This document shows positions 1 through 64,000 of a stretch of 64,000 nt of DNA, piece after piece (the stretch's first letter is position 1; every line of letters begins with the position of its first letter). The stretch comes from Mactromeris polynyma (Eukaryota > Mollusca > Bivalvia > Venerida > Mactridae). A program made the translations under genes and the position numbers. The DNA lies in the NCBI GenBank assembly GCA_032209605.1, contig JASFXZ010000029.1, positions 106,001 through 170,000 of the forward strand. The letters are read 5' to 3'. The notes under the pieces were generated by a model. The model was not told the origin of the DNA, searched no databases, and saw only the letters and a program-made list of their open reading frames with translations.

Positions 1-314
1 ACCTCGAATTTACCATACAATCACGAATAATGATAATTTAACGATATGTTCCTGTATTCTTTAAAGGTAAATTTATTGAAGGTATTTTTATAACACAATG
101 CTAAAACAGTTCCAATAGATGGCCCGTAATGTTCCTGAATATGGTTCGAAGTGTCTGATCCGTAATGTCCGTGGTACGTTTATCAGACACCCGCGAGATA
201 CGTCTTTTTTGACCTCCCCGTGAAGAGCGTGTACTGATTTACTGTGCACACGAACATTCTTATTCGTAAGATCAGTGTCATACTTACTGACGCTCGTTCG
301 TACGAATATTGAAA
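1..314. other. Left edge, no gene seen
   Basis: AT-rich sequence with no coding frame, RNA signature or repeat that I can recognise. Confidence 0.4.
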
Positions 315-1560
315 TAATGGGCAGGTATATTATATTTCTGCGTTAGTGGGGGTTACTCATTGTGAGTATATTACACTAACGCCTTTAGGACTTATCATTT
401 GCAAGTATATTAAATTCAAGCCTTAGACCGGCCTTAGTCATTGTTAGTATATTATATTTACGCATTATTGCGACTTAATCATTGTAAGTATATTACATTT
501 ACGCCTTAGTCCATGGTGCTTACTCGTTGCAAGTATATTGCATTTACACTTTTGTCAATGGTGCTTACTCATTGTGAGTATTTTATATTTACACCTGAGT
601 ACGGGTTAGGATATTATATTTAGCCATAAGTACTATTCGTGCATATATTATATGTTGGCCTTCGTGATGCTACCTCCTTGTGGTTATATTATATTTATGC
701 CTTAGTAGGGCTTACTATTTGTGAGTTTTTTTTTATATTGATACCTTAGTGTAGCTTACTATTTGTGAGTTTATTATGTTTATGCCTTAGTGTAGCTTAC
801 TATTTGTGAGTTTACTATGTTTATGCCTTAGTTAGGCTTACTATTTGTGAGTTTGTTATGTTTATGCCTTAGTGCGGCTTACCTTTTGAGAGTTTATTAT
901 GTTCATGCCTTAGTGCGGGTTACTATAAGTGAATTTATTATGTTGATGCCTTAATGGGGCTTACTGTTTGTGAGTTTATTATGTTTATGCTTTAGTGCGG
1001 CTTATTATTTGTGAGTTTATTGTGTTTATGCCTTAGTGCGACTTACTATTTGTGAGTTTATTTTGTTTATGCCTTAGTGCGGCTTACTATTTGTGAGTTT
1101 ATATATTTATACCTTAGTGCGACTTACTATTTGTGAATTTATATGGTTATACCTTAGTGCGGCTTACTATTTGTGAGTTTATATGTTTATACCTTAGTGC
1201 GGCTTACTATTTGTGAATTTATATGTGTATACCTTAGTGTGGCTTACTATTTGTGAGTTTATATGTTTATAACTTAGTATGTCCTACTATTTGTGAGTTT
1301 ATATGTTTATACCTTAGTGCGGCTTACTATTTGTGAGTTTATATGTGTATACCTTAGTGCGACTTACTATTTGTGAGTTTATATGTGTATACCTTAGTGC
1401 GACTTACTATTTGTGAGTTTATATGTTTATACTCTAGTGCGGCTCACTATTTGTGAGTTTATATGTTTATGCCTTAGTGCGGTTTACTTTTTGTGAGTTT
1501 ATATGTGTATACCTTAGTGCGGCTTACTATTTGTGAGTTTATAATAATTATGCCTTAAAG
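315..1560. repeat. Degenerate 40-bp minisatellite array
   Basis: A tandem array whose 40-bp unit contains the core GGCTTACTATTTGTGAGTTT followed by ATATGTTTATACCTTAGTGC. From about 1080 to 1540 the copies are regular, with only scattered substitutions. Toward the left, from about 700 down to 315, the unit drifts to 40-44 bp and carries more changes, with cores such as TTACTCATTGTGAGTATATT. The gradient from divergent at the left to homogeneous at the right suggests recent expansion at the right end. Each unit has the same polarity. I see no open reading frame that follows the period. Confidence 0.93.
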
Positions 1561-1989
1561 ACGTATTCGGGAGTTGCCAGTGCGCACCTTTAATGCGCAT
1601 GTTCTTTTCACTTATTGTAGCGTTTGCATTGGGTTAAATACGTATAAGGGAGTAGTTTGCTATTTTCTCTTACGATGCAAAGATTGTTACTGAACTTGAT
1701 AGTCACCAAGCACAATACAAATAATGATATCATTATGTTTAATTGAAGGATTTCATTATAATTTGCAGTTTTCCTTCTACTTTCTTTTTCCATACTTAAT
1801 TATTAAAAAAGAAAAGTCATTGATATTTAAAATTCTGCATTTGAAATTATAAAATGATCTTCAAAAAGTATTTAAAACTGACACATTTTATTAAAATGTA
1901 AAACGATAATGGGTTACCAAGTGTATTAAGGGTAAACAATTTCAACTTTCACTTCCCATATATAGTACATTTGAAACACAATAAAACAA
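1561..1989. other. Intergenic, no gene seen
   Basis: AT-rich spacer between the minisatellite and the next repeat pair. Reading frames here are short and show no domain. Confidence 0.35.
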
Positions 1990-2280
1990 TCTTTATCTTA
2001 AAATCAAGCAAGGTGACCTATTATTTTTATTTCATATTTTCATTCAGACAGTGACTCTCATATAGTATACCAAGTTGTAAGAAAATCTCCGCGCTAGAAA
2101 AAATACAGTAAACTTATATCGATTTTGCTCTATATTCATATGAAATATTCACGTTTTAAATCTTCATTATCATAAAATCGAGCAAGGTGACCTATCATTT
2201 TTATTTCATATTATGGTTAGATACAATACACTGATCAAATATACAAAGCTTAAAGGAAATCTCTGCGTTAGAAAAAAACG
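1990..2280. repeat. Direct repeat pair, ~173-bp spacing
   Basis: Two related segments (about 1990-2110 and 2163-2280) share the block AGCAAGGTGACCTAT plus a downstream match around AAATCTC(C/T)GCG. They are offset by about 173 bp. The copies have diverged noticeably. This is a local duplication of unknown origin. Confidence 0.6.
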
Positions 2281-2294
2281 GCCTGATTGTAGGA

Positions 2295-2420
2295 TACGTC
2301 TTTAATGCGGCTTATCATTTGTGAGAATATTATACATATTAGTGAGGATTATGTATAATGGATACCTTATATTTACGTAATTGTGGTGCATACTTATTGG
2401 GTGTTGTTCATTGTGTTTTC
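2295..2420. repeat. Orphan units of the 40-bp minisatellite
   Basis: Between 2300 and 2420 there are about two to three degenerate copies of the minisatellite unit seen at 315-1560 (for example GCGGCTTATCATTTGTGAGA). They are separated from the main array by about 740 bp of unrelated sequence. They probably mark the former right part of a longer array. Confidence 0.55.
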
Positions 2421-2479
2421 GCATGGGTGGGTTTTTTATTAGCGAAGTGATCATGGTGAGGTTCAAGGATCCTTGGATG

Positions 2480-2772
2480 TCAGTCGTCGTAAAACGTGCG
2501 CCATGAATCGTGCGTCAACATTTTCTTTTAACAACATCTCTTCTTATGCTAAAGAATGTTTTTTGTCCAAACTTCACAGGAATGATCCTTGGGTTGGCCT
2601 CTTTCAAAGTTGCATAAATCGTTCCGGCCTGCTGCATAAGCAGGTCAAATGTGCTAAAAATAGATGTTAAAATGCAAATTATGAAAACCTTATTGTCCAA
2701 AACCCTAATGTCTAGAGCTTTGATATTTTGTGTGTGGCATTGTCTAGTGGTCTTCTTACCAGATTGCATACA
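2480..2772 (+). repeat. Dispersed repeat, copy 1 of 3
   Basis: First of three direct copies of a roughly 280-bp unit. Diagnostic blocks are CCAAACTTCACAGGAATGAT near 2568 and a right-hand block around TGTCTAGTGGTC(T/C)TCTTAC. I recognise this as a very common repeat type in bivalve genomes, where units sit in short direct series inside a larger transposable element. Frames on either strand are shadows of the repeat and are not genes. Confidence 0.75.
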
Positions 2773-2848
2773 TTATTAGTTTTGGGTCAGATTCAAGACC
2801 ATCGGGAGGTAGTTGTTTTCTTTTCATTACAATATCATATATTTCGTT

Positions 2849-2926
2849 GGTGACTGGAATGTGTCTCGAACTCACACCCTATCTATTGGTCAAAGTTACT
2901 AGACCAATTGAGCTATTGCTACTGTC
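2849..2926 (-). repeat. tRNA-derived SINE head (A and B boxes)
   Basis: Read on the minus strand this stretch has an A-box match TAGCTCAATTGG (complement of 2904-2915) and a B-box match GAGTTCGAGAC (complement of 2862-2872) at the spacing expected for an internal RNA polymerase III promoter. It lies between copies 1 and 2 of the flanking dispersed repeat. A functional tRNA is unlikely because acceptor pairing and a 3' CCA context are not apparent. A SINE head inserted in, or part of, the surrounding repeat is the simplest reading. Confidence 0.6.
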
Positions 2927-3109
2927 TACTTTGAGCGATATTTCATCAAAATTTATACCTCTGTTTGAAGAGTTACCAACACATTTCACGTAAGTGGAAA
3001 AAAACTTACGCAGTTTTAGTAAAACGGACTTAAGTTTTGCGTTAATTGATAATTTACGCAAAAACTTACGCAAAACGTAAGCATGTTAGTAAAACAGTAC
3101 CCAGGAGCG

Positions 3110-3356
3110 GGGCCGTTTATACTATATGTAAATAGTGGAAACTATAAACAACATCCTCCCCTAAACCACTCAATGGATTTTGACCAAACTTCACAGAAAT
3201 GATCCTTACGTGGTCCTCTTTCGAAGTTATATAAATGGTTTCGGTCTGTTGCATAAGTAGGGTCACAGGAGCTAAATTCTTGTCCCAAAGATCTAGTGCT
3301 TTGATATTAGTTGTGAAGCATTGTCTAGTGTTCCTCTTACAAGATTGCATAAATTA
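3110..3356 (+). repeat. Dispersed repeat, copy 2 of 3
   Basis: Second copy of the unit seen at 2480-2772, with the block GGATTTTGACCAAACTTCAC near 3174 and the right-hand block TTACAAGATTGCATAAATTA. Copy 2 and copy 3 are offset by 278 bp. The copy 1 to copy 2 interval is longer because it holds the SINE-like sequence. Confidence 0.75.
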
Positions 3357-3384
3357 TTAAAATCTGTCGAAAATCATGGCTGCC

Positions 3385-3735
3385 AGGGGCGGGCCTTGTT
3401 TCCTATATGTATAAAGTGGAAACTATAAACGTTATCTCCTCTTGAACACCTGAATGGATTTTGACCAAACTTAGGTGGTCCTCCTCCAAAGTTACATAAA
3501 CAATTTTGGTCTGTTCATAAGTAGGTCACAGGAACTAAAAATAGATTTTAGAAGTGAAGTGAAAATCTTCTTGTGTAAAAAACATAAGGTCTAGAGCTGT
3601 GACATTTGGTGTTTAGCATTGTTTAGTGGTCCTCTTAAAATATTTCATAAATTATTAAGTTCCGTAAAAAACATGGCATGCACTGTTATCTAAAGCCGGT
3701 GAGCGATATAGGGCCATCATGGTCCTCTTGTTCCA
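3385..3735 (+). repeat. Dispersed repeat, copy 3 plus element end
   Basis: Third copy of the same unit. It is followed by CCGGTGAGCGATATAGGGCC (3695-3714) and ATCATGGTCCTCTTG, which I recognise as the usual terminal segment of this bivalve repeat. The element containing the three units therefore ends at about 3735. Confidence 0.7.
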
Positions 3736-5660
3736 GGCTTGTCAAATTGTTATGGCATACTTTGATTAATATGTTTAGTTGTCAGAATCGCTCAAATGGG
3801 ATGCACCATATAGCACTATGTTAACTAAAGGGTAGCCATGTTATAATTCATCATTATACCTGTATGGCCATGTAATCCATGTATTGCATTTCTGATATAG
3901 TTTAATGACAAAACATTATTAGTGAGGCTTTTATTAGGCCTAGCTGTATAATATAAAATGTTGTATAGAAGATATGTTTTGTTTCAATTTCAGTTTTCAG
4001 TAATTTCCACTAATCTTAAAACCCTTCAGACAAACTATGACTTTCAGATTATAGGAGATTCCTGACTGGAGATGATTCCTCCACTGAAGATCCACAGGCA
4101 AGACGTTCTTTCAGTTATTTGAATAAGTTCGCTAAAGGATGTTTGCATTAACGCGACGTAATATATATCGGAATGCATTCTTTTATTCGCCATTACTGAG
4201 TCATTGGGAAGTTTAAGCTACAGTATTTTACGTAAATTATGTAAACTTGAAAATTCAATTTATAGACCGAAAGCATAAGTAATAAATTCTTCTTTATGTT
4301 ACTTATCATAATGAAATTTGATTATTCATTACAGAAATTTTAGAAAATTGCGATTCATCAGAATTAGCTCCGCTTTAGGCGTCTCTCAGTTAATTTAAAT
4401 CGCATGAAAGCATTTAATATGATTAACTTAAGATTTTGACCTACAGTTCATTCTTAATCAAAATTACACCGTGCAGAAAATGTATTAGATATTTTGATAT
4501 TTGAAATGATTTTAGACATAGCTGAAATTAATATCGGGTGTTTAACGACGTTAACACCCATAAAAGCTGACAGGCTATGCACATAGATGAGACGAAAATA
4601 AAGATTAACATATAGAACGATGTATTTTCAAAACTATGCACCAAAGCTTCATTTCAAAAGACTTTTCGTAGAGGAAAATAATGAAATAATGATCTAGGGT
4701 AAAAAATTAAATTGTGTACACAATGGGCCCTTTTTCTGCGCTCACTGCCATATGTAGCTGACACTTTTTTCATCAGCCTCACTGCTCATCCTTTAATTGT
4801 CTGGAAACATCAATCGCTAAACAATTTCCACCGCATGTTTTCAAAACATTATCGATCAAATTGTTCTTGAAGGATTAGTAAACCTCGAACCTGTTCTAAC
4901 CTAATTTCCATCAAAACGGAATGCATACGATGATAACGTCTCATGGTCTACACCCCGAGGCAATTAAAATTATAATAAATTCTTTCAATTTTCAGTCATT
5001 ATACTATCTAATGTATTATTGCGGAAAATTATCGTCCGGTTTTGGAAGATTTATTTTACGTGTAAAATAACGAAACTATCGAAGAGACGATCCGGAATGT
5101 GGGTGATTTTTTCATATGTTACAAAATGTGCTATTATAAAATTCTTACGCCTAGGTTGGCAATAGCTTTCTCGGGTTAACATTATATGCTATCACCCTCC
5201 ATGGGAGCTGATATTCATATACTGTTGTCTTGGAGGAACTTAAACGGGACCGAGAAAATTGTTCGGTTAGAGGAAGTTTCCGGATTAGGGAGTTTCCACT
5301 GTAGGTTATTTGGTGAATTTTCAACTCATAGCAAAGTGTGTGTCTTTTGACTTTGTACAACAATATATACTAATACATAACATTTAGGTTTTGAATTTAT
5401 GAAGACAGTTAAAGAAAATCTCAACAAATTATGCGATAACTTGTTTGTATAACATAATAATATATTCATTCTTTTAATGGAAAACTTATATTGTTTTGTT
5501 TAGGTATTTTTTTATATTTAACATACTGCACGACATCATTCCATACACGCTGTTTATCTTATTTAAAGACATTCATGTTTATTTCATTCATGCGACCATG
5601 GTGCCTTTTGGATTGATTGATATATAGAGAATAGCACATTTTGTAATTATTGTATGTGTT
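3736..5660. other. Intergenic, no gene seen
   Basis: About 1.9 kb of AT-rich sequence. Frames are short and without recognisable domains. No repeat shared with the rest of the window was found by eye. Confidence 0.35.
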
Positions 5661-5662
5661 TT

Positions 5663-5805
5663 CTTTAAGTGACGCCATTTCTAGAAAACGTCACATGTGA
5701 CATCACCATGTACTGACAGAAAGCAATATTTGCTGCATATTGCAAAATGAAAACGAAGTGACCATATTGAGTAAGTATTGTTTCCTGCTTGCACATATAG
5801 TCCAG
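5663..5805 (+). repeat. Partial copy of the GTGACGTC repeat/MITE
   Basis: About 140 bp here match 53627-53760 in the same orientation. Both start TTCTTTAAGTGACG and share AGAAAACGTCACATGTGAC, the TACTGACAG block and ATTGTTTCCTGCTTGCA. The copy at 53.6 kb has a complementary right end, while this one runs into unrelated sequence after about 5800. It therefore appears truncated on the right. Confidence 0.65.
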
Positions 5806-6186
5806 TCAATCTAAATTTAACCCTCAAATAATTGCAACAGAAATGTTTTGAAGTACATTCGTAATAATAATACTGTATAAAGAACATATCAAAAGTCTAA
5901 CAAAATCTTTGATGCAGAAAGTGAAAAACAAGAAAAGGAAATATATAAAATACCATGTGAACGAAATGGCGCGTATTGTACACCATACTTCGAATAGTTT
6001 CGCCTATTGATCAAGGTGAATTCGTCCGTACAGAATTGTAAACAATGTTTAAATCATCATAAATACTGCTGACAATGAGGTAAGCATTATAATTCCAATA
6101 ATATACAATAAAGGCATTGATGCAAAGCATCCAAGGGCGCCGCCAAACTCGTGCATAATGTTTTGGAATAGCGTAATGGTGGGAAA

Positions 6187-6583
6187 ATGTTTTGGAATAG
6201 TACATTTTCATACTATCATTGGCGTGTATTTCCTTTTTACACCGTAACTTGCATGAATATCCACGTTACAAGTACCACTGTGTTAATATTGATTTAAGTA
6301 AATTGAAAATGAAGTTTTTTATAATTAATTATTTTTTATTTTATCTTCGACACCTAACACACATGCTGTTTATGTATAATCGTCCGTTTTGGAATAGTCC
6401 ATTTTCACACTATCATTGGTGTGTATTTCCTTTTTAACACCGTAACTTGCATGAATGTCCACGTTACAAGTACCAGTGTGTTAATATTGATTTAAGTAAA
6501 GTGAAAATGAAGATTTTTATAATTAGTTTTTTATTATTTTATCTTCGACACCTAAAACACATGCTGTTTATGTAGAATCGTCC
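6187..6583 (+). repeat. 197-bp tandem duplication
   Basis: Two head-to-tail copies (about 6190-6386 and 6387-6583), each starting TTTTGGAATAGT and including CCGTAACTTGCATGAAT and CATGCTGTTTATGTA. They differ by scattered substitutions and 1-2 bp indels. The frames read across them are not conserved as proteins between the copies, so this is non-coding duplication. Confidence 0.85.
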
Positions 6584-7933
6584 TATTTTTCGGGGATCAG
6601 CAAGTATTTTAACCCTGAATAAAAAAATAGATTCAGTTATAAATAGATGCTCCTACCATAGTCTCAAAAATTCCATTAAAGGCCCCGCCAATGAAGTCAA
6701 AAGTACATAATATGTATGTGATAGTCATTCCTTTGCAAATTACGGTGTTATCAATCCATATTAAAGCGATTTTCAATATTTTTTCCATGCCTAATTTTTC
6801 TTTTAAACTGTTAAAGTTTATAATAAAAAGCACATATTTTCTTACCTAAGCATAAATTCAATACATAAACCGCAAATATGTTCCATTTAACGTTTAAGAA
6901 CAAAATTAATTTTGTGACCTTGAATTATACCTGTCAAATTATTTTCCTACGGTATGTGCCAACAATTTGGAAAAAATGGAAGAAATTTGGAAAATGCAAG
7001 CAGTTTTTCGATGTATGTTTATCTGAACCATGATATAATTAATTTATAATCATTGTTAAGCCACAAAATATACCAATCTCGTATCATGTAATAAAATACT
7101 GACGTGTTGTATGTGCAAGATATGTTGTATCAGCCAGTTGGCACTCGAAGACGACAAAAACTGCCTTTAACTCTGAAGTTCTGATGTAAATGAAGCAAGT
7201 AGAAACCGAAATGACACTATAACTACAAAACCAGGGCAAATTTACATAAAGAATGTAGACACATTTATTGCAATCCGAATGAAATAAAGAAGACAATCGC
7301 AAAGACTCTATTAAAATATGCCATTTCAATTTAACACACATTGTTTATCTTGTGGTAAGAATGCTAAAAGTGCATCTGGTAAAAGAGGAAATGATGTATT
7401 TCCAGTGAGAACTATTTCATTTCAAGAAAATATCGAAAGGGACAGACATGACTCATGGGCTGATCAGGTGTTGTATAGGTTGAGATGTGTTCATGATCAT
7501 CCCGCTGCTGATGCAGTTCACAATTCAGCAATGTAGTGTAAACCTTGATACAAATAAAGACATTCCAGTGGCATTTTAAAATGAAGAAACGTAAAAATTG
7601 TGGTCGTCCTATCAATTCTGATCAGGCTTATTTTCCCTAACAACACTGGATCTTTTAATTACTAATGCTTGATAGTCGTGAAACATACAGTTTTATACAA
7701 TGTGCATAGCTTCTTGTCAGTTGATGTTTCACTTATAAATCCATAATAATAAGTAAGTTAGCATGTTTCTAGTCAGAAACTAAAGAAAACTATAGTGTGC
7801 TTACTATAATCCTTGGTTTAAGTCATGTGATTATGTGTATTATTTGTTTTGATAGTCCATCAAAAGTAAGAAAAGTCTCGGAAGTAAAATAAAAACCTTT
7901 ACTGTTATGGCCCGTTTTCCAACAGTTACCTTG
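6584..7933. other. Intergenic, no gene seen
   Basis: AT-rich sequence with only short frames. The overlapping frames near 7318-7615 lie on both strands and show no domain. Confidence 0.35.
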
Positions 7934-7937
7934 TAAG

Positions 7938-8560
7938 TATTATGCAGTGAAAATTTAGACTTTTCTTTTACCATAAATTTTAATTATTTTGTATAGTTTG
8001 ACATCTGTTGCTGTCTGCCAACATTGACTGCGAAGCTATTGTTCTGTTATTAACACCTCATTTCTTAAATCTTTGATTACATATTTCCTCTGATTAATTG
8101 TCATCACACATCTATTATTATATCTGAACTGTTAATTTATTATCAAAGCCCTTAAGGTCACACATCTATTGTTATATCTGAAATGTTTATTTATCGCCAA
8201 ATCCCTTAAGGTCTGGCTTCCTAATTCTTTGTTTACGTTGTGTATAAATACATGTAATTTATATGCTAGACAAAAATAAGAATTCATTCAAAGGAGTACC
8301 TTTACTTTACATTTAACTGGAGTACCAGAATTTGCATTTAGGTTATTTTATTTTAATATTCACTGGAGTACCAGCTTGATATACATATTGGAGAACCATA
8401 ACTTTAGATTAACATTTATAACTTTATATGACTGGATTTCCAGAAATTGTTTAAGTGTACGAATAAAAAGAAATACAAACAAAAGGACTTTGTGGATCTT
8501 TTCTAACGTTCACTACAATCTACACGTACACAGAAATTCGACAGAAACTACTTCATAAAA
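7938..8560 (+). repeat. 5' LTR of the TRIM-like element
   Basis: The LTR contains a TATA box TATAAATA at 8243-8250 and a polyadenylation hexamer AATAAA at 8462-8467, so U3-R-U5 order is plausible. Inside U3 is an imperfect 54-bp tandem duplication around CACACATCTATT...CCCTTAAGGT (about 8105-8212). Downstream are several GGAGTACC or GGAGAACC motifs. The frame at 8376-8558 lies wholly in the LTR and is repeated in the other LTR; I do not regard it as a gene. Confidence 0.85.
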
Positions 8561-8990
8561 GATGGTGGAGAACGACGGCCACGTCACTTTTTAGCTGACG
8601 TAACGATCCCGGTGCTTAACAACGATTAGTGGAGTAGGATTCTGTGTGCCAAGCGAGTATTCCCCAATTCTCAAAGATTGTACCTGAACTGACGGAAATG
8701 AAACATTCTAGAAGAGTTGGTGATGTTGTTCCTGAACCACGTAATGTGTAAGGACATTATGGTACAGAAAGTCGCTGGTCACCTGCTGTTAATTCCATAA
8801 GTTACAGCAAATTAGTGGATGGTCAACAGCAGCTTAAAACAAGAACGCAATAGGAACAGGATGGCAGCATTTCTCAACAAGAAACATCTACAAAACCTTT
8901 CTTTTTTCAACTCGGAGAACCAAGAACTCATAATGTGCAGAATAAGTAATTTTAAGTTTGGAGACCAAACTTTTTGTAGCAGGGAGGAAT

Positions 8991-9613
8991 TATTATGCAG
9001 TGAAAATTTAGACTTTTCTTTTACCATAAATTTTAATTATTTTGTATAGTTTGACATCTGTTGCTGTCTGCCAACATTGACTGCGAAGCTATTGTTCTGT
9101 TATTAACACCTCATTTCTTAAATCTTTGATTACATATTTCCTCTGATTAATTGTCATCACACATCTATTATTATATCTGAACTGTTAATTTATTATCAAA
9201 GCCCTTAAGGTCACACATCTATTGTTATATCTGAAATGTTTATTTATCGCCAAATCCCTTAAGGTCTGGCTTCCTAATTCTTTGTTTACGTTGTGTATAA
9301 ATACATGTAATTTATATGCTAGACAAAAATAAGAATTTATTCAAAGGAGTACCTTTACTTTACATTTAACTGGAGTACCAGAATTTGCATTTAGGTTATT
9401 TTATTTTAATATTCACTGGAGTACCAGCTTGATATACATATTGGAGAACCATAACTTTAGATTAACATTTATAACTTTATATGACTGGATTTCCAGAAAT
9501 TGTTTAAGTGTGCGAATAAAAAGAAATACAAACAAAAGGACTGTGTGGATCTTTTCTAACGTTCACTACAATCTACACGTACACAGAAATTCGACAGAAA
9601 CTACTTCATAAAA
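8991..9613 (+). repeat. 3' LTR of the TRIM-like element
   Basis: Same sequence as the 5' LTR at a constant offset of 1053 bp. The TATA box is at 9296-9303. It is immediately preceded by the purine-rich tract and immediately followed by the TAAG target duplication. Confidence 0.85.
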
Positions 9614-9617
9614 TAAG

Positions 9618-10207
9618 AAACTGAGCTGACACGTTAATGTTTCACTAAAAAATCGTCAAATTATGCAATAATGAAATATGTTTATCCACGAATTTCAATG
9701 CAAATAAAATCTATAACCGGTGTTTTAGAATTAACGTCAATATCAAGTATGAGTATACATCATATGACGCGACAGATGTAAACGAAAATATCCGCGAGTC
9801 AATATTGAAAACGAAAGTAGAAATATTCAATAAATTGCTAGACAGCGTTCATGGTGAAAAGTCGCAACGAAATCGCCATAATTGCGCAATTCAAATTACT
9901 CATCCATTACAATATAGCACCTTTCCCTGGTCGTCCGTTTGATCAATTTGTGACAGGCTTAACTTGTCATCTATGTCACCTCACATCGAAATCCATTACA
10001 AAGCTTAGCGCTCATTGGTCAGCAGTAGTCGCTTATCCAATCAGATATCGCTTTACACAATATAGCGACAGGCGGAGCTTAACTTTTCACACATGTGTTT
10101 TTTATGGCTGTTTGTCGGTCAATAATGAAAAAATCAACGTAAATTTCTTGGGCATGTTATTAAACACATTGGACCTTCGTGTAATAAAGCGAGACGTCCG
10201 AAAGGCA
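9618..10207. other. Spacer with an unsupported 122-codon ORF
   Basis: A plus-strand frame at 9851-10219 could encode 122 residues, but I see no domain, homologous copy or splice context. Two CCAAT-type boxes in opposite orientation (ATTGGTCA near 10014 and CCAATCAG near 10037) give a promoter-like look without an assigned gene. Confidence 0.3.
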
Positions 10208-10277
10208 TTCATTGTATAAACATACCTATTATCGGGTTATCCCAAAGCGGTCCGATTAGGTATGATTATACAATGAA
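10208..10277. repeat. 70-nt imperfect hairpin
   Basis: The left arm 10208-10235 and the right arm 10252-10277 are inverted copies (TTCATTGTATAA...CGG against CCG...TTATACAATGAA) with two small mismatches or bulges and a loop of about 16 nt. The size resembles a microRNA precursor, but it could equally be the end of a degraded fold-back element. No coding frame explains the symmetry. Confidence 0.7.
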
Positions 10278-10994
10278 AAAATTGGCGAAATGAATGAACA
10301 GACGACGTCTTGAAGCTGGCTCTCTGGTCCGTAATTCATACTGTTAACGCGTATTATAAATAATGCGAACGATTGAAATCACACAAAGCATTTTCAGTAG
10401 AACATCTGAGTGATCATGTCTATTAACCGTTCAATTTTTTTTGGACGGCGGATTTAAACTAATAAAAGGAACTGTTTTATTTTGTTTTTGGTAAAAATTG
10501 GGTTGGCGCTCCCGTAAAACAGAAAATAAAAAATGCTGGCCATAGATAAATGCTTCAACAAGGGTACTTTCAGCACTCTGATTTTGCGTACAATTGTTGC
10601 TATTTAAGATTTTACTGATTGTTATTATTATATCAGGTGTGTTGATTCTTCAAAAATATTCACTTTTCGTTTTCACGTGTCACATGTATTTGTGTAGACT
10701 GACAGATTCGAATTGGTGTTGAATGTATATTAGAGTGGGTGGGGTTATATTACTATGAATTATAATTGATTGGTCCACTAAAGTGTCATGGTCACTAAAC
10801 ATGCAACCTAGTCAATAATCAAATAACAACCTCTAAGTATAGGTACATAGGTGACTAGAGTTCAACTGTTTATGTGTGTTCATTTAGTAATGTTAATATC
10901 GCTAGTTCTGTCATGTGATTGAAGAAATCCAACCAATGTGCTGGATTTCCGCTGGATTTTATTGTTTACAACACGTGAGAACTATTTTCAACTT
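10278..10994. other. Intergenic, no gene seen
   Basis: No domain-bearing frame or recognisable repeat. Confidence 0.35.
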
Positions 10995-11185
10995 TCTAAA
11001 AATAAACTTTCCGTAGACTGGTTTCAAATATTTTATCAGTCAAAATAGACCTTGACGATTTGAAATCGTGCACCACATGAGGGAATAAATTCTAAAAATA
11101 AACTTTCCGTAGATTGGTTTCAAATATATTATCAGTCAAAATAGACCTTGACCATTTGAAATAGGCACCACATGAGGGAATAAAT
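10995..11185 (+). repeat. 96-bp tandem duplication
   Basis: Two adjacent copies (10995-11090 and 11091-11185) share TCTAAAAATAAACTTTCCGT, CAGTCAAAATAGACCTTGAC and CACCACATGAGGGAATAAAT. They differ at a few positions. It is non-coding. Confidence 0.9.
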
Positions 11186-13108
11186 TAAAAGATTTAAAAA
11201 AAAATAAAAAATATTACAAATACTTTTTCTGTAAAACTTTATTGTCAGTGGGTAAAATTATCTTGAATCGAATAATCTTGAAAAAAAAATTAGGTCACGT
11301 GCCCCTCCACGTACAAAAACAATCCCATTCCAGACTCAAGTGCGGCGACAATAAACTGTAAATCCCATCGAAAATGAAATAATGAAGAAGTAATAAATTT
11401 TCTGACTCTTATAAATTACATTTGAAAGAAGTACTCTACAGTGAGTAAACAATACCAGTATCACTTGTATTTCCATTTTCCTCCAATTTTACCATTTTTA
11501 TACACATACATGTTTATAGCTACACCAAAGTTGAATATAGAGGGTATTAACACTCAATATGGCATGTACATGAATATTTATGAAATTTCTTGGTCAGCCA
11601 TCCATCATAATTGACAGGGAAACACAAATATAAAACCATAATTTATAAGTGCAACTTTATATAAAGTAGTTTATATTTGCTGTTTGGCTACTTTAATTAT
11701 TTTGCATACATATTAGCTGAGGAGAAACAGGTAGTGGGTACTTTCCTTCAATTATTTGTTTTTGGATCCTTACTGCCTTTTGGTAACGTCTAAATCTTTC
11801 CTTTTATTATTCCAATGTGGATCTGATGAACTAGTCGCTAAATTGCGCAGAAGTTTATCACTTCATAGTTCCTTTTTCCTCGGATCTACCCCACCAGCCG
11901 CCTTATTCTGAAAGTTAAAATGTGTTTTTGAAATTAGTAGTCTTTGTTTGTTGGACTATGATGTGTCAAACTTTATGTCACGTTGTTTACAATAATATCA
12001 TGTTCTCAGATTTATTGTTAGTTTCTAAACCATGGTATATATTGTGGTCTTTGCTTTGTCCAACGTTTTTAAATGCTATATCCTTGAATTTCTTGTAGCT
12101 GTTTCTTACATTACTTCATTCTACATATTTGATAAGTACAAAGATACTTTCCTAAGCAAGAATAATTACAAAATGAGAAGTGAAATATTAATTTTCCATT
12201 GCCAGGCAATTTGTGTATGGCTAACGTTTTTGTCTAGAAAATATGTCATCTTTTAAATTGTTATCCACTTTATAGTACAGATTGAATCAATACAAGTTTC
12301 ATTTGCCTTCGGAGAAATGTCCATTATTGGTGGAAAACCTTAACTACTTATAAATTTACTAAAACGTCTGACATTGGTTAGATGTCAGATATTTTCCAAT
12401 TGGGTCGTTACTGTGATATAAATGAACTGCATTGACAGGGAAAAACACTATATAACATGTTTAGCTTATGTAGCAACAATGTTGATTGAAGCTCATTTAA
12501 ATATTTATATGAACGGGCCATTTACATCGTTAACACGGCATGTATTTTGCATAATGAACTGCAAATATTCTATGTATGAAAGGAGCACAGATATTATGTT
12601 GTTCTCTTTGTACTTGTTATGGTTTTGCTTAAATTTCCTTTCATGTAAATTAGAGAGGGCGTGATACCTTAGAGATGTTTATCTATTCACAGTAGCTATG
12701 TTTTCTTGGGGATGAACAACATGTTAAGAACTAATAAAATGTTGAAGTGATTTACCTCCGAGATGGACTATTATAGATCAGAACTATTTAATAAAGAACA
12801 GTGTAATCCACTATAGGATATCGACTTAAATTCGTCAGAGAAACAAATTTTGTCACTAAACAAAACTATTAATTCCCGCCATACATTGACACTAGGTGAT
12901 ATTGCAAAAACTTTGTGGTATCCTTTTGCGCAATTGTGACTCTTTAACAAGAAGGTATAACCACTAATTTTGGATATTAAGATTGTTTTGACATTCCAAC
13001 AGACGATTGGTTAACAGACGAAAATGTCGGCACAGGCTCGTTTGAAGGATTGTTTCGTGAAGAAAAGTAAAACTAAACGTATGTCTACGTTTAAACAAGC
13101 ATAACATA
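11186..13108. other. Intergenic, no gene seen
   Basis: About 1.9 kb of AT-rich sequence. The plus-strand frames at 12032-12256 and 12422-12664 are hydrophobic or low in complexity, and I cannot assign them to any family. Confidence 0.35.
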
Positions 13109-13680
13109 TACTAGCGGAAAAAAGAAACTGTGCATGTGTATAATATGCTATAACTTAGGAGGTACGTAAGGAATCGCAATAAAAATTTCAACAGGGTTTT
13201 GTCTTACCTTTATTTAACACCAGCTCAATTGATATGGTTATTGAATCAGCTGCGTCTTAGATAGAGATCAGTTTTCAGAGACGTTCTCTAAACAGATTTC
13301 AGCTCATCAATACCGCGTATGTCCACCATTGGAATCGATGCATGCTCGACAACGACGCCGCATTGATGTGACAAGTGTTCTGAAAAATGCCTGGGGAATA
13401 CCATTCCAGATTCTGACAAGCGCACGTGATAGGTCAGGTAACGTCAACGGCTGATTTTGGAGGCCACGTAACCGTCGCTGCATCTCATCCCATACGTGTT
13501 CTATAGGCGACAAATCCGGTGATATTGCAGGCCAGGGCAGCACATTCACATTGTTCTGGGTCAAAAAGTCGGTGACGACCCGCGCGACGTGCGGGCGAGC
13601 GTTATCCTGTTGCAGCGTGGCGTTACGTTGCTGCACAAATGGAAGGACGTGAGGCCGTATGATTTCGTCATAAAAGTGTT
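13109..13680 (-). pseudogene. Tc1-type transposase, C-terminal fragment
   Basis: The minus strand encodes the C-terminal part of a Tc1/mariner DDE transposase. The second catalytic Asp sits in QQDNARPH and the Glu in DLSPIEHVWD, with 34 residues between them, the DD34E spacing of Tc1. The frame is open to the stop near 13307 and can be read upstream to about 13675, where homology ends, so the N-terminal half including the DNA-binding domain and first Asp is missing. Past the stop, a terminal inverted-repeat-like sequence CTAGCGGAAAAAAGAAACTG starts at 13111 next to a TA, the Tc1 target dinucleotide. This is a 5'-deleted, non-functional copy. Confidence 0.9.
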
Positions 13681-13689
13681 TTATTTATT

Positions 13690-14920
13690 TGTTATTGTTG
13701 ATTTCAGAGAATTGTTTAACGCTTAAGCTTATTGCTTAAAGAATAAAAAAGATAAAACGCATTATCTACTTTTTACCCGAACTCCCTAACATTGTTATTG
13801 CTTTAATAAGTGCGAACAAGTTAATTTCGCTATTAGTACCGATTTGTTTTATGTTATAAATGCTATAAAATAAATTATAAAAGTTTTTACGTACGTTCAA
13901 ACTTTTGACGTAAACGTGTTTCACCAATATTTACGTACGTAATGGCCGACCGTAGTAACGCTCGAAGAGCTTGACACTTTAGAGCAAGATCTGACATGTA
14001 AGACACGTTGTCAGATCATGAATTCAAGGCAAAATACAGATTATCACGATATCTCATTGGCGTCATTTATAATTTAATAGTAAATTACTTCAAGCCGCGT
14101 TCAGAGAGGAACCATTCTATCACAGCGAAGGTAAGTGTCGCTAAATTGTACTGTTTACTTATTACTAGCATCACTGGTGTTTACACGATAAGCTCCCTTG
14201 TATAAATACAACTTAGCCGTTTTCTATTGGTCATAACACATGGGCCTAAGCGTTGATCAATCACCGAATGAATATCAAAATATGCTATTCTCAGAGCCAC
14301 CTACTCATCTTTCGACCAATTTTCCATGCATTTCGTTTGAGGTGGCTCCGACACATCTGCAGACGATTTAATTTCTCATACTCTGAGTTAGGCGCGTGCA
14401 CATACTTGTACTATTTAAAGTGGCTGTTTAGAGTGACAGAAATAAATAGTATGCAACAACTTATTTAATACTTGATATGAACTAAATGCTTTGATTCGTC
14501 CGTCCGTCCATCCATCCATTTATCGTTAGCATACATAATGCGGAATACTTCATGTAAATGAAAGAACAGCAACAGCGTTAGCAGCAAAACATTATTCTAC
14601 ATCTTAAAACAAGAGGTTAAACAATTAAAAGCAGAGACTAAAAGGTTATAGGAAGCTTCTGCCATAATAAATAACAAAATTTTAACACAATACAAAATCT
14701 AGTACTATAAGGAGAGAGCGAGCTCCGCATTTAAGCTTGAATCATAAATAATATGTTCATCATATATATGCCATGCCAAATTGGATATACTTTCAGCATC
14801 ACATTATAATAGTATATCAATCTGTTTGTATGTGATAAATGTATTTGAGTATGTATGAAATTAATAGTGTAAATAATGTGTTAATCGCATCTATATCAAG
14901 TTAGTCTTGAATTCATTACC
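13690..14920. other. Intergenic, no gene seen
   Basis: Short frames only. A short inverted match around ACGTACGTTCAAAC and TTTACGTACGTAA (13890-13940) and a complementary pair of GGAGCCACCT-like boxes near 14296 and 14342 are too small to classify. Confidence 0.3.
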
Positions 14921-14924
14921 TTTT

Positions 14925-15070
14925 CCAGGGATACATAAGTGTACAGCCTATTGCTGCCGACTGTCTTGAGTTGTCCTGCGATCTTTCCCATTGGTCCCCC
15001 CACTTTACTTCTCCTAGTTATTCCTTATGGTCTGCAAGGCCATTCCCTGTGCCTTTATTCCTTAACATAT
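14925..15070 (+). repeat. LTR-like repeat, locus A, left part
   Basis: This matches the minus-strand sequence of 21790-22400 (for example CGACTGTCTTGAGTTGTCCT against the reverse complement there) and, more weakly, 32886-33240. It is interrupted at 15070 by the solo LTR and resumes at 16122. This shows that all three loci carry one repeat family, read + at A and C and - at B. Confidence 0.7.
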
Positions 15071-16125
15071 TGTAACAGGACGGAGGCCTCTGAACAAATA
15101 AATCACTGGGTGGGGGTATGACGTACGGACGGAATACGAATTTATTACTATTAGCAGACGACGGAATCCTATGGACGGATGACTTGGAAATACAACAATC
15201 CAAATTACGCTACAAATGATGTTTTATTCTATTACAATGAATCAACTATGATCTAGATTCTACGCTTAGACAAAATTATCTTTAATAAATATTTACATGT
15301 CCATCCTAGTTATCTATGATAGTATAGATGTACTGTATGATATCTGCGTCCCGTTCCTCCGAATGAATTGTAACTATGTAGATCTATAGATTAGTGAATT
15401 TTGATGATGTTAAATTTAGAGTGTTAAGTGGCCGAAATCCGAAAGTAAAAAGCTGGTGTTTGATGTCTGCATCCCGTTTTATATTTCCCGCGTCATAATA
15501 CTTAACATCCACGAGCGTCCAATTCGGTAATGCGGCAGACATCAACCAATAAACTGTCGGGAATCCTTATACATGTTCCGCGCATCCAATGGATAAACTT
15601 GTGGATTTTCCCGAAAATTGTGTTACAAGAAATAGACCAGTTTAGAATTTCCAAACATGTGAATTACAGCAGGGGTCTCGACCTCGATTATTCTAAACCC
15701 ATTAATAACATTAGCATTGCCTATCCTGAAAGTATGTCAGAGCATTTCCCAGGAATGACTGTGATAGTTATAAATAATAACAAGCAGAAATAGTGGCGCC
15801 ATCTATTCATAACAAAGTTGTAAACTATAATTATTTGGATTCACTGTATACCACAGCATTGTCTAATGCAAATAAGTAAGTGATATATGCTAATTAACAT
15901 TCTGAACTGTGTAAACGTGAAATGCACTATGTCACAATATATTAAGTACGTCACAGGAGATTCTCATATAATTTCGCGACCTGTCAAATGAAAGTGCAAC
16001 TTTGAGGTTCCCGTACGACCACACAAATGGAGTAAACGACTTGTTATTTGCTATGATAAGTAATAGTACCATACACAATATATTGTAGCTAACTAGGACT
16101 GTAAGAGTACCTCTCATTACAATAT
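15067..16125. mobile_element. Solo LTR with 4-bp target duplication
   Basis: Positions 15071-16121 begin TGTAACAGGA and end CTCATTACA, the TG...CA ends with short inverted TGTAA/TTACA termini usual for Ty3/Gypsy-type LTRs. ATAT flanks both sides (15067-15070 and 16122-16125). The uninterrupted paralogous site at 21.9 kb reads CCCTAACGTATGTACCC on the opposite strand, which matches the sequence expected if the insert and one ATAT are removed. No second LTR or pol frame is present, so it is a solo LTR left by recombination. Frames inside it (15530-15793 on +, 15932-16117 on -) are not conserved genes. Confidence 0.8.
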
Positions 16126-16210
16126 GTACCCTTTAACCTGCTTAAGTGCCTAGTGTTTTATGGAGTGTTGTTTTCCCGGAGGTCTGCGTGGGGAGATTAT
16201 GTAGTGATAT
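16122..16210 (+). repeat. LTR-like repeat, locus A, right part
   Basis: Continuation of the repeat at 14925-15070 across the solo-LTR insertion, with GTACCCTTTAACCTG and the conserved GGAGGTCTGCGTGGGGAG block. A short inverted tip, GCTAGCTAACCTCACACTTT, appears separately at about 16478-16497. Confidence 0.7.
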
Positions 16211-16950
16211 TGAATTAACGAACTAGTTGAACATTATGTGAATTATTATCGGCTTCGCCTCGGGTAATAGTATTTCCATCATGTTGACAATATGTACTGT
16301 CACACAGGATGTCATCTGATATTTATATAATATTTGCTATCTATGAGCAGTGTCTTGGTATTTGTCGAAAGGAAGTCAAATAATGGACATCTAACTGTCC
16401 TAAAAGTTCACCATAAGCACGAAGTGATCAGGCGAGCTAAAAGGCAATCCACACCGATTTACAATCGATTTAATAGCTAGCTAACCTCACACTTTATCGC
16501 TAAAATTATGGTCTTTAAATTCTAGCATACTTAATTTAAATAACTAGACAAAAAGTGACAGAACATAAGTTAATATAAGGAGAAGTATTACTGTATACGA
16601 AGCAAATAAGGTTTGTTTAAAAGTCTTGTCGCTGACGTTAAAAGACGTAATGTACACAGGAAATGAAATAAAGTCACCACCTGCTTAACTGCAAGGGCAA
16701 ATATCTAGGAATGGGGAAGAAATGAATTGTCTAACAAAAATGTAAGAGACAACAAGGAGGGAATGGATTGAATGGATTGAATACACCACATGACAAGCTA
16801 AGAAAGCCAGTGGTCATGCGCCGAAATGGGGGGAAAAGGACACGAATTTTATATAAAGTCGATGAACTCCATATGGGGAAAGGAGAACTTAAGACCACCC
16901 TTATGAGAATGTAAATTTCGAATCATTTGGAACACCTTGGTCAATATAAA
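16211..16950. other. Intergenic, no gene seen
   Basis: Contains only the inverted LTR-like tip noted for locus A and a short GAATGGATTGAATGGATTGA duplication near 16762. No gene was recognised. Confidence 0.3.
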
Positions 16951-16954
16951 TCCT

Positions 16955-17015
16955 TTGCCTATGTGTTAAGCCTCTTTCCTTACATGCGAAAGATCCTGGG
17001 TTCAAATCACCGCTT
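16955..17015 (+). repeat. tRNA-like B-box sequence, SINE candidate
   Basis: CCTGGGTTCAAATCAC at 16995-17010 is a good B-box. An upstream A-box is only weakly visible around TTGCCTATGTGTTAAG. Possibly a degraded tRNA-derived SINE head; a functional tRNA is not supported. Confidence 0.3.
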
Positions 17016-17287
17016 GGCCCAAATGTTTATCTTTGCTTTTTTCACGACATTTCTTATTGCAAGAAAACTGCTATAAAATATAAATTGGTTTCTAAATAGA
17101 TGCCATTATTTCTTCGAAGTTTTATCATTCTGCATGTTAAAATTTAATACATGCATATTAAAAGATGTTATCAAAGCAAAACTGGACGGTAAAAGCTTTT
17201 CATTTTGTTATATTTTGTTGAGGTGTTGAGGATAATTTTGATGTCAATTTTCTTGGAGTACTCACGTTATTTTGTATGATTATAATA

Positions 17288-17952
17288 ACAGAGAGAACAA
17301 GAATGCGTCCATAGGACACAGATGCCCCCACTTGCAGCCTTTGTCACAAAAGCAAATGCTATTATTCTGCTCATAGTTTGCTTATCAAAATTATCACGTG
17401 AACAACTGTACTGAATATTGTGATAATTCAAGGGCCATAACATGGCACTTACAGGGCACAGCCAAACATGAAACCCCAGGTGCACACATGCTGGTGAACA
17501 TTCTTGTAAAATGTAATGACTCTGGCTCATATACTTTTGGAGATATGAGTGGCACAAGCTTGCATACTCTGTAGGCTATATTTTAACTAAGTCAAGGGCC
17601 ATAACTTTGCAATTACGGGGCACAGTCAAACATGAAACCCCAGGTGCACAACTTCACATGCTGGTGAACATTCCTGTTAAGTTTTCTGACTCCGGCTCAA
17701 ATTGTTTTAGAGATATGAGTGACACAAAATTGCATACTCTGTAGGCTATATTTTAACTAAGTCGAGGGCCATAACTTTGCAATTACTGGGCACAGCCAAA
17801 CATGAAACCCCAGGTGCACAGCTTCACATGCTGGTGAACATTCCTGTAAAGTTTACTGACTCCGGCTCATATTATTTTAGAGATATGAGTGACACAAGAT
17901 TTTGTGACGGACGGACAAGGGCAAATCTATATGCTCCCCTTTTTCAGAGCGA
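17288..17952 (+). repeat. Dispersed repeat with ~170-bp internal tandem units
   Basis: Three head-to-tail units (offsets 164 and 170 bp at the block AAACATGAAACCCCAGGTGC) follow a left end containing GCGTCCATAGGACACAGATG. The element ends in GACGGACGGACAAGGGCAAA and TATGCTCCCC near 17940. The same left and right ends occur in inverse orientation at 63035 and 61262, which defines the element boundaries. I recognise this as a common bivalve repeat. Frames at 17267-17557 and 17777-18067 are shadows of the repeat. Confidence 0.85.
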
Positions 17953-18126
17953 CTTTATTCGGCGATTAAAAATAATTCGCTTCAGTCTATATTGCATGAT
18001 GACGTTTCCATTGACGCGTTTTTCGGCGCTGAATATTGTCGGCGCCGAAAGAATTCGCTTCGGGTAGCGATTTTATTCCGCGTGTCGGCGCCGAAATGAC
18101 GTAGTGAGGTGTCGTAGATAGGGAAA

Positions 18127-18690
18127 ATGACGTCATTTCCTCGATTTCCGGGTCGAACAACAACAACAGTGACTATCGACTTTCAACAAAATTGGAAGAT
18201 GAAGTTTAGTGTACCAGTTTATGAGAAGCTCATAGAGCTGGTCAGGGGTCATCCATGTCTGTATGACTCCTCGATGACGGAGTATAAAGACTATTCCCTC
18301 CAGAAAAATATTTGGAAAGAAATTACAAAAGAAATGAACGAAGAATCCATGACTTGTAAGCACCATGCCTGTTTTCTTCTCTAGAAAGTATGTACTAATT
18401 ATTTCAATGCACCTGCCAGGGAGAATTTGTAATAACTTGTTCTGCAATAGATGTAATAATATATACCGGTACATATAATAATATATGTATATATGGTCTA
18501 CATGTATGTAAAATGGATGTAATTATCTGTTTCAGGGGAAGCATGGAATAAAGTATGGGAGCAAAGGCGTGACTTTTTTACAAAGAAGAGAAATTCCGTT
18601 ATGTAAAAGCGGATCTGCAGCCAAAACAATCAAGACAGCCCCACTGTATGAGCAGATGACATTTTTGGCTAATCATGTAGCAGCCAGGAG
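18127..18690 (+). pseudogene. MADF (Myb/SANT-like) DNA-binding protein, Harbinger partner
   Basis: Exon 1 (18127-18355) encodes a MADF domain start with KLIELVRGHPCLYDSS and NIWKEITKEM. It ends at a GTAAGC donor. An acceptor TTTCAG precedes exon 2 (18536-18690), which resumes in phase with EAWNKVWEQRRDFFTKKR, the usual second half of the domain. A stop and a shift occur at about 18600, after which another frame gives KSGSAAK and LYEQMTFLANHVAAR, the typical end of the domain, before a GTGACT donor at 18691. In Harbinger elements such proteins bind the ends and carry the transposase into the nucleus. The break at 18600 makes this copy a probable pseudogene. Confidence 0.75.
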
Positions 18691-18904
18691 GTGACTTTAT
18701 TATATTTCTCATATACAAAAGTAAAGTGGACTCAGAATTGGAGTATATTCTTTTGCTATATAAATGGATTTGCAAAATACTTTGCAAGTAATTTTATTTC
18801 AGAACTAAATACAATGGATAGTTTTAGCAACGTTTAAACAAATCAATATTTACAGCGCGATGCAGTCATATTAAGATACACACACAATACCAGTGTTGAT
18901 ATCA

Positions 18905-19050
18905 GTACTGTGAGTAATCTGTCACAATATTCTAGTGGCAGTTCAGAAGGGGAGCAGTCCAACAGTAACGACAATGCTATGGAGGATGAAGACGAAAACA
19001 GAGATGTTGAGGCATCAAATGATCCAGATACTCAAATGTACATAGTCGCT
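18905..19050 (+). pseudogene. Acidic linker segment of the MADF protein
   Basis: A plus-strand frame rich in Ser, Asn, Asp and Glu (for example SSGSSEGEQSNSNDN and EDEDENRDVE) lies downstream of the MADF exons. Acidic low-complexity linkers between MADF and BESS parts are common, so I place it in the same gene. Exact splice junctions are unclear. Confidence 0.4.
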
Positions 19051-19865
19051 TACATATTTGAACCTCTACGAACATATTGTTCTTGCCATGGTAAAGGATG
19101 GGTGTTGAAATAGCCAGTAAACTTATCTCTGATCCGTATTGCCTCCTGTGTTCCTCTAGTGCCCAACCTATTCAATGGCTGAAGTACTGGTGCTACATCA
19201 ATATTGTTGTGCTCTGGCGGTTCAGTGATTGATTCACTTTGCCTTTGCAACATGTTGTGCAGGACAGTTGTTGCCTTCACAATTTTGACAACACTTTCTG
19301 GCATGACAGAAATTTTAGTATGGTACACTCGCCACCTTTCTGATAAGATCCCAAATGCATTTTCTACTATTCTTCTTGCGCGACTGTGACGGTAATTGTA
19401 GACGTCTTGTTCACCATTTGTGCGTTTCCCTGGGAAAGGTCTCAAAACATGTTGCTGTAATGGAAAAGCCTCGTCTGCAACTATCACGAAAGGCATTGGA
19501 CCTAACTCGTCAGCTCCTTCAATGATATCATCCTCTGGTAGCTGCAGTGAATGGTTCTACCATGTGTCGTCCTCGAGTGGATGCAGCAAGTATTCAACCA
19601 TCCGATTGCTTTCCATAGGCTCCATATCAACATAAATGAACTTACAGTCGGCATCTGCCAGAGCCATAAGCACCACCGAAAATGTGTGTTTATAGTTGAA
19701 GTACAGTGTTTGCTGGAGCCTCAATTACTACATGCTTCCCATCTGTTGCTCCAATGCAATGTGGATAGTTGTGCAAAGGTCACAGCCTTTGACTGCCATT
19801 CCTCACTAGTTTTCGGGAAAGGCATATAGTGATCTTGCATTGTAATCCAGAATCCGGTATAATCC
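19050..19865 (-). pseudogene. PIF/Harbinger transposase (DDE_4), frameshifted
   Basis: Minus-strand homology to HARBI1-type nucleases is split over three frames. It runs MPFPKTSEEWQ, then (shift) HCIGATDGKHVVIEAP with the first catalytic Asp, then (shift) a segment with DADCKFIYVD. This is followed by an in-frame stop near 19558 and the long open part 19496-19050. That last part carries IVADEAFPL with the second Asp and RARRIVENAFGIL with the Glu. The three acidic positions are thus all present, but at least two frameshifts and one nonsense codon separate them. The N-terminal helix-turn-helix region is missing. It lies between two pieces of the plus-strand MADF/BESS gene and is transcribed towards it. 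Confidence 0.85.
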
Positions 19866-20165
19866 TTGAACGTGTTGTCTTTCCTACTCTGTACTGAGAG
19901 GCCAATGATGTGTATGTCTCTCATGTTGCTAGAAATAATGCTCGAATATAATTTACACCACATTGGACATATTCAACATTCATATACTTTTGTGTTTGCA
20001 GGTCCATCTTTTCCACGCCAGTGACACCTTAAGGGCCAGAATCTTCATTGCCACTATCAGCACACCCGAAAAAGACGCCAACTGTTAGAAAGAGCAAACC
20101 TGCAGCTCTGAAAGTCACCACTGGACATTTTCATCGACCAAATCAATCAACGTTCTGCCTCTAAT

Positions 20166-20369
20166 ATGGAAAGCATTAACAAAATTGCCACCAAACTTAT
20201 AGAAGATGACGATACCAAAATTTTCAATTACCTATCCAAGAGAGTGAAAACACTCACCAAAGAAACACAAGAATTGATGGAAGATGAGGAAATGAGATTG
20301 TACATGGAGGCCAAGAGACGAGAGAGAAACATACGTTCTCCTGACTTTGCACCTATGCAGCAGCAGTAA
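20166..20369 (+). CDS. BESS-like C-terminal segment of the MADF protein
   Basis: The frame encodes a charged helical stretch (EDDDTKIFNYLSKRVKTL then MEDEEMRLYMEAKRRERN) resembling the BESS-type dimerisation tail that follows MADF domains. An acceptor-like TTTGCAG at about 20001 and further open sequence upstream suggest the exon may start earlier. It ends in a CAG-rich tract: three Gln codons, a stop, then more CAG/CAA repeats to about 20399. The stop sits inside the microsatellite, so the original protein may have been longer. It would belong with the MADF exons at 18127-18690. Confidence 0.55.
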   Translation: MESINKIATKLIEDDDTKIFNYLSKRVKTLTKETQELMEDEEMRLYMEAKRRERNIRSPDFAPMQQQ

Positions 20370-20400
20370 CAACAGCAGCAGCAGCAACAGCAGTAGCAGC
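20345..20400 (+). repeat. CAG/CAA microsatellite
   Basis: A short interrupted (CAG)n/(CAA) tract spans the end of the BESS-like frame. It contains TAA and TAG interruptions. Confidence 0.8.
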
Positions 20401-21235
20401 CTGTCTGTTACGGCCAACAGGCACAAATAATGGTAGATCAACAGACTGGACAAAAGTACTTCAGTCTATAAAAAGGCTATGAATTGACTGTATTTAAGGT
20501 ATAATAACAAATGAATAAAGTGGTGGATCTACACCATAGCTATGTTTCTGTTTGTTAATGTTTAAGTTGCCACCTCTATTAACATCCTGCCTATAACATC
20601 CACAGTTTGAAATTCCCAAGATGGTTGTGAACCTGTACTAAACAGTGAACTGCCCTGCTCTAAGCAGGCATTTAAAAGTGGCTGCTTAAGACAGGTGCAA
20701 AAAAATTACACTTACCTTATACACATGACAAGTCTCTCTGTTTGGGGTCGATGGTTTCTCTCACGACTGCCTTTTTACTGATGATTGGACCCATGAATCC
20801 CAGAATTGCTTCCAACTGCTGTGCTAACATCCTGAAATATGCATGGTACTTGTCACTGTCTATCTAGGTGTTTTAGTAGGTGTTTTAGCAGGAACCAAAC
20901 GTCTTCTTTTTATTATGTTGTGGATCCAAAATCGATGCCTGCGTTTGTGAAGCAGCAACTTTTGTTTAAGCACAAGCGCAAGCATCATATCCTTGACCTC
21001 AAGCTCTTCCAAATGGGCAAGGAAAACTTGCAAATGTAGTGTTTGTTTTAACTTGGAAACGGCTATTTTATTGAAGGTCAATAAAACTAAAACGCATATG
21101 CGTTTTTATCCGAAAACCGCGTCGGGTTTCGGCTTCATGGAAACAGTTTTTCGGCGCGTAATCGGCGCGCATTTCGGCGCCGATAAAATCGGTTCCGAAA
21201 TAGTAGGCTTCATGGAAACCCGGCTTAACACTTTT

Positions 21236-21789
21236 TTTAAGAAAAGCACAAACATATGATAAAATAGGGTCATTTTGAACTAAAAAAATAACTTTATGCA
21301 TGGAGAACATAGAGTGGAATTTGTGACCCCTCAAAGCAAGTTGGATTAATCTTTAAACTTGAAAATCTTTAAAACGGCACGGTAATACTTTATAATATTT
21401 TGCATGGTCTTACCTTAAAATACATAATTACCGTTACTAGAACTTATTTTTTATTGTTTGACCGTCACATTATTAAGCGTCTGTATGATAATTTAACATT
21501 ACGAAAAACAGTTGCCCAAGATGTCGGATAATAACCTATAATCACTGGCAAACGCACAGCTTTTTATATGAGACACCACCAGTTGGGTTGGCGAGCACTT
21601 ATTACAAAAATAAATAAAACCTATGACGATTTAAACAATCGTATAAATTATGTCATTCAATGTTGTTCATTTGAGGGGTTGATATGACGTCATATAATAC
21701 TAGACGAACTTCTACTTTCTTTCTTTCTTATGACGTAATTTGTCATTAACGCAATAATGCTGTTTTATAACACATCTTAAACACATCTT
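21236..21789. other. Intergenic, no gene seen
   Basis: AT-rich spacer between the Harbinger right end and the LTR-like repeat. Confidence 0.35.
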
Positions 21790-22400
21790 ATAAGAGAGAG
21801 ACTTAAGTTGCTACAGGGAACGCCACATACATAAGACCGTGCCTCCCCACACAGACCCTGGGGAGAACGACAATCCATGAAACATAAGGCACTTGATGAG
21901 GTTAAAGGGTACATACGTTAGGGGACAGAGGCGCAAGGAATGGCCCGTCAGGCTACAAGGAAGAACTAGGATCATCGGAACAGGACAAACAGTGGAGGGG
22001 GGAAATTAAGAAATAGTTAGTATATTTTAAGTAAAATCTTATTGATTAAGAAGGGGCGGAAAGGGCGTAGCGAGAAATTCTTAATGAATAAGCGTAGTAC
22101 TTAACGGGAGCCGTTCTGTCATTTCATTGGCTGAAAATGTAGGTTGTATTCTAATGTATAGAAAAGATCACAGGACAAGTCAAGACAGTTGGCAATTTTA
22201 GGCCGAAACTGGGCAGAACATAACCTGAACACTATATAAAGTGAAATAATCCACAGGGGGAAGGGAAATATAACGCATTCAAAACACAAAAAAGAAATAA
22301 TAACCATACAGCTCATTACAACCTTGGGATTGGCTGTAAAAATACCAGGGGTTTGAAGCGATTAAACTGCTAGCTAACCTCACACTTAAACTCGTTATCT
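21790..22400 (-). repeat. LTR-like repeat, locus B (most complete copy)
   Basis: Read on the minus strand it runs from AGTGTGAGGTTAGCTAGCAG (near 22388) through CTGTCTTGACTTGTCCTGTG to the GGTCTGTGTGGGGAGGCA block and TTCCCTGTAGCAACTTA (near 21808). The plus-strand copy C (32886-33240) follows the same order. TG-first ends and about 600-bp length suggest a solo LTR, but no flanking duplication was fixed. Confidence 0.65.
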
Positions 22401-22870
22401 GGTCATTGATTTCCAACATATATATATAAATTGACTGTCCTCTTTGATTCTCCTAGTTATCCGTAATGGTCGGTCAGGCCAACATCAACATACGAAACAT
22501 TAAGGACTGGAGGTCGCCACAGTCAGTCCGAATTATTTACGTCTATATCCGAATGCGAGAGAACAGCATAATAAATAGAGGTAGATCTAAAGATAACTGG
22601 TGAAAGGACGCCAATCATTTGACTAACATAAAATGCTGGTTACATGTCACATTAAAACTCAATAAAACTATAGCCACAGCAGTAAGTATGAACGCATAGT
22701 AGTAAATTTTAGATCAGTAACTGATCTAAGCATTCACATCACCATGACGATAACAGACAATCCATAGCTTATCAGCGAGGTTGTCTGTCTTAATTGTAGT
22801 GGAACACCACATTTCTTACAGGCTGATAATGCATCAGCAAGGACTGCAAGATCAACAACGTGGCGCCCCC
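22401..22870. other. Intergenic, no gene seen
   Basis: No supported gene. A run of twelve C residues lies at 22866-22877. Confidence 0.35.
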
Positions 22871-22875
22871 CCCCC

Positions 22876-23010
22876 CCTTTAATCATCTTCGCTGGCACTT
22901 CTCACAGGCGTTAATAAGGCTATCGAATCGTCCATGACACTGACAGGACCACCCTTGTCGGTTTTACCGTAGGCATGATCGGTGCCTTCGGTCTCCGTCT
23001 CGACCGATAA
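22876..23010 (-). CDS. Possible terminal exon, unknown protein
   Basis: After an acceptor-like TTGTAG on the minus strand (near 23013) an open frame encodes an acidic, Ser/Thr-rich stretch (SVETETEGTDHAYGKTDKGG, then PVSVMDDSIALL) ending with a stop near 22880. Composition looks like a cytoplasmic protein tail. A hydrophobic frame just upstream on the same strand (23039-23233) could supply a membrane segment, but the two are not in a provable splice relationship. I do not recognise the family. Confidence 0.25.
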
Positions 23011-23259
23011 ATCACTACAACCTCAAAATAATTTCTCTCTATAATCTGTTGATCAAAACTGGTAGAGCTGGAATCTCGATATCGATTTTCGGTTCATTTT
23101 CAAGGGAGACAATCCACAGTGTATGAATCTTCGTGTTCACGGCATGTCGCAAAACCGCAGTTACGCTACGTATTTCGTAACATTGCACTAAACTGTAGAC
23201 AACGAAAGTACAAAAGCAAACAATAAGCACCAATCTGCAACATTTAAACTAGCAAAAAC

Positions 23260-23963
23260 ACACTCTAGAGGTCTCACGAGCCCCTTGCTAAAAACCACAG
23301 TTTCCTTACATTAAATGAACTAAAGCAGTTGTGTATCTTCAGCTGGGAAGAAGAATGTCGTAGTATTAGAAGGAAAATGCGCAGGTTGGAAGAGCGGTTG
23401 GAAACTCTGTAGTCTAGGGAGACAAATACAACAAAAACTAATGATGAAAACGTTTTCCACATGGTGGCTCATTTGCAGAATAGCCAAGAATTTGTTTCAG
23501 TACTAGCCAAAACACCTGTTCAGTGTGGAGGAACTCAAGTATCTATCTAGAACAGGGAAAAACAGCAAAGTGTTAATCTACCCCTCGTCCCCCCTTAAAC
23601 CCAGACAAACTCTGGAGAGGCTTGTCATTACAAAGACAGGCATAACAAAGGAAAATTTGCAGAAAATCTTGCCAAGGAAAAACTGAACTGCTAGCAGTTT
23701 TATAGTGATGTAATATTATAAAAACACTTAACTGTTGCTCTTTAAACTAATCATGATGTGTGCATGAAATACATGGTTCAGAAATGTTCAAGAATACATT
23801 AATTGTTCATCATTACTTACCTTAAAACCTGCAATATTGTAAATGTTGTGGTTATGTTAAGGCTAGGCTGTAAGCTGACAAAAATCACCGTAACAAAAAG
23901 TTGCATCCCGCAGTACTAGGCAATGTACACCCAATGTTCGGTGTATTTGATAGCTATACATAG
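23260..23963. other. Intergenic with a coiled-coil-like frame
   Basis: The plus strand at about 23320-23415 can be read as a charged helix (RSIRRKMRRLEERLETL) before a stop. It is short and isolated; it may be a transposase leftover. Nothing else was recognised. Confidence 0.25.
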
Positions 23964-25180
23964 CAGGGGCGTAGCTAGACCTGAAACAAGTATACGCACA
24001 ACGAGGCACGAAGTGCCGAGGAGGGGGAGAGCGTCGGAGGGGTTTCCCCCGGATTTTATATAGATGTAAAATGCCGAGTTCTGACGTATTTCGGCTGCTA
24101 AAAGTTTGAAATTTGTATCCTTCTCAGGACAATATTTACCTGGTATGTTTTTAACTTGAACTGTTTCGACCTCTCTCCAGGTCTCATGAGGCGGTGATGG
24201 TCACACAGCATATAGTTTTCCCCGCGACAGTTTTTTATCCTTTTTTATAGTTTTATTTTTGTGTATTTTTTTATTTTTTTATATAATTTGTAGAAATGTT
24301 ATTACAATTGGGTGGACACAGTTTGATCAGTCAATTCTATTCGACGTCTGATGCATCATCGTCTTGTCTGACATTGTCAAAAACAAGTGCAATGCGTCTG
24401 TGACCCGAGACATCGAAATCGTTCAGCACTTGCTCAATGTCTATGGGTTGGTTCCGGTGAATGTGCATTAAGGCCAGTCCAGTCTGTCGCTGCCCTGTCA
24501 TCGTTCTGCGCAGATAGGATTTTAGACCTTTCAGCGGATGCTTTTGAGACTGCAGTATCGAATGCAGGTTTGGGTAAAGCTTGTAGCTGGCATCAACAGC
24601 TTCTACAAGCTTTTCAAAGGCGGCACCCTATCCGATACTTCCACATTTCTAGTTCAGCATCTATTGCTTCCCTATCAATGAAGGGAGCATATTCCTGTTT
24701 AATCTCTTCCCACCTTGCCGGGGTGGGCTGTCAAATTTTGTGAGACAAGAAATAATGTGACTTCATTCTAGGCCCAGAAATGCAAAGCCTGTCTTCAAGC
24801 TGGGTCAGAAGATGGTCCTTGAAAGGGATGAATAAATTCAACCTCTAATATTATTTCACTGTATTTGTATCAATATTATTCCTGTGCATCTGCCTAGCAG
24901 CCACTCTCGGGCGGGAAACTGGAATGTTCTTCTGGTCAGCCAGGTCTACAGCTTTCTGTCACAGTTCATTGACAAAGTCATGTCCACCTCTCTTTTCACG
25001 TAGTATACCCTGTAACACTAGTGCATGCTCTGATGCTTTCACGAGGTCACAGGTTGGGTCTTGCATGGAATCAGAAAGGGGATTAAAATAGTCGAGTGGA
25101 CTACTGGCGACACAAAGGGCAATGACAAAGTCAAATGACAGCATAGCCTTTTGTGAAGACGACGCAGCTGACATGCCTAC
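23964..25180 (-). mobile_element. hAT transposon, 3' portion
   Basis: The left edge reads CAGGGGCGTAGCTAGACC at 23964, a classic hAT terminal sequence, followed by the G-rich GAAGTGCCGAGGAGGGGGAG seen in many subterminal regions. The transposase remnant reads towards this edge from about 25174. No complementary terminus was found to the right, so the 5' end is deleted. The 8 bases preceding the edge (ATACATAG) would be one half of the target duplication; its partner cannot be found. Confidence 0.75.
24337..25174 (-). pseudogene. hAT transposase (P52rIPK/ZMYM type), broken
   Basis: Minus-strand segments in order: FDFVIALCVASSPLDYFNPL and DLVKASEHALVLQ (25174-24960), ADQKNIPVSRPRVAARQMHR, FIPFKDHLLTQLEDRL, then the hAT C-terminal dimerisation region LRRTMTGQRQTGLALMHIHR ending at the stop at 24337-24339. 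The order and motifs match hAT-family transposases of the zinc-finger MYM / P52rIPK-like kind. Several stops (for example just after VNEL near 24959 and near 24740) and frame changes interrupt it. Plus-strand frames here, such as 24387-24743, are antisense shadows. Confidence 0.85.
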
Positions 25181-25240
25181 TTGTAGATCAGTAAGCGTTT
25201 CTAAAGCGTTTCTAATATTGCTGTATATTTTCGATTATGA

Positions 25241-27280
25241 TGTTTAAAGAGGGTTATATATATATATAATAATAATCGAAAATATTGTGAGATAAATATT
25301 TTCTTCTAGGTTGAATTGTTTCATAAAGCTGCACGCTGTCTGGTTCAAGACAGTAAACATTGGTTTTGTGGTGTTTAGTGGATTTGTATGTCCGTGAGCA
25401 GTTCCAAATATAACGAACCCCGGTGTTAAACACGTGATCACAACCGTTGGCGTGATACCAATCCCTTTCATGTTTGTACGTCGTTTAAAAATGCTTGGGA
25501 AGTTTTTCCTGATTTCTGTTTCATTTTCAAGGAATACATTATGTATACCCAAATCGGTTTCATCCATATTGCCTGAATAAACCATCCTTTCACAACAACG
25601 ATATTTTCGATTATTATTATACATTTTCCTACCAGACAAACCACCCTCACTATTACCGCTATGACAGCTATTACAACAGCAACTATGATAGTGATGACCA
25701 TAGTAGACTGATCTATGAAAGATATGAAAAGCATTGTGACTTGGAAATAATGAGATGAAATAATTAATTACATAAAATAAATAATAATGCTTAGCAATAC
25801 ATAAAATACATGATAATGTTCAGCAATACATATTTTCAAAATTAACACTATTAACAGGTATTAAAAGATATCAATGTTTAGTGAACAGATCATCATATAT
25901 AACTGGTATATAACTGATATATCTTCGAAAAACGATGCTTAATAAATACACACCTGTTCCATCTCCTAAGGCAGTTGAAGAAAGCACAGTTGAGGACGGG
26001 AGAGTGTAGTGTTGTGTAGTGGATGGAGTTGTACGTCGTGATGCGGTAGGTGTGGGTGGTGATGACATGGTGAATGGAGTTGTGAGGTGTGATATGTTGA
26101 TGATGGTAGGTAGCATGCTGGTGTTGGTGAGTGACATGCTGGTGATGGTGGGTGACATGTTGATGGTGGGTGGCATGTTGATGGTGTGTTGTATGTTGTT
26201 GCTAGGCGACATGTTGTTGGTGGGTGACATGTTGATGGTGGGTTGTATGTTGATGTTGGGTTGTATGTTGTTGGTAGGTGACATGTTCTTGGTGGGTGAC
26301 ATGTTGATGGTAGGTTGTATGTTGTCGGTGGGTGATATGTTGATAGAGGATAGTGTGGTGGTGAGGTGTGATGTTATACTCGCTCCAAAAGGAGGTTGAA
26401 TAACCCTTGGCTGTAATATAAAAAAAATAATCAAAAAACGTCTTTAACAACCACAAGTAGAATGAATGTTAGATGATCTAAGATAGGAAAAAAAGCATCC
26501 CCTTAAAGTTGACATTTGTAAACACATTGAATAATACTCCTAATAATCAAGATAACAATAGTATTTCATAGCATATTAGCTATCTTTGTGTTCATTTTAA
26601 AAACATAAAGGAGTCAGGAATGTATACTAAAAGTCTTCTAACATTCTTTAATAGTGATGATTTGTACATACTGAAATACTTACTTCGCAAAGTTCCTTTG
26701 AGTCTAATATTTTGATTGTTTTGGTGTTGATTATTCGGGCACAGCTTATTCCCACTCCATCAATAAACGAAATGAGTTTAAGTTTAGATAGATCTAAACA
26801 TCCACCCTTGACATTTCCTCTCATATCAATCCGTTTGATGTTGGAGTAATTTTCTCCAAACACATACAGACCACTTCCCTCTCCCTTACATGTCAGAGTG
26901 GAGGATCTCTCCTTGCAATGATTTCGCATCTCATAAATTGGAGAGGAAGGACATCCTGTGAGGAGAATGAAAGAATGTATTATTCATTTTATTACTATTA
27001 TCTAACCATGTCAGTTTTGATGTTTAAAAGCTCTTCGTTATTTGGTAGAGTTTATCAAGATTAAAACCGCTGTTGAATCAAGGTGTCTTACATTTCCTGC
27101 AGGGAAAATGTAATCATCTCTTTATATTATACTAAAACTTTATCGTTTATATAATTTGTAGAACGAAACATTCACCCGAGTGAATCGATGAGGATTGTAT
27201 CTTCTTAAACACATGAATGTAAAGGGGAATCAAAATTACCTTGCAATACTTGAATTACTTGCAACAACCAAAGGAAAAGG
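25241..27280 (-). CDS. Mucin-like single-pass membrane protein, multi-exon gene
   Basis: Four minus-strand exons join in consistent phase at consensus splice sites. (1) Up to 27240, a hydrophobic leader (LLKIFFFLFLWLLQVIQVLQ); the initiator Met is not in this exon and its start is unresolved. (2) 26684-26955, an ectodomain of about 90 residues with six Cys, starting CPSSPIYEMRNHC and ending KELCE. (3) 25954-26410, a Thr/Ser/Pro/Asn-rich stalk with about eleven hexapeptides of the type N(M/I)(S/Q)PT(N/I). (4) From 25712, a transmembrane helix (MVITIIVAVVIAVIAVIV) and tail. Two overlapping frames continue after the membrane segment: one stops near 25468, the other (25639-25241) looks more protein-like, so a splice or frameshift follows the helix. 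The family is not recognised. The layout suggests a cell-surface receptor or mucin-like adhesion protein. Confidence 0.7.
26100..26340 (-). repeat. 18-bp coding minisatellite (hexapeptide repeat)
   Basis: An imperfect 18-bp repeat (minus strand, AACATGTCACCCACC-like) fills the middle of the stalk exon and keeps frame because 18 is divisible by three. The plus-strand frame at 26019-26399 (Met/Gly/Leu-rich) and the minus-strand His-rich frame at 26202-26456 are shadows of this repeat. Confidence 0.8.
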
Positions 27281-27339
27281 AAGAAAAATATCTTTAACAA
27301 GTAGATTGACGAAACTTTGTGAAATTGCGTTTTATGAAT

Positions 27340-28050
27340 AGAGCGATTCAACGAAGCGATACATAGTGTTATAAACCCCAAGAAAATAAATTGAAGGAAA
27401 GTGATATTAGTATGAGTTTTCTCCCCTGTGACAATGGGAAACCTTAAATTGTTCCTTATCTACTATTTCATTATCTATCTCACTCTTTTTAATCATAATT
27501 ACTTGTAAATTGTATTTCTCGTTGCTGATTCATAACATATCTTACCAATCACGTGATTTAAATATGTGAGAGTAGAGATTGAAGTCAGAGTACAGCTGCA
27601 TACAGCAACAACCAATGAGTAACACCACTGCATATCATTGGTTATGAGATTCAACAGGTGGTGAGTAAAACACATACAATAATCATCCGTATACGCCTTT
27701 GCGAGTCTAACTCCTTCAAAATTATACATATGAGAAAAGGTATAAATACTGATTTAAAAGTCCACTCCTCACTCAATTTTTTTTTTAAATCAAAAGATGG
27801 ATTTTAGTGATAAAGTGATTAATGGAAGGGTGGTGAAAACCACCCGAAAATTTGGAAAGGGGAAGGAAGAAAGGGGTAACACATACATACACTTCCAAGA
27901 TCATAACAAATTGTTTTTAATATATATATATAAGGGACACTTTTAAATATTAATTAAGAAGTTCAATTGATCTTGATGTGATTTTTTGTTAAAAATGAGC
28001 ATGAAACCAATGTGGCACTTTGCAGAGATATAATGCTTATTACTTTGTAT
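27340..28050. other. Intergenic, no gene seen
   Basis: Between the leader exon of the membrane protein and the small plus-strand exons. A TA microsatellite lies near 27920-27932. Confidence 0.3.
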
Positions 28051-28058
28051 ATTTGTAG

Positions 28059-28595
28059 ACCGGAGTATACGAACCGGTGACACCCGTGAAGGGAGTAAGT
28101 CTTTCCTCTCAATGACTTTATTTATTGATACAAGATATTTGATACAATGTATATAGGAACAAAATGCTTGAGGATGATAAAAATAACGCGTGTATAGAAT
28201 ATATTGACTATTTTACTTATTCATATTTTTAAAAACAGTAGTTATCCTAACCCGTTCTGTTTAATGTATATTTGCAAGAGTAAATTTACTATTATTGAAC
28301 AAATATGGAGCCCCAACATCAGATGTGCCACCAACAACACCAACCATGGAGGCAACACCAACCACGGTGGCGACACCAACCGTGATGACAACACCAACCG
28401 TTACCAACAGCATGGTGAATCGTATAGTTGTCTAATACTCTTTTTTTATACAATCTATATTTCATCAAATCAAGGTGTTGTTTTTGTAGCTGTTTTTTTT
28501 ATTATTATTGTGAAATTTAAAAATGATTTTAGTTCAATATATTGCAGAGTTATGAATTATCGATGGATGGTGAAGAACTATTCTATGCCGTTCCA
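28059..28595 (+). CDS. Candidate short phase-0 exons of a plus-strand gene
   Basis: Two tiny segments are each a multiple of three and framed by good splice sites. 28059-28094 (TTTGTAG acceptor, GTAAGT donor) encodes TGVYEPVTPVKG. 28548-28595 (TTGCAG acceptor, GTAAGT donor) encodes SYELSMDGEELFYAVP. Between them, from about 28337, one frame gives a Thr/Pro-rich run (PPTTPTMEATPTTVATPTV) that ends at a stop near 28433, so its membership is doubtful. Short symmetrical tyrosine-containing exons are typical of cytoplasmic tails of animal receptors; that is an inference. The gene body would lie outside the exons I can see. Confidence 0.35.
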
Positions 28596-28878
28596 GTAAG
28601 TGTTTCATTATTATCATTATGTACTTAAAAATAAGCATATCCAAAACTGTTTTAAAAGTTTATTAATAAACATGTTATATACACAATTATATTTCAAAAA
28701 AGAAAATAAAAACATGTAGACTTGAAATGCAAACAAAGTAAATGTTGACAATGTATATTTTATAACAGAATTAATAGCATAGATTCAAAAGTCACTGTTT
28801 CTTCTTTCCATGTGACATTACCACAGTGAAATAAAGTGTCATGTACACACAATTCATAATAAAACGTTTGATGACAAT

Positions 28879-31177
28879 TTACATTTCTTGTATTTTGTAA
28901 TGTCCATAAGCATAACTGGCAACACCATCATCAAGTAGATACCGTTTATCATCAAAACATGATAACCCCACTTTTTTATTTTCTCAAGATAAATTTCATG
29001 GTTATGACTACGAAATGAATTCATTTGTGATGTCAGTTGCGAATCATTAAACAAAACATGTCTATAATCTTGTAATTTCAATTCTTTTTTAACAACTACT
29101 TTTGAAATCCCCTTTGCACGTTTATCTTCTTTGTTATCGCAAAGGAATGCATACATTTTAGATTTCAATCCACAATATTCGGAGATACATTTCTCATTTG
29201 TTTCACTCTTCATTTTCCCTATCACTTTTTTGTTGGTGTTATTATATAGAAAATGTTCTTTGGGGAAATCAGAAGTGTCAAACAAATCAGAATAGCAATA
29301 CATATCTTGAAAAAGATCATCAGTATCACAACTAATAAAAACGAATCTGTATCAGTCATTTACAATTGCAAATTGTTTCCATAAAGTTTATTCAAGTGAT
29401 TATAATAAAAATCATACATAACTGTCTTAGATAGATCAAAGACAGTCATACAGATATAAATTGTTTTGTTCATTTTCACCTTTACACGATTGAGTTCAAC
29501 ACCGACGAGATCCTCAGAGAATAGTCGATGTAATTTATATGTGGACTTGGCTGACACTTTCTTTAAGCGTGTCTCAGTATGCACCAACTCCACAGATCGA
29601 TGTTTCCTTTCATTCTCCATGCCTTTTTCTGAAAGAGAGAGAGAAACAAAACAGATAAGTAAATTTCTTAATATATTATTTTGATTACATATTATTAACT
29701 GTCTTTGCGCTGTCATGGTCTTACTATGCGAAATTTCAATACTATATTTTTGTCATTTAAGTCGTGTAGATTAGTCTCCCTTGAACTTGTACCTACAGTG
29801 CTTTAATTTTTGCTATTTATAGTAATTCAGGTTTTGCCTCCCTTGTATGAGTCATACAGCATAGTAAAAAATATAAGCTTTTCCGAATTTTATATATATA
29901 TCATCCTGAACTATGCAAACTTTCATTTATCTTCTTTCTAAAGGAGGAAGTAACTATTAAACTATGACATTTATTTAACCCCAACTGTAAATTGTGTTTT
30001 CTTTCCACTACTCTTTTCGCTAATTCCATTTTGGATTTGACATCATTAAAACAAGAAAGAGTGTTTAATTCACGTTTAAAATAGTTGTGTCTTTTTGGTG
30101 TAAACTAAACATTTTCGATAATAGTCATTGCTTGGCATTGGTTTGGATTTACTACCTTTTCGTTATTATTCATAGTGATGTGCTATTTCCTTTGAAATTC
30201 ATTTTATTTGTGACCAAAGTAAAATGTAATATAATTTCGCGATATGAAACACATTTATAAATTCTTTCTCATTAATGATTTCCATCTTTAGTTTGAATAA
30301 GTTATTCTAAACTATTCAATAAGTACATATATAAGATACTTACCAAATACAGAATTGTTCATCAGCTTGTAGAAGTTTTTCTCAAATGTGGATTTAGCTT
30401 GCTGTCGCATTTGAGTGTTGAATTCAACGTAAGGTTTCATAAAGTCTTCTTGACGAAATTCTAAGATTCTATGAATTTTCTTCAATTTCAGCCCCATTTG
30501 AAGATATAGCTGCAGGTTCTGATAATGGAGTACGTAGTGGTCTTTATCTTCAAGAGTGGTAAGCATTTTTTCGACTTTCGCTCTGGGTGGGAGTTTGTCC
30601 GTGTTATGCAACTTTTTCTAGACTCATTTTGCATATGGCGATAACTTTTCAGCGGATATAAAATTACGTTCAGGTAAGGGGAATGGGAAGCAGTTATGAT
30701 TATCATGTAAATTGTTACTTCCAGAATATATCCTATGGGTCCATTCTTTGATATATTTTGAACATTAAAAATATTTATTTCTTCAGCATTTAAGAATCTA
30801 AAGAACCCTACAGGTAGTTTTTCTGACATACTAAAACCATATAAGTTGTTGACATCATAATATGCTAAATATGATTTTGATTTTGTATTATCATAATCTT
30901 CTAAATATGGATTGTTTGCCTTTTTATATCTGTTTGAAATCTGACTTATACCACCCCGAATCCCCTTTTCAATAAACAAAATCTGATCAGTATCTGTTAT
31001 AAGTTCTAAACTGACATCAGTCATTTTTAACATTGCCTGTCAGCTTAAACCAGGGCTGGTATAAAAATGGCATGGGTCCAGGTCATAACATCTCTGAGAC
31101 ATGTCCCTAAATTCTTCAAAAACATCAGCTAATAGTAATACATCTGTTTTAAGATAAAGGTCATGATACTCTCCCAT
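28879..31177 (-). pseudogene. Protein-primed DNA polymerase B, Polinton/adintovirus type, decayed
   Basis: Minus-strand homology to the C-terminal half of Polinton-type family B polymerases. In order: YHDLYLKTDVLLLADVFE, palm motif A in YYDVNNLYGFSM, motif B in KLMNNSVFG, motif C in MTDTDSF, and a C-terminal tail ending at the stop 28879-28881. Exon 1 ends at 30344 with donor GTAAGT and exon 2 starts at 29638 after a CTCTCTCTCTTTCAG acceptor; the join keeps register across motif B. Breaks: TGA at a conserved Trp position near 31038, a frameshift near 30710 after the GYILEV segment, another near 30610, TAA just before motif C near 29360, shifts near 29327 and 28985. The N-terminal exonuclease part is missing. 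It would replicate Polinton DNA; this copy cannot. Confidence 0.85.
29639..30343 (-). other. Spliceosomal intron inside the polymerase pseudogene
   Basis: A 705-bp interval with a perfect GTAAGT donor, a long polypyrimidine tract and CAG acceptor separates palm motif B from the following conserved segment. The flanking protein homology is contiguous without it. It contains no recognisable insertion. Confidence 0.65.
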
Positions 31178-31189
31178 TTTCAAAAAAAA

Positions 31190-31311
31190 ATGTTTTCCTT
31201 CAGTTGTGGAACTAAGTTCTTGACTAGTTGTTGTTGTACATCATATGTGGTTACGTCTTCAGATGCGGGTACTTCAGATGCGCTTTCATCAGATGCGGGA
31301 ACATCGGACAT
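31190..31311 (-). CDS. Short upstream leader frame next to the polymerase
   Basis: An ATG at 31311 opens a frame of about 40 codons with an internal duplication (VPASDESASEVPASED) that stops just before the polymerase homology begins, one frame away. It may be a displaced N-terminal piece of the polymerase ORF or chance. Not recognised. Confidence 0.2.
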
Positions 31312-31439
31312 ACACTGAACCACTTTTCTAATTGGTCACCTTATATTTCTTCGTCATATAAACAAGTGATAACTGAGAATATGTTTAAAATGATGTTAAA
31401 TTGAATAAAAATGTGTTGTAAACATTCTGGAATGAGTTT

Positions 31440-32100
31440 TATTGTTTATGCCTCAAACATTGACAGTACACATATAACAGAATAATCACAACAACAGCAA
31501 GAAAAATCACGCAATTGTCGTTTTTGATCAGACACGTTGAGTTATTTTTATGTTCAAGTTAATATCTGGTGTGACCACCTCTAGCCCTTATCACGGCCAG
31601 ACAACGACTTCTCATTTACAGAATATGATTTCTCAGATCACGTTATAATATGTTTTCCCATCATAGCTTAGATCTTGCTGAAGCTCTGCGATACTCGGAT
31701 GGTGTCTTCTGCTGCGAACGCGCCTGTTCAGTTAGTCCTAGACGTGCTCAATGAGATTTAAATCCGAACTTCTTGCCGGTCATGGAAGCGTTCTCACATT
31801 ATTGGTTCAGAGTAACTCCATTGTAGTTCTCGCCACGTGACAGGGTACATTGTCTTGAGCAATGGTTATCCGTCTGTTTGCAGTTACGTGTGGTAATATC
31901 ACAGGAAACACAATTTGGTTCTAGTACTGCTGGGCATTCAAATTTTCCCGAACTATCACCAAAGGTGTTTTAGTATGTAGCGAAATTCCACCCTACACCA
32001 TAACAGAGCCTCCGCCATAATGATCCGACTCCTCAACGCACAACTCGGTATAACGCTCTCCCTGCCGGCGAAAACCTCGGACACGTCCATCGGGCTAACA
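31440..32100 (-). pseudogene. Tc1-type transposase pseudogene
   Basis: Minus-strand homology from about 32097 to 31560 shows, in order, GRVRGFRRQGERY, YGGGSVMV (the block after the first catalytic Asp), AQDNVPCHVART with the second Asp, and SDLNLIEHV with the Glu. Several in-frame stops interrupt it (for example at the Trp that normally follows IEHV). The helix-turn-helix N-terminus is missing. The plus-strand frames around 32183-32651 lie beyond its edge and are unrelated. Confidence 0.85.
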
Positions 32101-32109
32101 ACTTATGAT

Positions 32110-32880
32110 TTAATGGATAGAATATTCAGTTTGACTCATTTAAACATTTTTTGATGATTTTCACAAATAAACAACAGAAATTATGACGGAAAAATATATT
32201 ACCCGTCTTAATGAAGCTCCCATGAACAGCATTCCAACTGCGCGTGAACGCTCTTCTATTGCCATGCGCGCCATTATCGCCGTCTTTTCTATGTTTTTAA
32301 CCTTCGGGTATCGCCAGAGAAGGAAAGTGGTGAGTTTTTATGGACTTGTACACAAGTCCGTGGCGCACGTGCAGAATTTTGGTTTCATCGAAATCATCAC
32401 GCTTTGGTGATTTTGTGCAGTCTTATATGGACAATTGTGTCACAGAAAGAGATAACGATTCTCTCTATAGTGCTGTTTTATACAACAACTCGATCCTCAA
32501 TTGGTACAGTCATAAATCTGTATTATTTTCTCTCTTTATATACTTTTATATTTTATTTCTAATTGTCTTTATTTTAATTCTCTTCCCCTATCTACAGTAT
32601 TTAAGATTATGTCTTATTATTAACTACACTTTCCGGTTCACTTTACATTAGGTTATTGATTTAATATTTTTGTGGTTATTTTGCATTCTGATGTAAATAA
32701 TAGTTAATCAGGGCAAGGTCAGCTCTAGACTGAGGCTGTTAGTTTCTTTGTGGTGGATTATACACAGTGTATCTGTTAAACATTATGTACGTAATGGTTA
32801 ATGGCTTTTAAAGATTAGTTACTGCCTACTTGGACAAAGTATGTGTATTTGTTAGAAATCAATGACCATATAGCGATTTA
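32110..32880. other. Intergenic, no gene seen
   Basis: Frames at 32183-32410 and 32340-32651 on + lack domains; the second is a hydrophobic, low-complexity read. Confidence 0.3.
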
Positions 32881-32885
32881 AAAAG

Positions 32886-33240
32886 TGTGAGGTTAGCAAG
32901 CTGTTAAATCGATTTAAACCCCTATTTTTTACTGGCAGTTCCAAGGCTGTAACTCGCTGTAAGGTTATTAGTTCTACATGTATTTGTGTTTTTGATGTAT
33001 GTTAAATTTCCCTTCCGCATGTGCAATTCTTTACTTGATATATATAGTGATCATGCTATTTTCTCCACCTTTTGGTCGGCCAGGAATTCTTTGCGCTCCT
33101 CCTGTTCCCTAGTTTGCGTATTTACCCTTGCACCTCCTCAAGTGTCAGATGTTTAATAGACTGTTGTGTACCCGGAGGTCTGTGTGGAGAGGTATTATGT
33201 TTGTTGCGTTCCCTGTAGCAACTTATGTTCTCCTTTAACA
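32886..33240 (+). repeat. LTR-like repeat, locus C
   Basis: Begins TGTGAGGTTAGCAAGCTGTT at 32886 and ends near TCTCCTTTAACA, with AAACCCCTA, the GGAGGTCTGTGTGGAGAGG block and TTCCCTGTAGCAACTTATG in the order found in locus B. It is shorter than B through internal deletion. Probably a solo LTR or other terminal repeat; target duplication not identified. Confidence 0.65.
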
Positions 33241-33896
33241 GCCACACTGCACATTTGGATGACTACGTTTAGGGTGTTGATTCATTACCTTCCTGTGATG
33301 TTATTGATTTTTTACCATTGCATAAGGCCAATTATTCATTTTTTTTGTAAAGTAGTGCGAAAATGTGTCTGATGAAATGTAGGAACTCTGCAGAGAATAT
33401 TATATCTGTTTCTGTGAAAGGGCATCAGTCGTTGATTATCAAATTGAAAAATTTGGATTTGTTCTCATAGTGTCAATTTAACATGTGCTATTGTAATCTT
33501 TGGTGTATCATCCATCATATATGGGTAATACAGGTGATGTAGAACATGTACATACTTCATATGATAAATTTGACCGTAGCAGTTTCAACAATAGTTTTCT
33601 TAGCAGCCCAGGTGTTCTTTATGATGATAACGAAACCATAGATAAATTACAACAGGACATGCGTACACAACCTGACATAGACTCGTTTGCGAGGAATGGT
33701 GTACTAGTATCAACACTATTGTGTATAATAACATCTCTTCCAACACTATTGCTGCAACATGTTCTACCAGAAAACACCATCCTGGTAAACCATCCTGGTT
33801 TAATCTGTCTCGAGTAGAACAAAGATGGTTACATTGTTTTGAACGAGTAGAAAAACTAGAACTGTTCCCATAGGAGCTTTAAATACCCCCGCCTAT
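33241..33896. other. Spacer with an unassigned 105-codon ORF
   Basis: A plus-strand frame at 33500-33817 and an overlapping one running to about 33873 (containing PSWFNLSRVEQRWLHCFERV) are open, but I recognise neither. This stretch abuts the left target duplication of the palindromic element. Confidence 0.3.
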
Positions 33897-33902
33897 ACGT
33901 TG
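33897..33902. repeat. Target-site duplication, left (ACGTTG)
   Basis: A 6-bp direct repeat identical to 48741-48746, directly outside the AG... terminus of the palindromic element. Confidence 0.8.
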
Positions 33903-33944
33903 AGTAGAGGAGAATGGACAGGAGTCGGCGCCACAATTGTGGCA

Positions 33945-34046
33945 CCTTGCTCATTGTGGAACCTTGCTCATTGTGGAACCTTGCTCATTGTGGCACCTTG
34001 CTCATTGTGGAACCTTGCTCATTGTGGTGTCTTGCTCATTGCGGTA
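33945..34046 (+). repeat. 17-bp tandem repeat at the element's left tip
   Basis: About six units of CCTTGCTCATTGTGGAA, with A/C variation at the unit boundary, lie 42 bp inside the left end. The opposite end has five units in inverted orientation. Subterminal short repeats like these are frequent transposase or integrase binding zones, but their role here is inferred. Confidence 0.85.
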
Positions 34047-34315
34047 CCATACTAGTTCGCGGCAACTCTGATGATAGAACAATTGTTCGCATCCTCACAA
34101 AGCCTATACGCGTCAAATGCGGTTGATTCGGAACATAATACAGGGGAAGTAACTACCGCGAAACTAGTCGTTGTTGTCGCTACAGTTATACATCTTGACA
34201 TCGGGTTTTTGAGACAAGTCATTAAACAAGCTTCAAGGCTGCCTATATAGACCACTTTTGGGAGGGAATTTTCTTCTTTATCTATATAAAGCCACCATCT
34301 TGGATCGATAGTAAA

Positions 34316-34519
34316 ATGAGGGAATTTTCAGACCCATTCTTGCGTAATGAATATATTTATAAATATGACAGTGTTTTCATAAGTAATGTTCAAGCAGACG
34401 ACGCGTTTAGCGTCAAATTATATCGAATTAATAACCGTTGCATCTATCCTCATTCTATTTCACGATTGAGTGGTGATTTAAACTACCTACAACCACTGTT
34501 AAACCTTTCTGAATTATAA
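34316..34519 (+). CDS. 67-codon frame conserved in three arms
   Basis: The same 67-residue frame (starts MREFSDPFLRNEYIYKYD) occurs at 34316-34519 (+), 42478-42681 (-) and 48151-48354 (-), identical in all three. Identity is expected because the arms are nearly identical in DNA, so it does not prove selection. No domain recognised. Upstream is a TATATAAAG box at about 34282, which could drive it. Confidence 0.3.
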   Translation: MREFSDPFLRNEYIYKYDSVFISNVQADDAFSVKLYRINNRCIYPHSISRLSGDLNYLQPLLNLSEL

Positions 34520-36298
34520 TCACTCTTATAACTTAAGACATGTAGTGACTTGTTTATGACTTGATCTTTACATCGGGGTTTTTTATACAAGTCATCGTAC
34601 TGTTAAACAAGCTTCAGAACTTATATAAGTCTTTTCAACCACTCATTTTGTTGCATTAAAATCTTCATTCTTTAATGTATAACTGATTTCAGTGTCTAAC
34701 CGTGAATCTACATTTTATAATAGGTAGCAGTCACTTAGCAACATTTTTAATAGTACTTTACCATTACGTTTATCTCGAGTCATTCACCTGTTAGTAAAGA
34801 GGGTGTCTAAATTAAAAATGATAGTAGTACAACAGTTTCATTGATGGGATAATAATGGGATTCTTGATATGAATGGGATTCTTGATATATATAGAACTTG
34901 TCGCAAAAATGATAATGAAAATAGTTTCTATTACATACTGAATATAATCTTTCTTTCAGTTTTCTAAGTCCCTACTGACAAAATGTAAGTCCCTACTGAC
35001 AAAATGTAACACATAAAAAGAGGATTGTTTTTTGCAGATATAAAGCAAGTTTATTTACTGTTAATTTTTATAGTTAAGATTTTACAAAATAATAATTTAA
35101 ATAAACCCTTTTCCTTGTATTACAGAACAGATACTCACCATCCCATCTTTCTAGAACATTTACTCATATTTTGTATGGCTTAAATTGATATAAAACACAG
35201 GTTTTGCAATAACCAGTTATTACATGTCTCTAGACAAAATAGAAAACATTAAATGTTTAATCATAAGATAGATGGATACAAGTTAAGAGTTTGTGTTTTA
35301 CATGGAATAATTCTATTATAAACGGCCGATGGATTATTTATGCATTTGAAATTATTCTGTTACAAAATACAGAATATTAATTAATTTTGAAATTATCCTA
35401 TTTTTACAAAACACAGAAACATTCATAAAATGAATCAGAGTTACGTGTTTAGAGTGAAATATTTTCATAGATTTCAAATAACTACCTATAGCTATTCCAA
35501 AATAATCTCATGATTGGTGAGAGAATAAGTGCAACAATTGCTTCACGATTCAAAACCAATTGTGTATTTATCTCATATGGCCGTGCATTCTGTTGGTGAC
35601 TGAAAGCTAAACTCATTTTTAATTAAATAGCATTTAAGTAATTTTTGTAAATGTCATTCTTGATTCCCCCTCTTTTAAGATGTTCAAGTAGTAATTGTAA
35701 ACCACATGACTCTACACCTTTTAAGCTTGATTTTTGTAATTGCATTGTAATAGTTTAAGCAAGGGTGATATACAAAATGGTATTTAATAGGGAAACTTTA
35801 ACCACGCTTCTATTGATAAGACCAGTGACTTTATTATATGTTTGTTGATATATAAAGTAGGACCATTAAAATCGTCATTGACATCATGAAGAAGCTTTAG
35901 TTTGTTGAGTATAAAATTACATATATCTACAATCCTAAATAATCCAGGTGAAAAAATACATTTATTGATAAACTGTGATCAACAGAAATGATGATCATTA
36001 TGTAAACATATTTGAGTATTAGATTAACGTATTAACGTATTTGAATAGCATTTTCAATACAGTAAAACCTTTACCATGACAACAATTGACATCCATTTTA
36101 TTAACTTCGGTATACATTATAAAGCTAACTTCGGAAATGTGAACTACGGCTTTCCATACCATTTTTATCTAACGATAAGTCAAACGTTAAAAATATGTTA
36201 ACTAAATAATGTTATATGATAATGCGACACACTTGTGGTTTTGAGTCAGCGTTGCTTTAACAATACAACAATATAGTGATACGTCGCTACTGTGGTCA

Positions 36299-36802
36299 GG
36301 CATTCCGTTTTCTAAAAATGTTTTTATAGACTCTTTGAATAGTCATAGCAACATTGTGTACAATTTTGTAACACTTACAGCTCAATTTGTTTAAACGTAT
36401 TATAAAAACCTACGACTTATATGTATATATTCTTAACATTTACTTAACAAATTTGATATTTAAATTGTTGTATCATCGCTATCAGCGTTAGGAAAGGTTT
36501 GTCGTGAAAAACGCATCATAAGCGAAAATATAGAAATTAAGCGGAAAGCTGGCATTCCGTTTTCTAAAAATGTTTTTATAGACTTTTTGAATAGTCATAG
36601 CAACATTGTGTACAATTTTGTAACACTTACAGCTCAATTTGTTTAAACGTATTATAAAAACCTACGACTTATATGTATATATTCTTATAATTTACTTAAC
36701 AAATTTGATATTTAAATTGTTGTATCATCGGTATCAGCGTTAGGAAAGGTTTGTCGTGAAAAACGCATCATAAGCGAAAATATAGAAATTAAGCGGAAAG
36801 AA
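36299..36802 (+). repeat. 252-bp tandem duplication inside the arm
   Basis: Two copies (about 36299-36550 and 36551-36802), each from CATTCCGTTTTCTAAAAATG to AAATTAAGCGGAAAG. The same doubled block is present, inverted, in the right arms and again in the left arm of copy 2 (about 43424-43927), so the duplication predates the palindrome. Confidence 0.9.
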
Positions 36803-37433
36803 TGTAGATCTTTATGTCACTGTTGAAAATGATTCGATAAACATGTATAGGATTTTAAATTCTAAAAACCGTATAAAAAATTGTATAACAATGAATTGTT
36901 ATTTCATCTACATTGAAAAGAAGTTTTTGAACTGGATACCTAGTGTCAGTTTTAATTCAACATAATTTTCTCATAGTGAACATAAAAGTTTTTATATACT
37001 CTTAGTTAAATGGTAAACACCATCTATTGGAAAAACGATCGAGAAAGAGAAGTCCCAAAGCAACACCTTTGTTTATTAGATACATTTATTTTTTCTCTAA
37101 ATCATCTACAGATAATTACATTTCTTTAATATAAAAGCATGAGTTTTAATAAAATAGACACATTTTTTTTGTTCTATCCAGATGGAACAAATGAATGAAG
37201 TCAGTCAATTCGTTGATAGAAATGTCACAGATTATAAATCATTTTATACAAAAGACATGTAGCACACTTTAGCTTCGCCAATATCGTTTTACTATTAGCC
37301 CGACAAGTTCGACAGTCCTGTTATATCACTATCACTCAGTATCTTCCATTTGTTCCGTATCTTCCAACTGTAAAGTAACGTAATTGTCCAGCACTTTATC
37401 AAACAGAAATCTCCGTTTAAGAATGGCGTACTG

Positions 37434-37527
37434 TTTAATACATGTACAATAGTAGTGATGTTTTCGTCTTCTTGTGAGGTTTGCTTCGGCTTTCTGCTCG
37501 CATCACTACTATTGGACATGTATTAAA
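37434..37527. repeat. Hairpin centre of palindrome copy 1
   Basis: Stem arms 37434-37460 and 37501-37527 are reverse complements with one mismatch (27 bp), around a 40-base loop. This is the symmetry axis of the whole copy-1 palindrome. Right of the stem, 37528-38114 has no counterpart in the left arm, so one side lost about 585 bp. TTAAA occurs at both edges of the missing segment, as expected for a microhomology-mediated deletion. Confidence 0.85.
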
Positions 37528-38114
37528 CTGAACACTTACATGATTCCTCCTCATTTGCAGTTTAGCCTTCAAGCGCGATGTTTAAATGCGATATCTGTTT
37601 CAAAGGTTTTAAAAGACGGGATAATATGTTACGGCATAAAAGGTCTGCGCATCCGGATGAAGATTCAGAGGACGACGCGATGTCAGACATTTCTGTACAG
37701 GAGGACATTTTTGGATATGTTGATGAAAACAATTCTGATAACATCGACAACGATATTGTTGATGAAAACAATTCTGATAACAGCGACGACGATATGACTG
37801 TAACCTCTGAGAAGAGTTTAGATATTGATCCTTGGGAATACATTGTAGATGAAACGTTTGATATGTGTCAGTCGCAGTATGAAGCCGATGTGAATAAGCT
37901 TATGGAAGAAGATACCGAGATCAGTGAAACTGAAGCCAGAGAAAATGTCTTTGAGGACATGAAAAGCACTTACATGAAAGCCATGATGAACATTTTCGGT
38001 AGTAAACTGGTGTGGTTCGATGCTATGAAGAAAGGTCCTATCTATAAAGCGATAAAGAAGACAGTCAATCAACTCATTGCAACAGAACACTACGAAGGGG
38101 AGGAAGCCTTAAAG
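37528..38114 (+). other. Asymmetric segment present on one side of the centre only
   Basis: This segment holds the 5' part of the zinc-finger ORF and its leader. The left arm lacks it but keeps an inverted copy of the ORF's last ~30 codons (reads YAILKRRFLFDKVLDNYV), so the palindrome once carried two divergently read copies of the gene, one of which is now deleted. Confidence 0.75.
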
Positions 38115-38213
38115 TACGCCATTCTTAAACGGAGATTTATGTTTGATAAAGTGCTGGACAATTACGTTACTCCACAGTTGGACGATACGGAACAAATGGA
38201 AGATACTGAGTGA
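37578..38213 (+). CDS. C2H2 zinc-finger protein of the palindromic element (copy 1)
   Basis: A 211-codon intact ORF. Residues 1-26 form one classical C2H2 finger, FKCDICFKGFKRRDNMLRH followed by a second His. Residues 27-80 are acidic with a repeated DENNSDN stretch. The remainder is predicted mostly helical and charged (WEYIVDETFDMC, FEDMKSTYMKAMM, YKAIKKTVNQLI, LKRRFMFDKVLDN). I recall similar finger-plus-helical proteins among Polinton-like accessory ORFs in invertebrates, but I cannot verify this. ATG at 37578 is the first in frame before the finger; an upstream start is excluded by the short spacing to the hairpin. AATAAA follows at about 38456. It is the only long intact frame carried by the element. 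Confidence 0.7.
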   Translation: MFKCDICFKGFKRRDNMLRHKRSAHPDEDSEDDAMSDISVQEDIFGYVDENNSDNIDNDIVDENNSDNSDDDMTVTSEKSLDIDPWEYIVDETFDMCQSQYEADVNKLMEEDTEISETEARENVFEDMKSTYMKAMMNIFGSKLVWFDAMKKGPIYKAIKKTVNQLIATEHYEGEEALKYAILKRRFMFDKVLDNYVTPQLDDTEQMEDTE

Positions 38214-39130
38214 TAGTGATATAACAGGACTGTCGAACTTGTCGGGCTAATAGTAAAACGATATTGGCGAAGCTAAAGTGTGCTACATGTCTTTTGTATA
38301 AAATACTTTATGATCTGTGACATTTCTATCAACGAATTGACTGACTTCATTCATTTGTTCCATCTGGATAGAACAAAAAAAATGTGTCTATTTTATTAAA
38401 ACTCATGCTTTTATATTAAAGAAATGTAATTATCTGTAGATGATTTAGAGAAAAAATAAATGTATCTAATAAACAAAGGTGTTGCTTTGGGACTTCTCTT
38501 TCTCGATCGTTTTTCCAATAGATGGTGTTTACCATTTAACTAAGAGTATATAAAAACTTTTATGTTCACTATGAGAAAATTATGTTGAATTAAAACTGAC
38601 ACTAGGTATCCAGTTCAAAAACTTCTTTTCAATGTAGATGAAATAACAATTCATTGTTATACAATTTTTTATACGGTTTTTAGAATTTAAAATCCTATAC
38701 ATGTTTATCGAATCATTTTCAACAGTGACATAAAGATCTACATTCTTTCCGCTTAATTTCTATATTTTCGCTTATGATGCGTTTTTCACGACAAACCTTT
38801 CCTAACGCTGATACCGATGATACAACAATTTAAATATCAAATTTGTTAAGTAAATTATAAGAATATATACATATAAGTCGTAGGTTTTTATAATACGTTT
38901 AAACAAATTGAGCTGTAAGTGTTACAAAATTGTACACAATGTTGCTATGACTATTCAAAAAGTCTATAAAAAAATTTTTAGAAAACGGAATGCCAGCTTT
39001 CCGCTTAATTTCTATATTTTCGCTTATGATGCGTTTTTCACGACAAACCTTTCCTAACGCTGATAGCGATGATACAACAATTTAAATATCAAATTTGTTA
39101 AGTAAATGTTAAGAATATATACATATAAGT

Positions 39131-40588
39131 CTTCTTCTTCTTCTTAAGGATTACTACACTCCTTCAAATCACTGAAGATTATGTGTAGGCACTAGTTAAA
39201 AAAAAGAGAAACACTAAAAAGTGTATATACAAAGTAACAGCCATATTACATGTGCAAATTAAAATATTTTTTTTTTTTTGGATTTTTGAATAACAAATTT
39301 ATGTTTAAAACTTTGTACATTGGTTGTAGTCTAGTAGGCAATGCATGATACCAAGACAGGCACAGTGACAATGGTCTTAAAAGCATCAACTGTGTCTGCT
39401 TGGTGTGCAATTTGGGGCAATATGTTCCACTGACTTATTGTTCTTGGATAGAAAGAAAACTTGTATTGGTCATTTAAGGTACTAATATGTTTAAAGCCAT
39501 ATCCACTGCTATATCGAGTTCTTTGGTCAGTTGGAATAAGTAAGTTATTTTCAGGGTATATGGCAACAATATGATGGATTATTTTGTAAAACATGATAAG
39601 ACGAGCTCTAGTTCTTCTGATTTCTAGGGATGGCCAGTTAAGAGTATGTAACATGTTGGAGACTGAACTGGTGTTATGAAATCGATTTGTGGTGAATCTA
39701 GCGGCCCTTCTCTGAACTTTTTCGATTTGTACTTTTTGGCCTTTGGCATGTGGGTCCCAGACGGAGGAGGAGTATTCCAATTTTGGTCTTACAATAGCTT
39801 TATATGCATGTTCTTTGACTTTGGATGAATTTATTTTTAGGTTTCTGCGAAGGAAGCCAAGTGACTGGTTTGCTTTGTTTGTGATTGAGTTAATGTGTTT
39901 GTCCCATTTGAGGTTGTTTTGTAATGTTAATCCTAAATATTTGGCTGATTCGACTTTCTCTAAATTGTGATTGTGTAATGTATATTGGAAATTTATTGGG
40001 GTCTTTTTCTGTGTTACTGAAAGGATGTTACATTTATCTGGATGAAAGTGCATTAGCCAGTCCTGTTCCCACCTACCAGCAGCTTCTAAGTCAGACTGGA
40101 GGAGTTTAGCGTCATTTGTGTTTTTTATTTCTTTGTATATTATGCTATCATCAGCAAAAAGTCTGAGTGTACTGTGTTGGATGTAATCGGGAAGGTCATT
40201 TATGTAAATTAAAAATAGGATTGGACCCATGACTGTGCCCTGGGGTACACCGGAAGTCACAGGAACTTTTTCTGACATTACACCGTCCAGGGCAACAGTC
40301 TGAGTCCGGTCTTCCAGGAAGTCCGAAATCCAATCAATAGTGTTACTGTTGATACCATAATATTTGAGTTTATACAGGAGATGATTGTGTGACACTTTGT
40401 CAAATGCCTTGGCAAAATCCATTATGATTATGTCTGTTTGAATTTTTTTGTTAAATGATTGGCAAATATTTTGAATAAAGGAGATAAGCTGGGTTTCACA
40501 TGAACGTGAGGATCTAAAACCATGCTGCAAATCATACAGTATATTGTTCTTTTCGAGAAAGGACATCATGTTACTGGAGATTTTTAGG
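39131..40588 (-). mobile_element. 5'-truncated non-LTR retrotransposon (LINE)
   Basis: An insertion of about 1.46 kb that is absent from the same position of the other right arm (compare 46240-46270). Its 3' end on the minus strand is a short (AAG)n tail (complement of 39131-39144). A 2-bp loss of target sequence, not a duplication, is seen at the junctions (AAGTC before, AGGTTTTTATA after). Confidence 0.85.
39331..40569 (-). CDS. LINE reverse transcriptase (C-terminal two thirds)
   Basis: An intact 412-codon frame of a non-LTR reverse transcriptase, Jockey/CR1-like by overall motif pattern. It starts inside the RT domain: QHGFRSSRSCETQL, IIMDFAKAFDKVSH (catalytic Asp), GVPQGTVMGPILF, FADDSIIY (catalytic DD), then YLGLTLQNNLKW and the thumb region. 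A long C-terminal part follows (KVQRRAARFTTNRF). The endonuclease and ORF1 are missing through 5' truncation at 40588, so it cannot move on its own. Absence of stops implies recent insertion. Plus-strand frames at 39743-40109 are shadows. Confidence 0.9.
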   Translation of the reverse strand: MMSFLEKNNILYDLQHGFRSSRSCETQLISFIQNICQSFNKKIQTDIIIMDFAKAFDKVSHNHLLYKLKYYGINSNTIDWISDFLEDRTQTVALDGVMSEKVPVTSGVPQGTVMGPILFLIYINDLPDYIQHSTLRLFADDSIIYKEIKNTNDAKLLQSDLEAAGRWEQDWLMHFHPDKCNILSVTQKKTPINFQYTLHNHNLEKVESAKYLGLTLQNNLKWDKHINSITNKANQSLGFLRRNLKINSSKVKEHAYKAIVRPKLEYSSSVWDPHAKGQKVQIEKVQRRAARFTTNRFHNTSSVSNMLHTLNWPSLEIRRTRARLIMFYKIIHHIVAIYPENNLLIPTDQRTRYSSGYGFKHISTLNDQYKFSFYPRTISQWNILPQIAHQADTVDAFKTIVTVPVLVSCIAY

Positions 40589-42477
40589 TTTTTATAATAC
40601 GTTTAAACAAATTGAGCTGTAAGTGTTACAAAATTGTACACAATGTTGCTATGACTATTCAAAGAGTCTATAAAAACATTTTTAGAAAACGGAATGCCTG
40701 ACCACAGTAGCGACGTATCACTATATTGTTGTATTGTTAAAGCAACGCTGACTCAAAACCACAAGTGTGTCGCATTATCATATAACATTATTTAGTTAAC
40801 ATATTTTTAACGTTTGACTTATCGTTAGATAAAAATGGTATGGAAAGCCGTAGTTCACATTTCCGAAGTTAGCTTTATAATGTATACCGAAGTTAATAAA
40901 ATGGATGTCAATTGTTGTCATGGTAAAGGTTTTACTGTATTGAAAATGCTATTCAAATACGTTAATACGTTAATCTAATACTCAAATATGTTTACATAAT
41001 GATCATCATTTCTGTTGATCACAGTTTATCAATAAATGTATTTTTTCACCTGGATTATTTAGGATTGTAGATATATGTAATTTTATACTCAACAAACTAA
41101 AGCTTCTTCATGATGTCAATGACGATTTTAATGGTCCTACTTTATATATCAACAAACATATAATAAAGTCACTGGTCTTATCAATAGAAGCGTGGTTAAA
41201 GTTTCCCTATTAAATACCATTTTGTATATCACCCTTGCTTAAACTATTACAATGCAATTACAAAAATCAAGCTTAAAAGGTGTAGAGTCATGTGGTTTAC
41301 AATTACTACTTGAACATCTTAAAAGAGGGGGAATCAAGAATGACATTTACAAAAATTACTTAAATGCTATTTAATTAAAAATGAGTTTAGCTTTCAGTCA
41401 CCAACAGAATGCACGGCCATATGAGATAAATACACAATTGGTTTTGAATCGTGAAGCAATTGTTGCACTTATTCTCTCACCAATCATGAGATTATTTTGG
41501 AATAGCTATAGGTAGTTATTTGAAATCTATGAAAATATTTCACTCTAAACACGTAACTCTGATTCATTTTATGAATGTTTCTGTGTTTTGTAAAAATAGG
41601 ATAATTTCAAAATTAATTCATATTCTGTATTTTGTAACAGAATAATTTCAAATGCATAAATAATCCATCGGCCGTTTATAATAGAATTATTCCATGTAAA
41701 ACACAAACTCTTAACTTGTATCCATCTATCTTATGATTAAACATTTAATGTTTTCTATTTTGTCTAGAGACATGTAATAACTGGTTATTGCAAAACCTGT
41801 GTTTTATATCAATTTAAGCCATACAAAATATGAGTAAATGTTCTAGAAAGATGGGATGGTGAGTATCTGTTCTGTAATACAAGGAAAAGGGTTTATTTAA
41901 ATTATTATTTTGTAAAATCTTAACTATAAAAATTAACAGTAAATAAACTTGCTTTATATCTGCAAAAAACAATCCTCTTTTTATGTGTTACATTTTGTCA
42001 GTAGGGACTTACATTTTGTCAGTAGGGACTTAGAAAACTGAAAGAAAGATTATATTCAGTATGTAATAGAAACTATTTTCATTATCATTTTTGCGACAAG
42101 TTCTATATATATCAAGAATCCCATTCATATCAAGAATCCCATTATTATCCCATCAATGAAACTGTTGTACTACTATCATTTTTAATTTAGACACCCTCTT
42201 TACTAACAGGTGAATGACTCGAGATAAACGTAATGGTAAAGTACTATTAAAAATGTTGCTAAGTGACTGCTACCTATTATAAAATGTAGATTCACGGTTA
42301 GACACTGAAATCAGTTATACATTAAAGAATGAAGATTTTAATGCAACAAAATGAGTGGTTGAAAAGACTTATATAAGTTCTGAAGCTTGTTTAACAGTAC
42401 GATGACTTGTATAAAAAACCCCGATGTAAAGATCAAGTCATAAACAAGTCACTACATGTCTTAAGTTATAAGAGTGA

Positions 42478-42681
42478 TTATAATTCAGAAAGGTTTAACA
42501 GTGGTTGTAGGTAGTTTAAATCACCACTCAATCGTGAAATAGAATGAGGATAGATGCAACGGTTATTAATTCGATATAATTTGACGCTAAACGCGTCGTC
42601 TGCTTGAACATTACTTATGAAAACACTGTCATATTTATAAATATATTCATTACGCAAGAATGGGTCTGAAAATTCCCTCAT
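42478..42681 (-). CDS. 67-codon frame, right arm of copy 1
   Basis: Inverted copy of the frame at 34316-34519, same product; see there. It lies just inside the truncated end of this arm. Confidence 0.3.
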   Translation of the reverse strand: MREFSDPFLRNEYIYKYDSVFISNVQADDAFSVKLYRINNRCIYPHSISRLSGDLNYLQPLLNLSEL

Positions 42682-42739
42682 TTTACTATCGATCCAAGAT
42701 GGTGGCTTTATATAGATAAAGAAGAAAATTCCCTCCCAA

Positions 42740-42760
42740 AAGTGGTCCTAAATAGCATTT
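42740..42760. other. Internal junction of the dimeric element
   Basis: At 42747/42749 the right arm of copy 1 (…AAAGTGGTC) jumps directly to the point in the left arm that corresponds to 35624 (TAAATAGCATTT), with one extra C. The outer tip of one arm and the outer 1.7 kb of the next are therefore missing together, as expected from a single deletion between two head-to-tail copies. Confidence 0.85.
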
Positions 42761-44585
42761 AAGTAATTTTTGTAAATGTCATTCTTGATTCCCCCTCTTT
42801 TAAGATGTTCAAGTAGTAATTGTAAACCACATGACTCTACACCTTTTAAGCTTGATTTTTGTAATTGCATTGTAATAGTTTAAGCAAGGGTGATATACAA
42901 AATGGTATTTAATAGGGAAACTTTAACCACGCTTCTATTGATAAGACCAGTGACTTTATTATATGTTTGTTGATATATAAAGTAGGACCATTAAAATCGT
43001 CATTGACATCATGAAGAAGCTTTAGTTTGTTGAGTATAAAATTACATATATCTACAATCCTAAATAATCCAGGTGAAAAAATACATTTATTGATAAACTG
43101 TGATCAACAGAAATGATGATCATTATGTAAACATATTTGAGTATTAGATTAACGTATTAACGTATTTGAATAGCATTTTCAATACAGTAAAACCTTTACC
43201 ATGACAACAATTGACATCCATTTTATTAACTTCGGTATACATTATAAAGCTAACTTCGGAAATGTGAACTACGGCTTTCCATACCATTTTTATCTAACGA
43301 TAAGTCAAACGTTAAAAATATGTTAACTAAATAATGTTATATGATAATGCGACACACTTGTGGTTTTGAGTCAGCGTTGCTTTAACAATACAACAATATA
43401 GTGATACGTCGCTACTGTGGTCAGGCATTCCGTTTTCTAAAAATGTTTTTATAGACTCTTTGAATAGTCATAGCAACATTGTGTACAATTTTGTAACACT
43501 TACAGCTCAATTTGTTTAAACGTATTATAAAAACCTACGACTTATATGTATATATTCTTAACATTTACTTAACAAATTTGATATTTAAATTGTTGTATCA
43601 TCGCTATCAGCGTTAGGAAAGGTTTGTCGTGAAAAACGCATCATAAGCGAAAATATAGAAATTAAGCGGAAAGCTGGCATTCCGTTTTCTAAAAATGTTT
43701 TTATAGACTTTTTGAATAGTCATAGCAACATTGTGTACAATTTTGTAACACTTACAGCTCAATTTGTTTAAACGTATTATAAAAACCTACGACTTATATG
43801 TATATATTCTTATAATTTACTTAACAAATTTGATATTTAAATTGTTGTATCATCGGTATCAGCGTTAGGAAAGGTTTGTCGTGAAAAACGCATCATAAGC
43901 GAAAATATAGAAATTAAGCGGAAAGAATGTAGATCTTTATGTCACTGTTGAAAATGATTCGATAAACATGTATAGGATTTTAAATTCTAAAAACCGTATA
44001 AAAAATTGTATAACAATGAATTGTTATTTCATCTACATTGAAAAGAAGTTTTTGAACTGGATACCTAGTGTCAGTTTTAATTCAACATAATTTTCTCATA
44101 GTGAACATAAAAGTTTTTATATACTCTTAGTTAAATGGTAAACACCATCTATTGGAAAAACGATCGAGAAAGAGAAGTCCCAAAGCAACACCTTTGTTTA
44201 TTAGATACATTTATTTTTTCTCTAAATCATCTACAGATAATTACATTTCTTTAATATAAAAGCATGAGTTTTAATAAAATAGACACATTTTTTTTGTTCT
44301 ATCCAGATGGAACAAATGAATGAAGTCAGTCAATTCGTTGATAGAAATGTCACAGATTATAAATCATTTTATACAAAAGACATGTAGCACACTTTAGCTT
44401 CGCCAATATCGTTTTACTATTAGCCCGACAAGTTCGACAGTCCTGTTATATCACTATCACTCAGTATCTTCCATTTGTTCCGTATCTTCCAACTGTAAAG
44501 TAACGTAATTGTCCAGCACTTTATCAAACAGAAATCTCCGTTTAAGAATGGCGTACTGTTTAATACATGTACAATAGTAGTGATG
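42749..44585 (+). repeat. Left inverted arm, copy 2 (outer part missing)
   Basis: Corresponds to 35624-37460 at a constant offset of 7125 bp. It includes the 252-bp doubled block and the inverted duplicate of the zinc-finger ORF end (44420-44559). Confidence 0.9.
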
Positions 44586-44652
44586 TTTTCGTCTTCTTGT
44601 GAGGTTTGCTTCGGCTTTCTGCTCGCATCACTACTATTGGACATGTATTAAA
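44559..44652. repeat. Hairpin centre of palindrome copy 2
   Basis: Same 27-bp stem and 40-base loop as at 37434-37527, offset by 7125 bp. Confidence 0.85.
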
Positions 44653-44702
44653 CTGAACACTTACATGATTCCTCCTCATTTGCAGTTTAGCCTTCAAGCG
44701 CG

Positions 44703-45338
44703 ATGTTTAAATGCGATATCTGTTTCAAAGGTTTTAAAAGACGGGATAATATGTTACGGCATAAAAGGTCTGCGCATCCGGATGAAGATTCAGAGGACGA
44801 CGCGATGTCAGACATTTCTGTACAGGAGGACATTTTTGGATATGTTGATGAAAACAATTCTGATAACATCGACAACGATATTGTTGATGAAAACAATTCT
44901 GATAACAGCGACGACGATATGACTGTAACCTCTGAGAAGAGTTTAGATATTGATCCTTGGGAATACATTGTAGATGAAACGTTTGATATGTGTCAGTCGC
45001 AGTATGAAGCCGATGTGAATAAGCTTATGGAAGAAGATACCGAGATCAGTGAAACTGAAGCCAGAGAAAATGTCTTTGAGGACATGAAAAGCACTTACAT
45101 GAAAGCCATGATGAACATTTTCGGTAGTAAACTGGTGTGGTTCGATGCTATGAAGAAAGGTCCTATCTATAAAGCGATAAGGAAGACAGTCAATCAACTC
45201 ATTGCAACAGAACACTACGAAGGGGAGGAAGCCTTAAAGTACGCCATTCTTAAACGGAGATTTATGTTTGATAAAGTGCTGGACAATTACGTTACTCCAC
45301 AGTTGGACGATACGGAACAAATGGAAGATACTGAGTGA
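44703..45338 (+). CDS. C2H2 zinc-finger protein of the palindromic element (copy 2)
   Basis: Second intact copy of the 211-codon ORF. It differs from copy 1 at one residue (Arg for Lys in the YKAIKKTVNQ segment). Domain layout as in copy 1: one C2H2 finger at the N-terminus, acidic linker with the DENNSDN repeat, and a charged helical C-terminal half. Two open copies within 7 kb in an element that otherwise carries no gene argue that the frame matters or that the duplication is very recent. Confidence 0.7.
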   Translation: MFKCDICFKGFKRRDNMLRHKRSAHPDEDSEDDAMSDISVQEDIFGYVDENNSDNIDNDIVDENNSDNSDDDMTVTSEKSLDIDPWEYIVDETFDMCQSQYEADVNKLMEEDTEISETEARENVFEDMKSTYMKAMMNIFGSKLVWFDAMKKGPIYKAIRKTVNQLIATEHYEGEEALKYAILKRRFMFDKVLDNYVTPQLDDTEQMEDTE

Positions 45339-48150
45339 TAGTGATATAACAGGACTGTCGAACTTGTCGGGCTAATAGTAAAACGATATTGGCGAAGCTA
45401 AAGTGTGCTACATGTCTTTTGTATAAAATACTTTATGATCTGTGACATTTCTATCAACGAATTGACTGACTTCATTCATTTGTTCCATCTGGATAGAACA
45501 ACAAAAATGTGTCTATTTTATTAAAACTCATGCTTTTATATTAAAGAAATGTAATTATCTGTAGATGATTTAGAGAAAAAATAAATGTATCTAATAAACA
45601 AAGGTGTTGCTTTGGGACTTCTCATTCTCGATCGTTTTTCCAATAGATGGTGTTTACCATTTAACTAAGAGTATATAAAAACTTTTATGTTCACTATGAG
45701 AAAATTATGTTGAATTAAAACTGACACTAGGTATCCAGTTCAAAAACTTCTTTTCAATGTAGATGAAATAACAATTCATTGTTATACAATTTTTTATACG
45801 GTTTTTAGAATTTAAAATCCTATACATGTTTATCGAATCATTTTCAACAGTGACATAAAGATCTACATTCTTTCCGCTTAATTTCTATATTTTCGCTTAT
45901 GATGCGTTTTTCACGACAAACCTTTCCTAACGCTGATAGCGATGATACAACAATTTAAATATCAAATTTGTTAAGTAAATTATAAGAATATATACATATA
46001 AGTCGTAGGTTTTTATAATACGTTTAAACAAATTGAGCTGTAAGTGTTACAAAATTGTACACAATGTTGCTATGACTATTCAAAAAGTCTATAAAAAATT
46101 TTTTAGAAAACGGAATGCCAGCTTTCCGCTTAATTTCTATATTTTCGCTTATGATGCGTTTTTCACGACAAACCTTTCCTAACGCTGATAGCGATGATAC
46201 AACAATTTAAATATCAAATTTGTTAAGTAAATGTTAAGAATATATACATATAAGTCGTAGGTTTTTATAATACGTTTAAACAAATTGAGCTGTAAGTGTT
46301 ACAAAATTGTACACAATGTTGCTATGACTATTCAAAGAGTCTATAAAAACATTTTTAGAAAACGGAATGCCTGACCACAGTAGCGACGTATCACTATATT
46401 GTTGTATTGTTAAAGCAACGCTGACTCAAAACCACAAGTGTGTCGCATTATCATATAACATTATTTAGTTAACATATTTTTAACGTTTGACTTATCGTTA
46501 GATAAAAATGGTATGGAAAGCCGTAGTTCACATTTCCGAAGTTAGCTTTATAATGTATACCGAAGTTAATAAAATGGATGTCAATTGTTGTCATGGTAAA
46601 GGTTTTACTGTATTGAAAATGCTATTCAAATACGTTAATACGTTAATCTAATACTCAAATATGTTTACATAATGATCATCATTTCTGTTGATCACAGTTT
46701 ATCAATAAATGTATTTTTTCACCTGGATTATTTAGGATTGTAGATATATGTAATTTTATACTCAACAAACTAAAGCTTCTTCATGATGTCAATGACGATT
46801 TTAATGGTCCTACTTTATATATCAACAAACATATAATAAAGTCACTGGTCTTATCAATAGAAGCGTGGTTAAAGTTTCCCTATTAAATACCATTTTGTAT
46901 ATCACCCTTGCTTAAACTATTACAATGCAATTACAAAAATCAAGCTTAAAAGGTGTAGAGTCATGTGGTTTACAATTACTACTTGAACATCTTAAAAGAG
47001 GGGGAATCAAGAATGACATTTACAAAAATTACTTAAATGCTATTTAATTAAAAATGAGTTTAGCTTTCAGTCACCAACAGAATGCACGGCCATATGAGAT
47101 AAATACACAATTGGTTTTGAATCGTGAAGCAATTGTTGCACTTATTCTCTCACCAATCATGAGATTATTTTGGAATAGCTATAGGTAGTTATTTGAAATC
47201 TATGAAAATATTTCACTCTAAACACGTAACTCTGATTCATTTTATGAATGTTTCTGTGTTTTGTAAAAATAGGATAATTTCAAAATTAATTCATATTCTG
47301 TATTTTGTAACAGAATAATTTCAAATGCATAAATAATCCATCGGCCGTTTATAATAGAATTATTCCATGTAAAACACAAACTCTTAACTTGTATCCATCT
47401 ATCTTATGATTAAACATTTAATGTTTTCTATTTTGTCTAGAGACATGTAATAACTGGTTATTGCAAAACCTGTGTTTTATATCAATTTAAGCCATACAAA
47501 ATATGAGTAAATGTTCTAGAAAGATGGGATGGTGAGTATCTGTTCTGTAATACAAGGAAAAGGGTTTATTTAAATTATTATTTTGTAAAATCTTAACTAT
47601 AAAAATTAACAGTAAATAAACTTGCTTTATATCTGCAAAAAACAATCCTCTTTTTATGTGTTACATTTTGTCAGTAGGGACTTACATTTTGTCAGTAGGG
47701 ACTTAGAAAACTGAAAGAAAGATTATATTCAGTATGTAATAGAAACTATTTTCATTATCATTTTTGCGACAAGTTCTATATATATCAAGAATCCCATTCA
47801 TATCAAGAATCCCATTATTATCCCATCAATGAAACTGTTGTACTACTATCATTTTTAATTTAGACACCCTCTTTACTAACAGGTGAATGACTCGAGATAA
47901 ACGTAATGGTAAAGTACTATTAAAAATGTTGCTAAGTGACTGCTACCTATTATAAAATGTAGATTCACGGTTAGACACTGAAATCAGTTATACATTAAAG
48001 AATGAAGATTTTAATGCAACAAAATGAGTGGTTGAAAAGACTTATATAAGTTCTGAAGCTTGTTTAACAGTACGATGACTTGTATAAAAAACCCCGATGT
48101 AAAGATCAAGTCATAAACAAGTCACTACATGTCTTAAGTTATAAGAGTGA

Positions 48151-48354
48151 TTATAATTCAGAAAGGTTTAACAGTGGTTGTAGGTAGTTTAAATCACCAC
48201 TCAATCGTGAAATAGAATGAGGATAGATGCAACGGTTATTAATTCGATATAATTTGACGCTAAACGCGTCGTCTGCTTGAACATTACTTATGAAAACACT
48301 GTCATATTTATAAATATATTCATTACGCAAGAATGGGTCTGAAAATTCCCTCAT
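48151..48354 (-). CDS. 67-codon frame, right arm of copy 2
   Basis: Third copy of the frame at 34316-34519, inverted, in the arm that reaches the right end of the element. Confidence 0.3.
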   Translation of the reverse strand: MREFSDPFLRNEYIYKYDSVFISNVQADDAFSVKLYRINNRCIYPHSISRLSGDLNYLQPLLNLSEL

Positions 48355-48627
48355 TTTACTATCGATCCAAGATGGTGGCTTTATATAGATAAAGAAGAAA
48401 ATTCCCTCCCAAAAGTGGTCTATATAGGCAGCCTTGAAGCTTGTTTAATGACTTGTCTCAAAAACCCGATGTCAAGATGTATAACTGTAGCGACAACAAC
48501 GACTAGTTTCGCGGTAGTTACTTCCCCTGTATTATGTTCCGAATCAACCGCATTTGACGCGTATAGGCTTTGTGAGGATGCGAACAATTGTTCTATCATC
48601 AAAGTTGCTGCGAACTAGTATGGTACC

Positions 48628-48714
48628 GCAATGAGAAAGACACCACAATGAGCAAGGTTCCACAATGAGCAAGGTGCCACAATGAGCAAGGTTCCACAAT
48701 GAGCAATTGTGGCG
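48628..48714 (-). repeat. 17-bp tandem repeat at the element's right tip
   Basis: About five inverted units of the 17-bp repeat seen at 33945-34046 (CCACAATGAGCAAGGTT), next to the right end. Confidence 0.8.
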
Positions 48715-48740
48715 CTGACTCCTGTCCATTCATCTCTACT

Positions 48741-48746
48741 ACGTTG
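48741..48746. repeat. Target-site duplication, right (ACGTTG)
   Basis: A 6-bp direct repeat identical to 33897-33902, directly outside the ...CT terminus of the palindromic element. Confidence 0.8.
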
Positions 48747-49616
48747 ATATTGTAATGCCCGTGTGTGTGAATCTCACAAGTGTGCAAAAAGTAAACCTGC
48801 GGGCTTACATCCGCAATCTATTTCTAAAGATTGCCAAAGTTGGTTAAATATAACCAATCTCCCTAAAGGGGACCGGTAGAGGTAGCGTAATACACAGCCT
48901 GGTAGCGGCTAGGCTTTATTAAATGTATAAACATATTAAATGTATAAATATAATTTTTACCTGATGATTATAAGATAAAAGTTGAATTAGAAATAATTCA
49001 AGATGCAGATTACTTAAGGAAAATAAGAGCGTAAGATAGACACGTCTAAACTACTCGGGAGACAGAGGCAAAGTGAAGAGTTGATACTATGAACGCTGGT
49101 ATGCAAATTGTTATGGTATGCAAATTAGTACATGGTATGCAAATGAAAGTTTGAGATTAACGTCTAAAGAAACCCAATTAATAGCAACAATATATGTCTT
49201 AAACTATTACCAACATAAATAAATATTAATAATAATTGACTCGAGTAATTACAGACAAGTTTGCTACGATAAACATTAAAAGTATTTGATCTGACTTCGA
49301 ATAGAGATTGATCGGTACTAACCGGAAGTGACAACAAACATGGCGGATAAATGTAAAAATGCAGTTGACAGTACGAGATTTATCTGAAATATTACAATAC
49401 AGAAGTGACCTAGCATGTAATTGTTACGGTAAATAGCTAATTTATATAAATATTGAGTATTTCTGCATGACATTGTAAAATATAGCGGAGATAGCTTAAC
49501 ACCTCTTACGAATATACATGGATACACTAATGAAATATACATGTGGTTGACCTAATTAACATTGGACTTCAATATTGTTGTATGGTTGTAATTAGTATAT
49601 AGAGGATATTGAATGA
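48747..49616. other. Intergenic, no gene seen
   Basis: Spacer right of the palindromic element with only short frames. A GGTATGCAAATTRGTAYATGG-like near-duplication occurs around 49097-49140. Confidence 0.3.
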
Positions 49617-49735
49617 GTGTTGTTTAGTATTGAATTTATTGAACGAGTTGAATAAAATGATATGAAGCGAGCCTCTGGCGAGCTTCATATTATTTTTTAT
49701 TGAACGAGTTCAATAAATTCAATACTAAACAACAC
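49617..49735. mobile_element. Hairpin MITE / fold-back element, ~119 bp
   Basis: Two ~53-bp arms (49617-49669 and 49684-49735) are reverse complements with few mismatches, around a short GC-rich loop that is itself paired (GAGCCTCTGGCGAGC). GAATG occurs on both outer sides and may be the target duplication. The element is too short to code. Confidence 0.8.
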
Positions 49736-52700
49736 GAATGTAATATTCTATTTATCACATACCCGACAAATAACGAGAAAATCCACATCAAACTTATTAT
49801 AGAGACAGCAGCGTCGCGAAAGTAATTAGGCTATTGAATTTATGAGCCGAAAAAGTAGCCCGATTCACAAAATCATTATTTCTAAAATCATCCATAGATC
49901 TATCAATATTTGATTATTTTCCAGTTTATTAAATATATTTAACAATTCGCTAATATCAAACGTAACTGTAAAACGTAAATTAAGGCAAACCTTTCCTCTC
50001 AAAATGTCATCGATAAATATGTTTAATGACGTCATCACATAAACAAGTATCTGACGTAATTCAGTATACATGCGTTCAGTGAGTCCGTTCCATCTCTCTG
50101 ACTCGAACCGCTATCAAGTGTGCGTATTTCTAGTCAATTTTATTTGATATAGGACTGAGCTCTTCGAACAAAGATAGATATGTTGATTCAAATTCCTGTG
50201 TACACTGATGACGTGTTGAATGTTGTCTGAAAGACGAATCGTTTGAGATGGAATAAACTTACTGAGCTGGATATATAGGTTGGGAGAATTTTGCTGGACA
50301 TGCTTAGTAGATTCGTCATAACTTGCATGTTAACGGTAAATATTATCATATTTCCTTTTGTGATTGCTGCAGTGTTCATGAGCATACATATTTAATGCAA
50401 CAATGTAGGCGATATGGATATTTTTTATCAATACTCGTTTTGTTAATTGTAAAACAAGCAGCGTATGGATTTCAATTAGGTTTTTCCGCTCATTTGCAGA
50501 TTAAATGCACACTGTGCAATATGATATTTATTGCATAGTAGAAACATGCACGGGTATGTGATAAAGATATATATATATAATTTATTTAAGGATAGATTAA
50601 TTGGAAAGAGGCCATGCCTCACAATATGTATACATGTACATTAACTATTCAGTTAGTCACAATTATCATAAACAAATATGGGTTGATTGGCAAGTATTTG
50701 TTTGTTACAGCAGTTATCATGCACGTCTTTACGTCATGTGTACTCGGGCAGAATTGAAAATATTGTGTCCACAAAATTGTGTCTACGGACGGAGGAACGG
50801 ACGTATACCCCATTACAACTTCGTTTTGCAGATATATAAATGATTTAAATATCTGAGTAAGTAGAGTATGAACAATAACCAAAGCACTTTGATGCGGAGG
50901 TTAAGAATGCGAAGCGTAGTCATTGGTACACCATGCAGGTGCGAATTGTAAAATGACTAACATGGGACAGTCCACTGATATCAACAATATCATAAACTTA
51001 ATTGCTTTTTGCATTTATAAGTCATAGTTGGTCTCTGAAAGGAGAAAACAAGGAAATTTTAAATATTTCTTTATTAATGAATTTAAGCTAGCATTAAACA
51101 TCTTTAAAACACAAACGAAAGCGTCAACTTTTATACAACAATTTCAGAAGTACATCAGTAAAGACAAATGAAGGGAACAAATCATCACACGCTCTTCTTT
51201 CTGCTTTCCTTTCTATGTAATAGGAATGTAAGCATTTTTGTATATGCAATAAGTGGAATATTCAAGTTAATTTAGTTTATGCAACGCGAGTGTAATGTTG
51301 AAATTGTTTATATTTTCGGATGTCACCATACGTAATTTATAAAATCTTTGTAAAGAGGACATTTAGTACAATGTGATACTCATCTTCGGTAGTATTTCAT
51401 AATATGCATTGTCGTTGTAACTGGCTTATGACATCATCCGCTTCAACCTATGAGCAGACTGATTAGTGCAATGTTTTAGATTACGTCTGTTTGAGGCATT
51501 AACATGCTTTTTTCTCAAAATTGTTACTTAGCATTTTACCTTTAATCTAAATAACGTTTAATAATTATTATTTGTTAGGTTACTCAGTAAAGTGTAACAG
51601 TTTTGGTCACGTTTTCGTTTTATGTATTCGGTCATATGTTCTTATTGTTCGTTGCATTTACTTCGACCAACATCCAAGTATAAAGAGGTTTGAGTTCCAT
51701 TTTCACTATCTTATAGTTCAAATTATTTAATCCATCAACAGATCGCCTGGTCTTCATTTTTTTCAACAACCTTTTCCTGAAATATAGAATTGAACTAACA
51801 TGATACAGTTATGCGTGCGACAAAATGCACTAGATATATAGGTCTCTGTGGAAATTATGTAATCCAATTATTTTGCATCAACTTTTAATATGAATTCATC
51901 TATTCATGTGCCCTTTTTTGTGTTCCATCCTCAGTCACTTAGTGCTTTCGCCATTTTCTTTGCGTTATAAGCCTCGTTTTGGATAATCTCGGAACGAGGC
52001 GTAAATAGAGTGTATAACAGTATAAATGTGTCCCTGTGGTAACAACTGTTGTAAGCAAGACCCTGTCGTGGCAATGTTATAAACGAACTCCCGTGGTAGT
52101 TATAGCAAACATGTCCGTGCAACAGTATGATCATTGTTTGTCTATACTTCACGTAAACCATTATGAAAATTCAATGCCATATATACTCAGTCCATTTAAA
52201 AAACGCACAGTTTTAGACCTGTGGAAAGTTTGTAAAACGTCATTTTATGTTAATGTGAATCTCATCTGGTATGAAAAATACCCGTCGATTGTTATAAATA
52301 TGTACATGATGCCTACATGTAACCATGAACTAGTATCATGGCATATGACTTGAGACAATTTGTATTGTTTGTTTTAATGTGATAAACATCAATATATATG
52401 CATTAACAAAGAAAACACCAGGAAAAACATTCCCTTGTATTTGTCGAAAAAAGAAGTTTGCAATATACTTAAATTCCATTGTTAACAAGCGAAAGATTTA
52501 CGAGCTTTATCCTTGTGTTACATGATCAAAATGATTGTCTTAATCGGAGTCACATCGCAATAGTTCACATTAAAGATGTTTAACGTAAATTTTTATCGAT
52601 AACACTGGATGATCTTTCAACTATATCTACATCCATGTTCAGCCCATTGTGTCTACATCTATCAGCTTTCACCACGACCCGGACTTATAGTAAAAAACAG

Positions 52701-53380
52701 ACACCAGGGGTCTCTGCAACTATCAGCCGATATAGTTCCAATACAGTCAAAGTTATATGATAACAAATGTTGTTTAAAATACAATTAAAAAAAATTTGAT
52801 GTGTATAAAGAATAAAAGGCATTGTATTGCATTACCTATGAGGGTTTCTTTTTTCATGTGAATGAGACAACATATGGTATCGTCCCTCATTTCTCGACAG
52901 TCTACTGATTGTAAAGTTTGCGAGAATCAGTCTGAAAGAATCAATGCGGTTTGGTTTATCTTATCATCTATCGTGATATTATTTCGGGAACAAGGAACGT
53001 AGTTATAATATCATTCACGCAGAATGGAAGGACCTCCTTCAGGTCAATATTTTGGTTACACCGTCTAAATTATATGAATGTTACGTTCCAGATTCGGGCT
53101 ATAAATGTGCTCGTCAAGTTGTTTTTCGGTCACAATAATTCGGACATTATTACATCACTTTGATACAGTTGACTTTTGAAAACAATATTTTAGTGCCAAC
53201 TACGTACAGCATGTAAATAAAGTTTAAAGAAAAACATCCAACAGTTTGAGTCTATAGGACGTCATTGTTCCAACCGATAAAGCTACCAATTATAATATAT
53301 CCAATGGCGTGTGTTCTTCGCCCTTGAGCTCTGACTTATGTCGTGCAGTTGTCAGTTGCGTGTGGAGGAGCAGGTTAGTA
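49736..53380. other. Long intergenic stretch, no gene seen
   Basis: About 3.6 kb of AT-rich DNA. Frames at 50323-50882, 51931-52353 and 52951-53163 overlap on both strands and have no domain. I found no repeat shared with the rest of the window. Confidence 0.3.
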
Positions 53381-53480
53381 CTAGTTAGAAACACTGGAGC
53401 ACTGGTTAAGACTACTGACTGTCATATAATATAAATACTGTTGAGAAACGGTGTAAAGCCCTAGCGAGCAAGCACGAATG
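53350..53480 (+). repeat. SINE-like repeat, copy 1
   Basis: Shares with 58685-58825 the order GTTGTCAGTTG...GTTAGTAC...GG(T/A)...AAGT/GACTGTC...ATATA...ATACTGTTGAGAAACGGTGT. The last block is a familiar 3' end of tRNA-derived SINEs in molluscs. No A/B boxes were clearly found. Confidence 0.5.
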
Positions 53481-53633
53481 GACGAACGAATGACTCTTTT
53501 AAATCTGATCTATCATCAGAACATGATGAAGTCTTTGAACAACTTGACAATTATAATAATGTCAAATTACTGTTACCAGAACTGAAAAGAAAATATGACC
53601 GCTGCTGTACGATTTCCAACCTATTCTTTAAGT

Positions 53634-53798
53634 GACGTCATTTCCAGAAAACGTCACATGTGACGTCACCACGTACTGACAGTTAGCAATATTTGCTCAA
53701 TATGGCAATATGAAAACGAAGTGACCGTATGGAGTAACTATTGTTTCCTGCTTGCAAAAAGTGACGTTTGCGTTTTCTTGAAATGGCGTCTCTTACAG
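53634..53798. mobile_element. GTGACGTC palindromic MITE
   Basis: The left end AAGTGACGTCATTTCC and the right end (inverse complement AAGAGACGCCATTTC) are inverted repeats, with TA outside both, as expected for Tc1/mariner or similar MITEs. Inside the left arm lies a perfect 16-bp palindrome ACGTCACATGTGACGT. A truncated relative is at 5663-5805. Confidence 0.6.
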
Positions 53799-54078
53799 AA
53801 GAGGTTGTAAATCCCATAGCAGCGCTCATATATACAATTAACAGGATACATATACAACCACACATGCATTGACTACTACCATACATCCAAACTATTTATT
53901 AGTTTGACTTAAGAAAATGTTCAGCGAGTATGTGACGAGATATTACGCGTTAACTACGAGAACTGTACGAGTGAGGGCGACGTATGACGATTTGGGTATT
54001 AATTATTGTGGTACGGCACATCTGAATCATTCTGCAATCCAATTCCCCTAGAGCTCCTTTTGTATGTCTGTGAATTTA

Positions 54079-54437
54079 TTATATATATACCCCTTTCCCC
54101 TTTGGCCTGACATCTTGGTTCCCAGCAACAGACTCGGGTTCCATTCCTGGATCTAGGTCTTGCTCTAACCCCTCTGACTTTGGCTGGTAATTCAAAGGTG
54201 GTGAGGGCGCAGGGGGCGGAGACTCAAACTCAGCTGCTAGCTCTACAGCCGCCTTCTTTTTAACGGAGCATTTTCCTTCATCTTTGAAGGCATAAGGTTC
54301 AGCTCTTGTGCAAATGGTGACGTGGAGTGGTCAAGAGAACTGATGCCGATCAGAACATACATCCCTTTTAATATGATCACTACAAATCGTCCGAACTCGC
54401 AGCAATATCGAAGACAAGTCGAAAATATCATGCACAT
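54079..54437 (-). CDS. Possible membrane-protein exon, unknown
   Basis: The minus-strand frame from 54437 encodes a hydrophobic helix (FVVIILKGMYVLIGISSL) and continues 40 residues to a stop. A second frame, open over the same DNA down to the stop at 54079-54081, encodes a Lys- then Pro-rich tail (KCSVKKKAAVELAAEFESPP). The two could be one protein joined by a frameshift. No splice sites fix the limits, and no family is recognised. Confidence 0.25.
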
Positions 54438-54734
54438 ACTCCATACATGTAGAACGAATCTCGAGCAGAGATCGTATCAATGTCCTCCAAATGCGCAGCT
54501 ACACTCGTAGTGTGTCGAACGACTTTTTACCCGGCAACAAGTGAAGCCATGTTAACCGCACTTGTTCAAGTTTGAATGACACACAAAGACATGTTCTTCG
54601 ACATGCAACGACATGGCTACGAGGCCCATACGACACCTGAAGAGTTCTGGTGGATGTAGCACGCCACAACTCGTAGCCGAAACTATGGACAGTATGACAC
54701 GGAATTAACGGGTTGACCCTAGACAATTGGTATT

Positions 54735-55440
54735 ACTAAACGGGTTCTTTACGGTGCAATTGGAATGCTTGATGCTGGCATGTCGACTGAAAACGTTGCA
54801 AGGCATGTTGGGAGTTCTATCTTATATATTTATATACATGCCTTTTGTATAAATCATTTGCTTTGTAACATGTATTATGGGCCGGAGGCCTTTTATTGAA
54901 ATAAACATTTTGATTTGATTTGAAGTCGAGCGATACGAAATCATCGAGCACGATTTAGAAGGACAAGATACACCGACGACTTGCCACGTCGCGGACGTCC
55001 GCGCGTTACAACTGGGCTTCATAATAACCAAATAAGTGGGCAAACTGTTCGTAATCGTCTGCGGAAGAACGGTTTACACGGACGACGTCCTTCCGTCGGA
55101 TGCGTTTTAACGCAACGTCATCGTGTAAATCGTCTTAATAGGGCACGTGTACACACTCGAGTGACACGACGACGTTGGAATACTGTTCTTTTTTCCGGAT
55201 GAATCCAGATTTTGTTTACATGGTGGTGATGGCAGGGTGCGCGTCTACCGTAGGAGAAATAAACATTATGCCGACTGTTGTGTTCTTGAACGAGATCGTT
55301 TCGGCGGTGGTGATAATTTTTGCACCAAACGATGCATCATGGAACACTCATTAAGCGCATATATATCAATGATTCCCCCGATTTGTTTTCATCCAGCTAT
55401 ATTCAAGCAAACTTAGCGGAAGTTTCTTTTTTGTTAAGTA
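54735..55440 (+). pseudogene. Tc1-type transposase, N-terminal half, interrupted
   Basis: Plus-strand homology starts with VLYGAIGMLDAGMSTENVAR (first helix-turn-helix), is split by an insert at about 54823-54925, and resumes with the AT-hook-like MPRRGRPRVTT (54981), QTVRNRLRKNGLHGRRPS and RRRWNTVLFS. It then needs a one-base shift to read DESRFCLHGGDGRVRVYRRR with the first catalytic Asp, followed by CCVLERDRFGGG. The catalytic DE half is deleted. A degraded terminal repeat with AGTTTCTTTTTTGTTAAGTA ends near 55440. Opposite polarity to the Tc1 copies at 13 and 31 kb. Confidence 0.85.
54823..54925 (+). repeat. Retroposon 3' tail inside the Tc1 pseudogene
   Basis: About 100 bp interrupt the transposase homology. 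They end in GGGCCGGAGGCCTTTTATTG then AAATAAACATTTTGATTTGATTTG, the type of 3' end with a short TTTGAT tail seen on RTE-like LINEs and their SINEs. A 5'-truncated retroposon insertion is likely. Confidence 0.6.
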
Positions 55441-55471
55441 TATATAATATTAAATAAATATGTATAATATG

Positions 55472-56233
55472 TAGGGATGTCAACGAATGGCAATTTTGAT
55501 ATTCGAATATTCGGTCAACCTTCCGAACGACTATTCGTACATTCGAACTGCATCCATTACGAACGACACCGAGTATTTGTTTATTATCACATTTTCTGCT
55601 TGCACATATACATTATAGTAGTTTGTACTTTCAGATTGATTCCGTGAAAGGCGTTGTTACAGGTAATATGAACACATGAGTGTTGCTTATTGCAAATAGT
55701 TAACGAACATGAAAGCAATTGAAATGTCTATATATCCGTCATTATATTCCGATCGGATCAAATCATGAATTATCTGTCGCGCAGAATGCGAATTATAGGA
55801 GTAAAAGCAACGCTAGTCAGTGATATAGACTTGCGTCGAGTTAATGCGTTGATAGCTACATGTCAGGTTTTTAATACTAATACATTTGAATTTAAATGTT
55901 TAACTTTAAGCTTATCATTTTATGTTTTAAACTGATCGCTCAAGTTGTAAAAGTACCCGCGGTAACTTAAATAATTACAGGGCCTAAAGTGTCACCACCA
56001 GAGTGTTATATCTCTCTTACCACCTATTATACAACATGACTTGTCAATTAACACCTTTATATATTATTTTCACACGTAATAGGTCATTCAATGCAATGAT
56101 GCCCATCACTGAAATTAAATACACATGCCTTCCGGTTTTTATATTAGAAATTATATTTTTATCGAATATCGAATCAGTTATTCGAATATTCGGACGTACG
56201 AACGAATATCCGAATATTAGTTGACATCCCTAC
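55472..56233. mobile_element. Non-autonomous hAT-type element, ~760 bp
   Basis: Starts TAGGGATGTCAACGAAT and ends ATTAGTTGACATCCCTAC; the ends are inverted repeats followed inward by several GAATATTCG-type palindromic motifs on both sides. The eight bases outside, ATAATATG on the left and TTAATATG on the right, match at seven positions, fitting an 8-bp hAT duplication. The frame at 56003-56224 is part of the element and not a gene. Confidence 0.7.
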
Positions 56234-56370
56234 TTAATATGAAATAAATATATATAATATTTATAATATGAAAAAAATAATTATATTTGATATGTAATAA
56301 ATATATATACTATGGAATAAATATATATACAATGTAATATGAAATCAATATATATAATAAATATGGGTAA
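56234..56370. repeat. AT-rich degenerate microsatellite
   Basis: Imperfect repeats of AATAAATATATATA-like units, including GAAATAAATATATATAATAT. Confidence 0.7.
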
Positions 56371-56618
56371 AGATAGGAGTACTGCCTGTGACAGGTCAGT
56401 GGCAAAGAAGCCATTGGAAGTTTAATTGTATCCGCCTCGCACTCATCCTAGCATCACCCCAATAGAATAAATATTGTAAATAAGAAAATCATTTCTTAAA
56501 TTCTAGATCATTTCCAATTTTATACTGGTAGTAGGCCATACTTTTATGAACTAAACTATTAGGTGCAATAAAAAGTCAACTGAAATGAAATGAATGGAAA
56601 TATCATGGTACAACACAC

Positions 56619-59098
56619 CTTCTAAAAAAATCATGATCTTCCGCTCCCCATCCGAAATATAGGTTAGAAAGTCCGTTTATCCGCTGAAAATGTTCTTTCT
56701 TCAAAGCACAAACGCCTCCAAATTGGTTTGTGCGCAATCTGAAAATATGTTAGTTTAGCCCTTTTGTATCATAACAAGCAGAGTTTGTAATATGGCAAAG
56801 TTTCTGAATAATGCGTACAGGTATTTATATAACGGAATGGAAGAATCCATTTGGCATTTCATACCCTCCAAGTACTCCCTTTGGTTAAAATTGCATTATT
56901 TTAGTCCATGGATCCGTTTCTGGAAAGCATCACGGTAGTTTGACTTTTGTATACTGCGGAAGAACTAAAGAACAGCAGAATCCAGAACTTGTCGCGATCG
57001 ATATCTACGATCAGAAAGGAAAATTTCCAATTTTGGAAAGAGACAGAAGTCGCATGGTGCCAGGTCTGGGGAAATAGGAGTATGTGTAGCACAGTAAATT
57101 TCTCCGACTTAAAACATTGTGCTATTACTATACTGGAGGTGTGCGTTGGAGCAATATGTTATAGTCAAACGTGTTTGTAACCTGTGACTCGGCGACGTTT
57201 CTCGTAGTATTCAAAAAAAAATCTCGATAGTACCTTCCAATCACACTTCTTTACTATGCCTTGCTAGAGAAGAACAAATATGACGACATTTACAAAAAAC
57301 TTTTGTCATATTTTGGAAAACTTATTGGCAGTTTCACCGAGTACCTTTTTCTGGTTGTTAGATGGGGCTCCCACCTGGCAGAAATCTTCCTAAATATCGA
57401 TATTTTCTTTAAAATGACATAAACCGTTGATAGTGAAATACCAACAACGCGTGCAATATCACACACTGTATATCTAGCATCATTTTGAAGAATTTCTGTT
57501 ATCTTCAATACATTTTCATACATAGATTGCTGTCTTCGGCCGACCTAATTTAGCTGCATTTTCAGCAGACTGTATCCCACAATCAAATTTCTTTTTCCAT
57601 CTACGGACCGCCTCATAAGATACATTATCTGTCTCATAATCACGAGTAATTTCGGCAAATATCTCTTTTTACAGAAAAACCAAGCTTACTGGGAACGTTT
57701 ATGCAATACCGAATTTCTTCCGTATATGGTTATTCATTTTTTAACAATTTTTGCAACAGTGGTCAACGACTGACGACATTTTAATGACAAAGACTCTACA
57801 AACTGGTTATTCATTTGATACATGTATCTGTCATTGTGTAGATATAACATAGAGATATTCAGTTGTATAAACATCGACGACGTACAATGTCTCGTGGAAA
57901 TTGCTTGATATCACAATACACAATACATTTCGAACATCCCTCGTATTGTATCGTTGTGTTTACTTCAAAACTATTTAATTTTCAACCACATTTGTTTAAC
58001 TACAATGTAAAAATATTCCCAATTGTGATATTTGCAATTGAATGGCTATTTATAAATGCCAAATAATAGCATATATATATATACTTTTATCTCGGCCAAG
58101 TCGCTTGCACAAAACGTCATAAATTGACTGTAACCCGTAGAAATCTAGTTACATACTTATTTTTGGATTCGACGATAACCGCAGACATGTGTAATGGGCT
58201 TCGCTCACAAGTGTATGGGTTGCTGGTATTTTCTGGTAACAAATCAACATCGTGAAAGATAAAACATCGCTGATCTGTAACTTTGACAGTTTCCACAAAT
58301 CCGACGTTAAAAAGTAATGCTCTGTTGAACGGTACTCCGGGTGTCTGAAAACATCGAGTAGCTTTCCTTATTTGTTGGACAATATTCACACTGTCTTACT
58401 AAAGTATTGTACCTAAACACAGCTTTCACTGGATAAAACTTTAATGGCTATTACTACCATGAGCAAATGATAACTTAGCTCAAGAAAGTTTGTTATCATG
58501 GACGAATAAGACCTAGAATAGGAACAAGGCAGAAAATGAAGTCGATGGTTGCAGTTCGAGCATCGCTTTATGTGATGTTTGGTTTGAGCCTTGATTGAGG
58601 CGTGATGTTCTCATTGACAATTTGATTAAAGATAATAAGTAAACAAATAAATCAATAATTTTTGGACCTCCTCCACTAGAGCATGCAGGAAGTTGTCAGT
58701 TGTTCGTGAAAGAACATGTTAGTACCGGTTGGTAACCCGGGTAAAATAGTCAAGTCATTGGACCGTCGTATATACTGAAATATGTACAGTAGACAAACGA
58801 TATAAAACGAATTCCTGCCTGGTTAAATGTATACAATTACAATACAAAGACACACATCAACCTACCATTTCAACAACAACAATTATATATGCGAGTTGTT
58901 TACGCTGTAAGTATGGATGCATATAACGCATAAATATCTTCAGTTGTTCTTCTCTGTCTCTGAAGGGAATGACTATTACGATATCTTTCTGTACAACATA
59001 ATGTTCCGGTTTATAACGCCCTCCGGGATCCAAAGAACACGCGATTTTATCCTCGAGCACATCCCATGTGGCATTATCATCAAAATGCCAAGCACCTA
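56619..59098 (-). CDS. Beta-1,4-galactosyltransferase-family gene, three exons
   Basis: Three minus-strand exons join in phase at GT..AG sites. A, 58866-59098: GGRYKPEHYVV, VIPFRDREEQLKIFMRYMHP, YIIVVVEM. B, 58157-58344: VPFNRALLFNVGFVE and FIFHDVDLLPE with the DVD metal-binding motif, then PLHMSAVIVE. C, 56619-56738: FGGVCALKKEHFQRINGLSN and YFGWGAEDHDFFRR. This is the order of the beta4GalT domain: type II Golgi enzymes transferring a hexose from a UDP-sugar to terminal GlcNAc on glycans. The usual GWGGEDDD motif reads GWGAEDHD here, so substrate or metal use may differ. N-terminal cytosolic/membrane/stem exons (upstream, >59.1 kb) and the last exon(s) (<56.6 kb) were not found. The long intron 56739-58156 holds a mariner remnant. 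Confidence 0.85.
57290..57745 (-). pseudogene. Mariner transposase, N-terminal fragment
   Basis: The minus strand encodes SAENAAKLGRPKT and, one shift later, VLKITEILQNDARYTVCDIA then RVVGISLSTVYVILKK and ISARWEPHL, the paired helix-turn-helix region of mariner-type transposases. Upstream, from about 57740, more homology is readable across stops (for example YEAVRRWKKKFDCG). The DDE catalytic part is missing. It sits in the intron between exons B and C of the galactosyltransferase gene, in the same orientation. Confidence 0.8.
58685..58825 (+). repeat. SINE-like repeat, copy 2
   Basis: A diverged relative of 53350-53480 (shared AGTTGTCAGTTG, GTTAGTACCGGTTGG and the ATATA...AAACGATATAAAACG tail). 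It lies in the intron between exons A and B of the galactosyltransferase gene. Confidence 0.45.
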
Positions 59099-61250
59099 CT
59101 GAAATATTAAATGCACTTTTTTCAGCAACTTAAGGCGTAATGAAAGCAACGTATAACTATATCCTCGACTACTTGGAGGTCAGACATGAAGTGAATGAGA
59201 GAATTACAGAACATTTATAAAGCATGGCATTGCCACACGTTTTCCTTGGGTACGCAATTATTTTTTTTAAATGGGGAGGGGTATTTGGAACCTAAATGGA
59301 ACAATTACATATGAAGAGACACAAAGCAACATGACACCATAATATTATAACAGACATCGAAATATAAATATTTAGCACTGGGTGTCTGACAGCATGCATA
59401 GCTCCCACATTTCCTAATATTACCAAGCTCAATGATACATAGACATTTGTCAATGTATACATCATGCAAACAATTACAAAATATAAATAAAGGATCAAGA
59501 CAAAAACATAAATAGTATTGAAAATACCAGCATTAACTTGGTCAGTGGCAAAAGCGGCACTTGCGGTATACAACCTTGTTTAAGGGTGCGCCCAATACAT
59601 ATCCTGAATCAACCAAATACAACGAACAGTGTAATTAAGAGAACCATCGCTGGAGAACTCCCAATCATTAGAGACGGCAAACACAGTAATTCAAAAACAA
59701 AAGCTGTATATAGAAATATAGCTCGAATTTATACACACTAGCCCTGACCCATTAGCCGTTTGAAATATGAAAGCTAAGTTTGTATGTATGGCACATTGAC
59801 ATGTTGCTGCGCCACTGGTGACACTATTACTGCCACGCACTGATCCCCTATACTGTGCGTGACGTCCATTTTATTTTGTTCTAAACAGCTCAACTATACA
59901 AATACATATTTATTCCTGGAGTAATTTATAGATACGATTTACGATAAAATCAACGAAGTACTAAGCAGTACACATTCATGGCGAGAACGAAAACAATAAA
60001 ACGAGAACAGTAATTTATTATATTTCATGAATTTCATTCATCAAACGTTTAGTATAGTCCTTGTACTTATTTGTGTGAATTTTTGGTCCTGAGCATTTCT
60101 TTGTATATTCTTGTAGAGGGATACCTGAAGTTCATTTTCAGTGGGGTGGACAGTTGACATCATGTCAGTTTCAATGGAAACCAAGATGGCCACCATTTCA
60201 TGAACCCTTGACTGGTCTTAATGTAACGATTATTTCTATTAAGTGAAAACAGATATTGATTTTAATGTGTGTTAAATTTTATGTTCAGATACGGAGCTCT
60301 CTAATGAACTCCCTGTCAAGGACATTAAAAGTCACGGTCAAGGTCATTCAAAGGTCAAAATGTATAAAATATGTTTAAAACGCGTTTTACCCAATGTCGT
60401 TTTGAATCATCTTCACAGTTTTGACCGTACACAAGCGAAAGGTATTTTGCACTACCTACTGTCAATATGTTTTACAACAAAACTTACTTCATGGTCAAAA
60501 GCTGAATAATTATATAATTAGCAGGAATTAATATGTGACACCACATCAATCTGTAATTTTCCGCAGAATACGCGCATATAGCTTATAAATACACATTTTG
60601 TGTTTGGTTGTATGAAATGAGAAAGCACAGTTTCTGTATACATGTATATGTAAATGTATTTGCGGCTCACAGACTAAAAGAAAATTAAGGTCAACATTAC
60701 TTTTGAATTGTTGCCCAAGATCAAGGTTATTACACGTTAAAATGAAAAAAATGTTGAAAATAAGTTTTTATCTTGTTAGAAGTTCAGTAGTATTAGTGTT
60801 TCATTAGTTAGGCTACCAGTAAGTGTTTTGTCTTTACCTGTGTTCCATGCAGTTTATAACAAAGCTTATATTTGGTCCTAATTTGAATAATGGTACAATT
60901 ATAAAGAATTACGAGGCACCACCTCTATCTATATTTTTGCATAGGATATACGAGTATAGCCAATGAATGCATCTTCTGCGTTTGTTTAAGCACACATTCT
61001 ATATGTACACGTAAATGTTTTTGCAGCTCATTGACTAAAATGAAGTCAATGTTACCAGCCAAGGGCATGGGTCAAGGTCAATTGAGGTCAAATCAATAAA
61101 AACGTTAAATAGTGTATTATTTTATAACGAACGATAATGAGACGAAGTGATTAGTATTTGATTCTAAATATGATTCCGAATCTAGTCCTATCATTTTATT
61201 TAGTTGACAAAACAAAACATTTATCAATTCACACATGACTAGTTTGATTT
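59099..61250. other. Intergenic/intronic, diverged duplication, no gene seen
   Basis: If the galactosyltransferase gene has upstream exons they should be on the minus strand here or beyond, but I found none convincing. The hydrophobic frame at 59292-59573 is low in complexity. Two diverged segments around 60645-60715 and 61003-61060 share GTAAATGT(A/T)TTTGC(G/A)GCTCA(C/T) and GACTAAAA, a local duplication of about 360-bp period. Confidence 0.3.
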
Positions 61251-61664
61251 GGTAATTTTTATGTCCTCACTTTGAAAGGGGGCGTATAGATTTGCCTTTT
61301 TCCGTCCGTCACAAAATCTTCCTTCGCAAATATCTCCAAAAGGAAATGAGCCAGTTTCACAAAACCTTACAGGAATGTTAACCAGAATGTGAAGTTGTGC
61401 ACCTGGGTTTTGTGTGTGGCAATACCCAGTAAGTGTTCGGTCATTGCCCTTGATTTTGTGAAAGTATGTCAAAATGACCGTGCAATTTTGTGTCGCACAT
61501 ATTTAAAACAAGTATGAGAGCCAGAATCAAAAGTTGTGAACTTTGGGTATAGCTTGAGGCTGTTTCCAGTAAGAATAGAGTGACAGCCCTCGACTTACTT
61601 GAATTACACATACAAAACATGGACGCTATTGTCACAGCTTTTGAGATGGGTATATGACTCTTAC

Positions 61665-62555
61665 GCATGAACAATAAAAGATACCCGAAACAGTGCTACT
61701 TATGTTATTTAATCTGGACGAAGTTGGGAGAATTACATGGGCTAGTAAAATAAAAACTCTATTGTTCAAATTTGGATTTGGCTATGCTTGGATTGCACAA
61801 GATATTGGTAACGAAAACTTGTTCTAAGCTAACTTTAAACAACGTATAAATGATTGCGCCCTACAAAACTGGTACTCAGAAATTAATGACTCAGGAAAAT
61901 CGCATCATTACAAACACTTTAAAACCCAACTAGATGTCGAAAAGTATCTAACACTTGATATTCCTGTAAAGTATAAAATTGCATCTAAACTCCGATGCTC
62001 CATGCATGCTTTACAAGTTGAAACTGGCAGACACAATAGTATTGCTTATCAAGACAAATTATGCCAATTATGTAACTCTGAAATGATCGAAGATGAATTT
62101 CATGTTGTTATGAACTGTTCATTCTATAAAACCATACGCGATCAATTTTTAGGCAGAAAAATTAATGACCTCGACAGATACAATTTACTGGAATTCTATA
62201 ACTTAATGGGAACAACAGATTCAAATATCCTAATTAATCTTGCAAAGTTTACATATGAACTTTTTAAGCTACGAAGTTTGAACATGGAAAGATAAACCTC
62301 ACTTAAAACAAAAAAACAAAAATCCATCTTAATATCGTATGTGATATTGTACATGCGTAAACATACGTCGTGAAATATGTTATTTTGAAAACATATTACG
62401 TATAAAATATTATGTACTCATATGTCTTATTTATATTGTATGTACACTTGCGTTTTACTTATATTGTATGTACATTTGTAAATGATTGGGTTGCTTTGTT
62501 TACCATATGACTGATTTGTATTACTCGCAATAAATATTGTTATTATTATGAGCCA
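61665..62555 (+). mobile_element. 5'-truncated LINE, C-terminal zinc-knuckle part
   Basis: Plus-strand homology begins near 61700 (VGRITWASKIKTLLFKFGFG), passes one stop at about 61827, and runs through ANFKQRINDCALQNWYSEIN, LRCSMHALQVETGRH and CQLCNSEMIEDEFHVVMNCS to a stop at 62293. The Cys/Cys/His/Cys arrangement is the zinc-binding region found at the C-terminus of several invertebrate LINE reverse transcriptases; the RT itself is lost. About 250 bp of 3' UTR end in the tail AATAAATATTGTTATTATTA. The insertion splits the inverted dispersed repeat. Confidence 0.75.
62002..62295 (+). pseudogene. LINE C-terminal zinc-binding segment (ORF part)
   Basis: The longest open piece of the LINE remnant, 97 codons, with the motif CQLCNSEMIEDEFHVVMNC (Cys-x2-Cys-x8-His-x4-Cys). 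It is open from before the Met; the upstream stop near 61827 breaks it from the rest. Confidence 0.7.
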
Positions 62556-63220
62556 GAGACATGAAACTTAAGAGCAATGTCATTCAGTACGTGAGGTTGT
62601 GCATTGTGGGTTTTGTGATTGGATGTGTCCAGCAGCAGAGTTATGACACTTGACATAATTAAAAATATGCATTTAGTATAACACTTATCTCAAAATGGAT
62701 TTGATTTACAGTATTAAACCTTCACACAAATATAATTCTACATGTGAAGTTTTGCACCTGGGGTCAAGATTAATGCCATTATTGCTAAAAATAGAAATAA
62801 AGGTTTTTACTTAAGATATTTAGTTCAAATTAAAGTATAGTGATAAAATATCATATGTAGGTATAACTTGTTTTAACTTTCATTACAAATAACTAAAAAT
62901 GAATTGCAGTTACAGCCTTTCCTGGAATGTTTATCAGCATGTGAAGTTGTGCACCTGGTAATTCTGATGCCCTTGCTTTTGTGACAAAGGCGAGAAGTGA
63001 GGGCATTGGGGTCCTATGGACACATTTCTAGTTTAATAATACAATACAAACGGAACACAAATCCGAATCATAATGTCATATAACAACATGAATATTCAAT
63101 ATTCAAATAACATGACATTGCAGTGTATCTTTACAAATACAGGTATTGATACAAGAACAAACAACAGGTATATGATTATTATCTACACAATTATTATGAT
63201 ATACATGTAGTAGTACTTAC

Positions 63221-63365
63221 ATCATCTGGTGGACATGAACATTTTTTTACTAAAATTTTTGGCATAAAATCAGTACTCAACAAAATGGAAAAGTGTGATT
63301 TCTTCAAAATTCGATATTGTTTCAAGAAAACCATTGTCCCATGAATTATACCGGTTCTGCAGTTA
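63221..63365 (-). CDS. Possible exon, unassigned
   Basis: On the minus strand a TGTTTACAG acceptor precedes an open segment of 145 bp ending at a GTAAGT donor (…CCAGATGAT). It reads CRTGIIHGTMVFLKQYRIL then KKCSCPPDD. It could be a stem exon of the galactosyltransferase gene, since the strand and order fit and such stems often end near a CPxxPP sequence, but the phase does not match exon A directly. Confidence 0.3.
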
Positions 63366-63499
63366 CTGTAAACACAAAAAGTACAACCAGATTCCTGTTC
63401 TATAATTGTAGTGTACATTTTTACATACAATGCTCAGTAAATTGTTCCTACATTTATAAAACTTGCAGCGTGAAATCCCATTTTACATGCAAAGACACC

Positions 63500-63998
63500 T
63501 CTTTGTAAGACAATCTTTGCATTTTCATGTCATAGCAATCCTGTCTGGAAAACTCCTGCATGTATGTGTGGGCACTAACGGTCCGCCATCATTATCTGTA
63601 TATCCATGCATAAGGGGAACATGTTCGGATGCTCCACTCAGTTCTATACAATGTATTTGTGCTATTTAGTTTTACGACTTGTTGGTAAAAGGTATTGTAT
63701 GTCCGTGCCTTTTCCACGTAATCCAGTGTGTAATGAAGCTCAACCATCGTTTCACGCCGGCAGTTTGGCTAGATGACAAGGCCAAAGTACTCCTCGGCTT
63801 TTATAATCACATCTTCTGGAGGGTTGGCTCGTGTATGGCCAAAGTCAGTCAAGAATTCTTCTAAGTGAGTCTTTAATGCAGAACAATTAGGTCAAACGTT
63901 GCCTGATTTGTCACGTCCTTGAATTGTCACATCCAGTAATAATGTGTGCTGTGGGCAACACATGGCAAAGCGATGGGGTTGACTCTGCTCTGTAGCGT
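63500..63998 (-). pseudogene. Degenerate fragment of a repeated 'TGCD' protein family
   Basis: The minus strand from the window edge reads LPTAHIITGCDNSRT, then, with stops and shifts, EEFLTDFGHT, PEDVIIKAEEYFGLV and ETMVELHYTLDYVEKARTYN. I recall a family of uncharacterised, multi-copy proteins in molluscs and arthropods with the order HxLTGCD, KAExF and TxDELRYxxY; this fragment fits that order. Function unknown, probably mobile-element related. It is truncated by the window end and has several stops. Confidence 0.45.
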
Positions 63999-64000
63999 TG

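What the first reader, a model, noticed from the sequence alone, without database searches (positions are those of the whole stretch)
33897..48746. Polinton-like ends on a giant palindromic element with no Polinton genes
ACGTTG is duplicated directly outside both ends, and the ends read AG...CT with inverted repeats of about 3.5 kb. Polintons/Mavericks make 6-bp target duplications and have AG-starting terminal inverted repeats. This element carries neither polymerase nor integrase, only a zinc-finger ORF inside a fold-back structure. I know of no described family with this architecture, so it may be a new class of non-autonomous Polinton derivative.
Basis: partly seen in the sequence, partly recalled or inferred. 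Interest (0 to 1): 0.92.

Follow-up and report, generated by a model that had tools for sequence, protein, structure and literature searches.

The report
Mirror-image Polinton leftovers that spread

Summary
In the host assembly 18 of 19 other tip pairs, both tips found, have perfect 6-bp duplications. In relatives the tip is followed by truncated integrase genes, and at C245 by an open 382-codon integrase with rve and Chromo domains. Homologous integrases lie near PolB at 14 loci and beside an A32-like ATPase. The Polinton reading is supported. Palindromy is a family trait, though not of every copy: 19 of 19 integrase clusters with both strands face inward, and 5 of 7 wholly held copies have long arms.
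Corrections: the window copy is a 7.7-kb palindrome with a 5.67-kb internal tandem duplication and a 1.45-kb LINE, and holds two zinc-finger ORFs. From this copy alone, 6 and 8 bp of duplication cannot be told apart; relatives decide. No PolB was found near a tip-sharing copy. Movement in trans and the origin of the palindrome are inferred.

The parts
33897..33902 (.). left target-site duplication ACGTTG
   Evidence: 6-bp length fixed by relatives
33903..37432 (+). left arm of the palindrome, tip AGTAGAGG at 33903
33936..34041 (+). subterminal array of 17-bp repeats (6.2 copies), mirrored at 48622-48706 (5.0 copies)
33903..34250 (+). 348-bp tip shared by the family
   Evidence: 65 matches in the host assembly (40 of 161 candidates scored); 53 exact matches of a 22-base tip pattern, 0 for the reversed-pattern control
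37433..38112 (.). unique centre, copy A
37578..38213 (+). C2H2 zinc-finger ORF, 211 aa, copy A
   Evidence: zf-C2H2 7.1e-5, below the curated cut-off
38113..39131 (-). right arm of copy A, inner part
   Evidence: I4
39132..40584 (-). 5'-truncated non-LTR retrotransposon inserted in the right arm (RVT_1)
   Evidence: absent from copy B
40585..42747 (-). right arm of copy A, outer part; lacks the last 347 bp of the tip
   Evidence: (I2)
42748..42749 (.). junction of the internal tandem duplication, one filler base
42749..44557 (+). duplicated left arm from arm position 1722 on, identical to copy A
44558..45237 (.). centre, copy B, 1 of 680 bases different
44703..45338 (+). C2H2 zinc-finger ORF, copy B
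45238..48740 (-). right arm with intact tip ending CTCTACT
48741..48746 (.). right target-site duplication ACGTTG

Best explanation
The element is a non-autonomous derivative of a Polinton. Both of its ends are copies of one end of the parent, the integrase end, so that it is a palindrome: tip, 17-bp repeats, (in many relatives) a truncated integrase gene, about 3 kb of shared sequence, a single-C2H2 zinc-finger gene, and the same in reverse. Shown: the shared tip, the 6-bp duplications, integrase pieces facing inward in both arms of relatives, an open full-length integrase behind the same tip at C245, and a pattern of arm similarity that fits exchange between arms. Inferred: it is inserted by the integrase of intact Polintons acting in trans on the tips; and the palindrome arose when a copy of the integrase end folded or switched back on itself during replication or repair, as happens with linear genomes that have inverted terminal repeats, either several times or once followed by different deletions. 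In the window copy the interior was later duplicated in tandem and a LINE landed in the first half.
For: Perfect 6-bp duplications outside AGTAG..CTACT at 11 of 11 pairs and at 7 of 9 further pairs tried; 18 of 19 with both tips found. Tip counts. Truncated integrase in both arms of L010, L011 and L013; 19 of 19 integrase clusters with both strands are + then -, and of the 14 of these whose ends were looked at 12 have perfect duplications. Truncation near residues 150, 195 and 230 of the frame. Same tip before an open 382-codon integrase with rve and Chromo. Integrase homologs of 28-41% within about 9 kb of PolB at 14 loci (by eye); 42% over 216 aa at C135. 57% over 369 aa to integrases of elements that also encode a Pox_A32-like ATPase, E 7.9e-4, below the curated cut-off. 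A homolog of the zinc-finger protein (36%, E 7e-43) lies about 1 kb behind an integrase piece at C90, and matches are placed alike at five other loci. Against the duplicate of the same insertion at C212:406-7476, 19 informative sites group the two arms of one locus and 0 group arms across loci.
Against: No PolB match lies near C245:2035-2052k or near the other integrases of 46% identity or more (by eye), so a complete Polinton with this tip was not seen; at least eight integrase matches of 28-41% have no PolB nearby either. The window copy holds no Polinton gene. One pair (C35:19334k) has no duplication, and for C245:21317k no right tip was found; five of the 19 facing clusters were not looked at. 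Of seven copies held from tip to tip (L009-L013, L016, L018) two, of 1,080 and 4,137 bp, showed no long arms. At C256:10128k the two arms keep different lengths of integrase (124 and 150 residues). The zinc-finger ORF shows no excess of silent changes among six copies (5.5 silent, 26.5 replacement; neutral ratio 4.54, observed 4.82). Nothing here shows transposition in trans or how the palindrome formed.
Confidence: 0.88

Rival explanations
1. It belongs to another integrase-type transposon group with 6-bp duplications, IS3EU or GingerRoot.
For: Same duplication length; IS3EU and GingerRoot make 6-bp duplications (PMC10045372, passages read).
Against: The same passages give TA..TA (for GingerRoot occasionally TG..CA) ends for them; here the duplications sit directly outside AG..CT (the pairs were sought by that pattern, so it is the exact place of the duplications that counts). 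The integrase has a C-terminal Chromo domain, described for adintoviruses (PMC11071296, passages), and homologs near PolB.
Confidence: 0.04
2. The true duplication is 8 bp (TACGTTGA) with GT..AC ends, as in hAT-like transposons.
For: The flanking match of the window copy is 8 bp and equally symmetrical.
Against: Of the 11 other pairs only one extends by a base on both sides; six extend on one side and four on neither.
Confidence: 0.01
3. The palindrome, or at least the doubled interior, is an assembly error.
For: The window insertion exists a second time at C212:1-8500 with flanks about 97% identical, and halves of that second copy, 100% identical to it, lie on C57 and C256, which is odd for a clean assembly. 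No reads are on hand.
Against: Facing integrase pieces recur at 19 places, 12 of the 14 looked at with their own duplications. The window's duplication joins non-homologous points with a filler base, and only one half has the LINE; an assembler joining haplotypes would join inside homology. A second doubled interior is assembled at C112:19571-19586k.
Confidence: 0.12
4. It is a self-sufficient fold-back transposon moved by its own zinc-finger protein, and the integrase pieces are mere passengers.
For: The zinc-finger frame is kept: 4 of 41 full-length copies have a stop against 8 of 27 integrase pieces of the 150-residue class (rows: Fisher p 0.05, rate test p 0.004; the copies are not independent).
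Against: The ends, duplication length and subterminal repeats are those of the integrase-bearing element. Pfam shows no catalytic domain in the protein. No signal of purifying selection.
Confidence: 0.04

Closest known systems
Polinton/Maverick elements and adintoviruses
   Same: 6-bp duplication (PMC10045372, passages), 5'-AG ends (recalled), in relatives an integrase with rve core and Chromo domain behind the tip (PMC11071296 passages), a zinc-finger gene (reported for some adintoviruses in the same passages).
   Different: The window copy has no PolB, integrase, protease, ATPase or capsid gene; its two arms, 3.5 kb each, are mirror copies, not just terminal repeats.
Non-autonomous Polintons listed in Repbase (recalled, not looked up)
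   Same: Deletion derivatives with Polinton ends.
   Different: The palindromic build with integrase pieces in both arms. I know of no described family with it; searches for 'non-autonomous Polinton/Maverick' gave 0 papers, and 'Polinton' with 'palindromic' 41 papers, ten listed, none on this by title. PMC10294476 (passages) names Mavericks in all mollusc genomes it analysed and nothing on palindromes.
Fold-back elements such as FB and Galileo (recalled)
   Same: Long inverted arms with internal tandem repeats.
   Different: Those belong to other transposase superfamilies, with other duplication lengths.
Palindromic defective adenovirus genomes (recalled; the eight titles listed are not on them)
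   Same: Protein-primed linear DNA whose one end has been copied onto both ends.
   Different: Those are free viral DNA in culture; these are integrated copies at many sites.

Membership tests
Polinton/Maverick | 6-bp target-site duplication | tested here: met
   window, and 18 of 19 other pairs with both tips found
Polinton/Maverick | terminal inverted repeats starting 5'-AG (criterion recalled) | tested here: met
   window; the relatives were sought by that pattern, and their duplications lie directly outside it
Polinton/Maverick | retroviral-type integrase | tested here: not met
   no such frame in the window copy; truncated in relatives; open 382 codons behind the same tip at C245
Polinton/Maverick | protein-primed PolB | tested here: not met
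   none in the window element and no match near tip-sharing copies; a decayed PolB lies outside it, at 30315-31240
Polinton/Maverick | packaging ATPase, protease, capsid genes | tested here: not met
   no long frame in the left arm but the zinc-finger ORF; an A32-like ATPase only in the 57% integrase lineage
non-autonomous derivative of a Polinton | shares its ends with an element encoding the integrase, and has moved | tested here: met
   shared tip before the open integrase at C245; many sites with duplications. Whether the C245 element is complete was not tested
IS3EU/GingerRoot | TA..TA or TG..CA ends | tested here: not met
   AG..CT; criterion from PMC10045372 passages
hAT-like | 8-bp duplication (recalled) | tested here: not met

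The most novel reading that the evidence does not exclude
The family is an endogenous counterpart of defective-interfering genomes: snap-back products of protein-primed replication of one Polinton lineage, made repeatedly with different truncation points, which then live as satellites of intact Polintons, keep both arms alike by exchange, and retain a zinc-finger gene, and perhaps the truncated integrase, because these act on the parent or on their own spread.
Probability: 0.3. Interest if true: 0.82.

Novelty: new variant of a known kind. Interest (0 to 1): 0.66.

Why it matters
Polintons are thought to be both transposons and viruses. Palindromic, gene-poor derivatives at about twenty sites would be fossils of how their DNA is copied, and a natural case of parasites of a parasite. 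They also suggest that kilobase palindromes can persist in an animal genome, with their arms kept alike by exchange and their centres deleted or doubled.

Tried and rejected
Led nowhere: viral-contig scans with the zinc-finger protein, the PolB piece, the tip, the 17-mer repeat and the integrase (no relative); phage records (none); PHROGs for window proteins (weak only); a single-sequence structure model of the zinc-finger protein (mean pLDDT 48, not used further).

Considered and rejected: an 8-bp duplication; a tandem of two separate insertions: the lengths fit one insertion with an internal duplication; selection on the truncated integrase: among nine gap-free copies 11.5 silent and 23.5 replacement changes, p 0.22, and 8 of 27 pieces of the 150-residue class carry stops.

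Limits of the counts: one search scored 40 of 161 candidates and 150 of 253, so these are lower bounds. One search used 71 integrase rows (identity 79% or more); five short rows of that identity (C101:1335131, C101:1398342, C179:5569271, C279:689811, C57:520767) were left out. For the zinc finger it used the first 50 of 115 rows; the window's own two copies (+ and +, 6.5 kb apart) lay beyond the 6-kb limit and were counted as two singles. One of the 19 facing clusters (C245:2035514/2051002) pairs the full integrase with a 79% fragment 16 kb away and may be fortuitous. The ends of five of the 19 (C245:2035k, C112:57005k, C234:10288k, C101:6109k, C255:1115k) were not compared. The tip pairs were chosen by the tip pattern. 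One search gave wrong values for L024 and L027 because in-frame stops were lost in the alignment; one search replaces it. One search stopped with an error after the arm comparisons and the left flank (8 differences in 375 aligned); the right flank was not compared there. Integrase-PolB neighbours and the rows for one search were counted by eye.

Full report
What is there. The element runs from 33903 to 48740 with ACGTTG directly outside both ends. Its terminal arms are inverted copies of 3,469 nt at 99.54% identity. It is compound. The direct repeats with spacing 7,125 and 5,673 and the arm alignment give: left arm 3,530 bp, centre 680 bp, right arm interrupted by a 1,453-bp LINE with a reverse-transcriptase frame (RVT_1 6e-27) and lacking its last 347 bp; then, after one filler base, the left arm again from its position 1722, the centre and a complete right arm. 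7,713 + 5,672 + 1,453 = 14,838 bp, the full length. So a 7.7-kb palindrome underwent one internal tandem duplication and took up the LINE in one half. The two halves differ by 1 base in the centre and 4 in the right arm, and by none in the left arm; left and right arms differ at 8 further sites in the same way in both halves, so they diverged before the duplication.

How long is the target duplication? In this copy the flanking match is 8 bp, TACGTTGA, and both 6 bp with AG..CT and 8 bp with GT..AC are symmetrical. The host assembly (793 Mb, 299 contigs) decides. The 348-bp tip has 65 matches there (40 of 161 candidates scored), and a 22-base tip pattern 53 exact matches against 0 for the reversed pattern. 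Of 11 independent facing pairs from that list, all 11 have perfect 6-bp duplications; the match extends on both sides in one, on one side in six, on neither in four. Of 9 further pairs tried, chosen from the facing integrase pieces, 7 are perfect, one (C35:19334k) matches 2 of 6, and for one (C245:21317k) no right tip was found. Together 18 of 19 pairs with both tips; a 6-bp match had a rate of about 5e-4 in random draws. The pairs were sought by the pattern AGTAG..CTACT, so the ends themselves are no independent result; the exact place of the duplications is. C212:406-7476 was left out of these counts, since it carries the flanks of the window insertion; its own match is 5 of 6.

The Polinton tie. 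Behind the tip many relatives carry the start of an integrase gene: 9 of the 20 stretches L009-L028 (three of the 20, L009, L014 and L015, belong to the window's own duplicated locus and have none). At C245:2051k the same tip is followed by an open frame of 382 codons with rve (1.2e-7) and Chromo (1.9e-7). A C-terminal chromodomain on an rve integrase is given as distinctive of adintoviruses in PMC11071296 (passages), and a 6-bp duplication as that of Polintons in PMC10045372 (passages). Within this genome, integrases 28-41% identical lie within about 9 kb of PolB at 14 loci, while at least eight other such matches have no PolB nearby (by eye); the one at C135 is 42% identical over 216 aa. Integrases 57% identical over 369 aa belong to elements with a Pox_A32-like ATPase (E 7.9e-4, below the curated cut-off) and a 439-aa protein without Pfam match that I take, from recall, for a capsid protein. 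No PolB match was found near the tip-sharing C245 copy or near the other integrases of 46% identity or more. The parent with PolB and this very tip is therefore inferred. PMC6431247 (passages) gives PolB and integrase as what Polintons encode; the window copy has neither.

The zinc-finger gene. The 211-aa protein has one C2H2 finger (zf-C2H2 7.1e-5) and 41 full-length copies. At C90 a 172-aa homolog (36%, E 7e-43) follows an integrase piece on the same strand; matches at C256 (two), C13, C135 and C289 are placed alike. It is thus plausibly a gene of the parent lineage, not a host gene picked up. PMC11071296 (passages) reports zinc-finger genes in some adintoviruses and in a clam adomavirus. 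Evidence for its being kept by selection is mixed: no excess of silent changes, but fewer stops than in the integrase pieces (4 of 41 against 8 of 27, Fisher p 0.05; copies not independent).

The palindrome as a family trait. Among 45 clusters of integrase matches, 19 hold both strands and all 19 are + then - (facing inward); 18 hold + only and 8 - only. Of the 14 of the 19 whose ends were compared, 12 have perfect duplications. Among 34 clusters of zinc-finger matches, 12 hold more than one copy, and all 12 begin with - and end with +; 22 are single, the window's two among them. Of seven copies held from tip to tip, five (L009-L013) have long inverted arms and two (L016, 1,080 bp; L018, 4,137 bp) do not. 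The integrase is cut near residue 150, 195 or 230 of the frame. In nine copies both arms are cut alike (C289, C13, C112:4866k, C256:15577k, C234:6697k, C113, C112:19571k, C242, C35:19334k); at C256:10128k they are not (124 and 150). The window copy lacks the integrase piece; in L010 the piece lies between two copies of a stretch of the tip around arm position 250-320, so it may have been lost by recombination between them (inferred). C112:19571-19586k has four zinc-finger copies, -+-+, another doubled interior.

Arms kept alike. The window insertion and C212:406-7476 share flanks and target site, so they most likely descend from one insertion. If their arms had evolved apart, left arms should resemble left arms. 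Instead 19 informative sites group the two arms of one locus and none groups arms across loci (9 + 10). Exchange between the arms predicts this. C57 and C256 each hold half of the second copy at 100% identity with C212:1-8500, so the assembly here is not clean.

Mechanism. Shown: insertion with 6-bp duplications; shared tips; arms alike within a locus; internal deletion, duplication and LINE insertion in single copies. Inferred, about 0.8: insertion in trans by a Polinton integrase. Inferred, about 0.5: origin by snap-back or template switch at the integrase end during replication of linear DNA with inverted ends, as recalled for defective adenovirus genomes; junctions that by eye show little homology fit but do not prove it. 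Unexplained: the window's duplication and the integrase-arm junction at C289 use the same spot of the arm, ATAGCATTTAAG.

Verdict. It is a palindromic variant of non-autonomous Polinton, not a new class of transposon. That I found nothing in print on this build rests on the listings in an open-access library only.

Noticed in passing
window 30315-31240, minus strand: Decayed DNA_pol_B_2 pieces in order (E 4.2e-6, 3.7e-5, 0.07), a polymerase remnant 3 kb left of the element; BLAST of the element against the window found no second copy of the tip.
   Followed up: partly
window 42748 and L056 (C289): Two different junctions use the same arm site ATAGCATTTAAG.
   Followed up: no
C212:1-8500, C57:10130300-, C256:9728900-: Second copy of the window insertion, with its two halves at 100% identity on two other contigs; misjoin, translocation or unresolved haplotype.
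   Followed up: partly
C231:1457928-1463062: Zinc-finger matches in the pattern ---+, with a 909-bp step: perhaps a local tandem amplification inside one copy.
   Followed up: no
L071 (C90:1669500-1675500): Integrase piece, a small gene and a zinc-finger gene in a row, with no capsid or ATPase frame seen between: perhaps a deletion derivative of another lineage.
   Followed up: partly
window 37433-37530: A small inverted repeat of about 28 bp per arm beside the zinc-finger ORF, followed by a splice-acceptor-like stretch (read by eye).
   Followed up: no
window 13310-13684, 19053-19556, 58860-59129: Transposase pieces with DDE_3 and DDE_Tnp_4 matches and a galactosyltransferase exon (Glyco_transf_7N 1.1e-17).
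   Followed up: no
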